A stretch of 64,000 bases of DNA, from contig JAVHKY010000008.1 of NCBI GenBank assembly GCA_035079385.1, forward strand, positions 5,812,001 to 5,876,000, in the 5' to 3' direction. The position numbers and the translations under genes were made by a program. Of the stretch, positions 1-64,000 are shown piece after piece (position 1 is the first letter of the stretch; each line of letters opens with the position of its first letter). Source of the DNA: Aspidiotus rigidus. Lineage: Eukaryota; Arthropoda; Insecta; Hemiptera; Diaspididae. Below the pieces are notes generated by a model. The model searched no databases and was not told the origin of the DNA. It saw only the letters and a program-made list of their open reading frames with translations.

Positions 1-1136
1 ATTCACGTCGCGCGCGAGTTCCCGATCGTACTTTATTTATAGCCCAACTCGGTAAATTACGAACAAACGTAAATGAATACAGAATGACTAGATCAATGAA
101 GGCTCACCGACTATAGCATAATGTTCTTCATTGTCAGCAAACCTTGTACGGGACGACGCTATTATTATAATGCATGCACCTATAGGCCCTATACGTTATT
201 CGACGATGCCTAGTCATGTTTTATCATTAAGGTATATGTGTACAGTATAAGATAATGTTATTAGCTGAATTGCGTAAACATTATTGATCTGAGGAAAAAG
301 TTTTAGACAGCGACAAATACGACACGTCACGCTTTAGGTTTGCGCGAAAGAAAATTCAACTCGGTACGAAATTCGAGCTATACTTTTTGAGTGCTTTTTA
401 AAACTTTAAAAGTTCACGTCGGTCAAGTGTATAGGAGCTTGCATACAACGGAATATACGAGGCGAGCAAAGGTCATTTCCCGAGAAAATGAACTGTCGAC
501 AACTTTTCTTTCGAGTCGAATGATTAGGGCTATGATACAAAGTTTAATGTAGTTGAAGTTCGGAATTCGACGATAAACATGAATAAACATTCGTCAACTT
601 TCAAGGTAAGAAGGGGATTTAGGAGTAAATATGGAATGCCTTCTAAATGCGTAACGTTTACTATGACTAGATTTTCGTTAACTACGTCAACAAAACTGAC
701 AAGCGTTTAGGAAAAATAAAGCATGATGCACAAGTCTATAAAGCTGGCATACAAAACATACATCAGCATGTTCAAATAAAGGATGAATTTAGTGTAAGTA
801 ACCTGAAATTTTTAGCTTTTCTGTTCTCAAATCAATAAATTAGGTTCTTGACCCGTAGTGGACTACTAAGGACCTCAGTCCTGAAGTAACTGATACCGCT
901 TCCAAGTATTCAGGAGTAATCCTTGATGACTATCTAGTCTGACTAGAACCCTTGGACACACAAGAAGGCTGCGGCATCGAAGAGTAGCCTGCAAAACTTT
1001 AGCTATGGGTTGGATGCGAGGCGTATCATGGTGAAAGGAACTGTTGGTGCACAGCACAGTTGCCTAGTGCTTACTGGACCCATAAGCTCAGAGTCTAGTA
1101 CTGCTGCCAGGTAGTTTACCGCGCATATACCGATTA
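1..1136. other. No feature recognised
   Basis: A+T-rich sequence without a convincing coding region. The 60-codon reading frame on the minus strand at 875-1057 has no recognisable motif. I see no repeat shared with the rest of the window. Confidence 0.5.
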
Positions 1137-1620
1137 ATGGTCTTATGCTATGGGCGGTTATACAGAACTATCGTGGTTCCGGAGAAGAACACCATAGCCG
1201 AAATGGCTATCCAATGGTCACTAAGAAAGAAGAATGAATTGCTCGGGCCCACAATTTTTGAGTGGCCCCCAGCCGGAGAGGAGGACGATGAAGCGTGGCT
1301 ACGAAAAAAATTAATCAGTTGGTCCAGATACGGGAACTGTGGATCAACATTGTTATACCCAATTGAAGATGTTCCGTCGCCATATTATTGTCCAAGGCAG
1401 GGCCTCAGTGGTCATGGCTGCTTCAAGAAATACACACTCCGCTAAATGCCGACAGAAAGAGGACTCCAAGTGCTAATGTGGTAATGAGGAAGAGATCCCA
1501 TAACATGGATGGAAGTCTTGAGTCATTTGATGTCACAAAGAAGCACACACAGCAATCAAGCACCTTTTGAACGAGGATATAGAGGCGTGAAGAAGAAACT
1601 TCATGGTAACATTCACTACA
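1137..1620 (+). pseudogene. R1-like LINE ORF2 C-terminal scrap
   Basis: The frame at 1137-1445 (102 codons) ends in SGHGCFKKYTLR. This resembles the block just before the C-terminal Cys/His region of ORF2 in R1-group non-LTR retrotransposons, where a SGHGCF-type motif is followed by a zinc knuckle. The upstream part, with PEKNTIAEMAIQWSLRKK and an acidic stretch, is less conserved. The zinc-knuckle cysteines expected next are not in frame; reading jumps to another frame at about 1430-1570 (KRSHNMDGSLESFDVTKKH), which suggests frameshifts. Nothing of the RT or endonuclease remains. It is a short decayed fragment. The family assignment rests mainly on one motif and is tentative. Confidence 0.4.
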
Positions 1621-1678
1621 AAAGATACAAGCAATCCAGAGAACATGCTCTTTTTTTTATTTATTTATAAACCGTTCA

Positions 1679-2278
1679 TTAGAAAAACAAACAAACAAAC
1701 AAACAAACAAACAAACAAACAAACAAATAAATAAAAAGAAAAGAAAAAAAAATACATGAAGAAAATACGGTTTTTGAATAGGGCTTCGACCGAAGAGTCA
1801 TTTTGCCCGATGATGTAACATAATTGTGACTGAGGTAGAAGACAGGGAGAAGCAAGTGGATTAGATAGTGAGGGTAGGAGAGAGAATTTAAGAATGAGTA
1901 AAGAGCAGGAAAGACAGAAAGGTTGGTGATATGGAGGCCATTGAGTGCAGCGAAAACGCGTTGAATATTAGAGTTGATAAGTGAAGAGTGAAATGTTTTT
2001 TGTTGAGTGGTAAGATGTGGACATTGAAAACGAATATGGTTCAAGTCGGCCGCTATCTTGTCTTGCGGATGAAAAGGACAATCAGGACATATGTTTGGTA
2101 AAAATTTTGCTAAATTGTACGGGAGCCTGTTGTGATTGAATCGAAGTCTGCAAATTGAGACAGTGAAATTTCGGTTAACGTAGTTTGACAATATGTACCA
2201 GGGATGAGTGGGAATTGAGTTTTCTAGATGGAAGTATTGAGATGAGAGGGAAATATTTTCCAAGTAGTGTTTTGCCAT
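1679..2278 (-). pseudogene. LINE C-terminal Cys/His segment
   Basis: The 199-codon frame continues the LINE polyprotein after the RNase H. Around residues 64-85 it shows CPDCPFHPQDK followed by LNHIRFQCPHL, the C-x2-C...H-x4-C pattern that ends ORF2 in many I-like LINEs and is thought to bind nucleic acid. The last 30 or so residues are translated from the simple (GTTT)n/A+T tract and are not real protein. The normal end of the protein cannot be fixed. Confidence 0.75.
1683..1729. repeat. (AAAC)n microsatellite at the LINE 3' end
   Basis: About eleven AAAC units followed by AAAT units. It lies at the 3' side of the minus-strand LINE, where a short tandem tail is expected. The tail reads (GTTT)n in the element's sense. 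Confidence 0.85.
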
Positions 2279-2832
2279 TTTTCTTCGTTTTCTTCTCGGG
2301 CTATGCCTAAGAGGAAATTTGCACTAATGAATAAGTATTTAGCGGCAGACTGCGAGGAGCAAGCCGCTTTAGCTGCCGAATCAACTCGTTCATTGCCCTC
2401 AATTCTCTTGTGGCTGGGGATCCACATAAAAGAAGTGCTGATGTTCTTAGAGTGAAGTAGATGTTGGAGGAGGAAGCGAGTGTTAATGATAGTGGGGCTG
2501 ATATTGTGATTGTAGGGTGATTCTATGATTGCATGAAGGGCCGAGAGAGAATCGGAAGCGATAAGGATTTGGTTATGCGGAGAAGAAGAAGGATTAGATT
2601 GAGATACGAAGTTAAGAGCCATGAAAATAGCAGCAACTTCGCAGTCATAGGACGAGGATCCGGGACAAATTTGGAAGTTCCTTACAACTCCCGAAAAGGA
2701 GTCGTAGAAGGCCGCACCGCAACCGGAAGTCATCTTTGAGCCATCGGTGTTTATGATACGGTCATCACGGTATTGAGTTTCAATTAGTTCGGCAAATTGT
2801 AGCGGTATGGCAACCTTGTGTTTCCGTGTCAA
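2224..2832 (-). pseudogene. LINE RNase H domain
   Basis: This 202-codon frame holds a type I RNase H fold with all four acidic positions visible: NTDGSKM (Asp), DCEVAAIFMALN (Glu), IASDSLSALHAI (Asp) and GNERVDSAAKAA (Asp). It follows the RT in the same strand but a different frame, with the junction near 2828, and passes into the C-terminal segment by another frameshift near 2270. RNase H would remove the RNA strand of the RNA/DNA hybrid. Its presence separates this element from Jockey-clade LINEs, which lack RNase H, and fits the I group. The domain is locally intact but has no start codon of its own. Confidence 0.85.
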
Positions 2833-2833
2833 A

Positions 2834-4607
2834 ATTTCTAACGGCCAACGATGAAAAATTTCGAAATAGGTGAGGTATTGGTAAGGATAGCCATCTATCG
2901 ATGGGAGCGAGTGTGGGAGTTTGAAATATTTTTTTTATAATGCGAGATAACAAAGGTTTTTTGGAGGGGATGAAGCGCCAATTACGAGAAATATTCGAAA
3001 AGGAGAGAATGAGCTTTCTATTTGTCCAGGAGGCCAAGCGAGTACAATATTTTTGTGTAAGATATATTCTACGGAGTTGTAAGGGAAGAATTTTTGCTTC
3101 AGCTTCCATAGCAACAATTGGTGTGGTTTTTATGGCTCCTAAAATGTAGCGAAGGGCCTGATTATGAGGTACGTCGAGCTTTTTCAGACGAGAGGGAGCA
3201 GCGGAACCGAAGAGGAAGGCCCCGTATTCCATTTTACTACGAATAATGGCTTTGTATAGCATCGACAGGATGATGGGATCACCACCCCATTCGGTGCTAG
3301 ACAAGGCTTGAAGGATGTACATGGCCTGGGAGCATTTGGTACGAAGGAAGGAAATATGAATGTTCCACGTAAGACGACTGTCCAGGTTGATGCCTAAGTA
3401 CTTGAAGAAGGAACAATTTGGGATTTGTTCGCCCTTGAGGAAGGTACACGCATCTGCAAGGTTGTAGGCTCTTAAGGAAAACAGAACAGAAACGCATTTT
3501 GGAATGGATAAACTCAGGAATAGTTGGTCTAGTTTGTTTTGGAGGACGGATAAGGTGGTAGTGAAGTGTAGAGTAGTGGTAGCAACTTGAGAATGAGCGT
3601 GGTAGATAACCAGGTGATCAGCAAAGGAAAGTATGGTAGCTGGTAAATGTATGTTTAAAACAGTGAGGATATATAGATTAAATAAGATAGGGCTCAGGGA
3701 CGAGCCTTGGGGAAGACCTAATTAATTTATCCTAGTTATTGAAGGATAGTTAGCGTGAGTGAATGTAAATGTTTGAGGAGACATCAATTTGAGAATAAAA
3801 GTAGAGAAATGAGGGGGAATATTCAGATTTTGTAGAGTTTGACACAAAATTGGTAAGCTGACACTAGGAAAAGTGGAGTGGATATCTATGAAAAGGGCGT
3901 TCAGGTGTTGCTTGTCTATAAAAGCCTGATATATGTCCCTGACGAGGGAGGTGACACAGTCGATAGCACTGCGTTTATTTCGAAAGCCGTAGCAGTTGTG
4001 TGGAATAATACCTTTTTGTTCCGACCAGTGTCTGAGTCTGGCATTTAGCATAGATTCAACAAGTTTTCGGATGCATGAGGATAGGGCAATAGGACGCAGC
4101 TTTGAATCGTTTTTTGGGGATAGGGATAATCTGGAAATGAGTCCATGCAGAAGGGATGACGTTGTTTCGCCACAGACGGTTGATAATTACTAGAAGAGAC
4201 TTTAGGCTAGGTTCGGGTATTGACTGAAGGCAGCTGTAAGAGATTCCGTCAAGGCCAGGGGCTGTAGATTTCCTTGAACAAAGAATTGAGTAGAATTCTT
4301 CCCAAGTGAATTGACTGTCTAATAGGTTATTTTGAGGAGGAGGGGATTGTAAATATTTAATATTAACCTCTGAGAAATTTGGAGCCCTTGGTGAGACGAC
4401 TGTGTCAGCAAAGGAAAGTAAGTCATCCTGAGAGATTTTGTGTTTAAAGGGATTGCGACCGGGTCTAAATGCTTTGGAGCACCGCCATATTGTGCCGAAT
4501 GTCTCTGTTAAATGACGAACTGAATTTTCTGAACGATTCCCCTTGCTTAACACTGCCCTATCATAAACTCCATACCCACCCTGAGCATAAGAAATAATTA
4601 TCAACAA
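2834..4607 (-). pseudogene. LINE reverse transcriptase domain, inactivated
   Basis: Successive minus-strand frames 4607-4056, 4051-3722, 3721-3500 and 3497-2780 give a LINE RT: STAPGLDGISYSCLQ (motif near the RT start), IPIPKK, FIDIHSTFPSVS (motif A, Asp kept), GLPQGSSLSPILFNLYI (motif B), FADH in place of F/YADD (motif C, second Asp changed to His by codon CAC at 3614-3616), then FKYLGINLDSRLTW and a thumb region. An in-frame TAA lies directly before GLPQGS. The enzyme would prime reverse transcription of LINE RNA at a nicked target. With the altered motif C, the stop and the frameshifts, it cannot be functional. Confidence 0.85.
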
Positions 4608-5979
4608 AATTTCAGCATAACATGCAGCTATAGTTAATCTAGCGCAAGCCTAGTGTACTTGAAGTGCCTCTGTAGCCAAACACATCGTATACTAGGCTGA
4701 GAGGGGTGACCCCGTCAGTTACCGATTTAGGAGAAAAAGAATTTTCTACACGTGGAGTCCTACAAACTAGCTTTGCTGGAAGTAAGATTACATTTCTAAT
4801 TAGGGTAATCTTTTTGGTTTTGACCAAAATTGAGCCAGAATAGAATAAAATAATGTTGAGAGAATTAAGAGCCAGAGAAACGGGGATAAATAGAAGACCT
4901 AAGGGCTGCTTTCGTGATACCCAAGAATTGTGCTCGTGTCTAAGAGATGTCGACTGCCTAAACTGTTTAGCTCGCTTGGTACGAGTTTATCTGATTTAAT
5001 TTGCACCAATCATTGAACCGTGTGCAGTTCCTAGCACATAACTTCAGATTCCTAACAACATTTCATTTTCATCACACAGAATAATTCAATCATCAGTAGA
5101 CTATTCACACAATCATCCAACAGGATTTTATCTGCATTTAAAATTGAGAATACATGCCCACTCTTATGCAACCGACCATGCAATCTTTTCCCAACGGAAT
5201 GCTGCATTCATCTTTGGTGCTCATCTGGATGAACAATTGAGTAAATTAATCAGCGACAGCGAAAAATTTCGGTTGGCAACACATCAGTACACCAACATTC
5301 CGCGACTCTACACAATTTAGTTCCTTTAGAAGTCGCACATGACCAAGAGCACACTAGAATCGTCAATTTAACAGCCACTTATTCGTGCAAATTATGTATT
5401 GTGCACTCATTCTGGTTTCATGGGGCGATGAAATAGTATACTACGAAAAATATTGTATACGGTAGCGAAAAGAGTATTCTTCCTAATAATTACGAGACAC
5501 AATGCTGCAGTAACGACGGTGGTACTGCCGTACTCATTCGTATGAAAAATTTATCTACCTATAGTCGTCGTCTTCTCGCTGCACCGACTCGGATATGGGC
5601 CTCAAACGAGAGTAATGCGCGCATAATTCTAAGGTTATAAAGAAAGCGTGGGTAGCCACCGTAAGTAAATGCTGTTGATAGTGTAAAGATGCGAAGCTGT
5701 AAAGAAACAAAATTCAACTCGCAAGATGCTCTTGACATAAGGATTTTCATTTATGGTACACTCGTAAACACGAGAACGTAAAACAAAGAACGCGACGGAA
5801 CATCGATAATTCATACCGACGAAAAATATTGCCCAAATCTGTGAATTACAGCGCTTACTGATCAAGTAAGTTGCCGCTTGGGACAAATTCATAAAACTGA
5901 TTGACGAAAATTTTGAGTGTTTCATTTATTGAATTTTACAACTGAGAATTTGCTTCCGACAAAAAAAGGTTTATGAACC
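4608..5979. other. No feature recognised
   Basis: A+T-rich sequence with a few small frames (for example 4639-4827 and 5635-5925, minus strand) that show no known motif. No repeat seen. Confidence 0.45.
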
Positions 5980-7440
5980 ATTGAAGTGACATCGATTTTT
6001 GGTCGAAATCGACGTCAATCGACCGAGAATTTACTTCTTTCAGAGTCTTCTTGGTTGAATTTGCGTCAAAAGATTGTTGAAATCGACCTCAAGTCGACAT
6101 CAATATCAGGTTGATACAAGGTTGACACATGTCGACTATACTTCGATTAACTTGCACGTCAATTTCGAATCGATTTCGAGTCAACTTCTCCAAATTCTTC
6201 ATCAACCTTGGACCAGCTGCTCAGTTACGTTGATTTATTTGATTCAACTTCATCATCCACTTGAAATCAACTGCTCTGTTTGGTCAATTTGAAATCACAT
6301 TCTACTTGGAGCTCCAGTAAGTAATGTACGCTGATCGACTTTTAATCGACCTCAATTTGACGACAATCTGAACGCAATATCAAATTGACTTCCCCAAATT
6401 CTTTATTGACCTAAAATCAATTGTTCTGTTGGGTTAATTTCAAGTTGATCAGTTGGACTGTGGGCAAATTTTGGTTCACTTTGAATCAACCTAATTTCAA
6501 TTTTTCTTCAAATTTTTCATTGACCTAAAATAGACTGCTTTGTGGGAATTTAAGTCAAATTTTGATTGGAGCTCCAGAAAAGTAAGAAAATTTCAAGTTG
6601 ACTTCTTCAAATTCTTTATTGACCTGAAATCAACTTCTCTGTTGTGTCAATTCCCAGTTGGAAGTGTACATCTCCCCTTCTAATTGACCTCAAATTGACG
6701 TCAATCTGAAGTCAACTTTGATTCTACTTTTCCAAATTCTTCATTAACCTGAAAGAATTTGAAGTCAAATTTCACTTGGAGCTCCAATAAGTAATGTAAG
6801 CTGATCGACTTTTAATCGACCTCAATTAGACGTTGATCTGAACACAATTTCAAGTTGACTTTTCCAAATCCTTTATTGACCAAAAATCAACTGTTCTGTT
6901 GAATTTATTTCAAGTTGATCAGTAGATCTTCGGGGAAATGCTGGTTGACTTTGAATCAACCTAATTTTAATTCTTCTTCAAATTCTTATTGACCTGACAT
7001 TAACTGCACTGTTGGTTCAATTACCAGTTGGAAGTGTACATCTCCATGGATGCATACGGTGAAACTCTTACTCGTAATTAACCTCAAATCGACGTCAATC
7101 TGAAGTCAATTTTGATTCAACTTCCCCAAATTTTTCATCGATCTAAAATTGACTTGCTTTGTTGCATCAATTTATAGTTTTTCAGTAATATGCACTGGTC
7201 AACTTTGTATCTACCTAAAATCAATCTGAAGTCAATTTCAAGTCGACTTCTTCAAATTTTTTTGTTGACCTAATATTGGTTAGATTAATTTCAAGTCAAT
7301 TTGTACCTTCAAATCGACCAAAAAAGTACGTCAATCCAAAGTCAATATTGAATTGATTTCTCCAAATTATCAATTTCAAGTCGATCTGTAGTTTTCTAGT
7401 AAATCACCCCAAATCAACGTCCATCTCAAGTCACACCCGC
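5980..7440. repeat. Degenerate TCGAC/TTGAC-rich repeat, locus 1
   Basis: About 1.4 kb made of diverged units of roughly 100-140 bp. Each unit carries the order: AATCGACCTCAA or similar, GACGTCAATCTGAAGTCAA, then CTTCTCCAAATTCTTCATTGACC-type text, AAATCAACTGCTCTGTTG, and TTTCAAGTTGATC. The marker CCAAATTCTT recurs near 6190, 6395, 6605, 6730, 6965 and 7125. The short words TCGAC, TTGAC and their complements recur every 10-20 bp, so each unit is itself built of smaller motifs. There is no coding potential. The same family occurs at 14.5, 16.9 and 29.5 kb. Confidence 0.8.
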
Positions 7441-8431
7441 TATCTAGCTGAATGAGTCCTGTTCTTGGATTAATATAAGCGTAGGGTACCAAAAGTCAAG
7501 CTATTTAGTCAATGGATCAACATTAAACCATACTGGGCCTACTATTGGCCTTCATGAAACCAGGCCTAACATAAGGCTAGCATACAAGCCTATACTAAAC
7601 CACCTACAGATTACAAGGATAAGGGGAGGTAGATTGAACTTGCAGATCTCAGAATCAGGCTTGGGGTCAGGGTACATGACGTCACCAGCTAATGACGTAA
7701 TTTTCGAAAGGGACCCTCTGAGTCACGCTGATGACGTCACCAACTGATGACGCCATAGTGGGAGGGGCTTTGAAGACACGGCTGATGACGTGAGTTCATC
7801 ATAAAGGAAGGGATACAGCATACAGGATTATTAGGGTCTAGATCCACTATGAAACTAGAGTGAATTGCCTGGAACAAATGCTATTCGAGGGGGAGTCCGG
7901 ACCTAGGATAAGTGTCGCCATTCTAGGAGGAGCTTTGGCCTCGCAAGAAGGAAGTTGTGGTCTCGCAAAAATTGAGGATTTTCCCCGAAGTGTCGGGGGG
8001 GGGGGGGGGGGTTGTGGCCTCGCGAGATTCGCATTTTGTCGTAGGGTTTTAAATGGGATTAGGGTATGAAAAAAAACATGAAACATGTCTAAAAGCGAGT
8101 TAATTTGGTTCACTGTGTATGAAACTAAATATTGAAGAGATCGAAGAAAACCTGGCGTCTTTAGAGCGTGGGAATTTCACCATCTGTCCTCCATAGAGAT
8201 TTAGGCTAACAATACAGATCACCCGTTAGTCGAGACAAGAGAGGTTTTTATCTTTCTACGAGGTTTTGTTCTCTCTAGAGAAGTCCGTGCTCAAAATTCT
8301 CCCAAGCTTCTCCTCTATTCCTCACGGTTTTTTCTGATGACGCTAAGACCCCTTCATTGATAGTTAAATTTGGCAGAGGACAAAGGACATACCTCCCAAA
8401 TAACCCCACGTGAAACAGGTTCTCTGCAAGA
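7441..8431. other. Spacer with scattered TGACGTCA sites and a poly-G tract
   Basis: At 7675-7800 there are several TGACGTCA-like words (for example GATGACGTCACC at 7729-7740), related to the repeats at 8.4 and 44 kb. A run of 17 G lies at 7995-8011. No gene seen. Confidence 0.5.
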
Positions 8432-8868
8432 AGAAGAAGAAATAGATGCCATTGCAGGACTGCAATGGCAGCGGGGAACCCACTGTCTTGAGTTCTCTAG
8501 AACCCGAAGTTTTCCAAGTCCTAAAATCATGACGTGACAACTTGAACGCGCTGCAATTTCAAGGAAGCCATCGTCTTTCCAAGTCCCCTTCCTATCATAA
8601 TATGCCTGGAGGCTCGAAATTTTTCCAAGTCCCCCTCCTATCATATATAGCTCAGAGGTAGGAATTTTTCCAAGTCCCCTTCCTAGCATATATGGCTAGA
8701 GGGTCGAAATTTTTCTAAGTCTCCCTCCTATCATATATATAGCTCGGAGGTAGGAATTTTTCTAAGACCCCCTCCCCTCTCTGTGACGTCATCAACCTCG
8801 CTCGCGTTCGCGCTCGCGGACGAAAAATTCCTGGAAGTACCCGTAACAAAAGAGATAGCAGGTTCCCC
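8432..8868. repeat. Dispersed repeat with TGACGTCA and TATATATGATAGG motifs, copy 1
   Basis: Starts with a 20-bp palindrome (CCATTGCAGGACTGCAATGG, 8438-8457). It contains four tandem-like blocks of CCAAGTCCCCNTCCTATCATATATAGC, a TGACGTCATCAACC site and a C+G-rich CGCTCGCG stretch. The complete unit is found in inverse orientation at 24350-24731 with only scattered substitutions, which defines its ends. No protein is encoded, so this is a non-autonomous repeat. Confidence 0.85.
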
Positions 8869-11800
8869 GTTAAAAAAAAAAAAACGAGAAATAAGAAGAA
8901 AGAGGTGTTAGAAAAATGGAAAAAGGAAGGGGAATAGAGAGGACAAAAGGAATTTTGTCCAAGTCTCGTGATTAGTGAACGAAAACTCCACTCGAACGGA
9001 GTAAACAGAGGGAAAATTACAAGAACAGCTTTTCCTATGATTACTCTCTTGGATTATTCGAGGGTTTCCGTTCAATATGTCTAGCCGGAACTTGGTGGAC
9101 CGAATCGATTCGATTCTCCCAACTAGGTTAAAGCCACCACCCAAAAGTAATCCTGGGTTCATCAATAACAAAAATCGTACTCTTGACCTCTTCCCTGAGA
9201 TTCAACGTCAATTGCACTCTTATAGGAATATGGTTACATGAGAAGAAAAGTCACTGACATCTCATAAAAATTTCATCAAGGAAGTCAAAGAAAGGGCGAG
9301 AGAGATTGCAGCAATAGATAAGGCAAAGTTCTATTCATGAAGGACAGCCGGAGCAATGATAGAGTATTAATCTGAAACTCACAGATGAAGAAGTTGATTT
9401 CAAAAAAGAACACAAGTCGATGTCTATCATCCACTCGTATCCAGACGTCATTCGAAGATTCCGCCCATCGAATTCTCGTACTTGAAGTAAGACCAGACTT
9501 TTCTACTACCACCCGGCTTCCATCTTCACAGAGCGAATTTCAAGACAGACCGTAAGTTCGACTAGCTCAAGGGAGTATCATTTTCAATAGAATTGGTTTT
9601 CACGTCTTTCCAAAGATACGGTTGACCCTATATCTACTCCGTTCTTGCATTCTTCCAAAACCTCCTTGTTGTTTATTGCGTAATGCGCTCCACTCAGCCA
9701 ACTTTTCGTGCAAAATGAAGAGTAAATATCCAAGTTTTACTCAAGTGGCTGAAATAATAATTTACGCGGCTGACCGACAAAAACTTTCTCAAATAAAACT
9801 CATTTCTTAATACATAAGGACACATCTCCTACGCAGAAAACACCCTCGCAATGATATTACTTCTCTTAAAGCAACCACGGGTTTTTCTCGGGTAAATTTA
9901 TATTTTCCACGGTGCAGCGCGAGTCTTTTTCGAATGAAAAAAGCTGGTATTTTTCGCGCCCGAAAAATTCGCCATTCTGTACTTATCATTCTAGTCGGCA
10001 GACAAAATTACCAACGAAAGAATTCTCTCGATTATCCAAGCGTTGACAGAAAACTTCAATTGTCTTCGAAATAAATTTTTATAATGAAACGAAATATTAG
10101 TTGCCAAAAATTTGGATACGGACGAGGACAAAAATTCAGAAGAAAGTATCGGCGAGACCTTGTCGTCGTAATTAAAAACTATACGCGCCGACTTTGCAAA
10201 AGCTTCGCAAAAGGGTTTCAAAAATTTCAGTCTCTCTTTCTTCTCTTTTTTTTTTTCCTTCTTCTAAGAATGTAAAATAACACGCAGGATTAACTTTGAT
10301 GACGTAATACCTGAGCTTTTACTTTTCTACATTTCTTTTTTCTTTCTTTTTTTATTTATTATTCTCTTTTCCTTCTTTTAATTCTGCTTCGCGTAAGTGC
10401 TTTAGTCATACTTCGACGATTTCTTCACTAGTTCACCTCGAAGGATGGGAAATTAATGGTTTTATACGTACAGGTCGCTTCGGAGAATCGTAAAAAGAGC
10501 TTCAAATTGACACAACCGAGAAGCGCAGCTTTTGCTCTACGGCAAAATGTACACAAGACCGAAGAAAAACACGCACGATATTGGAAAGAATCACACGTTT
10601 GACAACTTTTTGCCAATCAAAAATAATCAAGTTTGGTTTATTCATACATATATAATAAAGTTTGATCATTAAACTAAATAAAACTTTTCCAGTCGACGGT
10701 TACAAGTTTCAAATAAGAGCGTACCAAGAGTTTCCTCACTTCTATGATCTGTTACATCACTCATTAATCCTTCTCGAAAGATAAAATTTGAGATACGAAT
10801 ACAAAATCTCATAATTCACAAGTCAGCACGTCGGATTTCCGTGTTAATTGATATGCATTGCACATCGATAAAAATGTATTCAAAGAAGGTTAATAACTGA
10901 GACAGGTGTTCACGATTACCCTTCAGCAGTCGGTGGGAGTGGAACATTAGCTTTTTTTTTCCCTTCTCCCATTTCTTTAGACCGTTTTGATATTTTTAAA
11001 GAATGAATACCCATTGTCGAGTACAGAGGAGTAAAGCTTTATGAATGAGAGTGCCGCGGATTAAGGTCATCCAAAATGAGATAAAGCTAGAAGATGCACA
11101 AAACGATAAGAAACGGAAAAAATTACAGAACATAATATTATTATTATATTGTAGTCCTTGAAGCGAAATGAATTGTCGTTTCACCATCTTTGTTTTTCAA
11201 CTATCTTTTTCTCATGGTTCGCACGACGCGCATAATTTATACTTATTTCTCGATTTGGTTTTTAATAATTTTGCCGGAGTCGAAGCAGTCAGTAATATCC
11301 AAGAAAAGAATCATACACTGCATCTTATCATTACAAGATAGCCTAAGAAAACGGAAGCGCTCTGTATACCGCGGTGGGAGTTGAGATAATACAGGAAAAG
11401 CAAATCAATGCACTAGCTTAGCTTCTACATTCTTGATGCGTGGTAGTGTGTATACAGTTATAATACACGAGGTGAATAAGTATCTAGTTTTTACAACTCG
11501 TAAAATTGTAACATACACAATTCGCAATATTCGCAGGTGTTTCGTCGACAAAACAGGTTCGAAAATTAACTCCGTAAAGTGAATTCTACGACACGTAAAC
11601 TTATTTTATGCATATTGTACACACAATATAGAGATAGTGTAACAGAAATACACTCTGTACGCATTACACGCTATACCGATTTGGGTATACAAAGCATAGA
11701 CAAAATCGAGGTCACCAACTGGTATTTCATTCGCTCTAAATCCTCATGCTACGGACGCGGATATGTGTATATGGTTCTTCTACAATGATGATCTTCCAAA

Positions 11801-12554
11801 ATTATAAACTTGATCTCGACCTATGGATATGATCCTTGACCCAAGCTGAATATACGCGGATAAGCTTCTCTGAATGTCGCGCATACGCAGAACAAATTGG
11901 TCGTTAATTTTCTATCCTTTTCACGAACTCACGCGGCAGAAATTGCGGATGTTGGAAATCAGAAATGTAACGACAAGATTTCTATTACAAAGTTTTCTTA
12001 CGCGGGTCTGGAAAGTGTCGAGTGTGAGAACCCTCAAAAGTTGAGTTCTTTAAGGTAGCTGCTGCAGTTTGGTGTCAGATTTTGAGCAATCGAACAGCTG
12101 AGACCATCAGCGAGGAATTTGCAATTTAGGCTATTTTCAATCAACTGTCATGAATTATTTCTCTTTCCTATCTGCGAGGATAGAATTTATGGAAGTCCTG
12201 AAAGTTTCCTCCCTCTACGTAACTATCGTAACTTTCTTTGATATTACGCTCTGATTTTTGTAAGTCGCTTCTCTGTAAAAGTTTGAACCGAAATCCATTC
12301 CCTTATGACGTCATACTCTCCTGCATTCTCCTCGTCTTTAAAGCTTTTCAGTGATGTGAGATCTTGACGATGTCATACACGTATACTCCTAAATTTTTCA
12401 AGTTCCCTCTTTATTTCCTTCAAACCACACGAGAACATTGATGACATCACACGCCCTTCTTCGACTTATATTTTTGCAGACAACTATGTGCATTAACCAA
12501 TGACGAGGATACTCGAAAGAGTAACACAGAAGAAAGATGCAAAAGACCGCACGA
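8869..12554. other. No feature recognised
   Basis: Mostly A+T-rich unique-looking sequence. Frames up to 87 codons (8908-9171, 9285-9512, 10084-10275) show no domain. Pyrimidine-rich runs lie at 10230-10390. Short TGACGTCA-like words occur at 12300-12460. I cannot exclude introns or regulatory DNA of a gene outside the window. Confidence 0.45.
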
Positions 12555-12890
12555 TAATTGAAAACACGAGCGCTTTCGGCTAATCAGCCATTCTCGAAGT
12601 GTGGAAAGCGACTAAACCCCGCAGCACCAACAAGAACAAGCGACATCAAACGAGATCATGACCGAAGCTACGAGTCATTGAAATGTGAATCATTCGATCA
12701 ATCCCTCTTCAGGAATGTACCTGTTCGAAACGGTAGCGCTACTATTATTCCGATGTCGGAGGATTTCTATTTCCTCAAGGGCCAGACGCTTGAAGCAAGC
12801 GTTTTCCCTATGAAGGAGGACTTCGGACCCCTCTCTAAAATTGTGACCACTTTCGATCAAATGATCAGCAAAGGCTGACTCCCCTACTTC
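12555..12890 (-). pseudogene. Penelope family A 3' end, inverted copy 1 (GIY-YIG tail plus terminal repeat)
   Basis: Read on the minus strand from 12884, the sequence gives GESAFADHLIESGHNF, then REGSEVLLHREN and RLALEEIEILRHRNN. This is the C-terminal part of the GIY-YIG endonuclease that ends Penelope-like polyproteins; it cuts target DNA to start integration. The same protein text occurs at 56086-56313 (minus) and 61400-61550 (plus). The non-coding tail ends in a hammerhead-like core (12560-12600). It lies 5' of, and in opposite orientation to, the family A RT at 13.2-14.5 kb. That matches the inverted terminal arrangement known from Penelope elements. Confidence 0.75.
12556..12602 (-). 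ncRNA. Degenerate hammerhead-like motif of Penelope A
   Basis: In minus-strand sense: ACAC, a seven-base core (UUCGAGA where CUGANGA is expected), AUGGCUGAUUAGCC as stem-loop II, GAAA, the palindrome GCGCU, C, then GUGU. ACAC and GUGU pair as stem I. The order is that of the intact family B motif at 32308, including an extra U-rich step before the GG of stem II. The mutated CUGANGA core makes activity unlikely. Confidence 0.4.
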
Positions 12891-13149
12891 CTTTTTCCTC
12901 CAAGCTTTTTTATGATCGTCAACTCTAATTTGGAGCTAACGGCTGGTCATTCCTTTACAGACGCTAGGGCAATCTCCACAAGTCAACCTCTAAACGCCTC
13001 CCCTCTCGGTCACTGGGACAGGGTCCTTTAGTCTGACGAAAAGGCTCTTAACTGTGTTGACATCATAGAAGGCCGGCCGAAAACCGAGGGGGCGGAGGAT
13101 ACGGCCCAACCCCGATGAAATTTGCCCAAAAACGGGAGCTGCAAGTGTC

Positions 13150-14528
13150 ATAAATCATAGTGAAACCGAATTCAATGTGGATGAATTGTCCCTCCTGGAG
13201 AAAGGTCTGAATTTTGGGTTGCCCCCTCTTAAAAATCAGGAGACTTTGGCTAACGTTGTGGCTGATCTTACAGTAAGAATAAGCCCTGGCGTTCATGTCC
13301 AAGAAAAATGCGCCGAAACACTCCCCTCCCCAGCGTAAGTAATGCTAGGAGTGAATTGATTAAGGGCCTGAAGAGGAAGATTAGGGAGGCTGGTATAATT
13401 GTTACAAAAGCTGACAACGGGAATACCGCGGTGGTCATGCAGAAGTCTTCTTATACTTCCAAGGTCCACGATGTGCTCAGCCAATGCGGAGCCCAGGAAA
13501 ATGCCCAGTTCAACTTTCCTAACTTTGTAAAAGAGGTTAGGTTTCTCGTTAATAATAGTAAATTCGTCATCAAGAAATCTCTAACCAAAAAAGCCATTTT
13601 GGAACCTAACCCCGTTCCTCCCCTCCTTTACGGGCTACCAAAAACTCATAAGGAAGGAGTACCTATGCGACCCGTGGTCTTTTTTGTCGCCTCTCCGACC
13701 TACTCCCTTGCAAAATTTCTCGATCGCTGGTTCAAGTCTACTAGAGTGGAGTTCGAGTCTCCCCATTCCGTATTGAATTCATGTACCCTCGCTAACAATC
13801 TGAAGGATGTTTCCCTCCCTCAAGGCGTAACTTTATGTTCCTTTGACGTGGTGGGGTTATTTCCCAACATCCCAAAGGCTGCTACTATGCAGCGGATGGG
13901 TGAGTTGCTTGTAAAATCTTGTGTCCCACATGAGGAAATGGGCGAATTCATTGACCTATTGAGGGTCTGTTGGCTCCCGAACTTTTGTAAATTTAATTAT
14001 AAATTCTACGAGTTCCCTGAGGAAGTGAGGATTTCTATTGGTTCTCCTCTGGGTTCTCTTATTTCAGAAGTTTTTATGTCGAAATTTGAGGGCGACCTGT
14101 TCTCTTCAGGCCAGGTGTTTGTGAATCATATACACTATGTGTATTGGCACGGGAACGTTGACGATGTTTTGTGTGCGTGGACTGGTCCAACAGAACTCGT
14201 TAGTGTGTTTCTTGATTATTTAAACAGCCATTACCCTTCCATAAAATTTACACTGGATGTTGGTGGCTCCGTTATAAACTTTTTGGACTCGTCTATTTCC
14301 GTCACTGATGGCGTCTATCAATTTGGTATTTACAGGAAAAGTACCTCGACCGATATTACTATCCACGGGTCGTCATTCGTACCTTTTGCCCACAAAATTG
14401 CTACGTTTAATAGCCTAATACATCGCTTGACTCATATCCCATTGGGTCAAGCCGCTTTCCAGAAAGAATTAATGATTATAAAGCACCTGGCTGTAGTCAA
14501 TCCGACTCGAAATCGAATACTCTGTTAG
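13150..14528 (+). pseudogene. Penelope-like retroelement family A, reverse transcriptase (copy 1)
   Basis: From about 13170 the sequence reads LSLLEKGLNFGLPP, the N-terminal block of Penelope-like RTs. After a frameshift near 13320 the 406-codon frame 13308-14528 gives TKADNGNTAVVM, LLYGLPKTHKEGVPMRPVV, SFDVVGLFPNIP (motif A Asp), SPLGSLISEVFMSKFE (motif B), NVDDVLCAWTG (motif C with both Asp kept, but Arg-Tyr before it changed to Gly-Asn), INFLDSSIS and FGIYRKSTSTD. Together these diagnose a Penelope-like RT. Homology to the second family A copy stops near 14505, where a TCGAC repeat begins. The GIY-YIG domain is therefore missing on this side. Confidence 0.88.
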
Positions 14529-15310
14529 GTTTATTTGTAGCTCTCTGCTACTGTACACGCTGTTGGGTTTCAAAAGGATCTCAAATTGAAGTCGATCTGA
14601 AATCGATTTCGAGTCGACTTTTCCAAGTTTATCTATCGACGGGAAATCGACTGCTCGGTTACACTTCTAATTTGCAATTCTAGTAATAGGCTTATACGCT
14701 ATTCGACTTCAAATTGACCTCAAATCAACATCGATCTAAATTTCGAGTCGTTTTCTCCAAGTTTCTATGTCAACCTGAAATCAACTGCTAAGGGGACAAT
14801 TTCAAATCGATTTGTAGTTCTCTGGTGATGTACGCTGTCTGATTTCAAAACAATCTCAAATTTATGTTGATCTGAAATCGTTTTCAAGTCAAAATTTCCA
14901 TGCTTTCCTATATCAACTTGGAATCGATTGCTTTGTTGCGTCAACTGACAGTCGATTTGAAATTCTGGTAATGTATGCGAGTCGACTTCTCAAAGTTTTT
15001 CTATCGACCTGAAATCAATTGCTCCAATTGATTTCTAATTCTCCAGAAATATACCCTATTTGAATTCAAAATCGACTCGCTCGAGAGTCAAATTTTTAGT
15101 CAACTTCTCCAAATCCTTACATCAGCTCAAAATCAATTGCTTCATTTGGGGGGGGGGGGGAGATTTCAATTCGATTTGTGATGCTTTAGTAATGGGTGCT
15201 AGTCAACTTCGGATCGATCTCAAATTGGCGTGAACGTGGAGCCGATTCTACATTGACTACAACAAATTTTTATATTGACCTGAAATCGAATGTTTGATAC
15301 TACTTCAGAA
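14505..15310. repeat. TCGAC-rich degenerate repeat, locus 2
   Basis: Units of about 135-140 bp with the same internal order as locus 1: TGTACGCTG, CAAATTGACCTCAAAT, TCGATCTGAAATCG, GAGTCGACTTTTCCAAG, ATCGACCTGAAATCAACTGCT, TTTCAAATCGATTTGTAGTTCTCTGG. It starts exactly where the Penelope A frame loses homology. A poly-G run lies near 15147-15161. Confidence 0.8.
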
Positions 15311-15424
15311 TAAATCCGGTTCCGAGCACCACAATGCTCGCCAACAGACATGGTGAAGGTGGGATTGAAAGTGTTGTTTTGGTACTCCACGCATTTGCTT
15401 CATCAATTTAATCTTGGTATGAAG

Positions 15425-15969
15425 TCACGAGCGCTCAATCCCCTGTGTGCGCGCGCCTGAGTCAGGATTAACAAAGTTATGTCGGTGATTGACCATATTG
15501 TTGTTTGTAAGCTTTGAACTCCAAACATCTATATGAGGGCTACTCGTCTGAGTGGATGACGGAGCCCACTCCACACTCGCCTTCAATGATATGGGAATCA
15601 AGGTAGTTTTATCACGTCGCTCGACCCAGAAGTAGCGCCAATCGTTCCCCTTCTTTAAGCCAAAAACCCAGGGACCGTCAACGCGATTTCCATGGTTTCT
15701 CTGATTGTCAACCTCCGCGTTACTATCCTTCGAATTGGCAGGATCATCTCCCTGTAACAATCTTCCACGGTTGTGTTTACGTTTGCCGGCGAAACGTGCC
15801 TTGTCAATTTGTATATAGGTTCTAAGTGCGTTCCCACCATTTGAAGACGATCGCGTACTATTCTGGTGCAGAGTTCCCAGCACATATTAAACCAGTTCGT
15901 CACAGTCCCCGGACTTCTGCCTATCACCTGCTCCACAGTCGTCGACGGGATATCTATTACGAATAACAA
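15425..15969 (-). pseudogene. IS1595/ISXO2-like DDE transposase remnant
   Basis: Two overlapping minus-strand frames join by a frameshift near 15830-15850. The first (15969-15655) gives STTVEQVIGRSPGTVTNWFN and MCWELCTRIV, a helix-turn-helix-like N-terminal part. The second (15883-15425) gives IQIDKARFAGKRKHNRGRLL, GPWVFGLKK, HIDVWSSKL and NHRHNFVNPDSGARTQGIER. The order Q/E-IDE, WVFG, SDxW, VNHSxNFV-P-TGAHTQxIE is characteristic of the ISXO2-like transposase domain (PF12762) of bacterial IS1595-type and animal Merlin-type elements. The Asp residues of the first and second blocks are present; the Glu after the first Asp has become Lys. No terminal repeats could be fixed. The copy is fragmentary. 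Confidence 0.7.
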
Positions 15970-16195
15970 AACAATTTCCAGAATTCCGCATAACTTCAGT
16001 TTGCAAGTAAATCGTTCATGAACATCGGTCTAATGGAAAAACTTGTCGTTATTGTGCACGGATTGAGTGGACACAATGTCATTTAGGTAGACCGCATACG
16101 CAAGTCGCGCGTAATATTGGTAGATTTCCACTAGCTTTTTAACGTAGGTAGATCGCATATTGAAGCAGCACCGACTGTTCTGTTGCCTCGATTAA

Positions 16196-16679
16196 GGGTG
16201 TGCTTTACTTGTTCGGAAACTCCGAAACTGTGTACGATAAGATGCATTAACATCCCCAAGAACCCTGCAAGGTTCGGGAAGGCAGCGGTCAGTACGCGAC
16301 CCTTGTCGGGCATGCGTGGCTAATCTTCGTAACAAATGACGAGGATCTTAGGGCTCCATTTTCCGACAAATCTTTTCGATCTTTGGAAATGTTGTACAGA
16401 ATGGTTCAACGAAAGGCGTTATCGGAACAGAATCCTGAATTTCGGCTCCAGAAAAATTTCACCGTCGTCAGAAAATAGACGAATTTTTATCAATTTCAAG
16501 GTTTAATTGAGAAAATATTTAAAAAAATTTTAATTCTGCTTCGATAGCGCTCCTGGTTGGACCTTTCTCGAAAACATTTATTTTCAATTATTCAGAAAGA
16601 TCCGTTAAAAATTCGAGCAGTAAAATGTGATTTTCGGTACCATATTTTACGAGCATATTTTAACAAGTAAAGCACACCC
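16196..16679. mobile_element. 484-bp MITE with 18-bp perfect TIRs and TTAA target site
   Basis: GGGTGTGCTTTACTTGTT at 16196-16213 is the exact inverse of AACAAGTAAAGCACACCC at 16662-16679, and TTAA flanks both ends (16192-16195, 16680-16683). TTAA duplication is the rule for piggyBac-type transposons, though the TIR does not start with the usual CCC. There is no transposase inside. TTAA is palindromic, so it could also be the outer edge of the TIR. Confidence 0.75.
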
Positions 16680-16929
16680 TTAACAGCAGTCAATTTTCAT
16701 TTTTCTGAGAATGTAAACGGGTCAACATTAGGTCCACGTCGATCTAGTCACCCCCTTAAAACGTCTTGCGTGTTTGGTGACTTCGATACTCGCAAACAGA
16801 ATACGCAGTCATAATTACACAAAACGGACCATTGACAACCTTCGTTATGTTAAGCAACTTTTCCTCCATACTGTCGCAAAAGCAGACCAGGAAATAATTC
16901 TTGACCAGTGCAGCAATGGGTGAATCGAT

Positions 16930-17235
16930 GCAATGCCGACGTCGATTTCCAATCGACATTAAAAACTAATATCAAGCGTCGACTCATTTTTGACCTCGAT
17001 TCTAAAACCCTGTCCAACTGTGCACTTGAAATCTAAGAAATCTTGACGTCGATTGCAAGTTAGTCTTCCGCCAATGCGTGACTCGCAATCGAATTAAAAT
17101 TGATGTCTTTTTTCAGTCATCTATAATACTGGGGATCGACTCAACTCCGACTCCACGTTGTATCGATAGTAAAAAGGAGCGGTCCATCGTGAGTCGCCTT
17201 CCGGTCATTTTAGGTTGATTTGCGGTCGATATTGG
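16930..17235. repeat. TCGAC-rich degenerate repeat, locus 3 (short)
   Basis: About 300 bp dense in GTCGA and TCGAC words (for example GACGTCGATTTCCAATCGAC at 16937-16956, and GTCGACTCATTTTTGACCTC). It looks like one or two decayed units of the family seen at 6, 14.5 and 29.5 kb. Confidence 0.5.
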
Positions 17236-18449
17236 ACGGAACAGAGTTGTGCTGGCCCGTCTGGGCGACCGGGGATTCCCAGTCAGAGGAGGCCCACCAG
17301 AAAATTCTTGAAAGTTTGACCACCAGAGTTTGGGGCGCTCGACGAGCTGGTTATCCGGCCCAAAAAATGCGATCCAGCATGACTCTATTCCTCGCAATTT
17401 TCGTGATTGTGTTGGTGGCTTCGCCCAAAAAATCTATTGCCATACACGGACACTCGAATCGAGGGAGGAGGGTTCCTCCGTTAACCGTTCGTTTTCAATA
17501 ATTTACACTCGATAAATTCGCGAAATACAATGGCATTTTTAACAGCGTTTCTTCGAAGCCAGCAGCGAGCCCAGCTATTTGTCCGATCTGCCGTAATACA
17601 CGCGAGGAGTGACGCTACAATCGGGCCACATTCGCGGTACCCAAGAATAAGGTGAATGAAATGTAAACTGCCTAGTACGGTAATTTGCCGGATTTTGGCT
17701 CATTTGACGCGAGCGTTTCCCTGCGCGTAATAGCTTGTTCTTTATTCGCGAGAGAACGTTTTCGTCTTCATGATGTAGGCACGCTTTGCTTCCTTTGCTC
17801 ATCCTTTAACGACTCGATATTTCAACTGAAAAATGCGACTTACTCGGCGCAATGTACACTTAGTCGATGCTGAAACACGTATACGCATTACGCGTGTATT
17901 GCAAAAAAATAGTTGGCTTCCTTTTTTTTGGGGGGGTTTTTTCTTTTCAATCTTCTTTCTCCTTCCTTCTTTTTCTGCTTTTCGCAGAGAGAGAAAGAGA
18001 GAAAAAAGGAAAGTCATGTTAATACGACATAAATTTTGCGGTTGAAGCTAGCAACGAAGCTTTCGTTATTCCATTTTCTTTTTACACACAAATGTATATC
18101 AGTATCCGTGTGTACAAACTTCAGTAGCAAACGATGTTGTTTTTTCTTTCCTTCCTTTCTTTTTTCCCATGTTATTAAACTTATATCGATTTTCATTAGT
18201 TGGTTACCCCAGATTCATAACCACGCTCGACAGTTTGCAAATCATTACTAATACCACCTTCAAGAAAAATAATACAATCCCACTCTTACGGCACCTTGAA
18301 TCCAACAATACTTTCCTTCTCCCAATATCATGGTATTTTTCAAACTTGAGCAGACCTCAAAACGAAAATTCCACACTCTACACCATCTTTCCTGACCTTC
18401 AATGAGCTTTTCCTTGCTACTCGTTAGTTGGGAGATACTGAGTCATCCA
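17236..18449. other. No feature recognised
   Basis: The frames at 17220-17501 and 17833-18045 have no recognisable domain; several are driven by pyrimidine- or purine-rich runs (17920-18010). The sequence looks unique. Confidence 0.45.
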
Positions 18450-18560
18450 TAACGAGGGATTTGGTGGATTTGCTCTCCTACGAGACGCGCTCGTTCGAAG
18501 TCGCCGCAGGACCAACTCTTACCAGGAGCTATTACGCATACCGGTGAAGAACGCTCCCAG

Positions 18561-19320
18561 TTGAGCGCAGAAGTTCTCCAGGTTCTGGGTCAACCCCTCT
18601 CCTCGGTTCAAGCGCGTGGACCCGAACTCCGACAGGAAGTGCAACAACTGTGGTTGCCTCTAGTTCAACGGGGACTTCCAGATAAAGAAAAAACAGAACT
18701 TGTCTCTCTGTACCCTAGACCGTCTAATTGTGATTTTCTTATCCCGCCCACTTTAAACGTGGAACTTGCTCGAGCAGTACCGGAGTCCGCTCGTGTCCAC
18801 GACAATCGTATCATTAAAAAACAAGAAAGACTAGCGGCTTGCTTAACCAGTTTGGGACAAGCCCTGTCCTTTGTATTGTCCAAAGAAGCACCTGTTGAGA
18901 TAGAACTGCTAAAGTACCTAGGAGACGCGGGGAAATTGCTTGCAGACGCGTACAGAGAAGAAACAGCCGTCCGTCGTATAGCCTCATAAGCGCTAACCTA
19001 AAAGATACCTTAAGCTCTACACCTACAGACTCTTCATTATTTGGAGAAAAGTTGCCGGGCAGTTGGTCAAACAAATAGACTCCACAGTAGCGGAACTGAA
19101 GGGAACTAAGGGTCAGCAGATTACGAATCCAAAAAACTCCCAGGTCCCGCCTCGTCCGACGGCCAAGTGGTCAACGACAAGGGGCGGGTCACAACGGAAT
19201 CAACCCAGGACATCCTATTATCGCCAACAACAATACACACGGACACGTCAACCTCGTCCACAGTACAACTCTCGTCCATCCTACCAGAGATCTCGACGTT
19301 CACGTCACAGGAGAACATGA
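18561..19320 (+). pseudogene. DIRS-like gag
   Basis: The 142-codon frame 18561-18989 contains YPRPSNCDFLIPPTLNVELA followed by ARAVPESARVHD and a helical stretch (LAACLTSLGQALSFVL). This resembles the gag/ORF1 of DIRS elements, where a PxNC...PPKLNPE motif precedes helices. After a frameshift at about 19000-19060 the frame 19063-19320 supplies an Arg/Gln/Tyr/Ser-rich C-terminus (YYRQQQYTRTRQPRPQYNSR), a likely RNA-binding tail. Its last part overlaps the start of the RT frame at 19167, the overlapping ORF layout usual in DIRS elements. There is no clear natural start codon upstream. Confidence 0.65.
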
Positions 19321-20190
19321 CGGAGGCGCTAACAGTTGAGGTAAGTCGCCGCGGAAGAAGATTATCCGCTTTTGTACAGGCCTGGAAAAAGGTGACCTCA
19401 GACCCGCTACTTCTTTCCTGGGTCCACGGGTACTCTATACCCTTCTCATCCACACCAGTACAAGACAGAAAGGTGTCCACTATTCTCAACCCAGTAGACA
19501 CAGTTAGACTTCGTGAACTTATCCCGTCGATGATTGACAAAGGATTCGTAGCCAACTGTGACCCGGTACCAGACCAATTTGTGTCCCCAGTTGTCCTCGA
19601 AAACAAACCGGATCTTAAACCTAAGAGAACTTATGCCTCCCGATTTCTATCTCCAGATATGTTTCTAGCCACCGTAGACCTGAAGAACGCCTATCACCTT
19701 GTCTCAATAAAGCCCTCACACCGCAAATATCTGAGATTCGAATTTGAAGGACAGCTGTACGAGTTTCTGTGCCAATTCCTTTCGGTATTTGCACGGCTCC
19801 CTATGTGTTCTACTAAAACCAGTACTCTCCCTGTTACGCTCGGCGGAATTTACGTCTGTGGCATATCCAGATGATTTTCTCTTTTTCGGGCACGATGAAG
19901 CGACCTGCACAAAAAACGTAGGAAACTTGCAAACTACTTGCAATTCTGGGATTTGTTTTCTTACCTAAAAAATGCCAGTTTTCCCCCTAGTACGCGGTGT
20001 AAATTCCCCGGTTTCACCTTCGATTCCGTGACTATGACCTTAGGACTACCTGAAAAACCCAGCTTCTTGGTCAGACTACTAGTACGTCGCTTAAAAAACC
20101 GCCGCCAGTGCTCCATCAGAGAATTTGCTAAATTCATCGGCTCCCTGAACGCGTGTTCGGCTATATACCAAGGTATTCGAAATTACTAAG
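19167..20190 (+). pseudogene. DIRS-like reverse transcriptase
   Basis: Frame 19167-19874 gives HGYSIPFSSTPVQ, IDKGFVANCDPVPDQFVSPV, FLATVDLKNAYHLVSIKPSH (motif A Asp) and YLRFEFEGQLYEFLC. The motif PFGICTAPYVF survives in a third frame near 19777-19810. It is followed in frame 19744-19968 by SVAYPDDFLFFG (motif C, both Asp kept, Leu of YLDD changed to Pro). Frame 19938-20189 continues with STRCKFPGFTFDSVTMTLGL and the connection region. At least three frameshifts interrupt the enzyme. The motif texts match DIRS-type RTs rather than LINE or Penelope RTs. Confidence 0.8.
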
Positions 20191-20272
20191 ATACGAGTAT
20201 GAAGCACTCGTGAAATTGCCTACTAATCATCCTGACTATGACTGATGGCTGTCCCACTTAAATTCAGACTCC

Positions 20273-21100
20273 ATGTCTTTAGCTACTTCACCGTATGTCT
20301 TAGGAATCTTTTCCGACGCCTCTCTAACCGGCTGGGGAGCAGTGGCCAAGGATCGCAAAATACATGGGGTTTGGGACAAAAATCAGGAAAGCCTCCACAT
20401 CAACGTCCTAGAACTGTTAGCGGCCTTCCTTGCGCTCAAGGCGTTTGCCTCCCACTTCTCCAACTGTAGAATCTTACTCCGCCTAGACAACACCACGGCG
20501 ATTGCTTATATTAACAAGATGGGAGGTACCCAGGTATCACATTTGAACGATCTAGCCCGTCAACTATGGCATTGGTGCGAAGAACGCCAAGTGTTTGTTT
20601 ACGCGTCTTACATCTCCTCAACAGATAACCGGGAGGCAGACGCAGAATCGAGAAGATTAAAACCCGAGACGGAATACTCAATCTCCACTGAGGCGTTCCT
20701 GAAGATAGTAAAATACCTGGACCAGCCCCAAATTGATTTGTTTGCCTCCAAAACAAATAAGAAATGCCAGGCCTACTGTTCCTGGAAACCAGACCCAGAA
20801 GCACTGGCCGTTGATGCCTTCGTCATACCCTCGACAGAAACTTTCTTCTACGCCTTTCCACCCTTCAACCTTATTCTCCGAACACTCCAAAAAATCCAAA
20901 CAGACAAGGCAGAAGGAATTCTGGTGATCCCCTACTGGACTGCCCAGCCGTTGTCCCCCCGTTTCCAGGGCTTACTTGTTGCTCCCCCGTTGTTCTTGTC
21001 TTCTTCTATTAAACTATTATCTTCTGTCGACAGCAGACCTCACCCCCTGCACCGGAAACTTTCCCTGGTGGCAGGGAAGTTATCGGGAAGGCGTTGCTGA
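20273..21100 (+). pseudogene. DIRS-like RNase H and downstream domain
   Basis: The longest intact block of the element (275 codons). RNase H residues are visible: GIFSDASLTGWGAV (Asp), LELLAAFLALKAF (Glu), LRLDNTTAIAYINKMGG (Asp) and READAESR (Asp). After it comes IDLFASKTNKKC, SWKPDPEALAVDAF, FYAFPPFNLILRTLQKI and GILVIPYWTAQP, the conserved DIRS segment between RNase H and recombinase, often annotated as a methyltransferase-like domain. The last residues (after 20990) are out of register. Confidence 0.82.
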
Positions 21101-21500
21101 ATCAAGGTGCGCCGAAGGATGTCTTAGAAGTCATGACTGCCTCAATTCAACCGATCCTTCGCTCAAAAGATGGTGGGAACACTGCCACTCGTCCGGAGTT
21201 CCCTTCTACACACCTTCCATGTCTCCAGTACTCTCCTTCCTCTGGCTCGAATTTGAGAAATGAAAAGCATACAATACGATCTCGGGAACCAGGGCGGCCT
21301 TACGAGAACGTAAACGTTTTTACTCAGAATTCGATAGTGCTCGCTGCCTGTCAAGGTCTTGGAATATAATTCTCGTTCCAATTTTGAATCGTTGTAAAAA
21401 TATCCTTCATCCTCCGTCTGATCTAGCATTACCTCAAAAGACAACGTTGAAAGATATTACGTTCGTTATCGCCCGATGTTTCACGACCGAGAATACTTCC
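21090..21500 (+). pseudogene. DIRS-like tyrosine recombinase, N-terminal part only
   Basis: Frames 21094-21369 and 20976-21263 give DVLEVMTASIQP then SLKRWWEHCHSSGVPFYTPS and MSPVLSFLWLEFEK. After a stop at 21261 the reading resumes as KAYNTISGTRAAL. This is the core-binding (SAM-like) domain of a DIRS recombinase, which integrates the circular DNA copy. The catalytic R...HxxR...Y half is not found before 21.5 kb, where homology fades. Confidence 0.6.
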
Positions 21501-22973
21501 TTCGGGGCATTTTAAAGACAGAAGCAACGGAAGAACGATTATTTTCAACTTTTCATCTTTTATTGTATAAACGAGGCGAGGACTGAACAGTCAGCCACAT
21601 AGTGATATACAACTCAGCCACGTCTAGAAAGAAAGCCCAAGACCGGCACCTAAGACGATAATACAAGTAAGAAAACCCATTTATTCATTTGGAAAATTGA
21701 TAATGGCTCGAGACGAAAAGTAAAAAATAATTCTCTTTCATTTTCGACGACTGCGAGGTATTCCACTTCCGTTATGACGAGTACACCCACTACGAAAACA
21801 GACAAGTTGATTTCCTACTCGGGTTGAACGCTCTACCAGCGAAAAGGAAAAAAATACAACACCGCTAAACATTCGTAAAAGGTCTTACGAAAAAATTTCG
21901 CGAACGCGCGGTTAAACCACTTCACTTTTCTTTTCTCGGCGAGTAAAAAGTCATTTTTTAGTACAATTTCCATCAGCCAAGCAGTCTGTCCGTAATGTAC
22001 TATTGTAATATACGAGTATACATAGGTATACTCCCTCGAATATGGAACGTGGTGCGACTCGACTGCTCAACGCTATTTATCCTCATTAGAGCGAGAGAGA
22101 CAGAATAAGATGAGGAACACGTAGACGAAGGCCAAGATGAAAAATTTGCTGGAGTTCGCACGCTGTCACGTTAACAATTAGCCTTTTTTTCTCCCGCTCC
22201 CGTTCTCTCTCTTTTTACCGCAGATAAATTTTCGTCTACAGTCGGTACAGCGAAATTGCAACAAACGTACAAAATACATACACGTTTGTGAGGAGTGACC
22301 GAAGCATTCGTTCATATAAATTCAAGTCAGGTACAAAACGTACGAGAAAACGTGCTCTTTTATTATTTCATAAAACGCGACCAGCTAACATATTTAACCC
22401 TGCAATTAAAGCGTTTAAAATGTTGGTATTAACAAACGGGGGTGCTGGGGGGATGAACAACATTGTGCGCTGCGGAACGACGGTGATAAATTTTTACGAC
22501 ACATTTTCATACACGACTGTATTACATAAAGTACGATATCCGAAGATGAAAGAGGAAGTACTGAACAACAGAAAGACGCATAGTATACCGAGTCAGTACA
22601 TGCAACAGTAAAAAGAAGGAAAATGAAACAAAGATGTCGACATGCTGGACAAAGCGTGTGAGAAGGAAATATTCCGACGACAACTTGCGACAATGAGAAG
22701 CTTTTCGCTAAATTCTTACTCCTGGGCGATAAGCAAGTTGAGAAGATACATATTTGCTATCGTTTACCATTTTTCTATACTCCTACTTTTGCTAATCGTT
22801 GTACTCTGATGGAAAACGCACATAAACAATGACATTTTCAATCGGGTACGCAGGAATAATGTTTGACAGACATGTTGCAAGAAAATCCAAAACTTTAAAT
22901 ACGTAGTGACTACAATACACTACCAGTGCTGTAATCCGTATATTACGTACCCAGGACTGTAAAATGAGAAATG
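21501..22973. other. No feature recognised
   Basis: A+T-rich sequence. The 107-codon frame at 22288-22611 is basic and has no known motif. The phrase ACCCAGGACTGTAAAATGAGAAATG near 22949-22973 has similar text at 26685 and 26815, so the foldback element may have landed in another repeat. Confidence 0.45.
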
Positions 22974-23559
22974 CTCTAGCCGGGTAAGGGAAAGGGGAAG
23001 TGGTTTTGGTCGAAAAATGTTTCAAATGTCCGTCAAAATGTTGTCCCTTGAGGACTCTATCTTATTTACTAATGAGAAAGCTCGAAAACCAAAAAATTTG
23101 TCCAATCCGCTCACCCACATGGGCTGCAGAGTCAAATTTAGTCCTAAAATCCAAATGGCTGTATCTCAGGCAATAATGATCGCACAAAAATGTAACTTGG
23201 GGACGTTTTGGGATATGTGAAGTTCATCCATAGTATTTTTTCAAAAAAAAAATCATTCATATTTTTCGTAGTTTCTAGCAATAACAAAACTTCAAACTCG
23301 AAAATTAAAAAAAAAATCGGGGGGAGGAGGCACCTGGAAAAAATCATTCATTTGAAGCGCCATACCTTCTACTACAACATACATTAGTACCATAGTCCTC
23401 AGTGAGGTGGAACATTCCCAAAAAAATCAATATTTAATGAATTTCTGTGATTTTTCCATGAATAGCGGGGTGAACTACGACTGCTACCGCAATAGACCGC
23501 GTGAAATCAATAGTCAATGTTCGAGCTGAAAAATACACCCTCCTCCGTGAGATGAAGTG

Positions 23560-25085
23560 GGAATGTAGATAGACCAAAAATATATATTCAGAATTTCGTT
23601 TATCGATTTGGTCAATTTTTATGTAAACACATCCACAGATTAGGTAGAGTCCGTTAGATTGAGAAAAATAGTTGAAAAATTCTCGACGCGCTGGAACGGT
23701 CTGAAAACAGTAGAGAAGTGAGAAAACCCACATTTTCACCCTGGAGGACCGTGAGTTTTGGTATTTCATTCATCAATTAGGTTGATTATAATGTAAACAC
23801 GTTCACCGAGTTCGAAAAAATTGGTCAAAAAATTCTCCAGCCACTGGAACGTTCTGGAAATGACAAATAATCAAGAAAATCCAGTTTTTCACCCTGGAGG
23901 ACCGTGAGTTTTGGTATTTCGTTCATCAATTAGGTCAATTTTAATGCAATCACATCTGTCGAATTTGAAAAAAAATTGTCAAAAAATTCTCCAGTCGCTG
24001 GAACAGTCTGGAAATAGTAGAAAATCGAGGAAGTCCACTTTTTCAACATGAAGAGCTGTGATTTTTGGTATTTTGTTCATCAATTACGTCACATCTTATG
24101 TAAATACGTCCACCGAGTTAGAAAGAAATAGTCAAAAAATTCTCCAGTTCCTGGAATGCCCTGGAAATAGTAAATAATCCGGGTAATCCACTTCTCCAAC
24201 ATGGAAACCCGTAATTTTTCATATTCTGTTCATTAAGAAGGTCAATTCTCACGTAAATACGTCCACCAAGTTGGAGAAAAATGGTCAACAAATTCTCCAG
24301 TCGCTGGAGCGGTCGAGACACAGTAGAAAATCGAAGAAGTCCGCTTTTAGCGAGGAACCCGCTATCCCTTTTGTTGGGGGTGCTTCCAGGAAATTTTCGT
24401 CCGCGAGCGCGAGCGTGAGCGAGGTTGATGACGTCACGGAGAGGGGAGCGGGACTCAGAAAAATTCCTACTTCCGAGCTATATATGATAGGATGGGGGAC
24501 TTCGAAAAATTTTGATCCTCTAGCCATATATGATAGGAAGGCGACTTAGAAAAATTCCTTCCTCCGAGCTATATATGATAGGAGGGGGACTTGAAAAGAC
24601 GATGGCTTCCTTGAAATTGCAGCGCGTTCAAGTTGTCACGTCATGATTTTCAGGACTTGGAAAAACTTCAGGCTCTAGGGGACTCAGGACAGCGGGTTTC
24701 CGCGGCCATTGCAGTCCTGCAATGGTATCTAATTTTTTCAAGGTGTTTTGTTCATCGAGTAGGTCAAATCTGATGTTAATACGTCGTAAAAGTTGGAAAA
24801 AAATAGTCAATCAATTCTCCAGTCGCTGAAGCGCTCTAGAAATAATAAAAAATCGAGAACATCCACTTTTTCAACCTGGACAACCTTGGTTCTTGGTATT
24901 TTGTTTATCAAATAAGTCAATTTTCATGTAAACATATCCGCCGAGTTTGAAAAAAATATTCAACAAATTCTCCAGTGGCTGGAACAGTCTGGAAATAGTA
25001 GAAAATCAAGGAAATCCATCTTTTCAACCTTAAGAACCATTTCTGGCGATTCATCCATTGATTTGGTCAATTCTCTAGTCGTTGG
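23560..25085. repeat. 153-bp satellite array in the left arm
   Basis: The marker TTCTCCAGTCGCTGGAAC recurs with CTGG at 23691, 23844, 23998, 24151, 24304, then 24826 and 24979. Steps are 153 or 154 bp except one of 522 bp, which holds an inserted repeat. Each unit also carries TTTTGGTATTTCATTCATCAATTAGGTC, GTAAACACATCCACCGAG and TCCACTTTTTCAACCTGGA text. Units differ by many substitutions, so the array is old. Confidence 0.9.
24350..24731. repeat. TGACGTCA/TATATATGATAGG repeat, copy 2, inserted in the satellite
   Basis: Inverse copy of 8432-8868: it begins GGAACCCGCTATCCCTTTTG, has GATGACGTCACGGAGAGGGG, four TATATATGATAGG blocks, and ends CCATTGCAGTCCTGCAATGG. It breaks the 153-bp period between units 5 and 6, so it arrived after the array had formed. 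Confidence 0.88.
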
Positions 25086-25376
25086 GAGGCTCTGGAAGTA
25101 ATAAAAACCAAAGATACACACCCACCCCTAAGATTCTTTAAAATGTTGAATGTTTATTTTTGTTTCCCTGAAGTCGTAGTGGTACGAGTAGAAACTGTCT
25201 TACTAGGAGCGGTGCACTTGCATGAAGTGGAGGAATCTCCCCTCGAGTTGAGGTGACAATGCTTCAAATATTGGAGTTCATGAGCATGACAATACAAGGA
25301 GATGATTGTCTTCTATTGTGTCTCGGGAGGAGATTCCTCCATATCATGCGAGTGCACAGCTACCAGTAACACAATT

Positions 25377-25631
25377 CAGGGTTGCCACTTTTTTTCAATT
25401 ATGAAATTCCCTGACTTTTTTCCGACTTTTCCAGGTATTTTTAATATTTTTCCATGACTTTTTTTGCAACTTCATTTGCTCACTCTTTATGAATAAACTC
25501 TTCTTTTTTTTCTTTATCGCAAATCGCGCGGAAATTTAATCAAAAGTAAGGATTTCCTTGACTTTTCCAGGACCAAAAAAATCCCTGACTTTTCCCTGAT
25601 TTCCAGTTTTTCCAGAAAAGTGGCAACCCCG
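25377..25631. mobile_element. 255-bp hAT-like MITE (CAGGGTTGCCACTTTT ends)
   Basis: CAGGGTTGCCACTTTT at 25377-25392 is matched by AAAAGTGGCAACCCCG at 25616-25631, with CAATT directly repeated on each side (25372-25376 and 25632-25636). Inside are TCCCTGACTTTTCC-type subterminal words in both orientations. Removing it restores the inverted-arm text of the foldback element. The TIR start CAGGG is typical of hAT-derived MITEs, although a hAT duplication would be 8 bp. Confidence 0.78.
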
Positions 25632-25639
25632 CAATTTGT

Positions 25640-26160
25640 ACCGCTGCGACTCGAGGGAAAAAAAGTAACCAATGAATTATAGTGGCAGATGAGTATCTTT
25701 GATTTTTTAATATTTCCAGAGCGTCCTAACGACTGGAGAATTTTTTTCATTTTTTTTTGAACTTGGCGTAAGTGTTCTTACAACAATCGACCATAGCCTA
25801 AAATTACGGTCTTACAGGTTGAAAAATGGCCTTTCTCGATTTTCTACCATTTCTATACCGTCCCAGCGACTGGAGAATTTGTTGACCAATTTTTTCGATT
25901 TCGGTAGACGCGTTTTACATTATTATAATCACCTAATTGATGAATGAAATACCAAAACTCACGGTCCTACAGGGTGAAAAAGTTGATTTTCTCACTTCTT
26001 AACTGTTTTCAGACTATTCCAGCACCTGGAGAATTTACTGACTATTTTTCTCAATCTAACGCACTTTACCTAATCCGTGGGTGTGTTTACATAAGAATTG
26101 ACCAAATCGATAAACGAAATACTGGAAACATATTTTTGGTCTCTCATTGGGGGTAACATT
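25640..26160. repeat. 153-bp satellite, inverted units in the right arm
   Basis: The marker is read as its complement: GACTGGAGAATTTTTTTC near 25731, GCGACTGGAGAATTTGTTGACC near 25868 and CACCTGGAGAATTTACTGAC near 26024. Flanking text (TGAATGAAATACCAAAACTCACGG) is the inverse of the left array. Confidence 0.88.
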
Positions 26161-26286
26161 TTGATGAGCATTTGAAACATTTGTCGACCAAGGCCATCCC
26201 CCCCCCTCACCCCGACTAAAGCCTTTGTTAAGGAAGGCAAAATTCTACAAAATAAGTTGAAGAAAAAATGGCTAATTACTCATATC

Positions 26287-26484
26287 CAGAGACCGAATTT
26301 TTCGGCATTTTTGATGGAGATTTTCGGCACTAAAAATTCAGTTTTCGGCATTATTCGGCAATAATGAAAAAAATACCATTTTTTTTGCATTTTTTGAGTC
26401 ATTTAATGCTAAATTCGGCAAAAACGACGATTTCGGCATTTATTTTTTACTTTTTCGGCATTTTGCCATGAAATCCGGTCTCTG
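26287..26484. mobile_element. 198-bp hAT MITE with perfect 8-bp target duplication
   Basis: Ends CAGAGACCG (26287-26295) and CGGTCTCTG (26476-26484) are inverted, and CTCATATC is duplicated exactly on both sides (26279-26286, 26485-26492). The interior has repeated TTTTCGGCA words in both orientations, like the TTTTCGG subterminal repeats of the hAT at 59.6 kb. An 8-bp duplication plus such subterminal repeats indicates a hAT-mobilised MITE. Confidence 0.9.
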
Positions 26485-26492
26485 CTCATATC

Positions 26493-27239
26493 ACATTCTT
26501 GATTATTTTGTAAGATATTTACTGTACAAAGATCCGAGAAGTTTGACTTCATAACATTGTAGAGTGCACTTTACAGCCCCATGTTTAGAAATCAACACAA
26601 CTATGAAGAAAGAAAAAAGTGCAGTGTTTCAATAATACAAGGACGAGATGGAGCAGGAATATTGTACGGTGATTTCTAGTACATACCAAGGAGTGTAAAA
26701 TGAGAAATTTGATATCACTACAGAAATAAGTCAAAGAAAGGCGAGAAAATGTCCAAGTGGTCAATTTCTCATATCACTATTTTAATTTGTAAGATATTTT
26801 ACTGTACGCAGGACTGTAAAGTGTAGTAGGCTAAATATGAGCTAGAACCAAAGAAGCATTTTACACGAAAACTCGTTGAATTCTCAGAACATGTACGCGT
26901 CCAACCTTTGAGCCGCCACCATTACTGGCCTTTGATTGACCTAATTTAGAGACTCGAATAATTTTCGCGTTCGGAATTTTAATGAGGGGAGGACTTGGAA
27001 AAATTTGGAGCTACGAACCTTTGCACATGTGCGCCTTGAGGAAGGTTGAGCTCTTGACAATGAACCAAATCGACTTATCTCGAAAAAAATTCGACTCAAA
27101 ATTGGATTCCTAGTTCCGTCCCAGTGTCGTGATAGCTCACATCCCCAAACTCTCATTCTTAAACTTTCAAACATTTTCTCGCGAGTCCCATAAAACATTC
27201 ACGGGCCTTTTCCGGCCGTGTATCCTCGGCCGCCCGGCT
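26493..27239. other. No gene recognised
   Basis: A+T-rich sequence with repeated GGACTGTAAARTG words (26690, 26815). A GGGGAGGACTTGGAAAAATTT phrase near 26980 echoes the TGACGTCA/TATATATGATAGG repeat family. Confidence 0.4.
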
Positions 27240-27535
27240 GGGCCAGTACGATATAGCTATTTGCGGGAGCATAAGCGACTTTGTGGCAAGCGACACCGCA
27301 AACGGCTTTCTTCTACTTTTGACTATTTGTGGGACCTTTTGCAATTTCATGGCAAATAACACCGCAGGCGCCACTTTTTTTATCTGTGCTAATTTGTGAT
27401 TTTGTGGCAAATGACACCGCAAACGCCTCTCTTCAAATTTGGACTATTTGCGGGACCTTTCGCGATTTTATGGCAAATGATACCGCAACCGCCTCTTTTC
27501 TGATTTTGACTATTTGGTGGACCTTCATTATCACA
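27240..27535. repeat. 66-bp tandem repeat, about four units
   Basis: Units run ACTATTTGCGGGACCTTT, GCGATTTTATGGCAAATGAC, ACCGCAAACGCCTCTTT, with starts near 27252, 27321, 27390 and 27444. The third unit is shorter by about 12 bp. Because 66 is divisible by three, both strands stay open (27329-27712 plus, 27159-27422 minus), giving repetitive frames (VANDTANAS on the plus strand). I see no evidence that these are genes. Confidence 0.8.
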
Positions 27536-29479
27536 TTTGAGCTGTTTGAATATTTCCTCCATTGCGGCTATTGCCTTTTTCTACCTTGGAGTAATCCCCA
27601 GTTCTGTCTCATTATCCTGGTTTTAACGTTTTTATACATTTCTTCTACAATGTCTGTAAGAATATGCTGCTGCATATTCTTGCACGTTGGCACTCGCAGA
27701 CAGAATAGGTAGTCGTAGTTGTTATAAGAGATTAGAATAGAGATAGCGAGTGTCAGTTAATTCACGTTTTGTACGTGTAGTTGAGATGTCGTTCAATAGA
27801 GACTCGGTAGCAGGAAAGACGAAGGTCTTCGGATCAATAGAGACCTGTTGCCGAGAAAGACGAAGTTCGATTCTTACATGTCCATATATCCTTTGGGGGT
27901 TCCCTGCCAAAGGGCATTTATCAAAATATGTTTTGATACTGCAACCGTTGATGCGTTCCGTTATGATCCCCGATGAGTAAACGAGGTCATTACTAGAGAT
28001 TGGAAAGACGGATCGAAAAATGGAAAACAGCGTCGTTTTCAGCGTCCAAAATACTTCGAGAAAAGTAAAATCGTTTTGGAATGCCAGAGTATGACCAAAA
28101 AATTGTCACATCGTGTTATTGTACAATCAAATTAAGGCGAGCTGACGACCCGTCTTGAGTAGTCGCGTGGTTTGTTAATGAAAAAAGTTACCATATTATC
28201 TTAGTATAATGGATGGTAATCGAACTATAATGTATTTCCAGGTGAAGCAGCATAATGCATACAGTTTGACAAAATTAAAAGAAATTTAAAAACTTTCAAC
28301 AGAAACCATCATGAATAAATTCTCAAGTAGATGATTTCATAGTACACTTTGGAATCCATACACGATAAATTAGGAAAGAAGCCTACTTCTAGTAATCGAA
28401 AATAGTACTTAGAAAACTTGTAATGATACATTTTTTCTCTGCACTATTCGAAGTAGTATGGTGAGATTCGTCAAGAACAAGATTAATATGAATATATCAT
28501 GCTGGCCAGTGTCATAAATGGTCGGTGATGTAAAAAGTACTGGTACCAGTATAGTATAACACAAGAGTACTGGTTGGTATTATATTTATCATCTAATAGA
28601 GAAATGTGAAAACAAGTCGCATCTGTCACCTGAGAACCACAACGTTGAACAAGCTCTGGAAACTATATTAAATATATATTTCCTTTAGATTTCCGCACCT
28701 ACTCATTCGTAGATCGGGTATTATTACTTTGGGAACACTGTACCGAAGACTAGTGAAAGGTGTTAATCTCGTTCGGAGATACTCAAACTTCGCTTTTTAA
28801 ACCTCACATTGTGACGACAATAATGTCAGGATGTAAGAATCAGTACGTGCTCTTGGGGGAATATCGTGATGAAGAGATTTACGGTTTTCAGGATAACATT
28901 GGTATTTCGAATAAGAAAATGACGAGGTTAGTGTAACGCCGATAATTCATTGTTTCCAATCGTATTGCCCGACTCTATCTTCTTCTATATAATATTGATA
29001 TACCGCAGATGAACGACTACAAGGAAGAAGAGAGAGAAAAAAAGAAAATGATATGAAAAGCGAGTTTCGCCGTTAAAACCGCATCTGATTTGTTTTTCGT
29101 ACGTGCATTTATGCATAACGTGGCAAATGTCACGAATCGTACTAACTTTTCTCGTGTAGTCTGTTATCTTTTTGTATAGAATAGCACACACTCTCTTTGT
29201 TTCGTATTCTCTCAAATGATTTACGACGCGTTTTCATTTTATTGAAATACGTTCGGAAGAACGGAAAACGTCGCGTCACAGTCGACTGGCACGGCGTGCA
29301 AAAACGAATAGAATTGAGAACTGATGGAAAATCGCATTTTTGGTAATAAATACGGAGGAAAGCGTATTGCAACTCGTGTTTATTGTGGCTAAGTTTTGAC
29401 GTGCGGCGTTTCTTCACGGATAAATGATGATTTTTCGCCTTACTTTACTTTTATTCTACCAGGTCACCGAAAATTTGGT
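27536..29479. other. No feature recognised
   Basis: A+T-rich unique-looking sequence; small frames lack motifs. Near 28532-28598 there are several GTACTGG-type words without clear period. Confidence 0.45.
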
Positions 29480-29775
29480 ACTCTAATTGTTCCAACTTTA
29501 CGACGGAAGCGATCTCCAGATCGCACCGAAATTTTCCATCGACCTAAAATCGATTGCTATAATGTGTCAAGTCAATTTCAAGTTTCGACCTCCAAATCGA
29601 CTGCTGTGGTGGCTCGATTTCAAGTCGATTTTTTCTGGTAATGTACACTGGTCGACTTCATTCAGGACTCGATTCCGAAACGACTCTACCGAAATTTTTC
29701 ATCGACCTGAAATCGACTGCTCTGGTGGCTCAATTTGAATTTATTTCGTATCTCTCTGGTAATTTACACTTCCTT
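29480..29775. repeat. TCGAC-rich degenerate repeat, locus 4
   Basis: Two units with the family order: CCGAAATTTTTCATCGACCT, GAAATCGACTGCTCTGGTGG, TCAATTTCAAGTCGATTT, TCTGGTAATGTACACTGGTC. It lies a few hundred bp upstream of Penelope B copy 1. Confidence 0.75.
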
Positions 29776-30094
29776 AGCTATCGTTTCGACGTTCATTTGG
29801 AGTATGTTCAGGTTTGTTGGCATTTGTCAGATCATTTTCTGAAGGGGGGGGGGGGGGGCAGAGAAACCAAATACAAACACATTTCAGGTGGGGGCGTATG
29901 GAAAAAAATTTGTTCATGAAAAAGAATCAACTCGCAGCAAAATCGTACCCAGCTTCCTCACCCGGTGCAGTTACAAATACCAAACTGGAGTATTACTTGA
30001 GGCAGGTCCGCATATCTTTTCAGATTTATTTATTCCCTTTTTACTTTCTTTTGCTATTTTTTGTTTTTTCTTTTGGTTTCATTCTACCAAAAGA

Positions 30095-30548
30095 AGCCGA
30101 GGACTACACCAAAAAAGTGGAGTCGAACATCGCAGTTGATGGACACCAAGAGCTGGCAAGGGATCCAACACGGAAATACCAAGATGACCTGAAAGCTGTG
30201 TTGAAACGGAAGGATGTACCCGGCAATGGAAGGACGCTTGAGATGAACCCGGTTGCACCAAAACTCAAGGAACTTGTAAAACTCCGCAAAGCGAACCGTC
30301 CGATGATACCCCTGGTCAACAGCATTCAATCACCATGCTACAAGATAGCAAAGACCGTAGCCACATTCCTGAAAGAAAACTACCAGTTTGCACCCAGACG
30401 AAGTATCAGAAACAACGGAGAGCTGACTGAGCAAATGGACAAGTTGGAAATCAGGAGTAACGACAAGCTGATATCCTTTGATGTGACTAATATGTTTGGT
30501 GCCATACCGAAGGAGGAACTTCCCACTCAGCTCAAAAACAGCAGATAA
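30095..30548 (+). pseudogene. Penelope B RT, N-terminal half (copy 1)
   Basis: Within the open frame 29814-30548 only the part from 30095 is Penelope protein: EDYTKKVESNIAVDG, ARDPTRKYQDDLKAVLK, MNPVAPKLKELVKLRKANRP, NSIQSPCYKIAKTVATFLKE and KLISFDVTNMFGAIPKEELP (motif A with its Asp). The residues before, from 29814, have no counterpart in the other copy and are not part of the protein. The frame is cut at codon 244 by the inserted MITE. Motif PMIPLV replaces PMRPLV of copy 2. Confidence 0.88.
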
Positions 30549-30938
30549 CAGGGTGTCTATCAGAATTGAAAAATGGAAATAGTTGACATTAGTTGACCTT
30601 TTTTCGGTACTTTATTTCACCTAAGAAAATATCAATTCCCCCCCCCCCCCCTCTCCAAACTAATATTGTAATTTCGGTATATTCTTATTCGTTTGCAAGA
30701 ATTATTATTTAATTGAGAAAAGTGCCATTTCAAAAGTCAGAAGTTGGTTGATTATACCTTGAAAGTGGGCATATAGGAAGACATGTGAAAAACATTCTTT
30801 ACACAAAATTATGCATTTTTGGACTTTTTAGTTGACCTACAGATAGAAAAGTTGACTTTACTTGACTTAGTTGACCATGTTGCAAAAAAGTTGACTTTAA
30901 TTGACTTAGTTGACTTAGTTGACCTGGTAGACACCCTG
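30549..30938. mobile_element. 390-bp MITE (CAGGGTGTCTA ends) inside Penelope B
   Basis: CAGGGTGTCTA at 30549-30559 is inverted as TAGACACCCTG at 30928-30938. The target text CAGATA is present on both sides (30542-30547, 30939-30944), and copy 2 has a single uninterrupted CAGATACC there, so the insertion is certain. The right part is rich in TTGACTTAGTTGACC words and a C run lies at 30640-30651. The exact duplication length (6-8 bp) is unclear because of one extra A at 30548. hAT-like ends. Confidence 0.9.
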
Positions 30939-30944
30939 CAGATA

Positions 30945-32091
30945 CCATGGGAACCCCGATGGGTGGAAGTACGCCAACATAGTGGAGGAGATCTTGAGCC
31001 AGAACTACTGCCGCTTCAATAACAGGTTCTACAGTCAGGAAAGGGGACTTGCGATGGGATCACCGCTGTCACCAATACTGGCGGAGGTATTCATGAATGA
31101 TATGGAAACCAAGATATTGAAGGGCAGCAAGTTCAGAAACTCGATCAAACACTGGGCCAGATATGTAGATGATATCCTAATTGTGTGGTCAGGCACTGAT
31201 AGACAGGTGGATCTATTCCTTTCAGAAACAAACGCGATGAATGAGAGCATCAAATTCACAGTGGAAAAAGGCAATGAGGCCATCGACTATTTGGACCTTA
31301 CACTCACAATGGAGAACAATAGGATAGAATACAAAATCTACAGGAAGCCGACGCATACTGACACCATCATCCCAAATGACTCCTACCACCACCCCAGGCA
31401 CAAGTTATCGGCAATCCAGAACTACTGCTATCGGGCAATTTCTATCCTCAAGAACAACGAAAAGAAGAGGAAAGAGATCGAGGTAGTAAAGCAGATCGCA
31501 GAAGCCAATGGCTACCGCAGACGTGTGGTGGAGGGAGTCTTTGGGAAAATGGAAACAAAGAAAGGAACCCATGATGGCATAGTGAGAAAGTACTCCGGAT
31601 CGATACCATATATAGGAAAGTACACAAACAAGGTGATAAAGGCGTTCAATGGCTACGATGTGAATGTTGGTATCCAGAATAACCAACCCATGGTGAAGAG
31701 AATCAGCAATGACCAGACGGAACAAAAGGACAAGGAAAGCTTGAGCGGAGTGTACAAGCTCAGTTGTGAACAGTGCGAGGGGATCTATATCGGTGAGACT
31801 GGGAGAAAGTTTGAGATCAGGAGAAAGGAGCACAAAACGTCGAGGGAGAAAGAAGATGGCAAGTCACTGTTTGGGAAGCACTGTAACGAAGAAAAACATG
31901 ATGGAGAGGGAATATTTGAAGTCATACACGTAGAGAATCGCACAAAGAGAAGAAAACTCTGGGAACAAATGGAGATTGCGAAAGCCAAGAGAAAGAAAGC
32001 CTGCCTCTTGAACGATGTAATCACATTTGACAGCGAAAAATCATTCGGCCTGGTGATTGGACGAGAGAAGAAGAACGGAACCAACCAATGA
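30945..32091 (+). pseudogene. Penelope B RT C-terminal half plus GIY-YIG endonuclease (copy 1)
   Basis: The open frame 30982-32091 (369 codons) is intact and in line with the homologous text from 30945. RT motifs: ERGLAMGSPLSPILAEVFM (motif B), WARYVDDILIVWSG (motif C, both catalytic Asp), AIDYLDLTLTM and YKIYRKPTHTDTIIP. Endonuclease: LSGVYKLSCEQCEGIYIGET with the paired Tyr residues, GRKFEIRRKEH (Arg) and FGKHCNEEKHDGEGIFEVIH. GIY-YIG fused C-terminally to RT is unique to Penelope-like elements. The first half was separated only by the MITE, so before that insertion the element was apparently intact from 30095 to its end. Confidence 0.93.
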
Positions 32092-32307
32092 GACGGCAGG
32101 AATCCAGGTAGCCAACAGAAACGCAGCATTTAGGACAATGGATTGAACCAACCACGAAGGAGTATGTTTTAGCCAATAAGAACACAATGTCATATTATTG
32201 TAAGAATGAGTTTCTAAGAAGTGAACCAATCACGACACAGCATTGTTATAGCTGATAAGATCACAGTGTTACACTATAAAAACTCATGTTTAAGGCCTTG
32301 TTCTCCA

Positions 32308-32362
32308 GTTGCGACACAACTGATGATGGGATAACACCCGAAAGTACTATTGTAAAAGCAAC
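32308..32362 (+). ncRNA. Hammerhead-ribozyme motif in Penelope B 3' region, copy 1
   Basis: Stem I: GTTGC (32308-32312) pairs with GCAAC (32358-32362) and ACAA (32316-32319) with TTGT (32350-32353), separated by GAC opposite AAAA. Core CTGATGA lies at 32320-32326. Stem II is GGG (32328-32330) with CCC (32337-32339), one unpaired T before it. Then come GAAA (32340-32343), a minimal stem III from the palindrome AGTACT (32343-32348) and the cleavage base A (32349). Hammerheads with very short stem III are known in Penelope-like elements. The extra T at 32327 departs from the consensus. Confidence 0.8.
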
Positions 32363-32734
32363 TAATAAAGTAGATTTGTACAATTGAAAAACCCTTTTTC
32401 AGTATTAGTGCTCTACTTACACCTCACTCACTCATTATGAGTTCCGATAATACCGCAATTTTTTCCATCTCAGCAAGAAGGGAACCGTTGTCATATTTTC
32501 AATGATCTCTACTTTATTTCTGAATGTATTCAAAATGTGATTATCGTTTCTTATAGAAAAAGAGTTGCTCTTCAATTTTCATCCTTACCATTTTTTTAAT
32601 TAAACTCGTTGTTGCGGAGATATTTTGACTTCAAACTGATTTTTCTGTAATGAATTTTTCTTCACGGACGCCCTTTGTACAGATAGGTCCTCATATGTTT
32701 ACGCGTGCCAAAAAATCCTGTCTCTATTCATTAC

Positions 32735-32885
32735 CAATACAACTGACGACGGATTAACACCCGAGAGTACTCCTGTAAGCTAATTAATAAATAGGAACCG
32801 TACATTCGAGATCTATTTCATTTCGGGTGCACTACTTACACCTCATCATGTACAAAATTGGTTCCAGTGATAACAATAAGATGAA
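32735..32885 (+). repeat. Decayed second Penelope terminal segment
   Basis: AACTGACGACGG, TTAACACCCGAGAGTACTC, GTAAGCTAATTAATAAATAG, then GTGCACTACTTACACCTCA and GGTTCCAGTGATAA follow the same order as 32318-32455. The hammerhead core is damaged (GAGA for GAAA, one mismatch in stem I). It is an older, partial tandem copy of the element's terminus downstream of the intact one. Confidence 0.75.
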
Positions 32886-33070
32886 AATGTTATACAACAT
32901 CGAAAATATTGAAGATGAATATGAGTACAGATAGTACTAGATGAAATAGGTTGAATTGTGAGGACCATCGTGAATTAAATGGAAGAATAAATAACCATCA
33001 TCAAGTTGGCCTAATCTGCCCAGGGCCAAGATGAGAGGAAACGGTCATAAAGAAAGAACGCGAGACCCAA

Positions 33071-33311
33071 ATGTCACATCCCCCATTCTTTCAGAATATT
33101 ATGATAAGGAAGAAATTAATAAAAAAATTTCTTGATGAGACCACCTCCCTCCCCCGTCATACAATCGATATTATTAAATCTAATAAATGGATTCGTCTCC
33201 CTTATTTGGGTGAATTTTCTTCCTTATTGGGTCTTGTTCTGAAACCCTTTGGATTCAAACAAGCCTACTTACTTTTGTCCTACCACTTTTAAACAGATTT
33301 TCCGCTTCCCT

Positions 33312-33363
<52 letters not shown>

Positions 33364-33520
33364 CGAGCTTCTTAAGGCTGTAGGTGAGTCTGCTTTGGCT
33401 GATAATTTCATATCACAAAATCATTCATTGGAAGAGGATTCTACTCTTCTCACGCTTTGCTCTTGAAAATATTGAAATCGTCCGTCATAAAAATACTCTT
33501 AAGCAAAAACTAGGCTAACT
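33071..33520 (+). pseudogene. Penelope-like fragment with GIY-YIG replaced by (GA)n
   Basis: Frame 33071-33292 gives IRKKLIKKFLDETTSLPRHT and IRLPYLGEFSSLLG then LKPFGFKQAY, matching the linker between RT and endonuclease in family A (61050-61230). A (GA)n tract at 33315-33358 stands where the GIY-YIG core should be. Then GESALADNFISQNHSLEEDS and, after a frameshift, ALENIEIVRHKNTLKQKLG resume the C-terminal endonuclease text (compare ALEEIEILRHRNN at 12.7 kb). It is a third Penelope relative, distinct in sequence from both A and B copies. Confidence 0.75.
33315..33358. repeat. (GA)n microsatellite
   Basis: About 20 GA dinucleotides, ending in GAAAGAGAAC. It interrupts the Penelope fragment. 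Confidence 0.95.
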
Positions 33521-33652
33521 TCACCCTTTATTTTCAAAAAAACATTCACGACGTTTCGAACGAGTAACCGTTTTTTATCAAGTGAGAAAACGAACGTCGT
33601 GAATGTTTTTTGAAAATAAAGGGTGAAGTTAGCCTAGTTTTTGCTTAAGAGT
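33495..33652. repeat. Long hairpin (58-59-bp arms) at a Penelope terminus
   Basis: ACTCTTAAGCAAAAACTAGG...CATTCACGACG (33495-33553) is repeated inverted at 33595-33652 with one A/T run difference. The 41-bp loop carries, on the minus strand, CTTGATAA, an AACG...CGTT stem and CGAAACGTC, which recalls the hammerhead order seen in the other Penelope ends. The left arm overlaps the end of the endonuclease frame. Confidence 0.85.
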
Positions 33653-36243
33653 TAACGTATACTTCACCGATAAAATTTAAATCTGTCATAAAAATAGTTA
33701 TAAAGTTCTTCTTCTCAACCAGTTTACTCCGGCAGATGAGTTTATTGAAACGGTTTACTGCTCTGGTCATGAACCACCATGACTCCGTCATCTTCTTCCT
33801 ATTTTCCTTCTCGCGTCTTCGTTTTCCTGTTCATACTGTATGTTTGCTTCAGTACGTGTTTTCGATGCTTTGAGAATGGCTGTTTAGCCAAAACCTGGCT
33901 CGTCCTGTATTCGTACTGTGTTTTTATGCAGTCAGTAAATTTAATCGATATCATCTTCTTTGATAATTATGATGAATTTTACACAGATCATTCAATCTGT
34001 AACTCTTGCCAGTCTTTCGACGAACAGTCATCCTCGAGGTTCGCCGATTTCGCACGCAAAATCACGACTAAAGAACTAATTCACACGTTCTCACAAATTC
34101 TGCCATAAATAGCTTCGGATATCGTATTTAAAAATAATTACGTGCGAAACGGAACTAACAGACGGTAATAAAATGTTACAGCTGCAAAATACCTCCTTCG
34201 AATCATAGACGTCGAACCTCACCTCTCAAACATACTCCATTTCCTCACCCTTTATAAGGAATCGTTCCACCCCAGTCATTAGAATTTGACTATTCTAGCC
34301 AGTATAAGAACACTCATCGAATATCGACCACACGGGATAAACACAGATTCATTACAAAGTGTTTCGGCACATCGGCACATTTATTGACACAGGAGATTCT
34401 CACAAAGAAAGCAAAGGTAGAGTAATGGATGGTCGTGAAGGTGACAAGGACAAATATTACGATGAAGGACGAGTAGGAACGAAAACTAGGAAACATTCAC
34501 CACGGACGAGTAAACATTTCAATTCACATATTTATCGGTTCGAAAAGGACGCGCTGGGTCAAGAGTCGTAAATCTTTCGCATGTGCTGCGGTACAACTCG
34601 ACTGATACTCATTTAACGCTTTATTTATACATCTACAAGGAACGTGATAACGAATACGAACCTCGTTCTAGAAATTATATCTAAACGGACTTTTTCCTCT
34701 TCACAAGATCAAACAGCCTCCGTCAGACGCCGGCGAAACAACGTTACAATGGAACAACATCGCATCCATGCATACGAATACGGATCTGAAACACACAGAT
34801 TAAATATTCTTTATTCAAATTCCGAACGTTACACACTGTCGGTATGAATCAATAATTGTAATATGATCAAGCCTTTCGGCTTTTAAAAAATACGCGCGCG
34901 TCAATTCTATTTTTTATTCAAATCTCAATCATTTTGGTCGAAAATGAGGAAATTACGAGTGAAAACAAGAGGGAGGAGAAATTGTCGGCTGCGTTACCGA
35001 TGATAGCAGGTCGTATTACAAATTACCAAATGACGATAAAAATTGAACGTCAACGTGGAAATTCCAACTCTCGTTCGATAGAATACAGCACGCTTTCAGG
35101 CTGAAAGGTAATGTCAATAAAAAAGCTCGAACGAACTCGTTGACCACACACGCATATATCCAATCTAGGCGTCGTAATTTCTTCGATGTGATGAAAAAAA
35201 GTATGTACATAATATACTATCTACTCTCGATACTCAATCAACCGAGATCGCGTCTGTAAAGTGATTCTTCCTAGCGAACCGATATCGTATCCGCGTACAC
35301 GGGTATACGTAAGAAACTCTCGACGTAAATGCGTACACGCGGATGCTGACAGGATATTTTCTACACTTCCTACGGTGCACGTGTAAGATAGGCTGTACAT
35401 TCACTTCGACAAATTTCTTCATTGATGAGTCTTCCTCGCTCCAATTATTCTCACACGTAGACCAGATCACCAACGCATCATCTGCTCTCGGAATAATTAA
35501 ACTTTCCTACGCGACATAGCATCTTCTCTGCTCGTCCGACCTTGCACTTCGAGTTGATGAGAGTATACACATCACATTAGTAAGTCGACGCGATCATCAA
35601 TTACGTCACTTGTACCACGCCTCTCCCATCGTTGGAGATTGTAGGCATAAGACACTCGGCACTACATCGAGTTTTTAATTATATGAAATCAGCGTAAAAG
35701 GGAGAGGGAATGAAAATCAATTTTTTGCAAGTTAACATGCTTGTAATCATGTCCAAATTTGGTTTCTCGACTGATACTTGAAACATATCCTCTTTCTTTT
35801 CAATGCTACGCAGTATCAATCGCATTGAAGTCTCCTACCCTCACCCTCAATATTGTAAGGAGTTATCTGTCAGAACGGATGCCCTTTCGACTTCACACAA
35901 CGATCCGTGAAAAAAAGGATTTCATAATCGTGACGAAACAGAAATTTTGGAAAAATAGGATACTGCCAGTGATCAATATTTTCGATAGTTTAAGATCGCT
36001 TTGAGAGACTATTGAGTACTCAACTTCAAAATTTCAAAAGCAAACAAAATTTTTACTAAAAGGAGGGGGTATAGAAAGAATAATGATAATAATATAAATG
36101 TATGATTTGGCACATTTTGCTCTCGCGCAAATTGCTGGGAATGATAAGTTTTATCTATTTCCAAATTATGGAATTGAACCACTCTTCATGTATCTTGACC
36201 GCCCATACTCAAAAACTTTCTATAAAGAAGCACACTCTAATTT
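33653..36243. other. No feature recognised
   Basis: The frame 33779-34108 (109 codons, hydrophobic N-terminus MTPSSSSYFPSRVFVFLFIL) has no recognisable family and sits next to the Penelope remnant. The rest is A+T-rich sequence with small frames and no motif. Confidence 0.45.
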
Positions 36244-37434
36244 GTTTGCTAGTACAATTGGTCCGCTGGTACACTTGGTTTACTTGTACAACTTGACTGC
36301 TTGCACACTTGGTCTGCCTGCACAATTGGTCCACTTGGACACTTGGGCTGCTGGTCCACTCGGTTTGCTTGTATAACTTGACTGCTTGCACACTTGGTCT
36401 GCCTGCACAATTGGTCTGCTTGTACAATTGGTCCACTTGGACACTTGGGCTGCTGGTCCACTCGGTTTGCTTGTATAACTTGACTGCTTGTACACTTGGT
36501 CCGCTTGTACAATTGGCCTGCCTGCACAATTGGTCTGCTTATACAATTGATCCGCTTGAACAATTGGTCTACTTGGACAATTGGTCTGCTTGTACACTTG
36601 GTCTACTTGTACAATTGGTCCGCTTGTACAATTGGTCTGCTTGTACAATTGGTCTGCTTGTACAATTGGTCTGCTTGTACAATTGGTCTACTGGTACAAT
36701 TGGTCCACTGGTACACTTGATTTGCTTGTACACTTGGTCCGCTTGTACACTTGGTTTGCTTGAACAATAATTGGTCCTCTTGTACACTTGGTTTGTTTAT
36801 ACAATTGGTCTGCTTGTACAATTGGTCTACTTGTACACTTTGTCTGCTTGTACAATTTGTTTACTTGTACAATTGGTCTGCTTGTACACTTGGTTTGCTT
36901 GAACTATTGGCCTGCCTGCACAATTGGTCTGCTTATACAATTGGTCCGCTTGAACAATTGGTCTACTTGGACAATTGGTCTGCTTGTACAATTGGTCCAC
37001 TTGGACACTTGGTCTGCTTGTACAATTGGTTTGCTTGAACAATTGGTCCGCTTGTACACTTGGTCAACTGGTACAATTGGTCCGCTGGTACACTTGGTTT
37101 ACTTGTACAACTTGACTGCTTGTACACTTGGTTTGCTTGATAAATTGGTTTGCTTGTACAACTTGACTGCTTGTACACTTGGTAAGCTTGTACAATTGGT
37201 CTACTGGTGCAATTGGTCCGCTGGTACACTTGATTTGCTTGAACAATTAGTCCTCTTGTACACTTGGTTTGTTTATACAATTGGTCTGCTTGTACACTTT
37301 GTTGCTTATACAATTTGTTTACTTGTACAATTGGTCCGCTTGTACACTTGGTTTGCTTGAACAATTGGTCTGCCCGCACAATCGGTCTGCTTGTAGAATG
37401 TGTCTATTTGTACACTTGGTTTGCTTGCACAATT
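36244..37434. repeat. 17-bp minisatellite, about 70 units
   Basis: Basic unit CTGCTTGTACAATTGGT with variants CACTTGG and TTTGCTTG. Near 36296-36490 a longer block of about 100 bp is itself repeated, so there is higher-order structure. The unit contains no stop codon in any frame, and 17 is not divisible by three. Each strand is therefore open in all three frames over hundreds of bases (for example 36788-37360 plus, 36963-37379 minus), which explains the many apparent proteins. These are not genes. Confidence 0.95.
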
Positions 37435-40400
37435 GAACGCGTCTCTGGAAGGAGGGCCTAACTTGAAAAAATTTATTTTGAGAAAAACGCGTTTAAAGAT
37501 TTAAAATGCTACACCCAAAAAACTATGGCTCCTAGGGGATTGATTAGTTAATAGAATCAAAGAGTGTACGTTCTAAATTTGAGATTAAAAGAAAACATGC
37601 ACCTTGTATCAAATTATTGACAATATATATGGGCCTCAATGTTAGGCCCTTTTTCAACTAACTTTTTTTGGGGCTATTTTTGCGTAAAAATCTTTTTATA
37701 ATACATGAAGCGAAAGTGCTGCGTATCGTGTTCGTTTTTCGTAGCGAAACATGCCGTTATCAGAACCGTGGCGAAAATGTTTTACCAGTGGCGAAAATAT
37801 TTTACCCGTGGCGAAAATCAAGTCAGTGGTGCCATTCGAAAAATTCGTAAACATTCTTTTTGAATGATAACCAATTTAAATTGTAGGCCCAAGTGTTTCT
37901 TTCACTACATGTATTATAAAAAGTACTGTTTGTAATTCATGTCGAAAACAAACGATATTGGAACTTGCTTATCCACACTCGCTTTGCTCGTGTGGCTACA
38001 CTGCGCTCGTTCCAATATCGTTCATTTTCGCCACTTATTACAAAATGTACTATTTTCTGAAATGACAAGTACTCTCATTCACGTGAAATTTTTTTACTGC
38101 CTGCAGGGCGGTAAATTGTCATTTACTGCCCCGCAATGAAAATTTAACGTCTTTATACAGTAAAATATTGTACGCAACTTGTGAAAACAAGCGGTAAATG
38201 ACTTCTTGTGCAACTCACTTCACTCGGCCTCTCCTCATTCAGTGAAGCATTCAATTGGTCTGCTTGTACAATTTGTTTGCTTGTACACTTGGTTCGCTTG
38301 TACAATTGATTGTTGCAAAACCATATGTACAGACAAACCACATATACACTGTACATAATATGGTCTCGTTTTACATTATATGGATGCATGCCCAGAGAGG
38401 ACTTTGCAAATCTTATTTTAGCGTAATGAGCGTGACTGTGCTGTTTTTGAAAAGAAACTACCTCTAGCGTTGTACCTTTGCTTTCCAGTTTCCTGCTAAA
38501 TTGGTACACTATACGATTGTAACACATATTGTACCTAATATTGTAATTTGTACCACAAACTTTTACTAATCAAATGATTAAGTAAACTTTGTTGTTTTCT
38601 GCAATAGTGTTTTGAGTGCTTTTTGATGCCACAATGCCACGTATTTGCCGTGTTGTGAACAAGAGGAAAGAACGTATTTTTTGTCTTGTTTTGTTTACAT
38701 GCACTGTGAACGGCTGATGTAGTTTCCTTGGCTGCCGTTTGACAATAATACGCTATTTGTCAGAGTGGTCCCTAAGACCGGGCTTCAACTTCTGCTTAAT
38801 TGTTGAGAAAAGGATGGCTTTGTTCCGGGTTGGCCCAAAGAAATATTGGCGACCGTTGCCCTCTTTCAATCATTTAAGTTCAATTCTGTGCAATGGTAAA
38901 AGATTATTTGATTGACTTTGATTTTTCTCTCTTCATTCCTCCTCTCTTCCCTTAACAAGATTGTGTCTTCCTCATACCAGTAGAGGAAAGTTAAATGCAA
39001 TAGTTTGAGAATCCTAAATCTCGCTGTTACTCCGTTTCTATTCTCGCATCTTTGCAGTTTCCCTGATTTTGTTATTTCAATCCAGGTTTCAGGCTGCGAT
39101 AGCACCCCACATTATTCACTTGGATGCGTTCGTAAATGGCTGGAATGAGTAGGTGAAATAAGGCAGACGGATCGAGTATTCCGAAAAGGTTCTTGGATCC
39201 GAGTACAGTATTACATGTGGACGTTTCTTGCATGCCGTCTCTAGATTACAAATCGGAAACCGCTATCTCGGCGAACGGAATAATTTGAAACATATCGTTC
39301 AATTCAGATTCAAAACCGAGATAATTTTGAGCGTACATTAATTTCCTCTCAACTTGGTCGGCGTAATACACGTTATTTTAGTCGCGAACGTTTAAACGAA
39401 TTTTCGATCGAAGGTACATTACAAATTTAACGAGATGAAGCAAACACAGAAGGTGTACAACAGAAAATAGGAGGGGGAAAAGTAAATTGAAGAATTCTAT
39501 TTATCGCTTCAATTCCAGAGCGAAAATTATCGTCATTACGATCGTCGAAGGCGCGCCGGATTGGCGGGAAAAAATTAAATATAAGTTTTTCTTATCGCCG
39601 AAATGGCAGCGTGTCTCGTCGTATTACAAAAAAAAATGGTGCGTTGTTCTTCGGAGTTTCCGTAATCTGAATTTCTTTCATTTTTTTTTTTTTTTTCTCT
39701 CCGTCTTCGGTTAATATCCCGACTGTGATTTGTTTACCTCTTTTTCCTCGTTCATAAGCTCTCGAACTAGAAGTGATAGACTGAGAAGGCGAAGGAGGGT
39801 TAAAGGTAAACGGAATAATGCCATTGAAAAAGCAATTTCGTTATGTACGTTTACGAGTATGTAAAAAGTATGTATATCAGTCGTGTTTTTATTTGCCCGG
39901 TATGTATTCGCGAGGTGAATTATATTATATACCATTCGTAACAAGTTAATTCGGATTTATTGTTTTCTTAATCTGGCGGGGTGTCTGGGTGACAGCGATG
40001 TGCATAAGGGGGTGTGGCGAGGGTTGCGTGAAACCGCTATACAAGCTTTACCGTGTGGTGGTTGTGTTTTTCATCGTGCTCCCACGTCGTGGATATTTTC
40101 TGAAGGGTTATTTTTCAAGTAAAAATTTTCACGTATCGCTTCGGTGACGAGGGCGGTAAGGTCGGAGACAGGAAACGAATCATGATAAGTGTTTTCGAGA
40201 GCCTGAGAGCTCTGCAAACGAGTAACTAGCAAAATTTATACAAAATTATGACGTCGTTGTAGAGTGTAGAACAAAGTGTAAGTTCGCATTGTTCGTCGAC
40301 GTATGATTAATGCGTCAAATATAAATGCGCTATTACGGATGCCACCTGGTAAACTTTTCTTTTGCCGTCGAATACTTTTTATATTTACCGTTTTAAAATA

Positions 40401-41280
40401 AAAGAAATGAAAAAAAAAACGAGCCCAGAGTAACAGTGTACGCTGTATATGTGTTGTACTCTCCGGAGATATTTTTATGAGCCTAAAGTACAGTATGGAG
40501 TATAATATGTATGCACTCAGTATAGACGCTAATATACGCGAGAGATGAGAGAGAAAGAATAAATGAAGAAAGAAAGTAGGAAGCGCGGAAGTGTACGGTC
40601 GTTGAAATTATTTTTTCGAATTCGGTATGCACCTCTTTTTTCCTTATTTTGATCGCTCGTCGTCGTACTCTTCGCATATTTTCGTGCTGTAATTATGGTA
40701 ATTGATCTCCTCTGAATGGCAATTATCTGTTACGGAGTATCGGTATTCGACGGCGCTTCTCAAGAATGTATTAATTATCGTGCGCATTGATGGGCGTAAT
40801 TAGTGAAGTCGAGTTGACGATTTTGTCGGTAGCGCGCTATAGTTGGTCCTTCCGCAGGCGTACGACTATTATTGGTATTTCACGAGTTCGAAATCGAAAC
40901 GAAAAGAAGAGTGTCTAGAAGGTTGTTAATTTAGACAAGCGGTGATGTTTTTCTTTTTCATCTTACGTGACCGATATTTTTTTTGTAGAAATGTAAGACG
41001 CATTCTTTTTGCTTAGCTTCGGGGTACTTCCGGAATGTTGCGGCTCCTTTCGAGCTGCTGTGCTATTGATGAGGAGCACGTAGTCATGGTTTGAAAAAAC
41101 GATGACAACAAGGTGGCCTTTGGCTGGGAAACTGGAGAAAGTAAAGGAGAATTTCATTCGGAGAGAATCTGCAATTTCTTTTCACGAAAAACGGGGAATT
41201 GGCTAAGAATAATTTGTACTTTCATTTATAATTATTCGATTAATAATATCAGATTTGATCTTAAAACAGCTTAATTAGTA
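37435..41280. other. Mostly unique sequence, one hairpin and a small 17-bp satellite outlier
   Basis: Five or so units of the 17-bp minisatellite recur at 38250-38310. An inverted repeat AACGATATTGGAAC / GTTCCAATATCGTT lies at 37951-37964 and 38009-38022. GTGGCGAAAAT is repeated at 37769-37820. No gene recognised up to 41280. Confidence 0.5.
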
Positions 41281-41586
41281 CTCTCAAAGCGGTTAAAAGG
41301 GAAAACGGGCTTGGTCGCAAAATGTTGCATAAGAATTGGACCCATCAGCTCACCCATACGGGTTTCAGAGTCAATTTTGGGCTTAAAATCCAAATGAGTA
41401 TCTCAGACAAGAATGATCGTAGAGCGATGAGTCTTGGAGACATTTTAGAGGATGTTGACATTCATCCGAGTTCTTAAACTCGTTTACCAAAAAAAAAAAA
41501 AAATTTTCTGGCATAGCCAAATAAATCAAAATCATGTTCCATGTCTTTTATATTTTATCAGTCATCTCGAAATATTTCAGTCTAGG

Positions 41587-41918
41587 CTTCTACTAGGTCA
41601 TGTGTTCGTGAGATATTATTCGTTTACCCCTTTACCTATCTTGGCGTCGTATAAGTCTTCTATGAGAAATATATAAGGTAGCGCGAACTCGCTGTTGTAT
41701 TGGAATAGTATGTGACAATTTAAGTCTAGGGGACTTGGAAAAATTTCGACTATCCAGCCTTTATTTATTTAATTATTTAATTATTCAATTATTCAATTAT
41801 TCAATTATTTAATTATTTAATTATTGAATTATTTAATATTATTCATTTATTTATTTATTTATTTATTTATCTATTTATCTATTTATTTATTTATTTATTT
41901 ATTTATTTACTTATTCAT

Positions 41919-41957
<39 letters not shown>

Positions 41958-42171
41958 TTATTAATTCTTGTACTAGGTCAAGTGTTCGTGAGATATTATT
42001 CGTTTACCCCTTTACCTATCTTGGCGTCGTATAAGTCTTCTATGAGAAATATAAGGTAGCGCTCGCTGTTGTATTGGAATGGTATGTGACAATTCAAGTC
42101 TAGGGGACTTGGAAAAATTTCGACTATCCAGCCTTTATTTATTTAATTATTTAATTATTTAATTATTTATT

Positions 42172-42203
<32 letters not shown>

Positions 42204-42212
42204 TCTATTTAC

Positions 42213-42243
<31 letters not shown>

Positions 42244-42500
42244 TTATTAATTCTTGTACTAGGTCAAGTGTTCGTGAGATATTATTCGTTTACCCCTTTA
42301 CCTATCTTGGCGTTGTATAAGTCTTCTATGAGAAATATGATGTAGCGCGAACTCGCTCCGCTCGTTCGCCCCCTGTCTCGCTGTTGTATTGGAATGGTAG
42401 GAGACAATTCAAGTCTAGGGGACTTGGAAAAATTTCGACTATTCAGCCTTTATTTATTTAATTATTTAATCATTTAATTATTATTGAATTAATTATTTAT
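41587..42500. repeat. Three long units with (ATTT)n expansions
   Basis: Units begin CTTCTACTAGGTCATGTG (41587), CTTGTACTAGGTCAAGTG (near 41967) and again near 42252. Each contains TTACCTATCTTGGCG, GGGGACTTGGAAAAATTTCG and an (ATTT)n/(AATT)n tract of different length, so the units differ mainly in microsatellite size. Confidence 0.9.
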
Positions 42501-43010
42501 TATTATTACGCGGGGTGTACTCGCGAATTTCTGAATCACCCACGGGGTAGAGATTTTCTAATTATTAATTATATTAATTATGTAATTATATTAATTATTT
42601 ATTTATATTAATTATTTATTTATTTAATTATTTAATTAATAATTAATTAATCATTTATTATTATTACGCGGGGTTTACTCGCGAATTTCTGAATCACCCA
42701 AGGGGTAGAGATTATTTTCCAATTATTTATTATATTAATTATTTAATTATTTATTTATTTAATTATTAATTAATTAATTAATTAATTAATTAATTATTTA
42801 TTATTATTACGCGGGGTGTACTCGCGAATTTCTGAATCACCCAAGGGGTAGAGATTTTCTAATTATTAATTATATTAATTATTTAATGATTTATTTATTT
42901 AATTATTTGATTATTTAATTATTTAATTATTGATTAATTAATTATTTATTATTATTACGCGGGGTGTACTCGCGAATTTCTGATCACCCACGGGGTAGAG
43001 GTTTCTCTTG
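42500..43010. repeat. About 145-154-bp tandem repeat, four units
   Basis: TATTATTACGCGGGGTGTAC followed by CGCGAATTTCTGAATCACCC and GGGGTAGAG recurs near 42505, 42660, 42805 and 42950, separated by A+T-only spacers. Confidence 0.92.
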
Positions 43011-44169
43011 ACGGGGGGAGGGGGGAAGGGGGGTGTACTCACGAGTTTCAAAATCGGGGTCCGGCGAGAGAAAAGACATGGAACATGTCAAAATTTGGGG
43101 TGGCACTGAGGGAAGTTCATTCATCTGATGCCCCATGCTTTCCAATACGACATACTTCAGTTAGCATCACACTCGGTAGTCAGGTAAAACACTCCCAAAA
43201 AAATCAATATGTAATTGGTGAGTCTCCATGATTTTCTTCATCAATAGCGGGGTAAGCTACCACTGCTAGCGTAATACACCGCGTGAAATTAATAGTCAAT
43301 GTTCGGGCTGAATAATATGCACTCCTGATATTCTTTTTCTTTACTTTTACACGCCCATTTTTCTTTTTCCCCCAAGTCGTAGCGCCACAAACTGTGTTAC
43401 CGGGAGAGTGTAAGAATTCCCTCTCAAGATAATGAGACAATACTTCAAAAATTAGGATTTATGAGCAAAGTAACACAACAAAAAGATCGTCTTCTGTTGT
43501 AAACTCGCGCCGAGAGAACGGCGATCGTCCCGCATTTGATCGAAGCCGGAGATTACGTGAAAATTCTCGTTGTGTTCTACAGCTGGTAGGAATGATAGAC
43601 GAGTTTTTTTTCTGCTGCCAGACCGCGGTGAGAGGACGGCGATCGCCCCGAGTACGATCGAAGCGGAAGAATGTGCGAAAATTCTACAACGATGGTGGAA
43701 AGGAGTGATATTAATTTAATGAATTTCCGCAGGTGCCACCTCAGATTTTCTCTAGTTAAATGAGTTAAAAGTTTCGTAATTGCTAGGAACGAAGAAAAAT
43801 ATGAATATTTTCTTTCAGAAAAAAAATCTACATCTTCTAAAATGTCTCCGAGTTTCATATTATTGCCCGAGATGCAGCTATTTAAATTTTGGGCGTAAAG
43901 ACGGCTCTGTAGCCCATATGGGTTAGCGGGTGGTTTCGATTGTTGGATTCCGAGTTCTCTCATTGGCGACAATATTTCCACATACATTCAGAATATTTTG
44001 CAACCAAGGCCGTCCCCCCCTTACCAGGCTGGAGTTTTTACAAGTTTAAAAAGTTGTAAGCAAAGACATCAAATTTTTCAGTGAAGTTCCTTTTGTAAAT
44101 GACAGGAACTCTTTTCAATCCCAAATATCATGATTTTAACACAGAAACTGTTTTTTCGGAAAAAATATC

Positions 44170-45320
44170 CACCGTCCGCGCGCTCAAAAATTTTTCAAGT
44201 CCCCCTCCTATCTTACACATAGTCAGCCCTGTGACCTCCCATTCTGATGACGTCATACATCGTTTTTTTTTTTCTTTACCTTTCCTATCATAATATAGTT
44301 TGGAGGAGAGGCCTGTGACGTCAACATTTGATGTCTTCATAGATCGGTTTCTTTCAAGTTCTTCTCCTATTATATATAATTCCAAAGTCGGGGCCTGTGA
44401 TGTCACAATTTGATGACTCTATAGGTCAGACTTGTGACGGCACAATCTGGCGACGTTATGGATCAGTTTCTTTTTCCAAGTCCACTTCCTATCATGAAGA
44501 AGTATAGAGTATCATGTATAGCTTGGGTCGGGTGCTGTGATGTCACAGTACGTCATAGGGCAACCTTGTGACGTCACGTATCAGTTTTTTCCAAGTTTCC
44601 CCCTATTATGTATATCATAGCTTCAAAGTCCGGGACTGTGACATCACAATTTGATGACGTCATAGTTCATTTTGTGACGTCACAATCTGGTGACGTCATA
44701 CATCGGTTTTTTTTTTCTTCGTACCTTTCCTATCATAATATAGTTTGGAGGAGAGGCCTGTGACGTCAATATTTGATGTCTTCATACATCGGTTTCTTTT
44801 AAGTTCTTCTATTATATATAGCTCCAAAGTCGGGGCCTGTGATGTCACAATTTGATGACTCTATAGGTCAGACTTGTGACGGCACAGTCTGGTGACGTTA
44901 TGGATCAAGTTTCTTTTTCCAAGTCCACTTCCTATCATGAAGAAGTATAGAGTATCATATATAGCTTGGGTCGGGTGCTTTGATGTCACAGTTTGATGAC
45001 GTCATAGGGCAACCTTGTGACGTCACATATCAGTTTTTTCCAAGTTTCCCCCTATCATGTATATTATAGCTTCAAAGTCCGGGCCTGTGACATCACAATT
45101 TGATGACGTCATAGGTCAATTTTGTGATGTCACAATCTGGTGACGTTATGGATCAGTTTCCTTTTCCAAGTCAACCTCCTATCATATATAGCTTGGGGGT
45201 TGGACCCTGTGAAGTCACAGTTTGGTGACGTCACAATCTGATGACATCGTCAGTTTTTTCCAAGTTTCCCTCCTACTATATATAGCTTCAAAATCCGGAC
45301 CTGTAACGTGGGGGGCTGGT
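44170..45320. repeat. Tandem array of the TGACGTCA repeat (period about 443 bp)
   Basis: About two and a half copies of a 443-bp unit (the phrase CATACATCG at 44254 and 44697). Each unit is composed of smaller blocks, with TTTTTTCCAAGTTTCCCCCTA, TATATAGCTTCAAAGTCCGG and CTGTGACATCACAATTTGAT text. I count about ten exact TGACGTCA palindromes. The blocks are related to the repeat at 8.4 and 24.4 kb. TGACGTCA is the CREB/ATF consensus, but whether any factor binds here is unknown. Confidence 0.88.
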
Positions 45321-48300
45321 TTGTTGGAGGGTATTCTTGGAAAGCGTCCACCTTTGTGGCGTCATCATTAACCTTGCGCTTATTTTGGGATTCTTGCAAA
45401 ATCTCCGAGTTTAACGCGCGTTTTCTGTTCAAAAACCATGACCAAGTGTGATACATGAAGTATCAAAAGAGAAAAGAACTGAGAAGAAAACTAGGACGAG
45501 AATGGAGCAGCTAAAAAACATGAAGAGATAAGAATATGATACATGACGGAGGGTGAATAAAAGGTGTCGGGAAACCTTGGAAAAGTCGGAGAAAATCAAT
45601 CCTACAACAAATAGCGGTGAAATAGAGAGAGCGTTCTTGTCGAGAATCGTTTCATATTTTGATATAAGCTTTCAATATCCAACAGAAATGCTTTCACACT
45701 TTATCCACAGAAATTGTAGTCTATTATGGATACATCTTCATATTTTTCAGAAACCAGATGAATACAGCGAAGACGTGAAAGAGTCTAATTAATGGAGGTA
45801 TGCTCGAGTGCCTCGTCGATTGAGAAAGTTTGATGCTCTCGTGCCTTGTAAAGAGTGCGGGAAAAACGCCGCGAATATTCGCGATTTTCGGAAAAAATAT
45901 AATACGAGAAGAAAACGTATCATAAAAACCGCCTTCTTTTGGGCGTCTAATACTCGAGTTGTTCCATTGAAACTGACTTAGGGGGACATCTATTGATTGG
46001 AATACTCTCTTAAGTCTTAACCTGTCGCAACAGTGGCACTTCAAAATAATATTTTTAGGTTATTCTGTAATTTTATATAAGGCGAACAGCTGCGTATAAA
46101 TACGAAGTGTATTATCTTCCCACGTGTATCCTCGACGTTCGAACCACGGCAGGCTCAGAGAGAAAGCCTATTAATGATGAAAAATAGAGCTTGTAAACTT
46201 TCTGTACTATAGAATATCGTTTTTGTACGTATATAGATACACAAAGTGCGTGAAAAATGATGAAAATTTGTTCAGAACGTCGAGTTTTGTTGAACTTTCT
46301 GTTGTATAAGAAATTAATACGTCGAAAATATTTGGTTTTCTTTGGTCCTTGAGAGCGTGATTATATCGTAAAGCTCGTCCGAGATGAGTTTTCGTACTTT
46401 TGACTCGTAACTGTTAGCGTATCTCACTTTTCATCTAGACAATAGAGAGATTTAAAATCCGTATTAATTTTTCTTTAAACATTTTTTTTGAATTGAAGTC
46501 AGCTCAAAAGTCAGCAGTGTATTAGAAGTCGTTGGCCTCACGATACGTTTTGAAATACTGAGCACTTTTATGAGAGTCTTATACTTCATGCTCTCATGAC
46601 GTCATGTTTTCAAAACGCCACACCTTCCGTCTTCTTGTCGAAATTTTTCAGAGACCTCCTGAAGCTGATATCGCCGCGCTCTGATGCGCCCTGTCGGTAT
46701 CGCATTCTTCCTCAGGTCGACCCTCTTTTAATCCTTCTCGCTAGTCTCAATTTTCTCAGGTTCCATTGATGACATTACATTCTTCCTCTGCAGGGATTTA
46801 GGCCGATCCTCACAGAGGAGCTGAAGGACGTCAACATTTCTGAAGATATACCTCTGAAAAAAATGATGGCGGATCTAAAAGGTCATCTGAAGATCATTAA
46901 TTTTGAAATCATATGATTTCAGACGTCCTCTAAAATCACAAAATGGTCACTTCGTAAGTTGAAAGCGAATGTTCGGGAAGGCTAGGTATCACCTCGGACT
47001 TCCAATTTGAAGTTCACAGTCTCTTACCAAATATCGTTTCCGAATCTCTACAACATTGGAGAATGAATTGGTTTACTTCGAAATCGTGAAGATTTTGCGT
47101 GTACCGAATCTTCGACTTCTGTACCGACGTCCACGACCTTAGCATTCGATGTTGTAGCCCACTATAGCCTTGTCAGATCTCTAATTTATTATTTCGATTA
47201 CCTTCACGAAAAATGTGAGCCAAAAATTTGGTGAAGGGAAAGCGACACGAGTAAATAGACTGAGAACGAGTTTTTAAGCGACTGCTAGCGTGCACTCCTA
47301 CTGAAACGAGGTTCATCTTCCTGTTCGAAAGGTCGTCTTCGATGATCTAGCGTCGAATTTTCAAGAAAGCCAGATCAGCAAGTGAACTGCTTCGCTATCC
47401 GTAATTTCCGTCAGCATCCGCACCGGGCGGTCAAAAACAAAATTGATGAATGATCACTTCTTGGATATACGTGACCTACATGAGCGCGAGATTTAATCCT
47501 ACGCTACCGAACACTTCATTACTTTCTCAATCTGGTTACTCGCACTCCACAATTCATTACAATTAAGAACGCATCGATTATCTCGGCTGGCGTCTGGCCG
47601 TATGATCGCGATCTCGCAGATACGAATGAAAACCGTCGCAGCGATCTCCGAAGGCGTCCATTTACGAACCCTTTTCACAATCACACCATTTTCCTCCGCT
47701 CCTCGCGCCGCCTGTACCGCGCTTCTCTCTCTCTCGCTCTCGTTATGCATACAAATTTAGTTACGAGGTACGAAATTCGCCTTTTGAGTCATTAATCAAC
47801 CTTATCGTCACTTCCAGACCGAAGATAAAACCGCGTAAATTCTGCGTTGTTTAATACAATTAAATTACGGACACGGGCTGATGCGAGGCGTCAACATGGA
47901 TGCGGTATATAATATGGAGGGTGGGGTTGACGCGGTATAAAACGTAACCCATCGAGGCACCTTTTTACGATATACTCGTAAACGTGTACGGTATCCTTTA
48001 TGCATGCGGTTTTTCTCGAGATGGGCCCGCAAATGTAGGGAACGTGCTCTCGGGGTGCTAGAAGGTGACGACGGCGCGACAGCGACGACTACGACAATAT
48101 CGTATAATATGAATACGTGAAAAAATATTAGACGAAGTAATCTTACCCGTGGCGGGCGCGCTCTCATCGAAAACGATATAGATGATGGTGTGCAGAAAAT
48201 TACATTCTACCCAAAATGCACTCGAGAGTGGCTTGATTACGCGACACGCTATTAAAACGATACGTATAGTGCGAGTACTACTCAGATAAGATATCAGCCA

Positions 48301-49539
48301 CTTTATATAGAGAAAGGCGTTTACGAGGTGATTTTCATTGTCGCCGTATTAAACCGTGTACACGATATTATATTTGCCAACGTAAATTCGTAGGTACGCG
48401 TAAAAGCTTTCAGTTACGCAACGCGGGCTAGATTTTATTCGTCTATCATTACGTCCCACTCGACTCTAATGGTAACGATATGATAATTATTATTCATTAT
48501 CTCGAAACTCTCTCCGTGCCTGTGGTTTTTGAAAGAAATGAGGAAGAAAATTGAAAAACTTGATACGATATATCAGTCTCCATCTGAACTTGATACAGTT
48601 TAAAACATAGTTGATCTTAACATTGTTTTCGCAAAGCTAAGGCAAATATTTACGAAATAACGAGTATTTCACTATTAAAAAATTATCGAAGTCAGTGAGG
48701 AAGCATCGGTGTTAATCGAAAGGGTTATTAGGCTTATCCATCGACAATTCTGTCATAACGCCGAAAAATCGTCTAATGTTTGCACTTCTCATCAGGATCC
48801 AAACAAGCGAGTTTGTTTCTCGAAATGATGAACAACTGGCTTGATCTCATTCATCTCGCCATAGCCAAATTCTGACGCGCCACTCGCATTTGAAAATGAG
48901 TTCAGCTCAAGAGACCAACTAAAAACTTCATTCTCACAATCTTAATAAAAATTGAGTAGTCCAGATAGGCAGGTCATATTTTCATGGAGTAGCCATCATT
49001 GGTCGTTTACTTGCAGACTGCCTCAGGTTTCAAGACTAATTGCTCGAACGATTCTCCAGCTAGTATAGCTAGTACCGTTCGCTCAGAACTCTCTACGATT
49101 TATAAATCTTCTAATGTTATTAACTACCCATGACACACCCTCGTTGATTACCTCAATAGAGATGGCAAATTTTATGAACGGATTCTTTAAACAAGTTTTC
49201 TAATTCATCTGATCTCATCTTTGCTTTCGATTCTCGTAATTTAGAAGAAGGAGGGTAACGAGAAAGTTTTCTCCACAGTTCCCTTATTGCTACAAAATAA
49301 TAGAAGAGCTGAACTCTCACTAAGGAACAGACAGAAATCGGAGGAGCTTTATGTAACACCAATAGTACAGCGAATAAAAATATGATTCAGCAGGAAATGG
49401 AGGGAACATAATGTGATGAGGATGAAAAAAACACCGAAATTGCATCCCAAGAAGGAAACTATCGAGACGAAGACCAAGAAGAAGAATGTCAAGAATAGGA
49501 ACAGAAGGGTCCTTCCAAGGTAAAGATCAAGAATATTTT
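45321..49539. other. No feature recognised
   Basis: A+T-rich unique-looking DNA. The longest frames (45724-46044, 47499-47750, 47865-48167) show no domain and have no shared repeats. Could be intronic or intergenic. Confidence 0.45.
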
Positions 49540-49625
49540 CATAAAATTTTTCAAATTTAATTTTTGAATTGAAATTTATATTAATAACATATAAATTAAT
49601 ATTAATAATAAAATTGATATAATAA

Positions 49626-50735
49626 TGAATTTGGAAAAAAAATTTTGAAACAACTTTTAATCAAAACATCTACAAATCTGAATATTATATGAAATATTGG
49701 TTCATTAATTATATTAATTATATCAATTCAAGTTTTCATTGGATTCTTTATTTCAATAAATTATTTTTCACAATCAATTGATATATTTATCAAGTCATGT
49801 ATAATTTTTTATAATTTAAATTATTATGGTTGAATATTTTGTTTTTCCCATCGGAATTGAACATCAATAATTTTTATTTCAATATTTTTACATATATTAC
49901 GAAGATTATTTTGTGAAAATTTTATAAATAATGAAATATGATATTCTGGTTTATTTATAATGATTTTATTATTAATAATTTCTTTTCTTGGTTATTCACT
50001 CGTTTGGAGACAAATATCTTATTGAGCAAGAATAGTTATTACTAATTTTATTGCTGTTATTCCATTAATTGGAAATAATTTAATATATTTAATTTGAGGT
50101 AATCGATTTATTAACAATATTTGAATTGATCTATTTTTTTCAATTCATTTTATTTCAACAATTATAATTTTAATATGTTCATTTAATTATTTTACATATT
50201 AATAAATTATCTAATCCTTCAAACTTGAATAATAATATTGATCAAATTAATTTAAATCCTTCATTTATTTTTAAAGATAATTATATTAATATTACTATTA
50301 TTTTTATATATTTTCTTGATAATTAATATAATTGTACCATCAAAAATGAATAATATTTAATCATATTGAACCAGAATGATGTTTTTTATTTTTTTATTCA
50401 ATTTTACGTTCAATTAATAGTTAATGAATTACTAGGATTATTTATAACACAAAAATCGATTATTATTATTATTATTTTTTTTTTTTTTTTTTACCAAACT
50501 TGAATAAATCAAAAATTTTTAATAATAAATGTATTTTAATTAGAAAAATTTTTATTTATATTCTAATTATTTTAATAATTTCAATTTCTTTTATTGGTTC
50601 AAAATCATCCAAAGAACCTTATATTATAATTGTGAATCAATTAATAACTATTTACTTTTCAATATTCATTTTAATTTATTTTCAAAAAAAAAAATTATCA
50701 ATAAAATTATTAAATAAAAAATTAATTAAAATGTA
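49626..50735 (+). pseudogene. cob: Cytochrome b (mitochondrial pseudogene)
   Basis: Reading TGA as Trp and ATA as Met from about 49653: TSTNLNMMWNMGSL, NYYGWMFCFSHRNWTSM (b-heme His), MFLHMLRSLF (His), ISFLGYSLVWSQMSYWA (compare AFLGYVLPWGQMSFWGA), VITNFIAVIPLIGNNLMYLIW and FFSIHFIST. After a stop near 50205 the text continues as DQINLNPSFIFKDNY, then EPEW-CFLFFYSILRSIN (compare PEWYFLFAYAILRSI), with frameshifts. The C-terminus lies in 50500-50736 (SFIGSKSSKEPYIIIVNQ). A short frameshift lies near the N-terminus. Heme-ligand text and the QMSYWA block make the identity secure; the sequence is unusually divergent. Confidence 0.85.
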
Positions 50736-50737
50736 AA

Positions 50738-51138
50738 TAATAAGAAAAAAAATTTGTTTTCATACAATTTTTATTATTAAATCATAACGAAAGCGAATAA
50801 TAAATATTCAAATTCATAAAAATATACATTATAAATGTTGAATTAATAAAATAAAATAATTATTATATCTAAATATTCTACTATAAATAGAATTATAAAT
50901 TTGAATGAACCTAGTTCTAAATTGAACCCAGACATAAGTTCAGGTTCTCTTTCATAAAAATCAAATGTGAGTCTTAATTAATAAATAAATTAATTATCAT
51001 ATAAATAAATTAATAAAATTTATATCCTGAAAACTTGAATATTTTTGATAAATAACAAACATATCAATATTAAATATAATTACAATAAAAATAATAATAT
51101 TATAATTAATAAAATATCATAAGATAAAAATTGAATAA
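50738..51138 (-). pseudogene. nad1: NADH dehydrogenase subunit 1 fragment (mitochondrial pseudogene)
   Basis: On the minus strand, 50970-50911 gives FDFYEREPELMSGFNLELG, matching the nad1 block FDFSEGESELVSGFNVEYG. About 50840-50760 gives FIIRFRYDLMMKIVWK, matching the C-terminal RFRYDQLM...WK block. The segment between the two is too short, so there is an internal deletion, and the N-terminal part beyond 51138 is absent. Its tail-to-tail orientation with cob is the normal insect arrangement. Confidence 0.82.
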
Positions 51139-54100
51139 TAGCTCGACTCCTCTCCGGGATCTACTCTTTTATACCTTCATGTTGTGGGGTTCATTCTGCA
51201 CATTCTTGAGGCCTCCACACTCCCGAAAATAGGTGAATCGCTTATGTAAGCTCAAGTTCTCCACAAGAAGAAATTTTCTCCTTATCTTTGCTGGCCTTCC
51301 AACTTCTACAAATTTGGCAAACGACTTTGAGGATTTTCTGATGAGTTAGACATCTTTATAGGTTCCCCTTGTAGGTTTTAAACTTCCTAGTTTATTCGAG
51401 AAGGTTCTCTTCACTTCCCCCTTCGGTATTCTCAAACACACACAGCATCCTAAGAACGAAAATGTTGATGACGTCTTGGACCTATGGAGAGAACAGTCTT
51501 CACTCTACCATACGACCTTAGAAATGGACACTACGATTGGGCCTTGAACAGATCGACAGGTTGAAAGAGAACGACTCATACGATTTTTGTGCCATTTTTC
51601 ATATTTCCCGTTGGAAATAGTACAGCTACTAACCACGCCCGCTCCTCCTTTCCTAGGCGGATACTTTCTTACTTCGAGGATTAATTTTTATAGGATGGCC
51701 ACGAGTTTACAATAACGAACTTTTCCCTGACCACTTTTGGATTTTGTCACTTCAGATTCTCAATTTTTTTCAATGAATGGTTGATTATTTTTGGTTTCGA
51801 GTCACTGCAACATGCATGGCTTGGTAAAATTTCCCCGACTCAAAACTCTGTGCCTATTCCGATATTTTCCCTGACCGCCTGCCGATGACCGAAGAAAATC
51901 TGACTTTTTCCTGACTTCCAGTTTTTCCAAAAAAAAAAAAAAAAAAAGGGCCTCCACCCTGCAGGTTCACTACATGTTGATTCATACATTTATAATCGGA
52001 GCCCGGATTTTTCGGCACAAAAAGTAAAAAGTTTCGGCACTTGAAGTTGCATTTTCGGCATTATTCGACGTTTTAAAAGAATGAAAAAAACATTCGTTTT
52101 CAGTGCTTTCACAAATTCACGATCAGAATCATTCAATTTACGACCAAAATTACGTGATTTTGACCAAAATAAACAATTTTTGAGGATTAGATCAGATCTC
52201 AGTACTTTCCAAGTCTCACCCATGCTGCTTCCAATCACGTTCAAACTATCCTCAGATTTTTTTGTATCCAGTAGACCCCCGGAATTTAAATGACTCTACT
52301 ATTGACGGTTTCCCACTTGGCGCCAGAGCACAGAAGCCAGTTGCCTCCAACAGCCTCGTGCATCGCTATTTTCATGTTCCTCGGGGCTCTGACGCCTTCC
52401 ACCAAAGAGAGGTCCAGATCATTAAACATCCAAATTTGAAACAATTAATACCTTCACCTCATCATTCCTTGTCTTCGTGAGCTCGAGGTTGAAGAGGTAG
52501 ATCAACCTTTTCTCTTGGAAAGGTTCTCCAGTGAACTTAGTTGTACGAGTATCCTCTCCTCATTTGGTTTCAAGTGAAGCCTCAAGGACCTTACACCTAG
52601 AGACTAGAGGAGTGACACCCATAAGTTAGTCTGCGGTGTCGTCAACTTAGAGACGAGAATCGAAGAACATTGTCATTTTCCAAAGGCTTCTCTACGTCTG
52701 CTAATGCCCTTCAGGAAAGAACCGAAGTTTTATACTTCACGATAAAAGTCCTCGTCTTAAATATACGTGGAGTTATTTACTTTGGCCGTCATGATAGCAT
52801 TCCTTTTTTCAAGGAGAATTCTGGTAAATGGATCACTTCAAGATACAACACCCCGCTTCGACTTCGCCTATTTTTCCCCAATTCTCTGATTCCCTTCCAC
52901 ACTCATAATATTAACCACAAACTTCTATGATTTCATAATTTTACAAATACATCATTAACTCATTTTCAATGAGTTTATTATGAATACGAAGTACTCGTAC
53001 ATTAGGTGACTTCGAAAATAGTTTGAAATTGAGATTAACCAACATACAAGGTAATTTATGAATTGCCTTCTAACGTAATATTGTTTTTGTAACCTTGTTC
53101 CTAAGTGTTACTATATTTCACTTCTTTAATGACCACATAATGTCAATTTGACATAAGGATCATCAACAGAATGGGACGCGAAGGAAGGAAATGAAAGGAG
53201 ATTAAATTTGATAATCTGCAAAAGCTCTACACAATTGTGGACCCGAAAGTAAGTGAGCAACCTAGTACGCTTCATGAAGGAATGAAGGAGTGTCAGGGTC
53301 GAACATTTGCAAAATTTGGGCCGTACCATTTTCGTGATTTCCTTATCGCAGATTTTTTTCCTCATTTATTCAACATTTCAACCTATCTTTTAAAATTTGG
53401 GAATTACGAAGAAATTTAGGAGACCACTGGCCTAAATTTTTACGTTTTTGGAGGAGTAATTTTTAGTTGCACTCTTTCGAGAGGTCAAATATGAATTTAA
53501 TAATGTTTAGGCTTTGAGGGTTTCAATGCATGGGGCCCAGGTACGTAGGCCGAGAAGTTTGCCGTAGTTACGTGATGGAATAAGAAGAGGAATGGATGGG
53601 ATAGGGTTTTTCTTCTCGAAAACGACTGAATTTTTCCAAGATTCACCAGTGTGGCGAAGCAGTTATATAACTTGACAATTATCGTGCTGGTACGTGGAGG
53701 GTTCTGCGCAGTGTAAAATTCTTGAAGAAAAAGTTTCTCAAGCTCGGAAGTCTGATTTATTCATCCATTCTGCTTCTTCAAGAGATTTGTATAATTTTTG
53801 CCGAGGCCCTCAATTTACTATTTGATCTGGACCGGATAAGGCTTCAAATTCTTTTACCCTGGCCGGGCCAGAGGTCTATCTCAGGAACGTGCCTCTGACA
53901 TCGAGAGAAAGAGGAATACATGTCACAGAATAATCCTCACTGTGAATTTGATAGTATCTACTTCTTTGTGAAGGTTCTTGAGGGGAAATAGATGGATACT
54001 AATCTCATCTTGGTGACTGGCAGCACGCTTATGAGAAAAGGTTCAAAAAAATGTATCAATACTTCAAGTTACCTCTGTTCGCACTCTTCATAATCTGGTA

Positions 54101-55934
54101 GAAAATCCTAAGAAATTAGAACCATTCTTTGACTAGTCTACGTTAATAATCTCGATTCCAAAGACTCATTTTCTAGAAGTATTATACAATTCATGTCTGA
54201 TTATGATTCAAGGATCATCATTTCATATCCCTATCTTTTTTACTTCATTCTTCAGGTTGATCTAGCAAATTGAGTGCAACTACGTTGAAGTTCAGGTGTT
54301 CACGAGCTTCTTATTTTGCCCAAAATTTGAACGCTCACCAACCTTTTTGCGATCAAATTTCAGCCAACTTCCGTTTTTCAACCCTATACAATCGGCCACG
54401 TCCGCAGAGTTTCTCATCTCACAACAACTATTCCCGTGCAGTTTGGTATCCTTCCCAGTAATTCAACCTGGGTGTAGATATTAATGCTCGTTTCGGATGA
54501 TGATGCTTCGCTAGGTATACAGCTGCTGTCGAGTTAATTCTACCCTCTTCTACCTGAGATACGTTGGCTTGATAAGACGGGCTGCGGTCTCATTGTGATA
54601 TGTTCGCAGTTGACGAAAAATTTTTCGTTATAGAACACCCGAAATGATCGTTTTCGCGGATTATAGTAAGCGATGACGACGAGTATTCGCGCCGTGGGGT
54701 GTCAGGGCGCTGCTTGTAAATATTGTTTATTGACGGAGGGGTAGAATTGAAACTGTTGGAAAAGTTCAGTAATCGAGAGTAACGTTTGACGTGTATATAT
54801 ACGGATATACGAGTCTCAGTTCCTTGATCGAAAAAATTTTCTTCGCTCGTTCGAAAATTTATGTACTTACTCTATATAGCGAGAGAGTCTATGCGCGAAA
54901 CTTTTACGACTAACTTGCAAACGCTTTTTCACTCTTGGATAAGTTCATTTCGTTGCTTTCTTTTTTCTGCGAGCTATTGAACTTTGGCTGCTGTTTTTCT
55001 TAATTACGAAGCTCGTAAATTTCAACTCGTTAAACTTCATTAATATTATCAGTCGTTAAGTGTATATAAAAATCTAATCTTGGTGGTCTGTTATATACGG
55101 TATCACGAGTGTATCAGTGAAGAATGCTCGCAGTACTATTTACCATCCTCTCTCTCTCTCTCTGGTGACCTAATGAGCAATGTCTCGTGTATGTACGAAG
55201 CGTAATGTGTGCGTGTAACTTGGCATGTCGTCTGTAAGTTATACGACTTTAACTACTCTCTGAACCATCAGTTAACCTTGCGTCGTTATCTTTTTGTTAC
55301 GAAAATTGGTTTATTAAAAACTCATTCATGAGAGCTGAAAGCGTGTGTCGGGCGATTGTGTGAACGCCGGTTAGGTGACTCTATTGTACTGTCAATTGAA
55401 AATTTTCTGTAAAATTTACCGCTATCTCTTGGAGTTTTACTGCTGAAAAATTATGACCGGAAAAAGAAGAGGGAAATGCTTACAATACGTGCACACACAA
55501 GTGTCGTACCGAATTTGAGTACACGCGGCATAATATTATAGACGGAACCTAGGTGTACGATTTTCTTTCGTGTTTTATAGGGATGGGCACACTCTTGATG
55601 TTGGAGTTGAGCAAAGATAGTCCTACTTTTTTTAAAAGAAAAAGTTATATTCGTCTCATCATTCCAGCCATTTTCTGGAGATTGCGTGTTTGTTGTTTCA
55701 TGATCCTTTCCTCTTTTAGAAGAACGCTACGAAATAGAGATTGCCTTTCTGATTGACTGTTTGCGGTTCCATTATACTGTGCTCTCGATACAACGTTCAG
55801 ATACATGCGAGAATTTTTGTGTCACCTACTTAGGAGGCCAACTCCGTTGAAAATTTGCCTTGCAGAACTTTTACAGAGAAAAGCGTCCTAATAGCGAAAG
55901 AGAGAATACTCCGAAGGAAGAGTAAACAATGCAA
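51139..55934. other. Mostly unique sequence with decayed repeat scraps
   Basis: TTTTCGGCA words in both orientations at 51995-52065 suggest a hAT-MITE remnant. 51720-51965 has TTTTCCCTGAC words like the MITE at 25.4 kb and a 19-A run at 51929-51947. A (CT)n run lies at 55149-55163. No gene recognised in frames such as 52670-52930 and 53126-53365. Confidence 0.45.
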
Positions 55935-56394
55935 GCCGCAGAAAAAATTGAAACGACGAGTGTTTTCGGTTAATAAACCATCTTTAGGACTGAAATGAAA
56001 GCAGCTGACACAAAGCGGAGGAGAGAAACAAGATAGTAAGATTGGCCAAACGAGAAATCGGGGAGTAAATCATAAACGAGTTCACTCAGTACGAGTTAAG
56101 TACATTGATGCCATCAGTGTTGAGATGACGCATTATCTCTAGGTGCTCGAGGGCGATGCGTTTACGGTGGGAGTTCTCCTTATGGAGGAACCTTTCCGAT
56201 CCCTCACGGAAACTGTGGTCACTATTTATTGAATGATCGGCAAAAGCTGACTCCTCTAAAAGTCCCTTATTCCAAGACTTCAGGTGCTTCATCTGATGGC
56301 TGGTCTCACCCATATAAAAGCCTCCACAAATTCTACATTCCAGCTTATAAATACCACTCCTCTCATCAACGGATATAAGATTAAGAAGGGAGAT
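55935..56394 (-). pseudogene. Penelope family A 3' end, inverted copy 2 (GIY-YIG plus terminal repeat)
   Basis: On the minus strand: SVDERSGIYKLECRICGGFY and MGETSHQMKHLKSW (GIY-YIG core), then EESAFADHSINSDHSFREGS and KRIALEHLEIMRHLNTDG. The non-coding tail CCCCGATTTCTCG...CAATCTTA matches the plus-strand end near 61610. It lies head-on to the RT fragment at 56.7 kb, repeating the layout of copy 1 at 12.5 kb. The tail ends in a hammerhead-like motif (55960-56000) with CUAAAGA for CUGANGA. Some residues of the endonuclease (the VRVAE stretch) are lost. Confidence 0.82.
55950..56000 (-). ncRNA. Degenerate hammerhead-like motif of Penelope A (second copy)
   Basis: In minus sense: CUAAAGA, U, GG UUUAUUAA CC, GAAA, ACACUC, GUCG. 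The order and the extra U agree with the motifs at 12.6 and 32.3 kb, but G5 of the core is A and stem I no longer pairs well. Confidence 0.4.
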
Positions 56395-56706
56395 TTATTG
56401 TTATTATTATTATTATTAGAGTGCCCTCCAACAGCTGATAGGCCAATGACAGGAGGGCACTATAAACAAAAAACAGAAAAAAAAATAAAACAGAAAAAAC
56501 AAAAACAACAAAAAATACAATAAAAATAATAGAAAAATACGGATGATAAAGAGAAAAAAAAAAACAATAATGATGATGATAATATGTCCACCACTAGCCA
56601 CCCCAATCCTGGTCCCATGTCCCATCCTCCGACCCTTCCACGAACCAATCATTTCGAGGAATAAACAAAAAAAAATAATAAATAATAAATAAAATAATAA
56701 TAATTA
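56395..56706 (-). mobile_element. Probable non-LTR element 3' end with (TAA)n tail
   Basis: On the minus strand the segment ends with CCTCCTGTCATTGGCCTATC, GCTGTTGGAGGGCACTC and then a (TAA)n run (56396-56418 as TTA on plus). GAGTGCCCTCC and GGAGGGCAC (56420-56430, 56452-56460) form a hairpin just before the tail. A hairpin plus (TAA)n tail is the usual 3' end of I-like LINEs and their SINEs. It sits between the inverted Penelope A end and the RT fragment. The rest is A/T-run-rich and non-coding. Confidence 0.55.
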
Positions 56707-57121
56707 CAGATATATGAAGGCCATTTGATCATAGGGGTGCGGACCACCTTTAGGCTCTCTCATCTCCAAAATTTTCGTGTCTAAGTTTGAATTGGACCTC
56801 TTTTCTTCGAACCAGGCGTTACTTAATCATATTCACTATTGGTACAGATACTTTGATGACGTTCTATGCACGTGGACTGGTCCCCCAGATCTCTTCGGTG
56901 AGTTTCTGAGGTATCTCAATTCCTGGTACCCTTCCATAAAATTTACCTTGGAAATAGGGGGATCTTCCATTAACTTTTTGGATTTATCGATCTCTGTAAT
57001 AGACGGTATCCATCAGTTCGGAATATACCGGAAAGATACTACGACCCATGTTTTAGTCCACGGAGTTTCGTTCTATTCTGTTGCTCATAAGATGGCGGCT
57101 TTTAGACCAAGGTCAAACTAA
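56707..57121 (+). pseudogene. Penelope family A RT fragment (copy 2)
   Basis: From about 56745: PPLGSLISKIFVSKFELDLF (motif B), NHIHYWYRYFDDVLCTWTGP (motif C with both Asp), YPSIKFTLEIGGSSINFLDL, HQFGIYRKDTTTHVLVHG and VAHKMAAF. The protein closely follows copy 1 (13.2-14.5 kb), but motif C here keeps the Arg-Tyr before Phe-Asp-Asp. The frame stops where Penelope B begins, and its continuation resumes at 60975. About 20 bp of family A sequence seem to be missing at the junction. Confidence 0.88.
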
Positions 57122-57123
57122 GA

Positions 57124-57919
57124 GTGACACATGTGAAGATTTGGTTCAATAACGAATGCTGGAGACGAAGCATTATTCTCAAGTATGCGACTATCAGGCT
57201 ACCAGGAAACAGCGCAGCAGTGAAACGCACCAAGATGCAAGCCGAAAGATTGAGAGCGAAGAACGAAATTGGGGAACTCTACAAGAAAATCACCACGCTG
57301 AATGGTCTACTGTATGATCAATATTTCCATCTGTCCAGGTTACTCCACCCGCTAGAATTTAAAGGAATGATGTTCGAAAAGGAGGAGGGGGAAGAAAGGA
57401 GAAGACCATGTGAGAAAATGAGTGGAAGCCCAAACAAAACAGATCAAGAAGAAGCTTGCCGAACTGACCCGGAAGAAAGAAGAAAGAAAGGAAGCGACAG
57501 CGAGAGTTGAGCACAAATTTGCTCCCAAAACCGAGAACCTATCAAGCGTCACCTTCACAAAAGAAGAAAGAAGACTGCTGGACAAAGGCATCAAGTACGT
57601 GCAGCCAGAGAGGCTGAACCAGTGTAGGCTTGAAAGCATGGCCATTAGCTGCGAACAAGTAATCCAAACCACGGAACACGATGTGAGAACAGAAGCCCGG
57701 ACCAAAATCGGGGAAGTGCTGTTGGACATCAAAGAGGATATGTGCCGAACCTATGACAGAACGCAAGTAATGCAGAGGAAGGTCACAAATCTACAAAAGA
57801 AGATCCGACAGAACAACCTGATTTTGACAAAGGCGGATGAGGGCAGCACGGTAGTGGTAATGGAGAAGGAGGACTACACCCAAAAAGTGGAGTCGTACAT
57901 CGCAGTTAATGGATACTAA
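57124..57919 (+). pseudogene. Penelope B N-terminal region (copy 2)
   Basis: Frame 57124-57510 then, after a shift within 57422-57510, frame 57422-57919. The first part is charged and probably coiled (AERLRAKNEIGELYKKITTL). The second contains FTKEERRLLDKGIKYVQPER, the conserved N-terminal block of Penelope-like RTs (compare LSLLEKGLNFGLPP in family A), and LILTKADEGSTVVVMEKEDY. It ends at a TAA (57917-57919) where copy 1 has CAA, a simple C-to-T nonsense change. Confidence 0.82.
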
Positions 57920-59065
57920 GAGCTGGCAAGGGACCCAACACGGAAATACCAAGATGACCTGGAAGCTGTGTTGAAACTGAACAATGTACCCAGCAATGGA
58001 AGGACGCTTGAGATGAACCCGGTTGCACCAAAACTCAAAGGGCTTGTAAAACTCCACAAAGCGAACCGTCCGATGAGACCCCTGGTCAACAGCATTCAAT
58101 CACCATGCTACAAGATAGCAAAGATCGTAGCCACATTCCTGAAAGAAAACTACCAGTTTGCACCCAGACGAAGTATCAGAAACAACGGAGGGCTGATTGA
58201 GCAAATGGACAAGTTGGAAATCGGGAGTAACGACAAGCTGATATCCTTTGATGTGACTAATATCTTTGGTACCACACCGAAGGAGGAACTTCTCACTCTG
58301 CTCAAAAACAACAGATACCATGGGAACCCCGATGGGTCGAAGTACGCCAACATAGTGGAGGAGATCTTGAGCCAGAACTATTGCCGCTTTAATAACAGGT
58401 TCTACAGTCAGGAAAGGGGACTTGCGATGGGATCACCGCTGTCACCTATACTGGCGGAGATATTCATGGATGATATGGAAAACAAGATATTGAAGGGCAG
58501 CAAGTTCAGAAACTCGATCAAACACTGGGCCAGATATGTAGATGATATCCTAATTGTGTGGTCAGGCACTGATAGACAGGTGGATCTATTCCTTTCAGAA
58601 ATGAACCCGATGAATGAGAGCATCAAATTCACAGTGGAAAAGGCAAGGAGACCATCAACTATTTGGACCTTACACTCACAATGGAGAACAATAGGATAGA
58701 ATACAAAATCTACAGGAAGCCGACGCATACTGACACCATCATCCCAAATGACTCCTACCACCACCCCAGGCACAAGTTAGCGGCAATCCAGAACTACTGC
58801 TATCGGGCAATTTCTATCCTCAAGAAAAACGATGAGAAGAGGAAAGAGATCGAGGTAGTAAAGCAGATCGCAGAAGCCAATGGCTACCGCAGACGTGTGG
58901 TGGAAGGAGTCTTTGGGAAAATGGAAACAAAGAAAGGAACCCATGATAGCATAGTGAGAAAGTACTCCGGATCGATACCATATATAGGAAAGTACACAAA
59001 CAAGGTGATAAAGGCGTTCAATGGCTACGATGTGAATGTGGGTATCCAGAATAACCAACGCATGG
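57920..59065 (+). pseudogene. Penelope B RT (copy 2)
   Basis: ARDPTRKYQDDLEAVLK, MNPVAPKLKGLVKLHKANRP, PMRPLV, KLISFDVTNIFGTTPKEELL (motif A), GLAMGSPLSPILAEIFMDDM (motif B), WARYVDDILIVWSG (motif C). One base is lost near 58641 (GAAAAGGCAAGG against GAAAAAGGCAATG in copy 1), so the frame passes to 58663-59082 (MDLTLTMENNRIEYKIYRKP). A second shift follows near 59065. The text is nearly the same as copy 1, so the two insertions are related and not very old. Confidence 0.9.
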
Positions 59066-59466
59066 AAGAGAATCAGCAATGACCAGACGGAACAAAAGGA
59101 CAAGGAAAGCTTGAGCGGAGTGTACAAGCTCAGTTGTGAACAGTGCAGTGCGAGGGGATCTATATCGGTGAGACTGAGAGAAAGTTTGAGATCAGGAGAA
59201 AGGAGCACAAAACGTCGAGGGAGAAAGAAGATGGCGAGTCACTGTTTGGGAAACACTGTAACGAGGAAAACCACGATGGAGAGGGAATATTTGAAGTCAT
59301 ACGCGTAGAGAATCGCACAAAGAGAAGAAAACTCTGGGAACTAATGAAGATTGCAAAAGCCAAGAGGAAGAAAGCCTGCCTCTTGAACAATGTAATCACA
59401 TTTGACAGTGAAAAATTATTCGGCCTGGTGATTGGACGAAAGAAGAAGAACGGAACCAACCAATGA
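59066..59466 (+). pseudogene. Penelope B GIY-YIG endonuclease (copy 2)
   Basis: LSGVYKLSCEQC is in frame 59036-59308. A 5-base duplication (CAGTGCAGTGCGAGG for CAGTGCGAGG) near 59145 then shifts the reading to 59143-59466: CEGIYIGETERKFEIRRKEH, LFGKHCNEENHDGEGIFEVI. Catalytic Tyr, Arg and Glu-region residues are present but split by the shift. Confidence 0.9.
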
Positions 59467-59627
59467 GACGGCAGGAATCCAGGTAGCCAATAGAAACGCA
59501 GCATTTAGGACAATAGATTGAACCAATCTCAAAGCAGTATGTTTTAGCCAATAAGAACACAATGTCATATTATTGTAAGAATAAGTTTCGAAGAAGGGAA
59601 CCAATCACAACACAGCATTGTTATAGC

Positions 59628-60763
59628 TAGAGTTAGGATTTTTCGGTGCTAATAAATCGAAATTCGGTTTTTTGAAATGTTATTTTCGGTATTTTTCGGT
59701 ATTATCATAAATTCATAAAATTTTGAACGTAAAAACAATCATTTCAAAAAAAAATTGATGAAAAAGATTCTAAAACTCGAAATAGGTACTTATATGTACA
59801 AGTAACACAATTAAATAATATACCGCTTATTAAATAGTACTATAAGATGTTTTTCAACATTACTCTGAAGGAATCGTTGCCTTCTATCGCTCAATAAGTA
59901 TTTATAATCTGAGAATGAACGCTCGACGTCCGAGGATACTATAGGCGCATAGGAATAAGCAGCGATTTTAGCGGGATCATTCATGCCTAATTTACACTGA
60001 AGGTTGTCGCCGTGAACCACCGCGTTGTTCAGATCCATCAAAGTAAGTAGTCCCTCATTCTTGGCGATCACATCATCTGTTTTCCGTTTGAAAATACTTC
60101 CGCGAGAACCAGGAATTGCATTTATCTTCCTTGAGACATCTTCAACAATTTGTATTTGAGCATTTAACGATAGTCCCCTAGTCTCTAACTTTTCAATCGC
60201 GGCTGGTAAGAACGATAAATATGAAGCGATAAACGCAAGGTCTGAGGCCAATGTATCTGAAGTTTGTATCAGCTTTTTAAGAGTGGACGTGTGCTTGCTA
60301 TCATCAGGTAACTCCTCGATGCGTTCAGAAAAATCAGTAAAATGTTCCTGATGGATGAAAATCAATTTTTTTCTCTTCATACATTTCACCTGCACGTACT
60401 TGAACATACCTTCATACTCACGCAGTGCAATAAACTACGTATTAGTCACCTTCTTACATGCGTTATCGCGTTATCGGCATTCTGAAATAATGTACTTCGA
60501 GTATTTCAAGTTGAACACGTGTCATACTGTCTCATTTCACGCGTTGCCATTAGCTTTTCAGGAATTTTCGGACGTTTAAGCCAATTTTCGGTTTTATTCG
60601 GTGGAAAAGTGCATTTTCGGTGTTTATTCTGTTTTCGGTATTTTTCGGTGAAATAAAATTTTTTTCCTGGCATCCCTACACCCTAAATCGTGCTCATCTT
60701 TTATTATTTTTGATTTGTGCTCAAAGGAAATCATTTGAGAAAAACCGGCTGATCCTAACTCTA
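59628..60763 (-). mobile_element. hAT DNA transposon with 12-bp TIRs and 8-bp target duplication
   Basis: TAGAGTTAGGAT (59628-59639) is inverted as ATCCTAACTCTA (60752-60763). GTTATAGC is duplicated exactly (59620-59627, 60764-60771) and is present once at the same place in Penelope B copy 1. TTTTTCGG words recur near both ends, as expected for hAT subterminal binding sites. At 1136 bp and with only a C-terminal transposase piece it is an internally deleted copy. Confidence 0.95.
59811..60407 (-). pseudogene. hAT transposase C-terminal (dimerisation) region
   Basis: The 198-codon minus frame ends with KIAAYSYAPIVSSDVERSFS and DYKYLLSDRRQRFLQSNVEK, the hATC dimerisation block (SxxxERxFS...KxxLSDRR). 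This is intact and typical in wording of insect and other animal hAT transposases. The upstream residues are the alpha-helical part before hATC. The RNase H-like catalytic core and BED finger are absent, consistent with internal deletion. The start at 60407 is only the first Met of the open frame. Confidence 0.85.
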
Positions 60764-60826
60764 GTTATAGCCAATAAGATCACAGTGTTATACTATAAAA
60801 ACTCGTGGTTAAGGCCTTGTTCTCCA

Positions 60827-60881
60827 GTTGCGACACAACTGATGATGGGATAACACCCGAAAGTACTCTTGTAAAAGCAAC
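60827..60881 (+). ncRNA. Hammerhead-ribozyme motif in Penelope B 3' region, copy 2
   Basis: Same structure as at 32308: GTTGC/GCAAC (60827-60831, 60877-60881), ACAA/TTGT (60835-60838, 60869-60872), CTGATGA (60839-60845), T, GGG/CCC, GAAA (60859-60862), AGTACT, and cleavage base C (60868) instead of A. C at this position is the preferred hammerhead residue. Confidence 0.82.
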
Positions 60882-60965
60882 TAATAAAGTAGATTTGCAC
60901 AATTGAAAAACCCTTTTCTATATTAGTGCTCTACTTACACCTCACTCACTCATTATGAGTTCCGA

Positions 60966-61665
60966 CTCTTATTCCTTTGAGTCAGGCTGCCTTCAAGAAA
61001 GAATTACTTACAATGAAACACCTGGCCGGAGTGAATGGGGTCAATGTCGACGTCGACGTGATGGTTCGAAGGAAACTTACGAAGAGCATTCTTGATTCCA
61101 CCATCTCCCTCCCTCGAGACATGATCCGTGATCGTCGTATGCGTTGGATCAGTCTCCTTTCCTGGGGAAGTTTTCCCTCCAATTGGGTCATGCCCTCCGC
61201 CCGTTTGGCTTCAGACCAGCTTTTTACAACCCTACCACTGTTAAAGGGTTGTTTGTAAGGCTGAAGGACCCCATACGCGTTGATGAGAGGAGTGGTGTCC
61301 ATAAGATGGAATGTAGAGATTGTGGAGGCTTTTATATTGGGGAGACCAGCCGCCAGATGAAGGTGAGAGTAGCTGAGCACCTGAAGTCTTGGAATAAGGG
61401 ACACCTGGAAGAGTCAAGCTTTTGCTGATCATTTAATAAACAGCGGCCACAGTTTCCGTGAGGGATCGGAAAGGCTCCTCTATAAGGAGAACTCTTACCG
61501 TAAACGTGATCGCTCTCGAGCACATAGAGATAATGCGTCATCTCAACACCTGTACTTAACTGGTACATTCCGGAAAATGGCCCGATTGAACTGGTTTGTG
61601 ATTCACACCCCGATTTCTCGCTTCGCCAATCTTAATATCTTGTTTCTCTTCCGTTTCGTTCTCCT
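60966..61665 (+). pseudogene. Penelope family A C-terminal part: linker and GIY-YIG (continuation of copy 2)
   Basis: LIPLSQAAFKKELLTMKHLA (frame 60977-61258) follows directly on family A text of copy 1 (HIPLGQAAFQKELMIIKHLA). Then come VMVRRKLTKSILDSTISLPR, a shift to frame 61144-61428 with LGKFSLQLGHALRPFGFRPA, SGVHKMECRDCGGFYIGETS (first Tyr of GIY changed to His) and RQMKVRVAEHLKSWNKG. After a further shift near 61425 the text is FADHLINSGHSFREGSERLL. The non-coding tail matches the inverted end at 55935 up to about 61665 and then stops, so the hammerhead is missing on this side. Confidence 0.85.
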
Positions 61666-64000
61666 TAAGACACTTGGGATAGAACACGCGGCACCGTGAC
61701 TACTCCTGCCTGTTTTCACCCACTGAACCACCGTCATGGGCTCAGTGTCATATCTTGAGGACTCACACTCCCCATTCTAGACACGAAGCCAGAAAAATTG
61801 ATTCGTCACTCAAAAAACATATATTTTCCGACTTTTCCCGGTTTTCCCGCAATCAGGAAAACCGTGAATATTTTGGAACCAACGGCGGATAGAAGCGAAA
61901 GCATCAAAATTTTCAGTACCAAAATATTATGTCTATGAAAAATAAGAGAAAGAAAACCGACCATAATTTTCAGAATCAAGGAACTCTACTGGACAGTTCG
62001 AAGCCTTTCAGTTTGAAGAGAAAAATCCGATGAAAAAAACATTTTCTGTCGAGCGATTCCAACATCCACCTCAAGTTCCAAACTTCGAGTCGAACTCGTA
62101 ATATTTCTCGGGGCTCTTAATTACCTGACTACGCGGAGAATATACGCGTAGAAGCAGAGGTAACAACAAACAACGTGTACAATACGCGCACGGTATCTGA
62201 TGAATACCCGCCCAAACGAAAATCTAACAGGCAAGCATAATAGACGCTCAAAGGCGTGTTAAACGATCGCGAAGCTTTTCAACAGACCCCACACACAACA
62301 ATGTTTTCACGGTTTTCTACACGATAAACGAACGACGAAGCCACCTTTGCCGCAGTCATCGCGACGCACAAATTGAACCGTTTTGTCTTCGTCAGGATAT
62401 CAACCCCCGAATCGTATACACAACAAGCCGTCGTCACCTTACCTACCCTGTGTTACCGAATAGTTGAAATCTAATTTCGCGACAAGACTATATCGACGAA
62501 AAATTTTCTGTCCGTCAGCGAATTCCGCTTTCGAAAATTCGTCCACGCGTATAAATTGATAACGCGATGAGAATTAAAAACTTCCAACGTTTAATTCTAA
62601 ACATATCGAACGGGGCAGAAGGGGGGCCGAAAAGTTGTCTTCACATTGGTGAAATTTCATTTCAATTTCATTTCTAGTTATTAAAAACGACGACGAAATT
62701 CTCATTAAATTACGCACAACTAATTCATTATATTATAATATTTTTTCATCCAACTTTTTTTTTTTTCTCTCTCTCTCTCTCTCGTTGTAGTTTCGGGACA
62801 GGAAAAAGAAAATTAAAAAACAAATGACAAGGTCTATACGTTTTCAAAAAGATAGCCCTCTATTCGAATAGCTTTTTATACATTTTAATTTTATGCTAAT
62901 CCGTCTACTCGCAGAAAAGAAAGAAAGGAAAAAAAAAAAAAAAAAGGATAAAGGACGAATCGTTTATACCTAGGATAGTTATTAGTCAGCATTTCTGTTT
63001 GATATATTTTTTTGTTTTTGTTTTGTTTTTATTTCGTTTTATTCGCAAATGAGTTACCACTAAGAGAATACTCGCCGACCCGCAGTAGCCACTCATATCC
63101 GTTTCATTTTATTAATTTCCCAAAGCTTTACACTGCATATATGTACGTCATATATTAATCTTCCTATAGCTTTAGGGTTACCTTCAGGTTTTTCGCACGT
63201 AAAATTTCATAGATATGGATTTATTTTCAACGTGTAGGAAGAAATCGTCTCTCGTATCGTCGCGACAAAATATTCAACGAAATGACATCAACAATCATAT
63301 TTCGGTTAATGTGATTAGAATGATGACGATGAATTTAGGAGAGTGAAAAAAAAACGAATAAATAGAAAATAAAAATGATAAATCTCATGGGAGTCTGAGA
63401 AATTTCGTGGGAGCGAGGCATCTCATTTCATGTCGTTTCCTTGGTATAGTTTCCAGGAATATTAATTCACGCGAAATAATCCAGGGGAGAGATAGTTTCC
63501 AGGAACTTTCAACTTTCAATTTCTCAGCATTGTCAAGTTAGATAGAACGGCACAGGAAAAATCGCAGAACTTACATAATGACAGACAAGTCAATTTTATA
63601 AAAGCGCAAATTTGAGCACCGAAGCAAATACAATAAAGAATTCCTTCTTTTTTTCTCCAATATTATAATTACATACAAACTTATTTGCTCGACTGATTTA
63701 TAATAACGGAAGTCTCGAGTCACGGATATGAATGAAAATAGCAGATCTGTGGCAGTCTAGTCAGGGAAATTTTCCGAAAATGATAGAATAGGTTCATAAC
63801 ACAACTCTTAGAAAATTTACGTTGTAATAATTATTTTACATTTCTTCACCCACTCCGGAGTATTACAGAAAAGTGAGGGAAAATGAGGAAAAAATGGCAC
63901 AGAAAACCGGGAAAAGTCGGGGAAAAACTATTCTGGAAAAAAAAATAATGGTAATCTTAAATATTTTATCCATATATTGATGAACGATTATATTATGTAA
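61666..64000. other. No feature recognised
   Basis: A+T-rich sequence with a (CT)n run (62766-62783), A runs (62928-62945) and T/G-rich stretches near 63008-63030. TTTTCCCGG-type words at 61825-61860 and GGGAAAAGTCGGGGAAAA at 63909-63926 may be scraps of the CAGGGTTGCC MITE family. No coding region. Confidence 0.45.

Follow-up and report, generated by a model that had tools for sequence, protein, structure and literature searches.

Unrelated tandem repeats in two related long-TIR elements: probable nesting rather than a shared satellite slot

Two elements lying 15 kb apart in the 64,000-nt stretch of DNA analysed here (the window) share blocks of sequence and enclose unrelated tandem arrays. 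An earlier note on this DNA took them for members of a foldback family with exchangeable cores, in which unrelated satellites occupy the same slot. PMC7492417 describes just such an arrangement among the Cg_HINE Helentrons of the Pacific oyster: these carry satellite-like central arrays, and in group 2 (Cg_HINE_3 and Cg_HINE_6) related flanks surround unrelated arrays. Do the two elements belong to one family, and if so, do their arrays occupy a common slot?

Kinship was assessed by BLASTN, with matches within the AT array of element 2 excluded. In addition to the A block (Table 1), the following segments of element 1 (22974-26221) aligned with element 2: 22958-23374 with 44050-43693 on the minus strand (64%, E=3e-26), 23092-23252 with 41331-41498 (71%, E=3.5e-18), the B block at 25123-25333 with 43320-43515 (61.9%, E=1e-10), and the truncated right terminal inverted repeat (TIR) at 26138-26204 with 43954-44020 (72%, E=1.5e-5). 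A 22-mer from the A block occurs twice in the window, against 0.01 expected. The earlier note thus correctly placed the termini that both elements share, together with the CTCACCCA-GGG block and blocks A and B (BLASTN E to 6e-33), and the shared "outer arms" of which it spoke do exist; the label, however, merges a true TIR of about 330 nt with A and B blocks that do not belong to it. Long terminal inverted repeats, as expected of foldback elements, are present in both copies, that on the right of element 1 being truncated. Judged by these alignments, the elements are two real relatives belonging to one non-coding long-TIR family.

Table 1. Features of the two elements, with window positions and the evidence for each.
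Feature	Position	Strand	Evidence
Element 1 left TIR	22974..23340	+	~330 nt common to element 2; 243/305 gap-free columns identical to element 2 right TIR
Element 1 A block	23324..23544	+	75.7% to 43097-43326, E=6e-33 (BLASTN); first nucleotides overlap TIR inner end
Element 1 left satellite arm, 153-bp monomers, broken by nested element	23568..25100	+	TRF; monomer profile
HINE/Helentron-like nested element	24350..24735	+	~45-bp central repeats, sub-terminal inverted repeat, 3' hairpin
Element 1 B block	25105..25376	+	Palindrome with 25632-25700; homologous to 43320-43515
Probable nested MITE	25377..25631	+	Terminal inverted repeats CAGGGTTGCCACTTTT, matching over 16 bp with 1 mismatch; CAATT immediately flanks each end
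Element 1 right satellite arm, inverted	25690..26145	-	467 columns aligned with 23568-24031 at 79.0%, E=4e-81; mirror-paired monomers
Element 1 right TIR, truncated	26146..26221	-	58/72 gap-free columns identical to left TIR end; E=2.8e-8
Element 2 left TIR, outer part	41281..41532	+	Comparison with other TIR arms
Apparent separate nested element, 1555 bp	41533..43087	.	Repeats: (ATTT)n and 143-bp GC-island; ends: CATGTTCCATGTCTTTT, inverted and perfect over 17 bp; 7-bp duplication TCAAAAT
Element 2 inner end of left TIR, then A block	43088..43326	+	BLASTN to element 1
Element 2 B block, no palindrome detected	43320..43515	+	BLASTN to element 1 B block
Element 2 right TIR	43696..44034	-	Comparison with other TIR arms

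Element 1 has a foldback-type architecture: its satellite arms are mutually inverted around a palindromic B block. All 14 matches to the satellite monomer profile fall inside 23590-26125, and monomer mapping and arm alignment bear out the earlier observation that the 153-bp satellite is present in both orientations. The left part of the B block aligned to the reverse complement of the right part with a score of 223, compared to a maximum of 112 across 300 shuffles (25371-25641 being omitted); the B block of element 2 scored 61 against a shuffle mean of 65. Mirror-paired monomers of the two arms are 92, 88 and 87% identical, and the remaining compared pairs 66-85%, with the qualification that three of the compared units are short, about 50 nt each, and that one partial pair gave 85% in one direction and 73% in the other. 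Of four right-arm monomers, three find their closest partner in mirror order, a left monomer being passed over; the last, which is incomplete, scores 83% with each of two left monomers. Given the mirror pairing of the arms and a satellite-to-B junction on both sides of B, the array would have adjoined B before, or when, the palindrome formed. Arm identity gives no significant indication that the satellite arrived later (approximately 189/215, derived from 88%, versus 58/72 at the TIR ends; p=0.12). Tandem repeats within inverted arms are confined to element 1, whereas element 2 is without the satellite.

The (ATTT)n and ACGCGGGGTGTACTCGCG repeats reported for element 2 are indeed there, and the core that contains them looks like a separate nested insertion. 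The heptamer in Table 1 is exact and lies directly outside both of its ends; a 7-bp match flanking a stretch of 1555 bp occurs at just 8 of 58,533 window positions (repeat regions 36.1-37.5 kb and 41.0-43.5 kb omitted from the count). Of 60 cut positions spaced every 4 nt, removal of 1555 bp at 41533 gave the best fit to element 1 (score 1092; next 1080; uncut 732), although the test separates positions weakly, the eight best scores spanning 1071-1092, and the alignment is gappy around the insertion point. The insertion site lies in the left TIR, and the same site is uninterrupted in element 1.

Element 1 also contains nested elements. That at 24350-24735 combines sub-TIRs near both ends (inverted repeat 24354/24686), a 3' palindrome (hairpin z=-3.7) and central repeats, which PMC4067079 gives as features of HINEs and Helentrons. 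A second copy is found at 8437-8875 (80% over 442 nt, BLASTN), where only the 5' sub-TIR was matched at up to three mismatches. The stretch at 25377-25631 is probably a nested MITE; the assignment is less secure because no further copy was found in the window and because, for its ends, 14 of 100 shuffles also gave at least two matches at up to three mismatches. Repeat-bearing units number three in the two copies.

With these features in place the slot can be addressed directly. The satellite of element 1 takes up two positions, one separating A from B and the other separating B from the right terminus. The array of element 2 separates the outer left TIR from the A block and is bounded by inverted ends of 17 bp that belong to it. 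In element 2, A adjoins B, and this junction aligned to the joined A and B blocks of element 1 with a score of 209, compared to a maximum of 121 across 300 shuffles. Given that the satellite of element 1 lies elsewhere and that A and B adjoin in element 2, there is no common slot, and the hallmark of Cg_HINE group 2, related flanks that hold unrelated arrays at one position, is not seen in this pair. The claim that unrelated satellites share a slot therefore fails: the arrays occupy different positions, and the element 2 core brings inverted ends and a duplication of its own. What survives of the proposed foldback family is a single long-TIR family with one foldback-like member; exchange of cores is contradicted for this pair. 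We infer that the unrelated satellites beside the shared arms come from nesting, not slot exchange.

The most probable reading, which we hold with fairly high confidence, is that these are two old, probably immobile copies of one non-autonomous long-TIR DNA transposon family, in which unrelated satellites and shared arms became paired through nesting. A cut-and-paste transposase, supplied in trans and recognising the TIR, would have moved the family; unequal exchange or slippage would have altered monomer number; and the two arms would have come to mirror each other by gene conversion or inverted duplication, as has been suggested for Galileo. Element 2 is a copy without the 153-bp satellite, and a different tandem-repeat-bearing element has apparently inserted into its left TIR. 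A scan of the 12 nt next to the TIR ends revealed no target-site duplication of at least 5 bp for either parent element, while random placements gave a chance match in 138 of 300 cases; the related foldback elements considered here have duplications of 7-10 bp. Transposition of the parents is consequently presumed, and we claim a foldback architecture rather than membership of a named family. Decay may account for the missing duplication.

With two copies known, absence of the satellite from element 2 may reflect loss rather than lack of gain. One variant of the main reading has inverted satellite arms flanking B as the ancestral state, with deletion from element 2 between short repeats; we regard this as possible, if somewhat less than likely. 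It accommodates the mirror-paired arms and the satellite-to-B junction on both sides of element 1, and CACCCCT-like motifs at both array edges, read by eye, would permit deletion or insertion. No direct evidence speaks against it. Like the main reading, it entails no shared slot. It is unlikely that the TIR arms are a preferred landing site for repeat-bearing elements, with element 1 as a cradle and the family gathering and spreading satellites through nesting and arm conversion, again with no fixed slot. A slot that accepts unrelated satellites, and thereby seeds satellite DNA, is very unlikely: the common blocks do have two unrelated arrays between the ends, and the oyster group 2 offers a precedent (PMC7492417), but the array positions differ and that of element 2 brings its own inverted ends and flanking duplication. 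Least credible of all is a chance composite of fused unrelated repeats with no transposon family behind it, which the absent target duplications and the heavy nesting and decay might suggest, but which is contradicted by four TIR arms, A and B in the same order and orientation at two loci (E to 6e-33).

Returning to nested copies of a non-autonomous family, we searched the window for coding content. Pfam scans covered 11 of the 39 ORFs of at least 55 aa that overlap the elements, with no match, and 51 of the 56 stop-to-stop ORFs of at least 110 aa in the window, with no transposase; the other five are frames of a 17-bp minisatellite. Matches in the window were to reverse transcriptase (one below cut-off) and RNase H, with weak matches to PCIF1_WW (below cut-off) and Adipogenin (0.0045). 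The ORF at 59814-60434, which has no Pfam match, looks by eye like the end of a hAT transposase. For the ORF that spans the element 2 right TIR, none of 16 candidate proteins matched at E 0.001, and Rfam gave no matches in the window.

How does the family compare with known systems? Tetris of Drosophila virilis (PMC4079207) is non-autonomous and has modular inverted arms, in which a flanking domain, tandem repeats of ~220 bp and an inner domain are arranged about the middle; no transposase-bearing copy of it was found. The likeness (non-autonomy and modular inverted arms with tandem repeats) is drawn from description; the differences are that the right arm of element 1 is truncated, that no 8-10 bp target duplication is visible, and that element 2 is without satellite. 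Galileo, a member of the P superfamily in Drosophila (PMC4168063, PMC3573991, PMC3688188), has long TIRs, internal tandem repeats in some copies, internal sequence recruited into the arms, and other transposons nested in its TIRs. Each of these finds a parallel here, but we found neither a transposase match nor a 7-bp target duplication. Cg_HINEs, in contrast to the long TIRs of the parent elements, have Helentron ends (sub-TIR and 3' palindrome), and so resemble the nested element at 24350-24735.

Satellite-armed foldback elements (Tetris, Galileo) and a carrier of unrelated satellites (Cg_HINE) are already published; no description of the present family was found in open-licence PMC text, searched without organism or element name. 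To these the locus adds mirror-paired satellite arms from what is apparently a non-Drosophila insect, and it illustrates how nesting can pass for an exchange of cores in a by-eye comparison of two copies. A real slot would have made the family a long-TIR parallel to the oyster Helentrons with their unrelated satellites.

Simple shuffles hinted that the satellite might derive from the TIR or the A block, in the manner of Tetris, but dinucleotide shuffles were inconsistent and the idea is unsupported. The satellite score was reached by 67/500 such shuffles for the left TIR of element 1, 3/500 for the right TIR of element 2, 13/500 for the A block of element 1 and 153/500 for that of element 2; one of three control stretches outscored both TIRs (158; reached by 0/500 shuffles).

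Searches of viral and genome contigs gave no matches to the A-block 22-mer or to a satellite 24-mer, an absence that says little because the collections are viral and prokaryotic. A satellite 19-mer occurs in one viral-contig stretch, which is without a window match at E 1e-3 and matches the satellite over at most 22 nt. A TIR 16-mer occurs in 39 viral-contig stretches, taken as chance: at E≤1 the alignments to either element reach at most 26 nt (best E 0.023). The bases beside the 16-mer in those 39 stretches look unrelated.

Elements 1 and 2, two non-coding elements with long terminal inverted repeats (TIRs), are related. BLASTN and alignments detect a TIR of about 330 nt on the left of element 1 and, in element 2, on the right; the left TIR of element 2 is shorter and the right TIR of element 1 truncated. 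Behind the TIR come blocks A and B, whose order and orientation agree between the elements, and the arms and blocks that the earlier note saw as shared (TIRs, A and B) are confirmed by BLASTN and alignment. Among gap-free columns, the left arm of element 1 is identical to the right arm of element 2 at 243 of 305 and to its left arm at 151 of 192; the two arms agree at 58 of 72 within element 1 and, within element 2, at 45 of 58 at the ends and 136 of 178 over the fuller extent. Because divergence between arms within an element is about that between elements, both copies are probably old. An arm profile placed the four TIR arms alone above the best score of 20 shuffled windows (4.7), but was built from those same arms and is not independent; pairwise BLASTN is the independent test. 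The family is known here from two copies.

Positions of the two elements, their parts and other repeats in the window
Feature	Coordinates	Remarks
Element 1	22974-26221	carries 153-bp satellite
Element 2	41281-44034	
A block	23324-23544; 43097-43326	elements 1; 2
B block	25105-25376 and 25632-25700 (B-right); 43320-43515	elements 1; 2
Core of element 2	41533-43087	1555 bp
Insertion in left satellite arm	24350-24735	element 1
Relative of that insertion	8437-8875	80%
MITE candidate	25377-25631	TIR CAGGGTTGCCACTTTT, between CAATT repeats
RNase-H-like ORF	20246-21097	
Retroelement copies	30092-32253; 57864-59628	94-96% identical
Reverse transcriptase	30934-32091	
MITE-like element	16192-16683	~490 bp; TTAAGGGTGTGCTTTACTTGTT inverted at both ends (22 bp as read by eye; computed perfect match 17 bp)
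ORF (minus)	59814-60434	207 aa
17-bp minisatellite AATTGGTCTGCTTGTAC	36239-37435; 38252-38308	~70 copies; detached 3-copy outlier 0.8 kb off
~443-bp tandem repeat	44230-45196	TGACGTCA-rich, just beyond right end of element 2
Inverted arms	33495-33652	perfect, 47 bp; loop 64 nt
Inverted pair CCGACTTTTCCCGGTTT	61828-63920	perfect, 17 bp, ~2 kb apart
Inverted match	61278-61659; 56010-56371	80%

The earlier note had proposed that unrelated satellites are exchanged in one shared slot. The pair is not an instance of this: the core of element 2 appears to be an element in its own right, and the satellite of element 1 lies elsewhere. The core starts with CATGTTCCATGTCTTTT and ends with its exact reverse complement, and TCAAAAT stands immediately outside both ends. 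An exact 7-bp match flanks a 1555-bp stretch at 8 of 58,533 positions examined, and other perfect 17-bp inverted pairs 300-3000 bp apart are few in the window (in the element 1 satellite, at 16192/16667 and 61828/63904, and a poly-T pair). Once the core is removed, element 2 continues from its left TIR into A, as element 1 does. Between TIR and A, element 1 has 71 nt (23253-23323) and element 2 has 43 nt that BLASTN does not align, and the alignment around the insertion point is gappy. Among 60 cut positions, 41533 gives the best fit to element 1 with a score of 1092, narrowly ahead of the runner-up (1080), against 732 with no cut. In element 1 this site is thus uninterrupted by the core.

A and B adjoin in element 2, and when those of element 1 are joined, their junction aligns there with a score of 209 (shuffle maximum 121); the comparison places the satellite at a different position from the core. 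Short CACCCCT-like motifs at the satellite edges, seen by eye, would fit satellite gain in element 1 or loss in element 2 alike.

The architecture of element 1 is foldback-like. From the outside in, its left side comprises TIR, A, satellite and B-left, and its right side truncated TIR, inverted satellite and B-right. The satellite does occur in both orientations, as had been noticed: inverted, the right arm aligns with the outer part of the left one at 79.0% over 467 columns (BLASTN, E=4e-81). Mirror pairs of monomers are 92% identical for the outermost partial units, 88% for the next and 87% for the third (one left unit skipped), against 66-85% for the other monomer pairs compared (those with more than 40 aligned positions); the fourth right unit, which is partial, ties at 83% between two left units. 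All 14 satellite profile hits (E 1e-3) lie within 23590-26125, with none elsewhere in the window. The B-left/B-right palindrome, with the insertion between its halves set aside, scores 223 against a maximum of 112 in 300 shuffles; element 2 has no such palindrome (61; shuffle mean 65).

Elements 1 and 2 together hold two nested insertions, plus probably a third. The insertion that interrupts the left satellite arm of element 1 has central repeats of ~45 bp, a 3' hairpin and, in sub-terminal position, an inverted repeat; all three features are described for HINE/Helentron elements (PMC4067079). In the related 8437-8875 copy the 5' sub-terminal repeat alone was matched (≤3 mismatches), and no element of this kind is visible by eye around another match, at 39255. 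The insertion interrupting the B palindrome is, from its termini, a probable MITE; the window holds no second copy, and its TIR search, at equal leniency, gives at least two matches in 14 of 100 shuffles also.

No Pfam match was found among the element ORFs (11 of 39 ORFs of at least 55 aa scanned), nor were the target duplications that the earlier note wished to see found for either parent element. The family was probably moved by a cut-and-paste transposase supplied in trans; unequal exchange would have altered monomer number, and the likeness of the arms could arise by conversion or inverted duplication. Tandem repeats lie within the long TIRs of Tetris, from which satellite arrays are reported to be seeded, and of Galileo, where they contain extra transposase binding sites (PMC3688188). 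The oyster elements Cg_HINE_3 and _6 have been published as having related flanks around unrelated satellites. The general idea of the earlier note is therefore not new, and elements 1 and 2 do not exemplify it.

The two retroelement copies have diverged far less from each other than element 1 has from element 2. To judge by its retroelements, the window is probably nuclear DNA of an insect. Among the best 120 matches listed, the best named match of the reverse transcriptase is a protein of the psyllid Cyamophila willieti (42%), above which an 88% match ranks; some homologues of the retroelement carry GIY-YIG domains, and we take it to be Penelope-like. The named matches of the RNase-H-like ORF, so classed from its matches, are insect proteins (best 120 listed). 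The MITE-like element is suggestive of a TTAA-target transposon. The minus-strand ORF, with no Pfam match at E 0.01, has a motif by which, read by eye, it resembles the end of a hAT transposase. Beyond the ~443-bp tandem repeat, a GGGACTTGGAAAAATT-like motif or its complement was also seen by eye in the 8437-8875 repeat, in its relative in element 1 and at 41730-42450 within the core of element 2, which carries (ATTT)n and 143-bp GC-island repeats.
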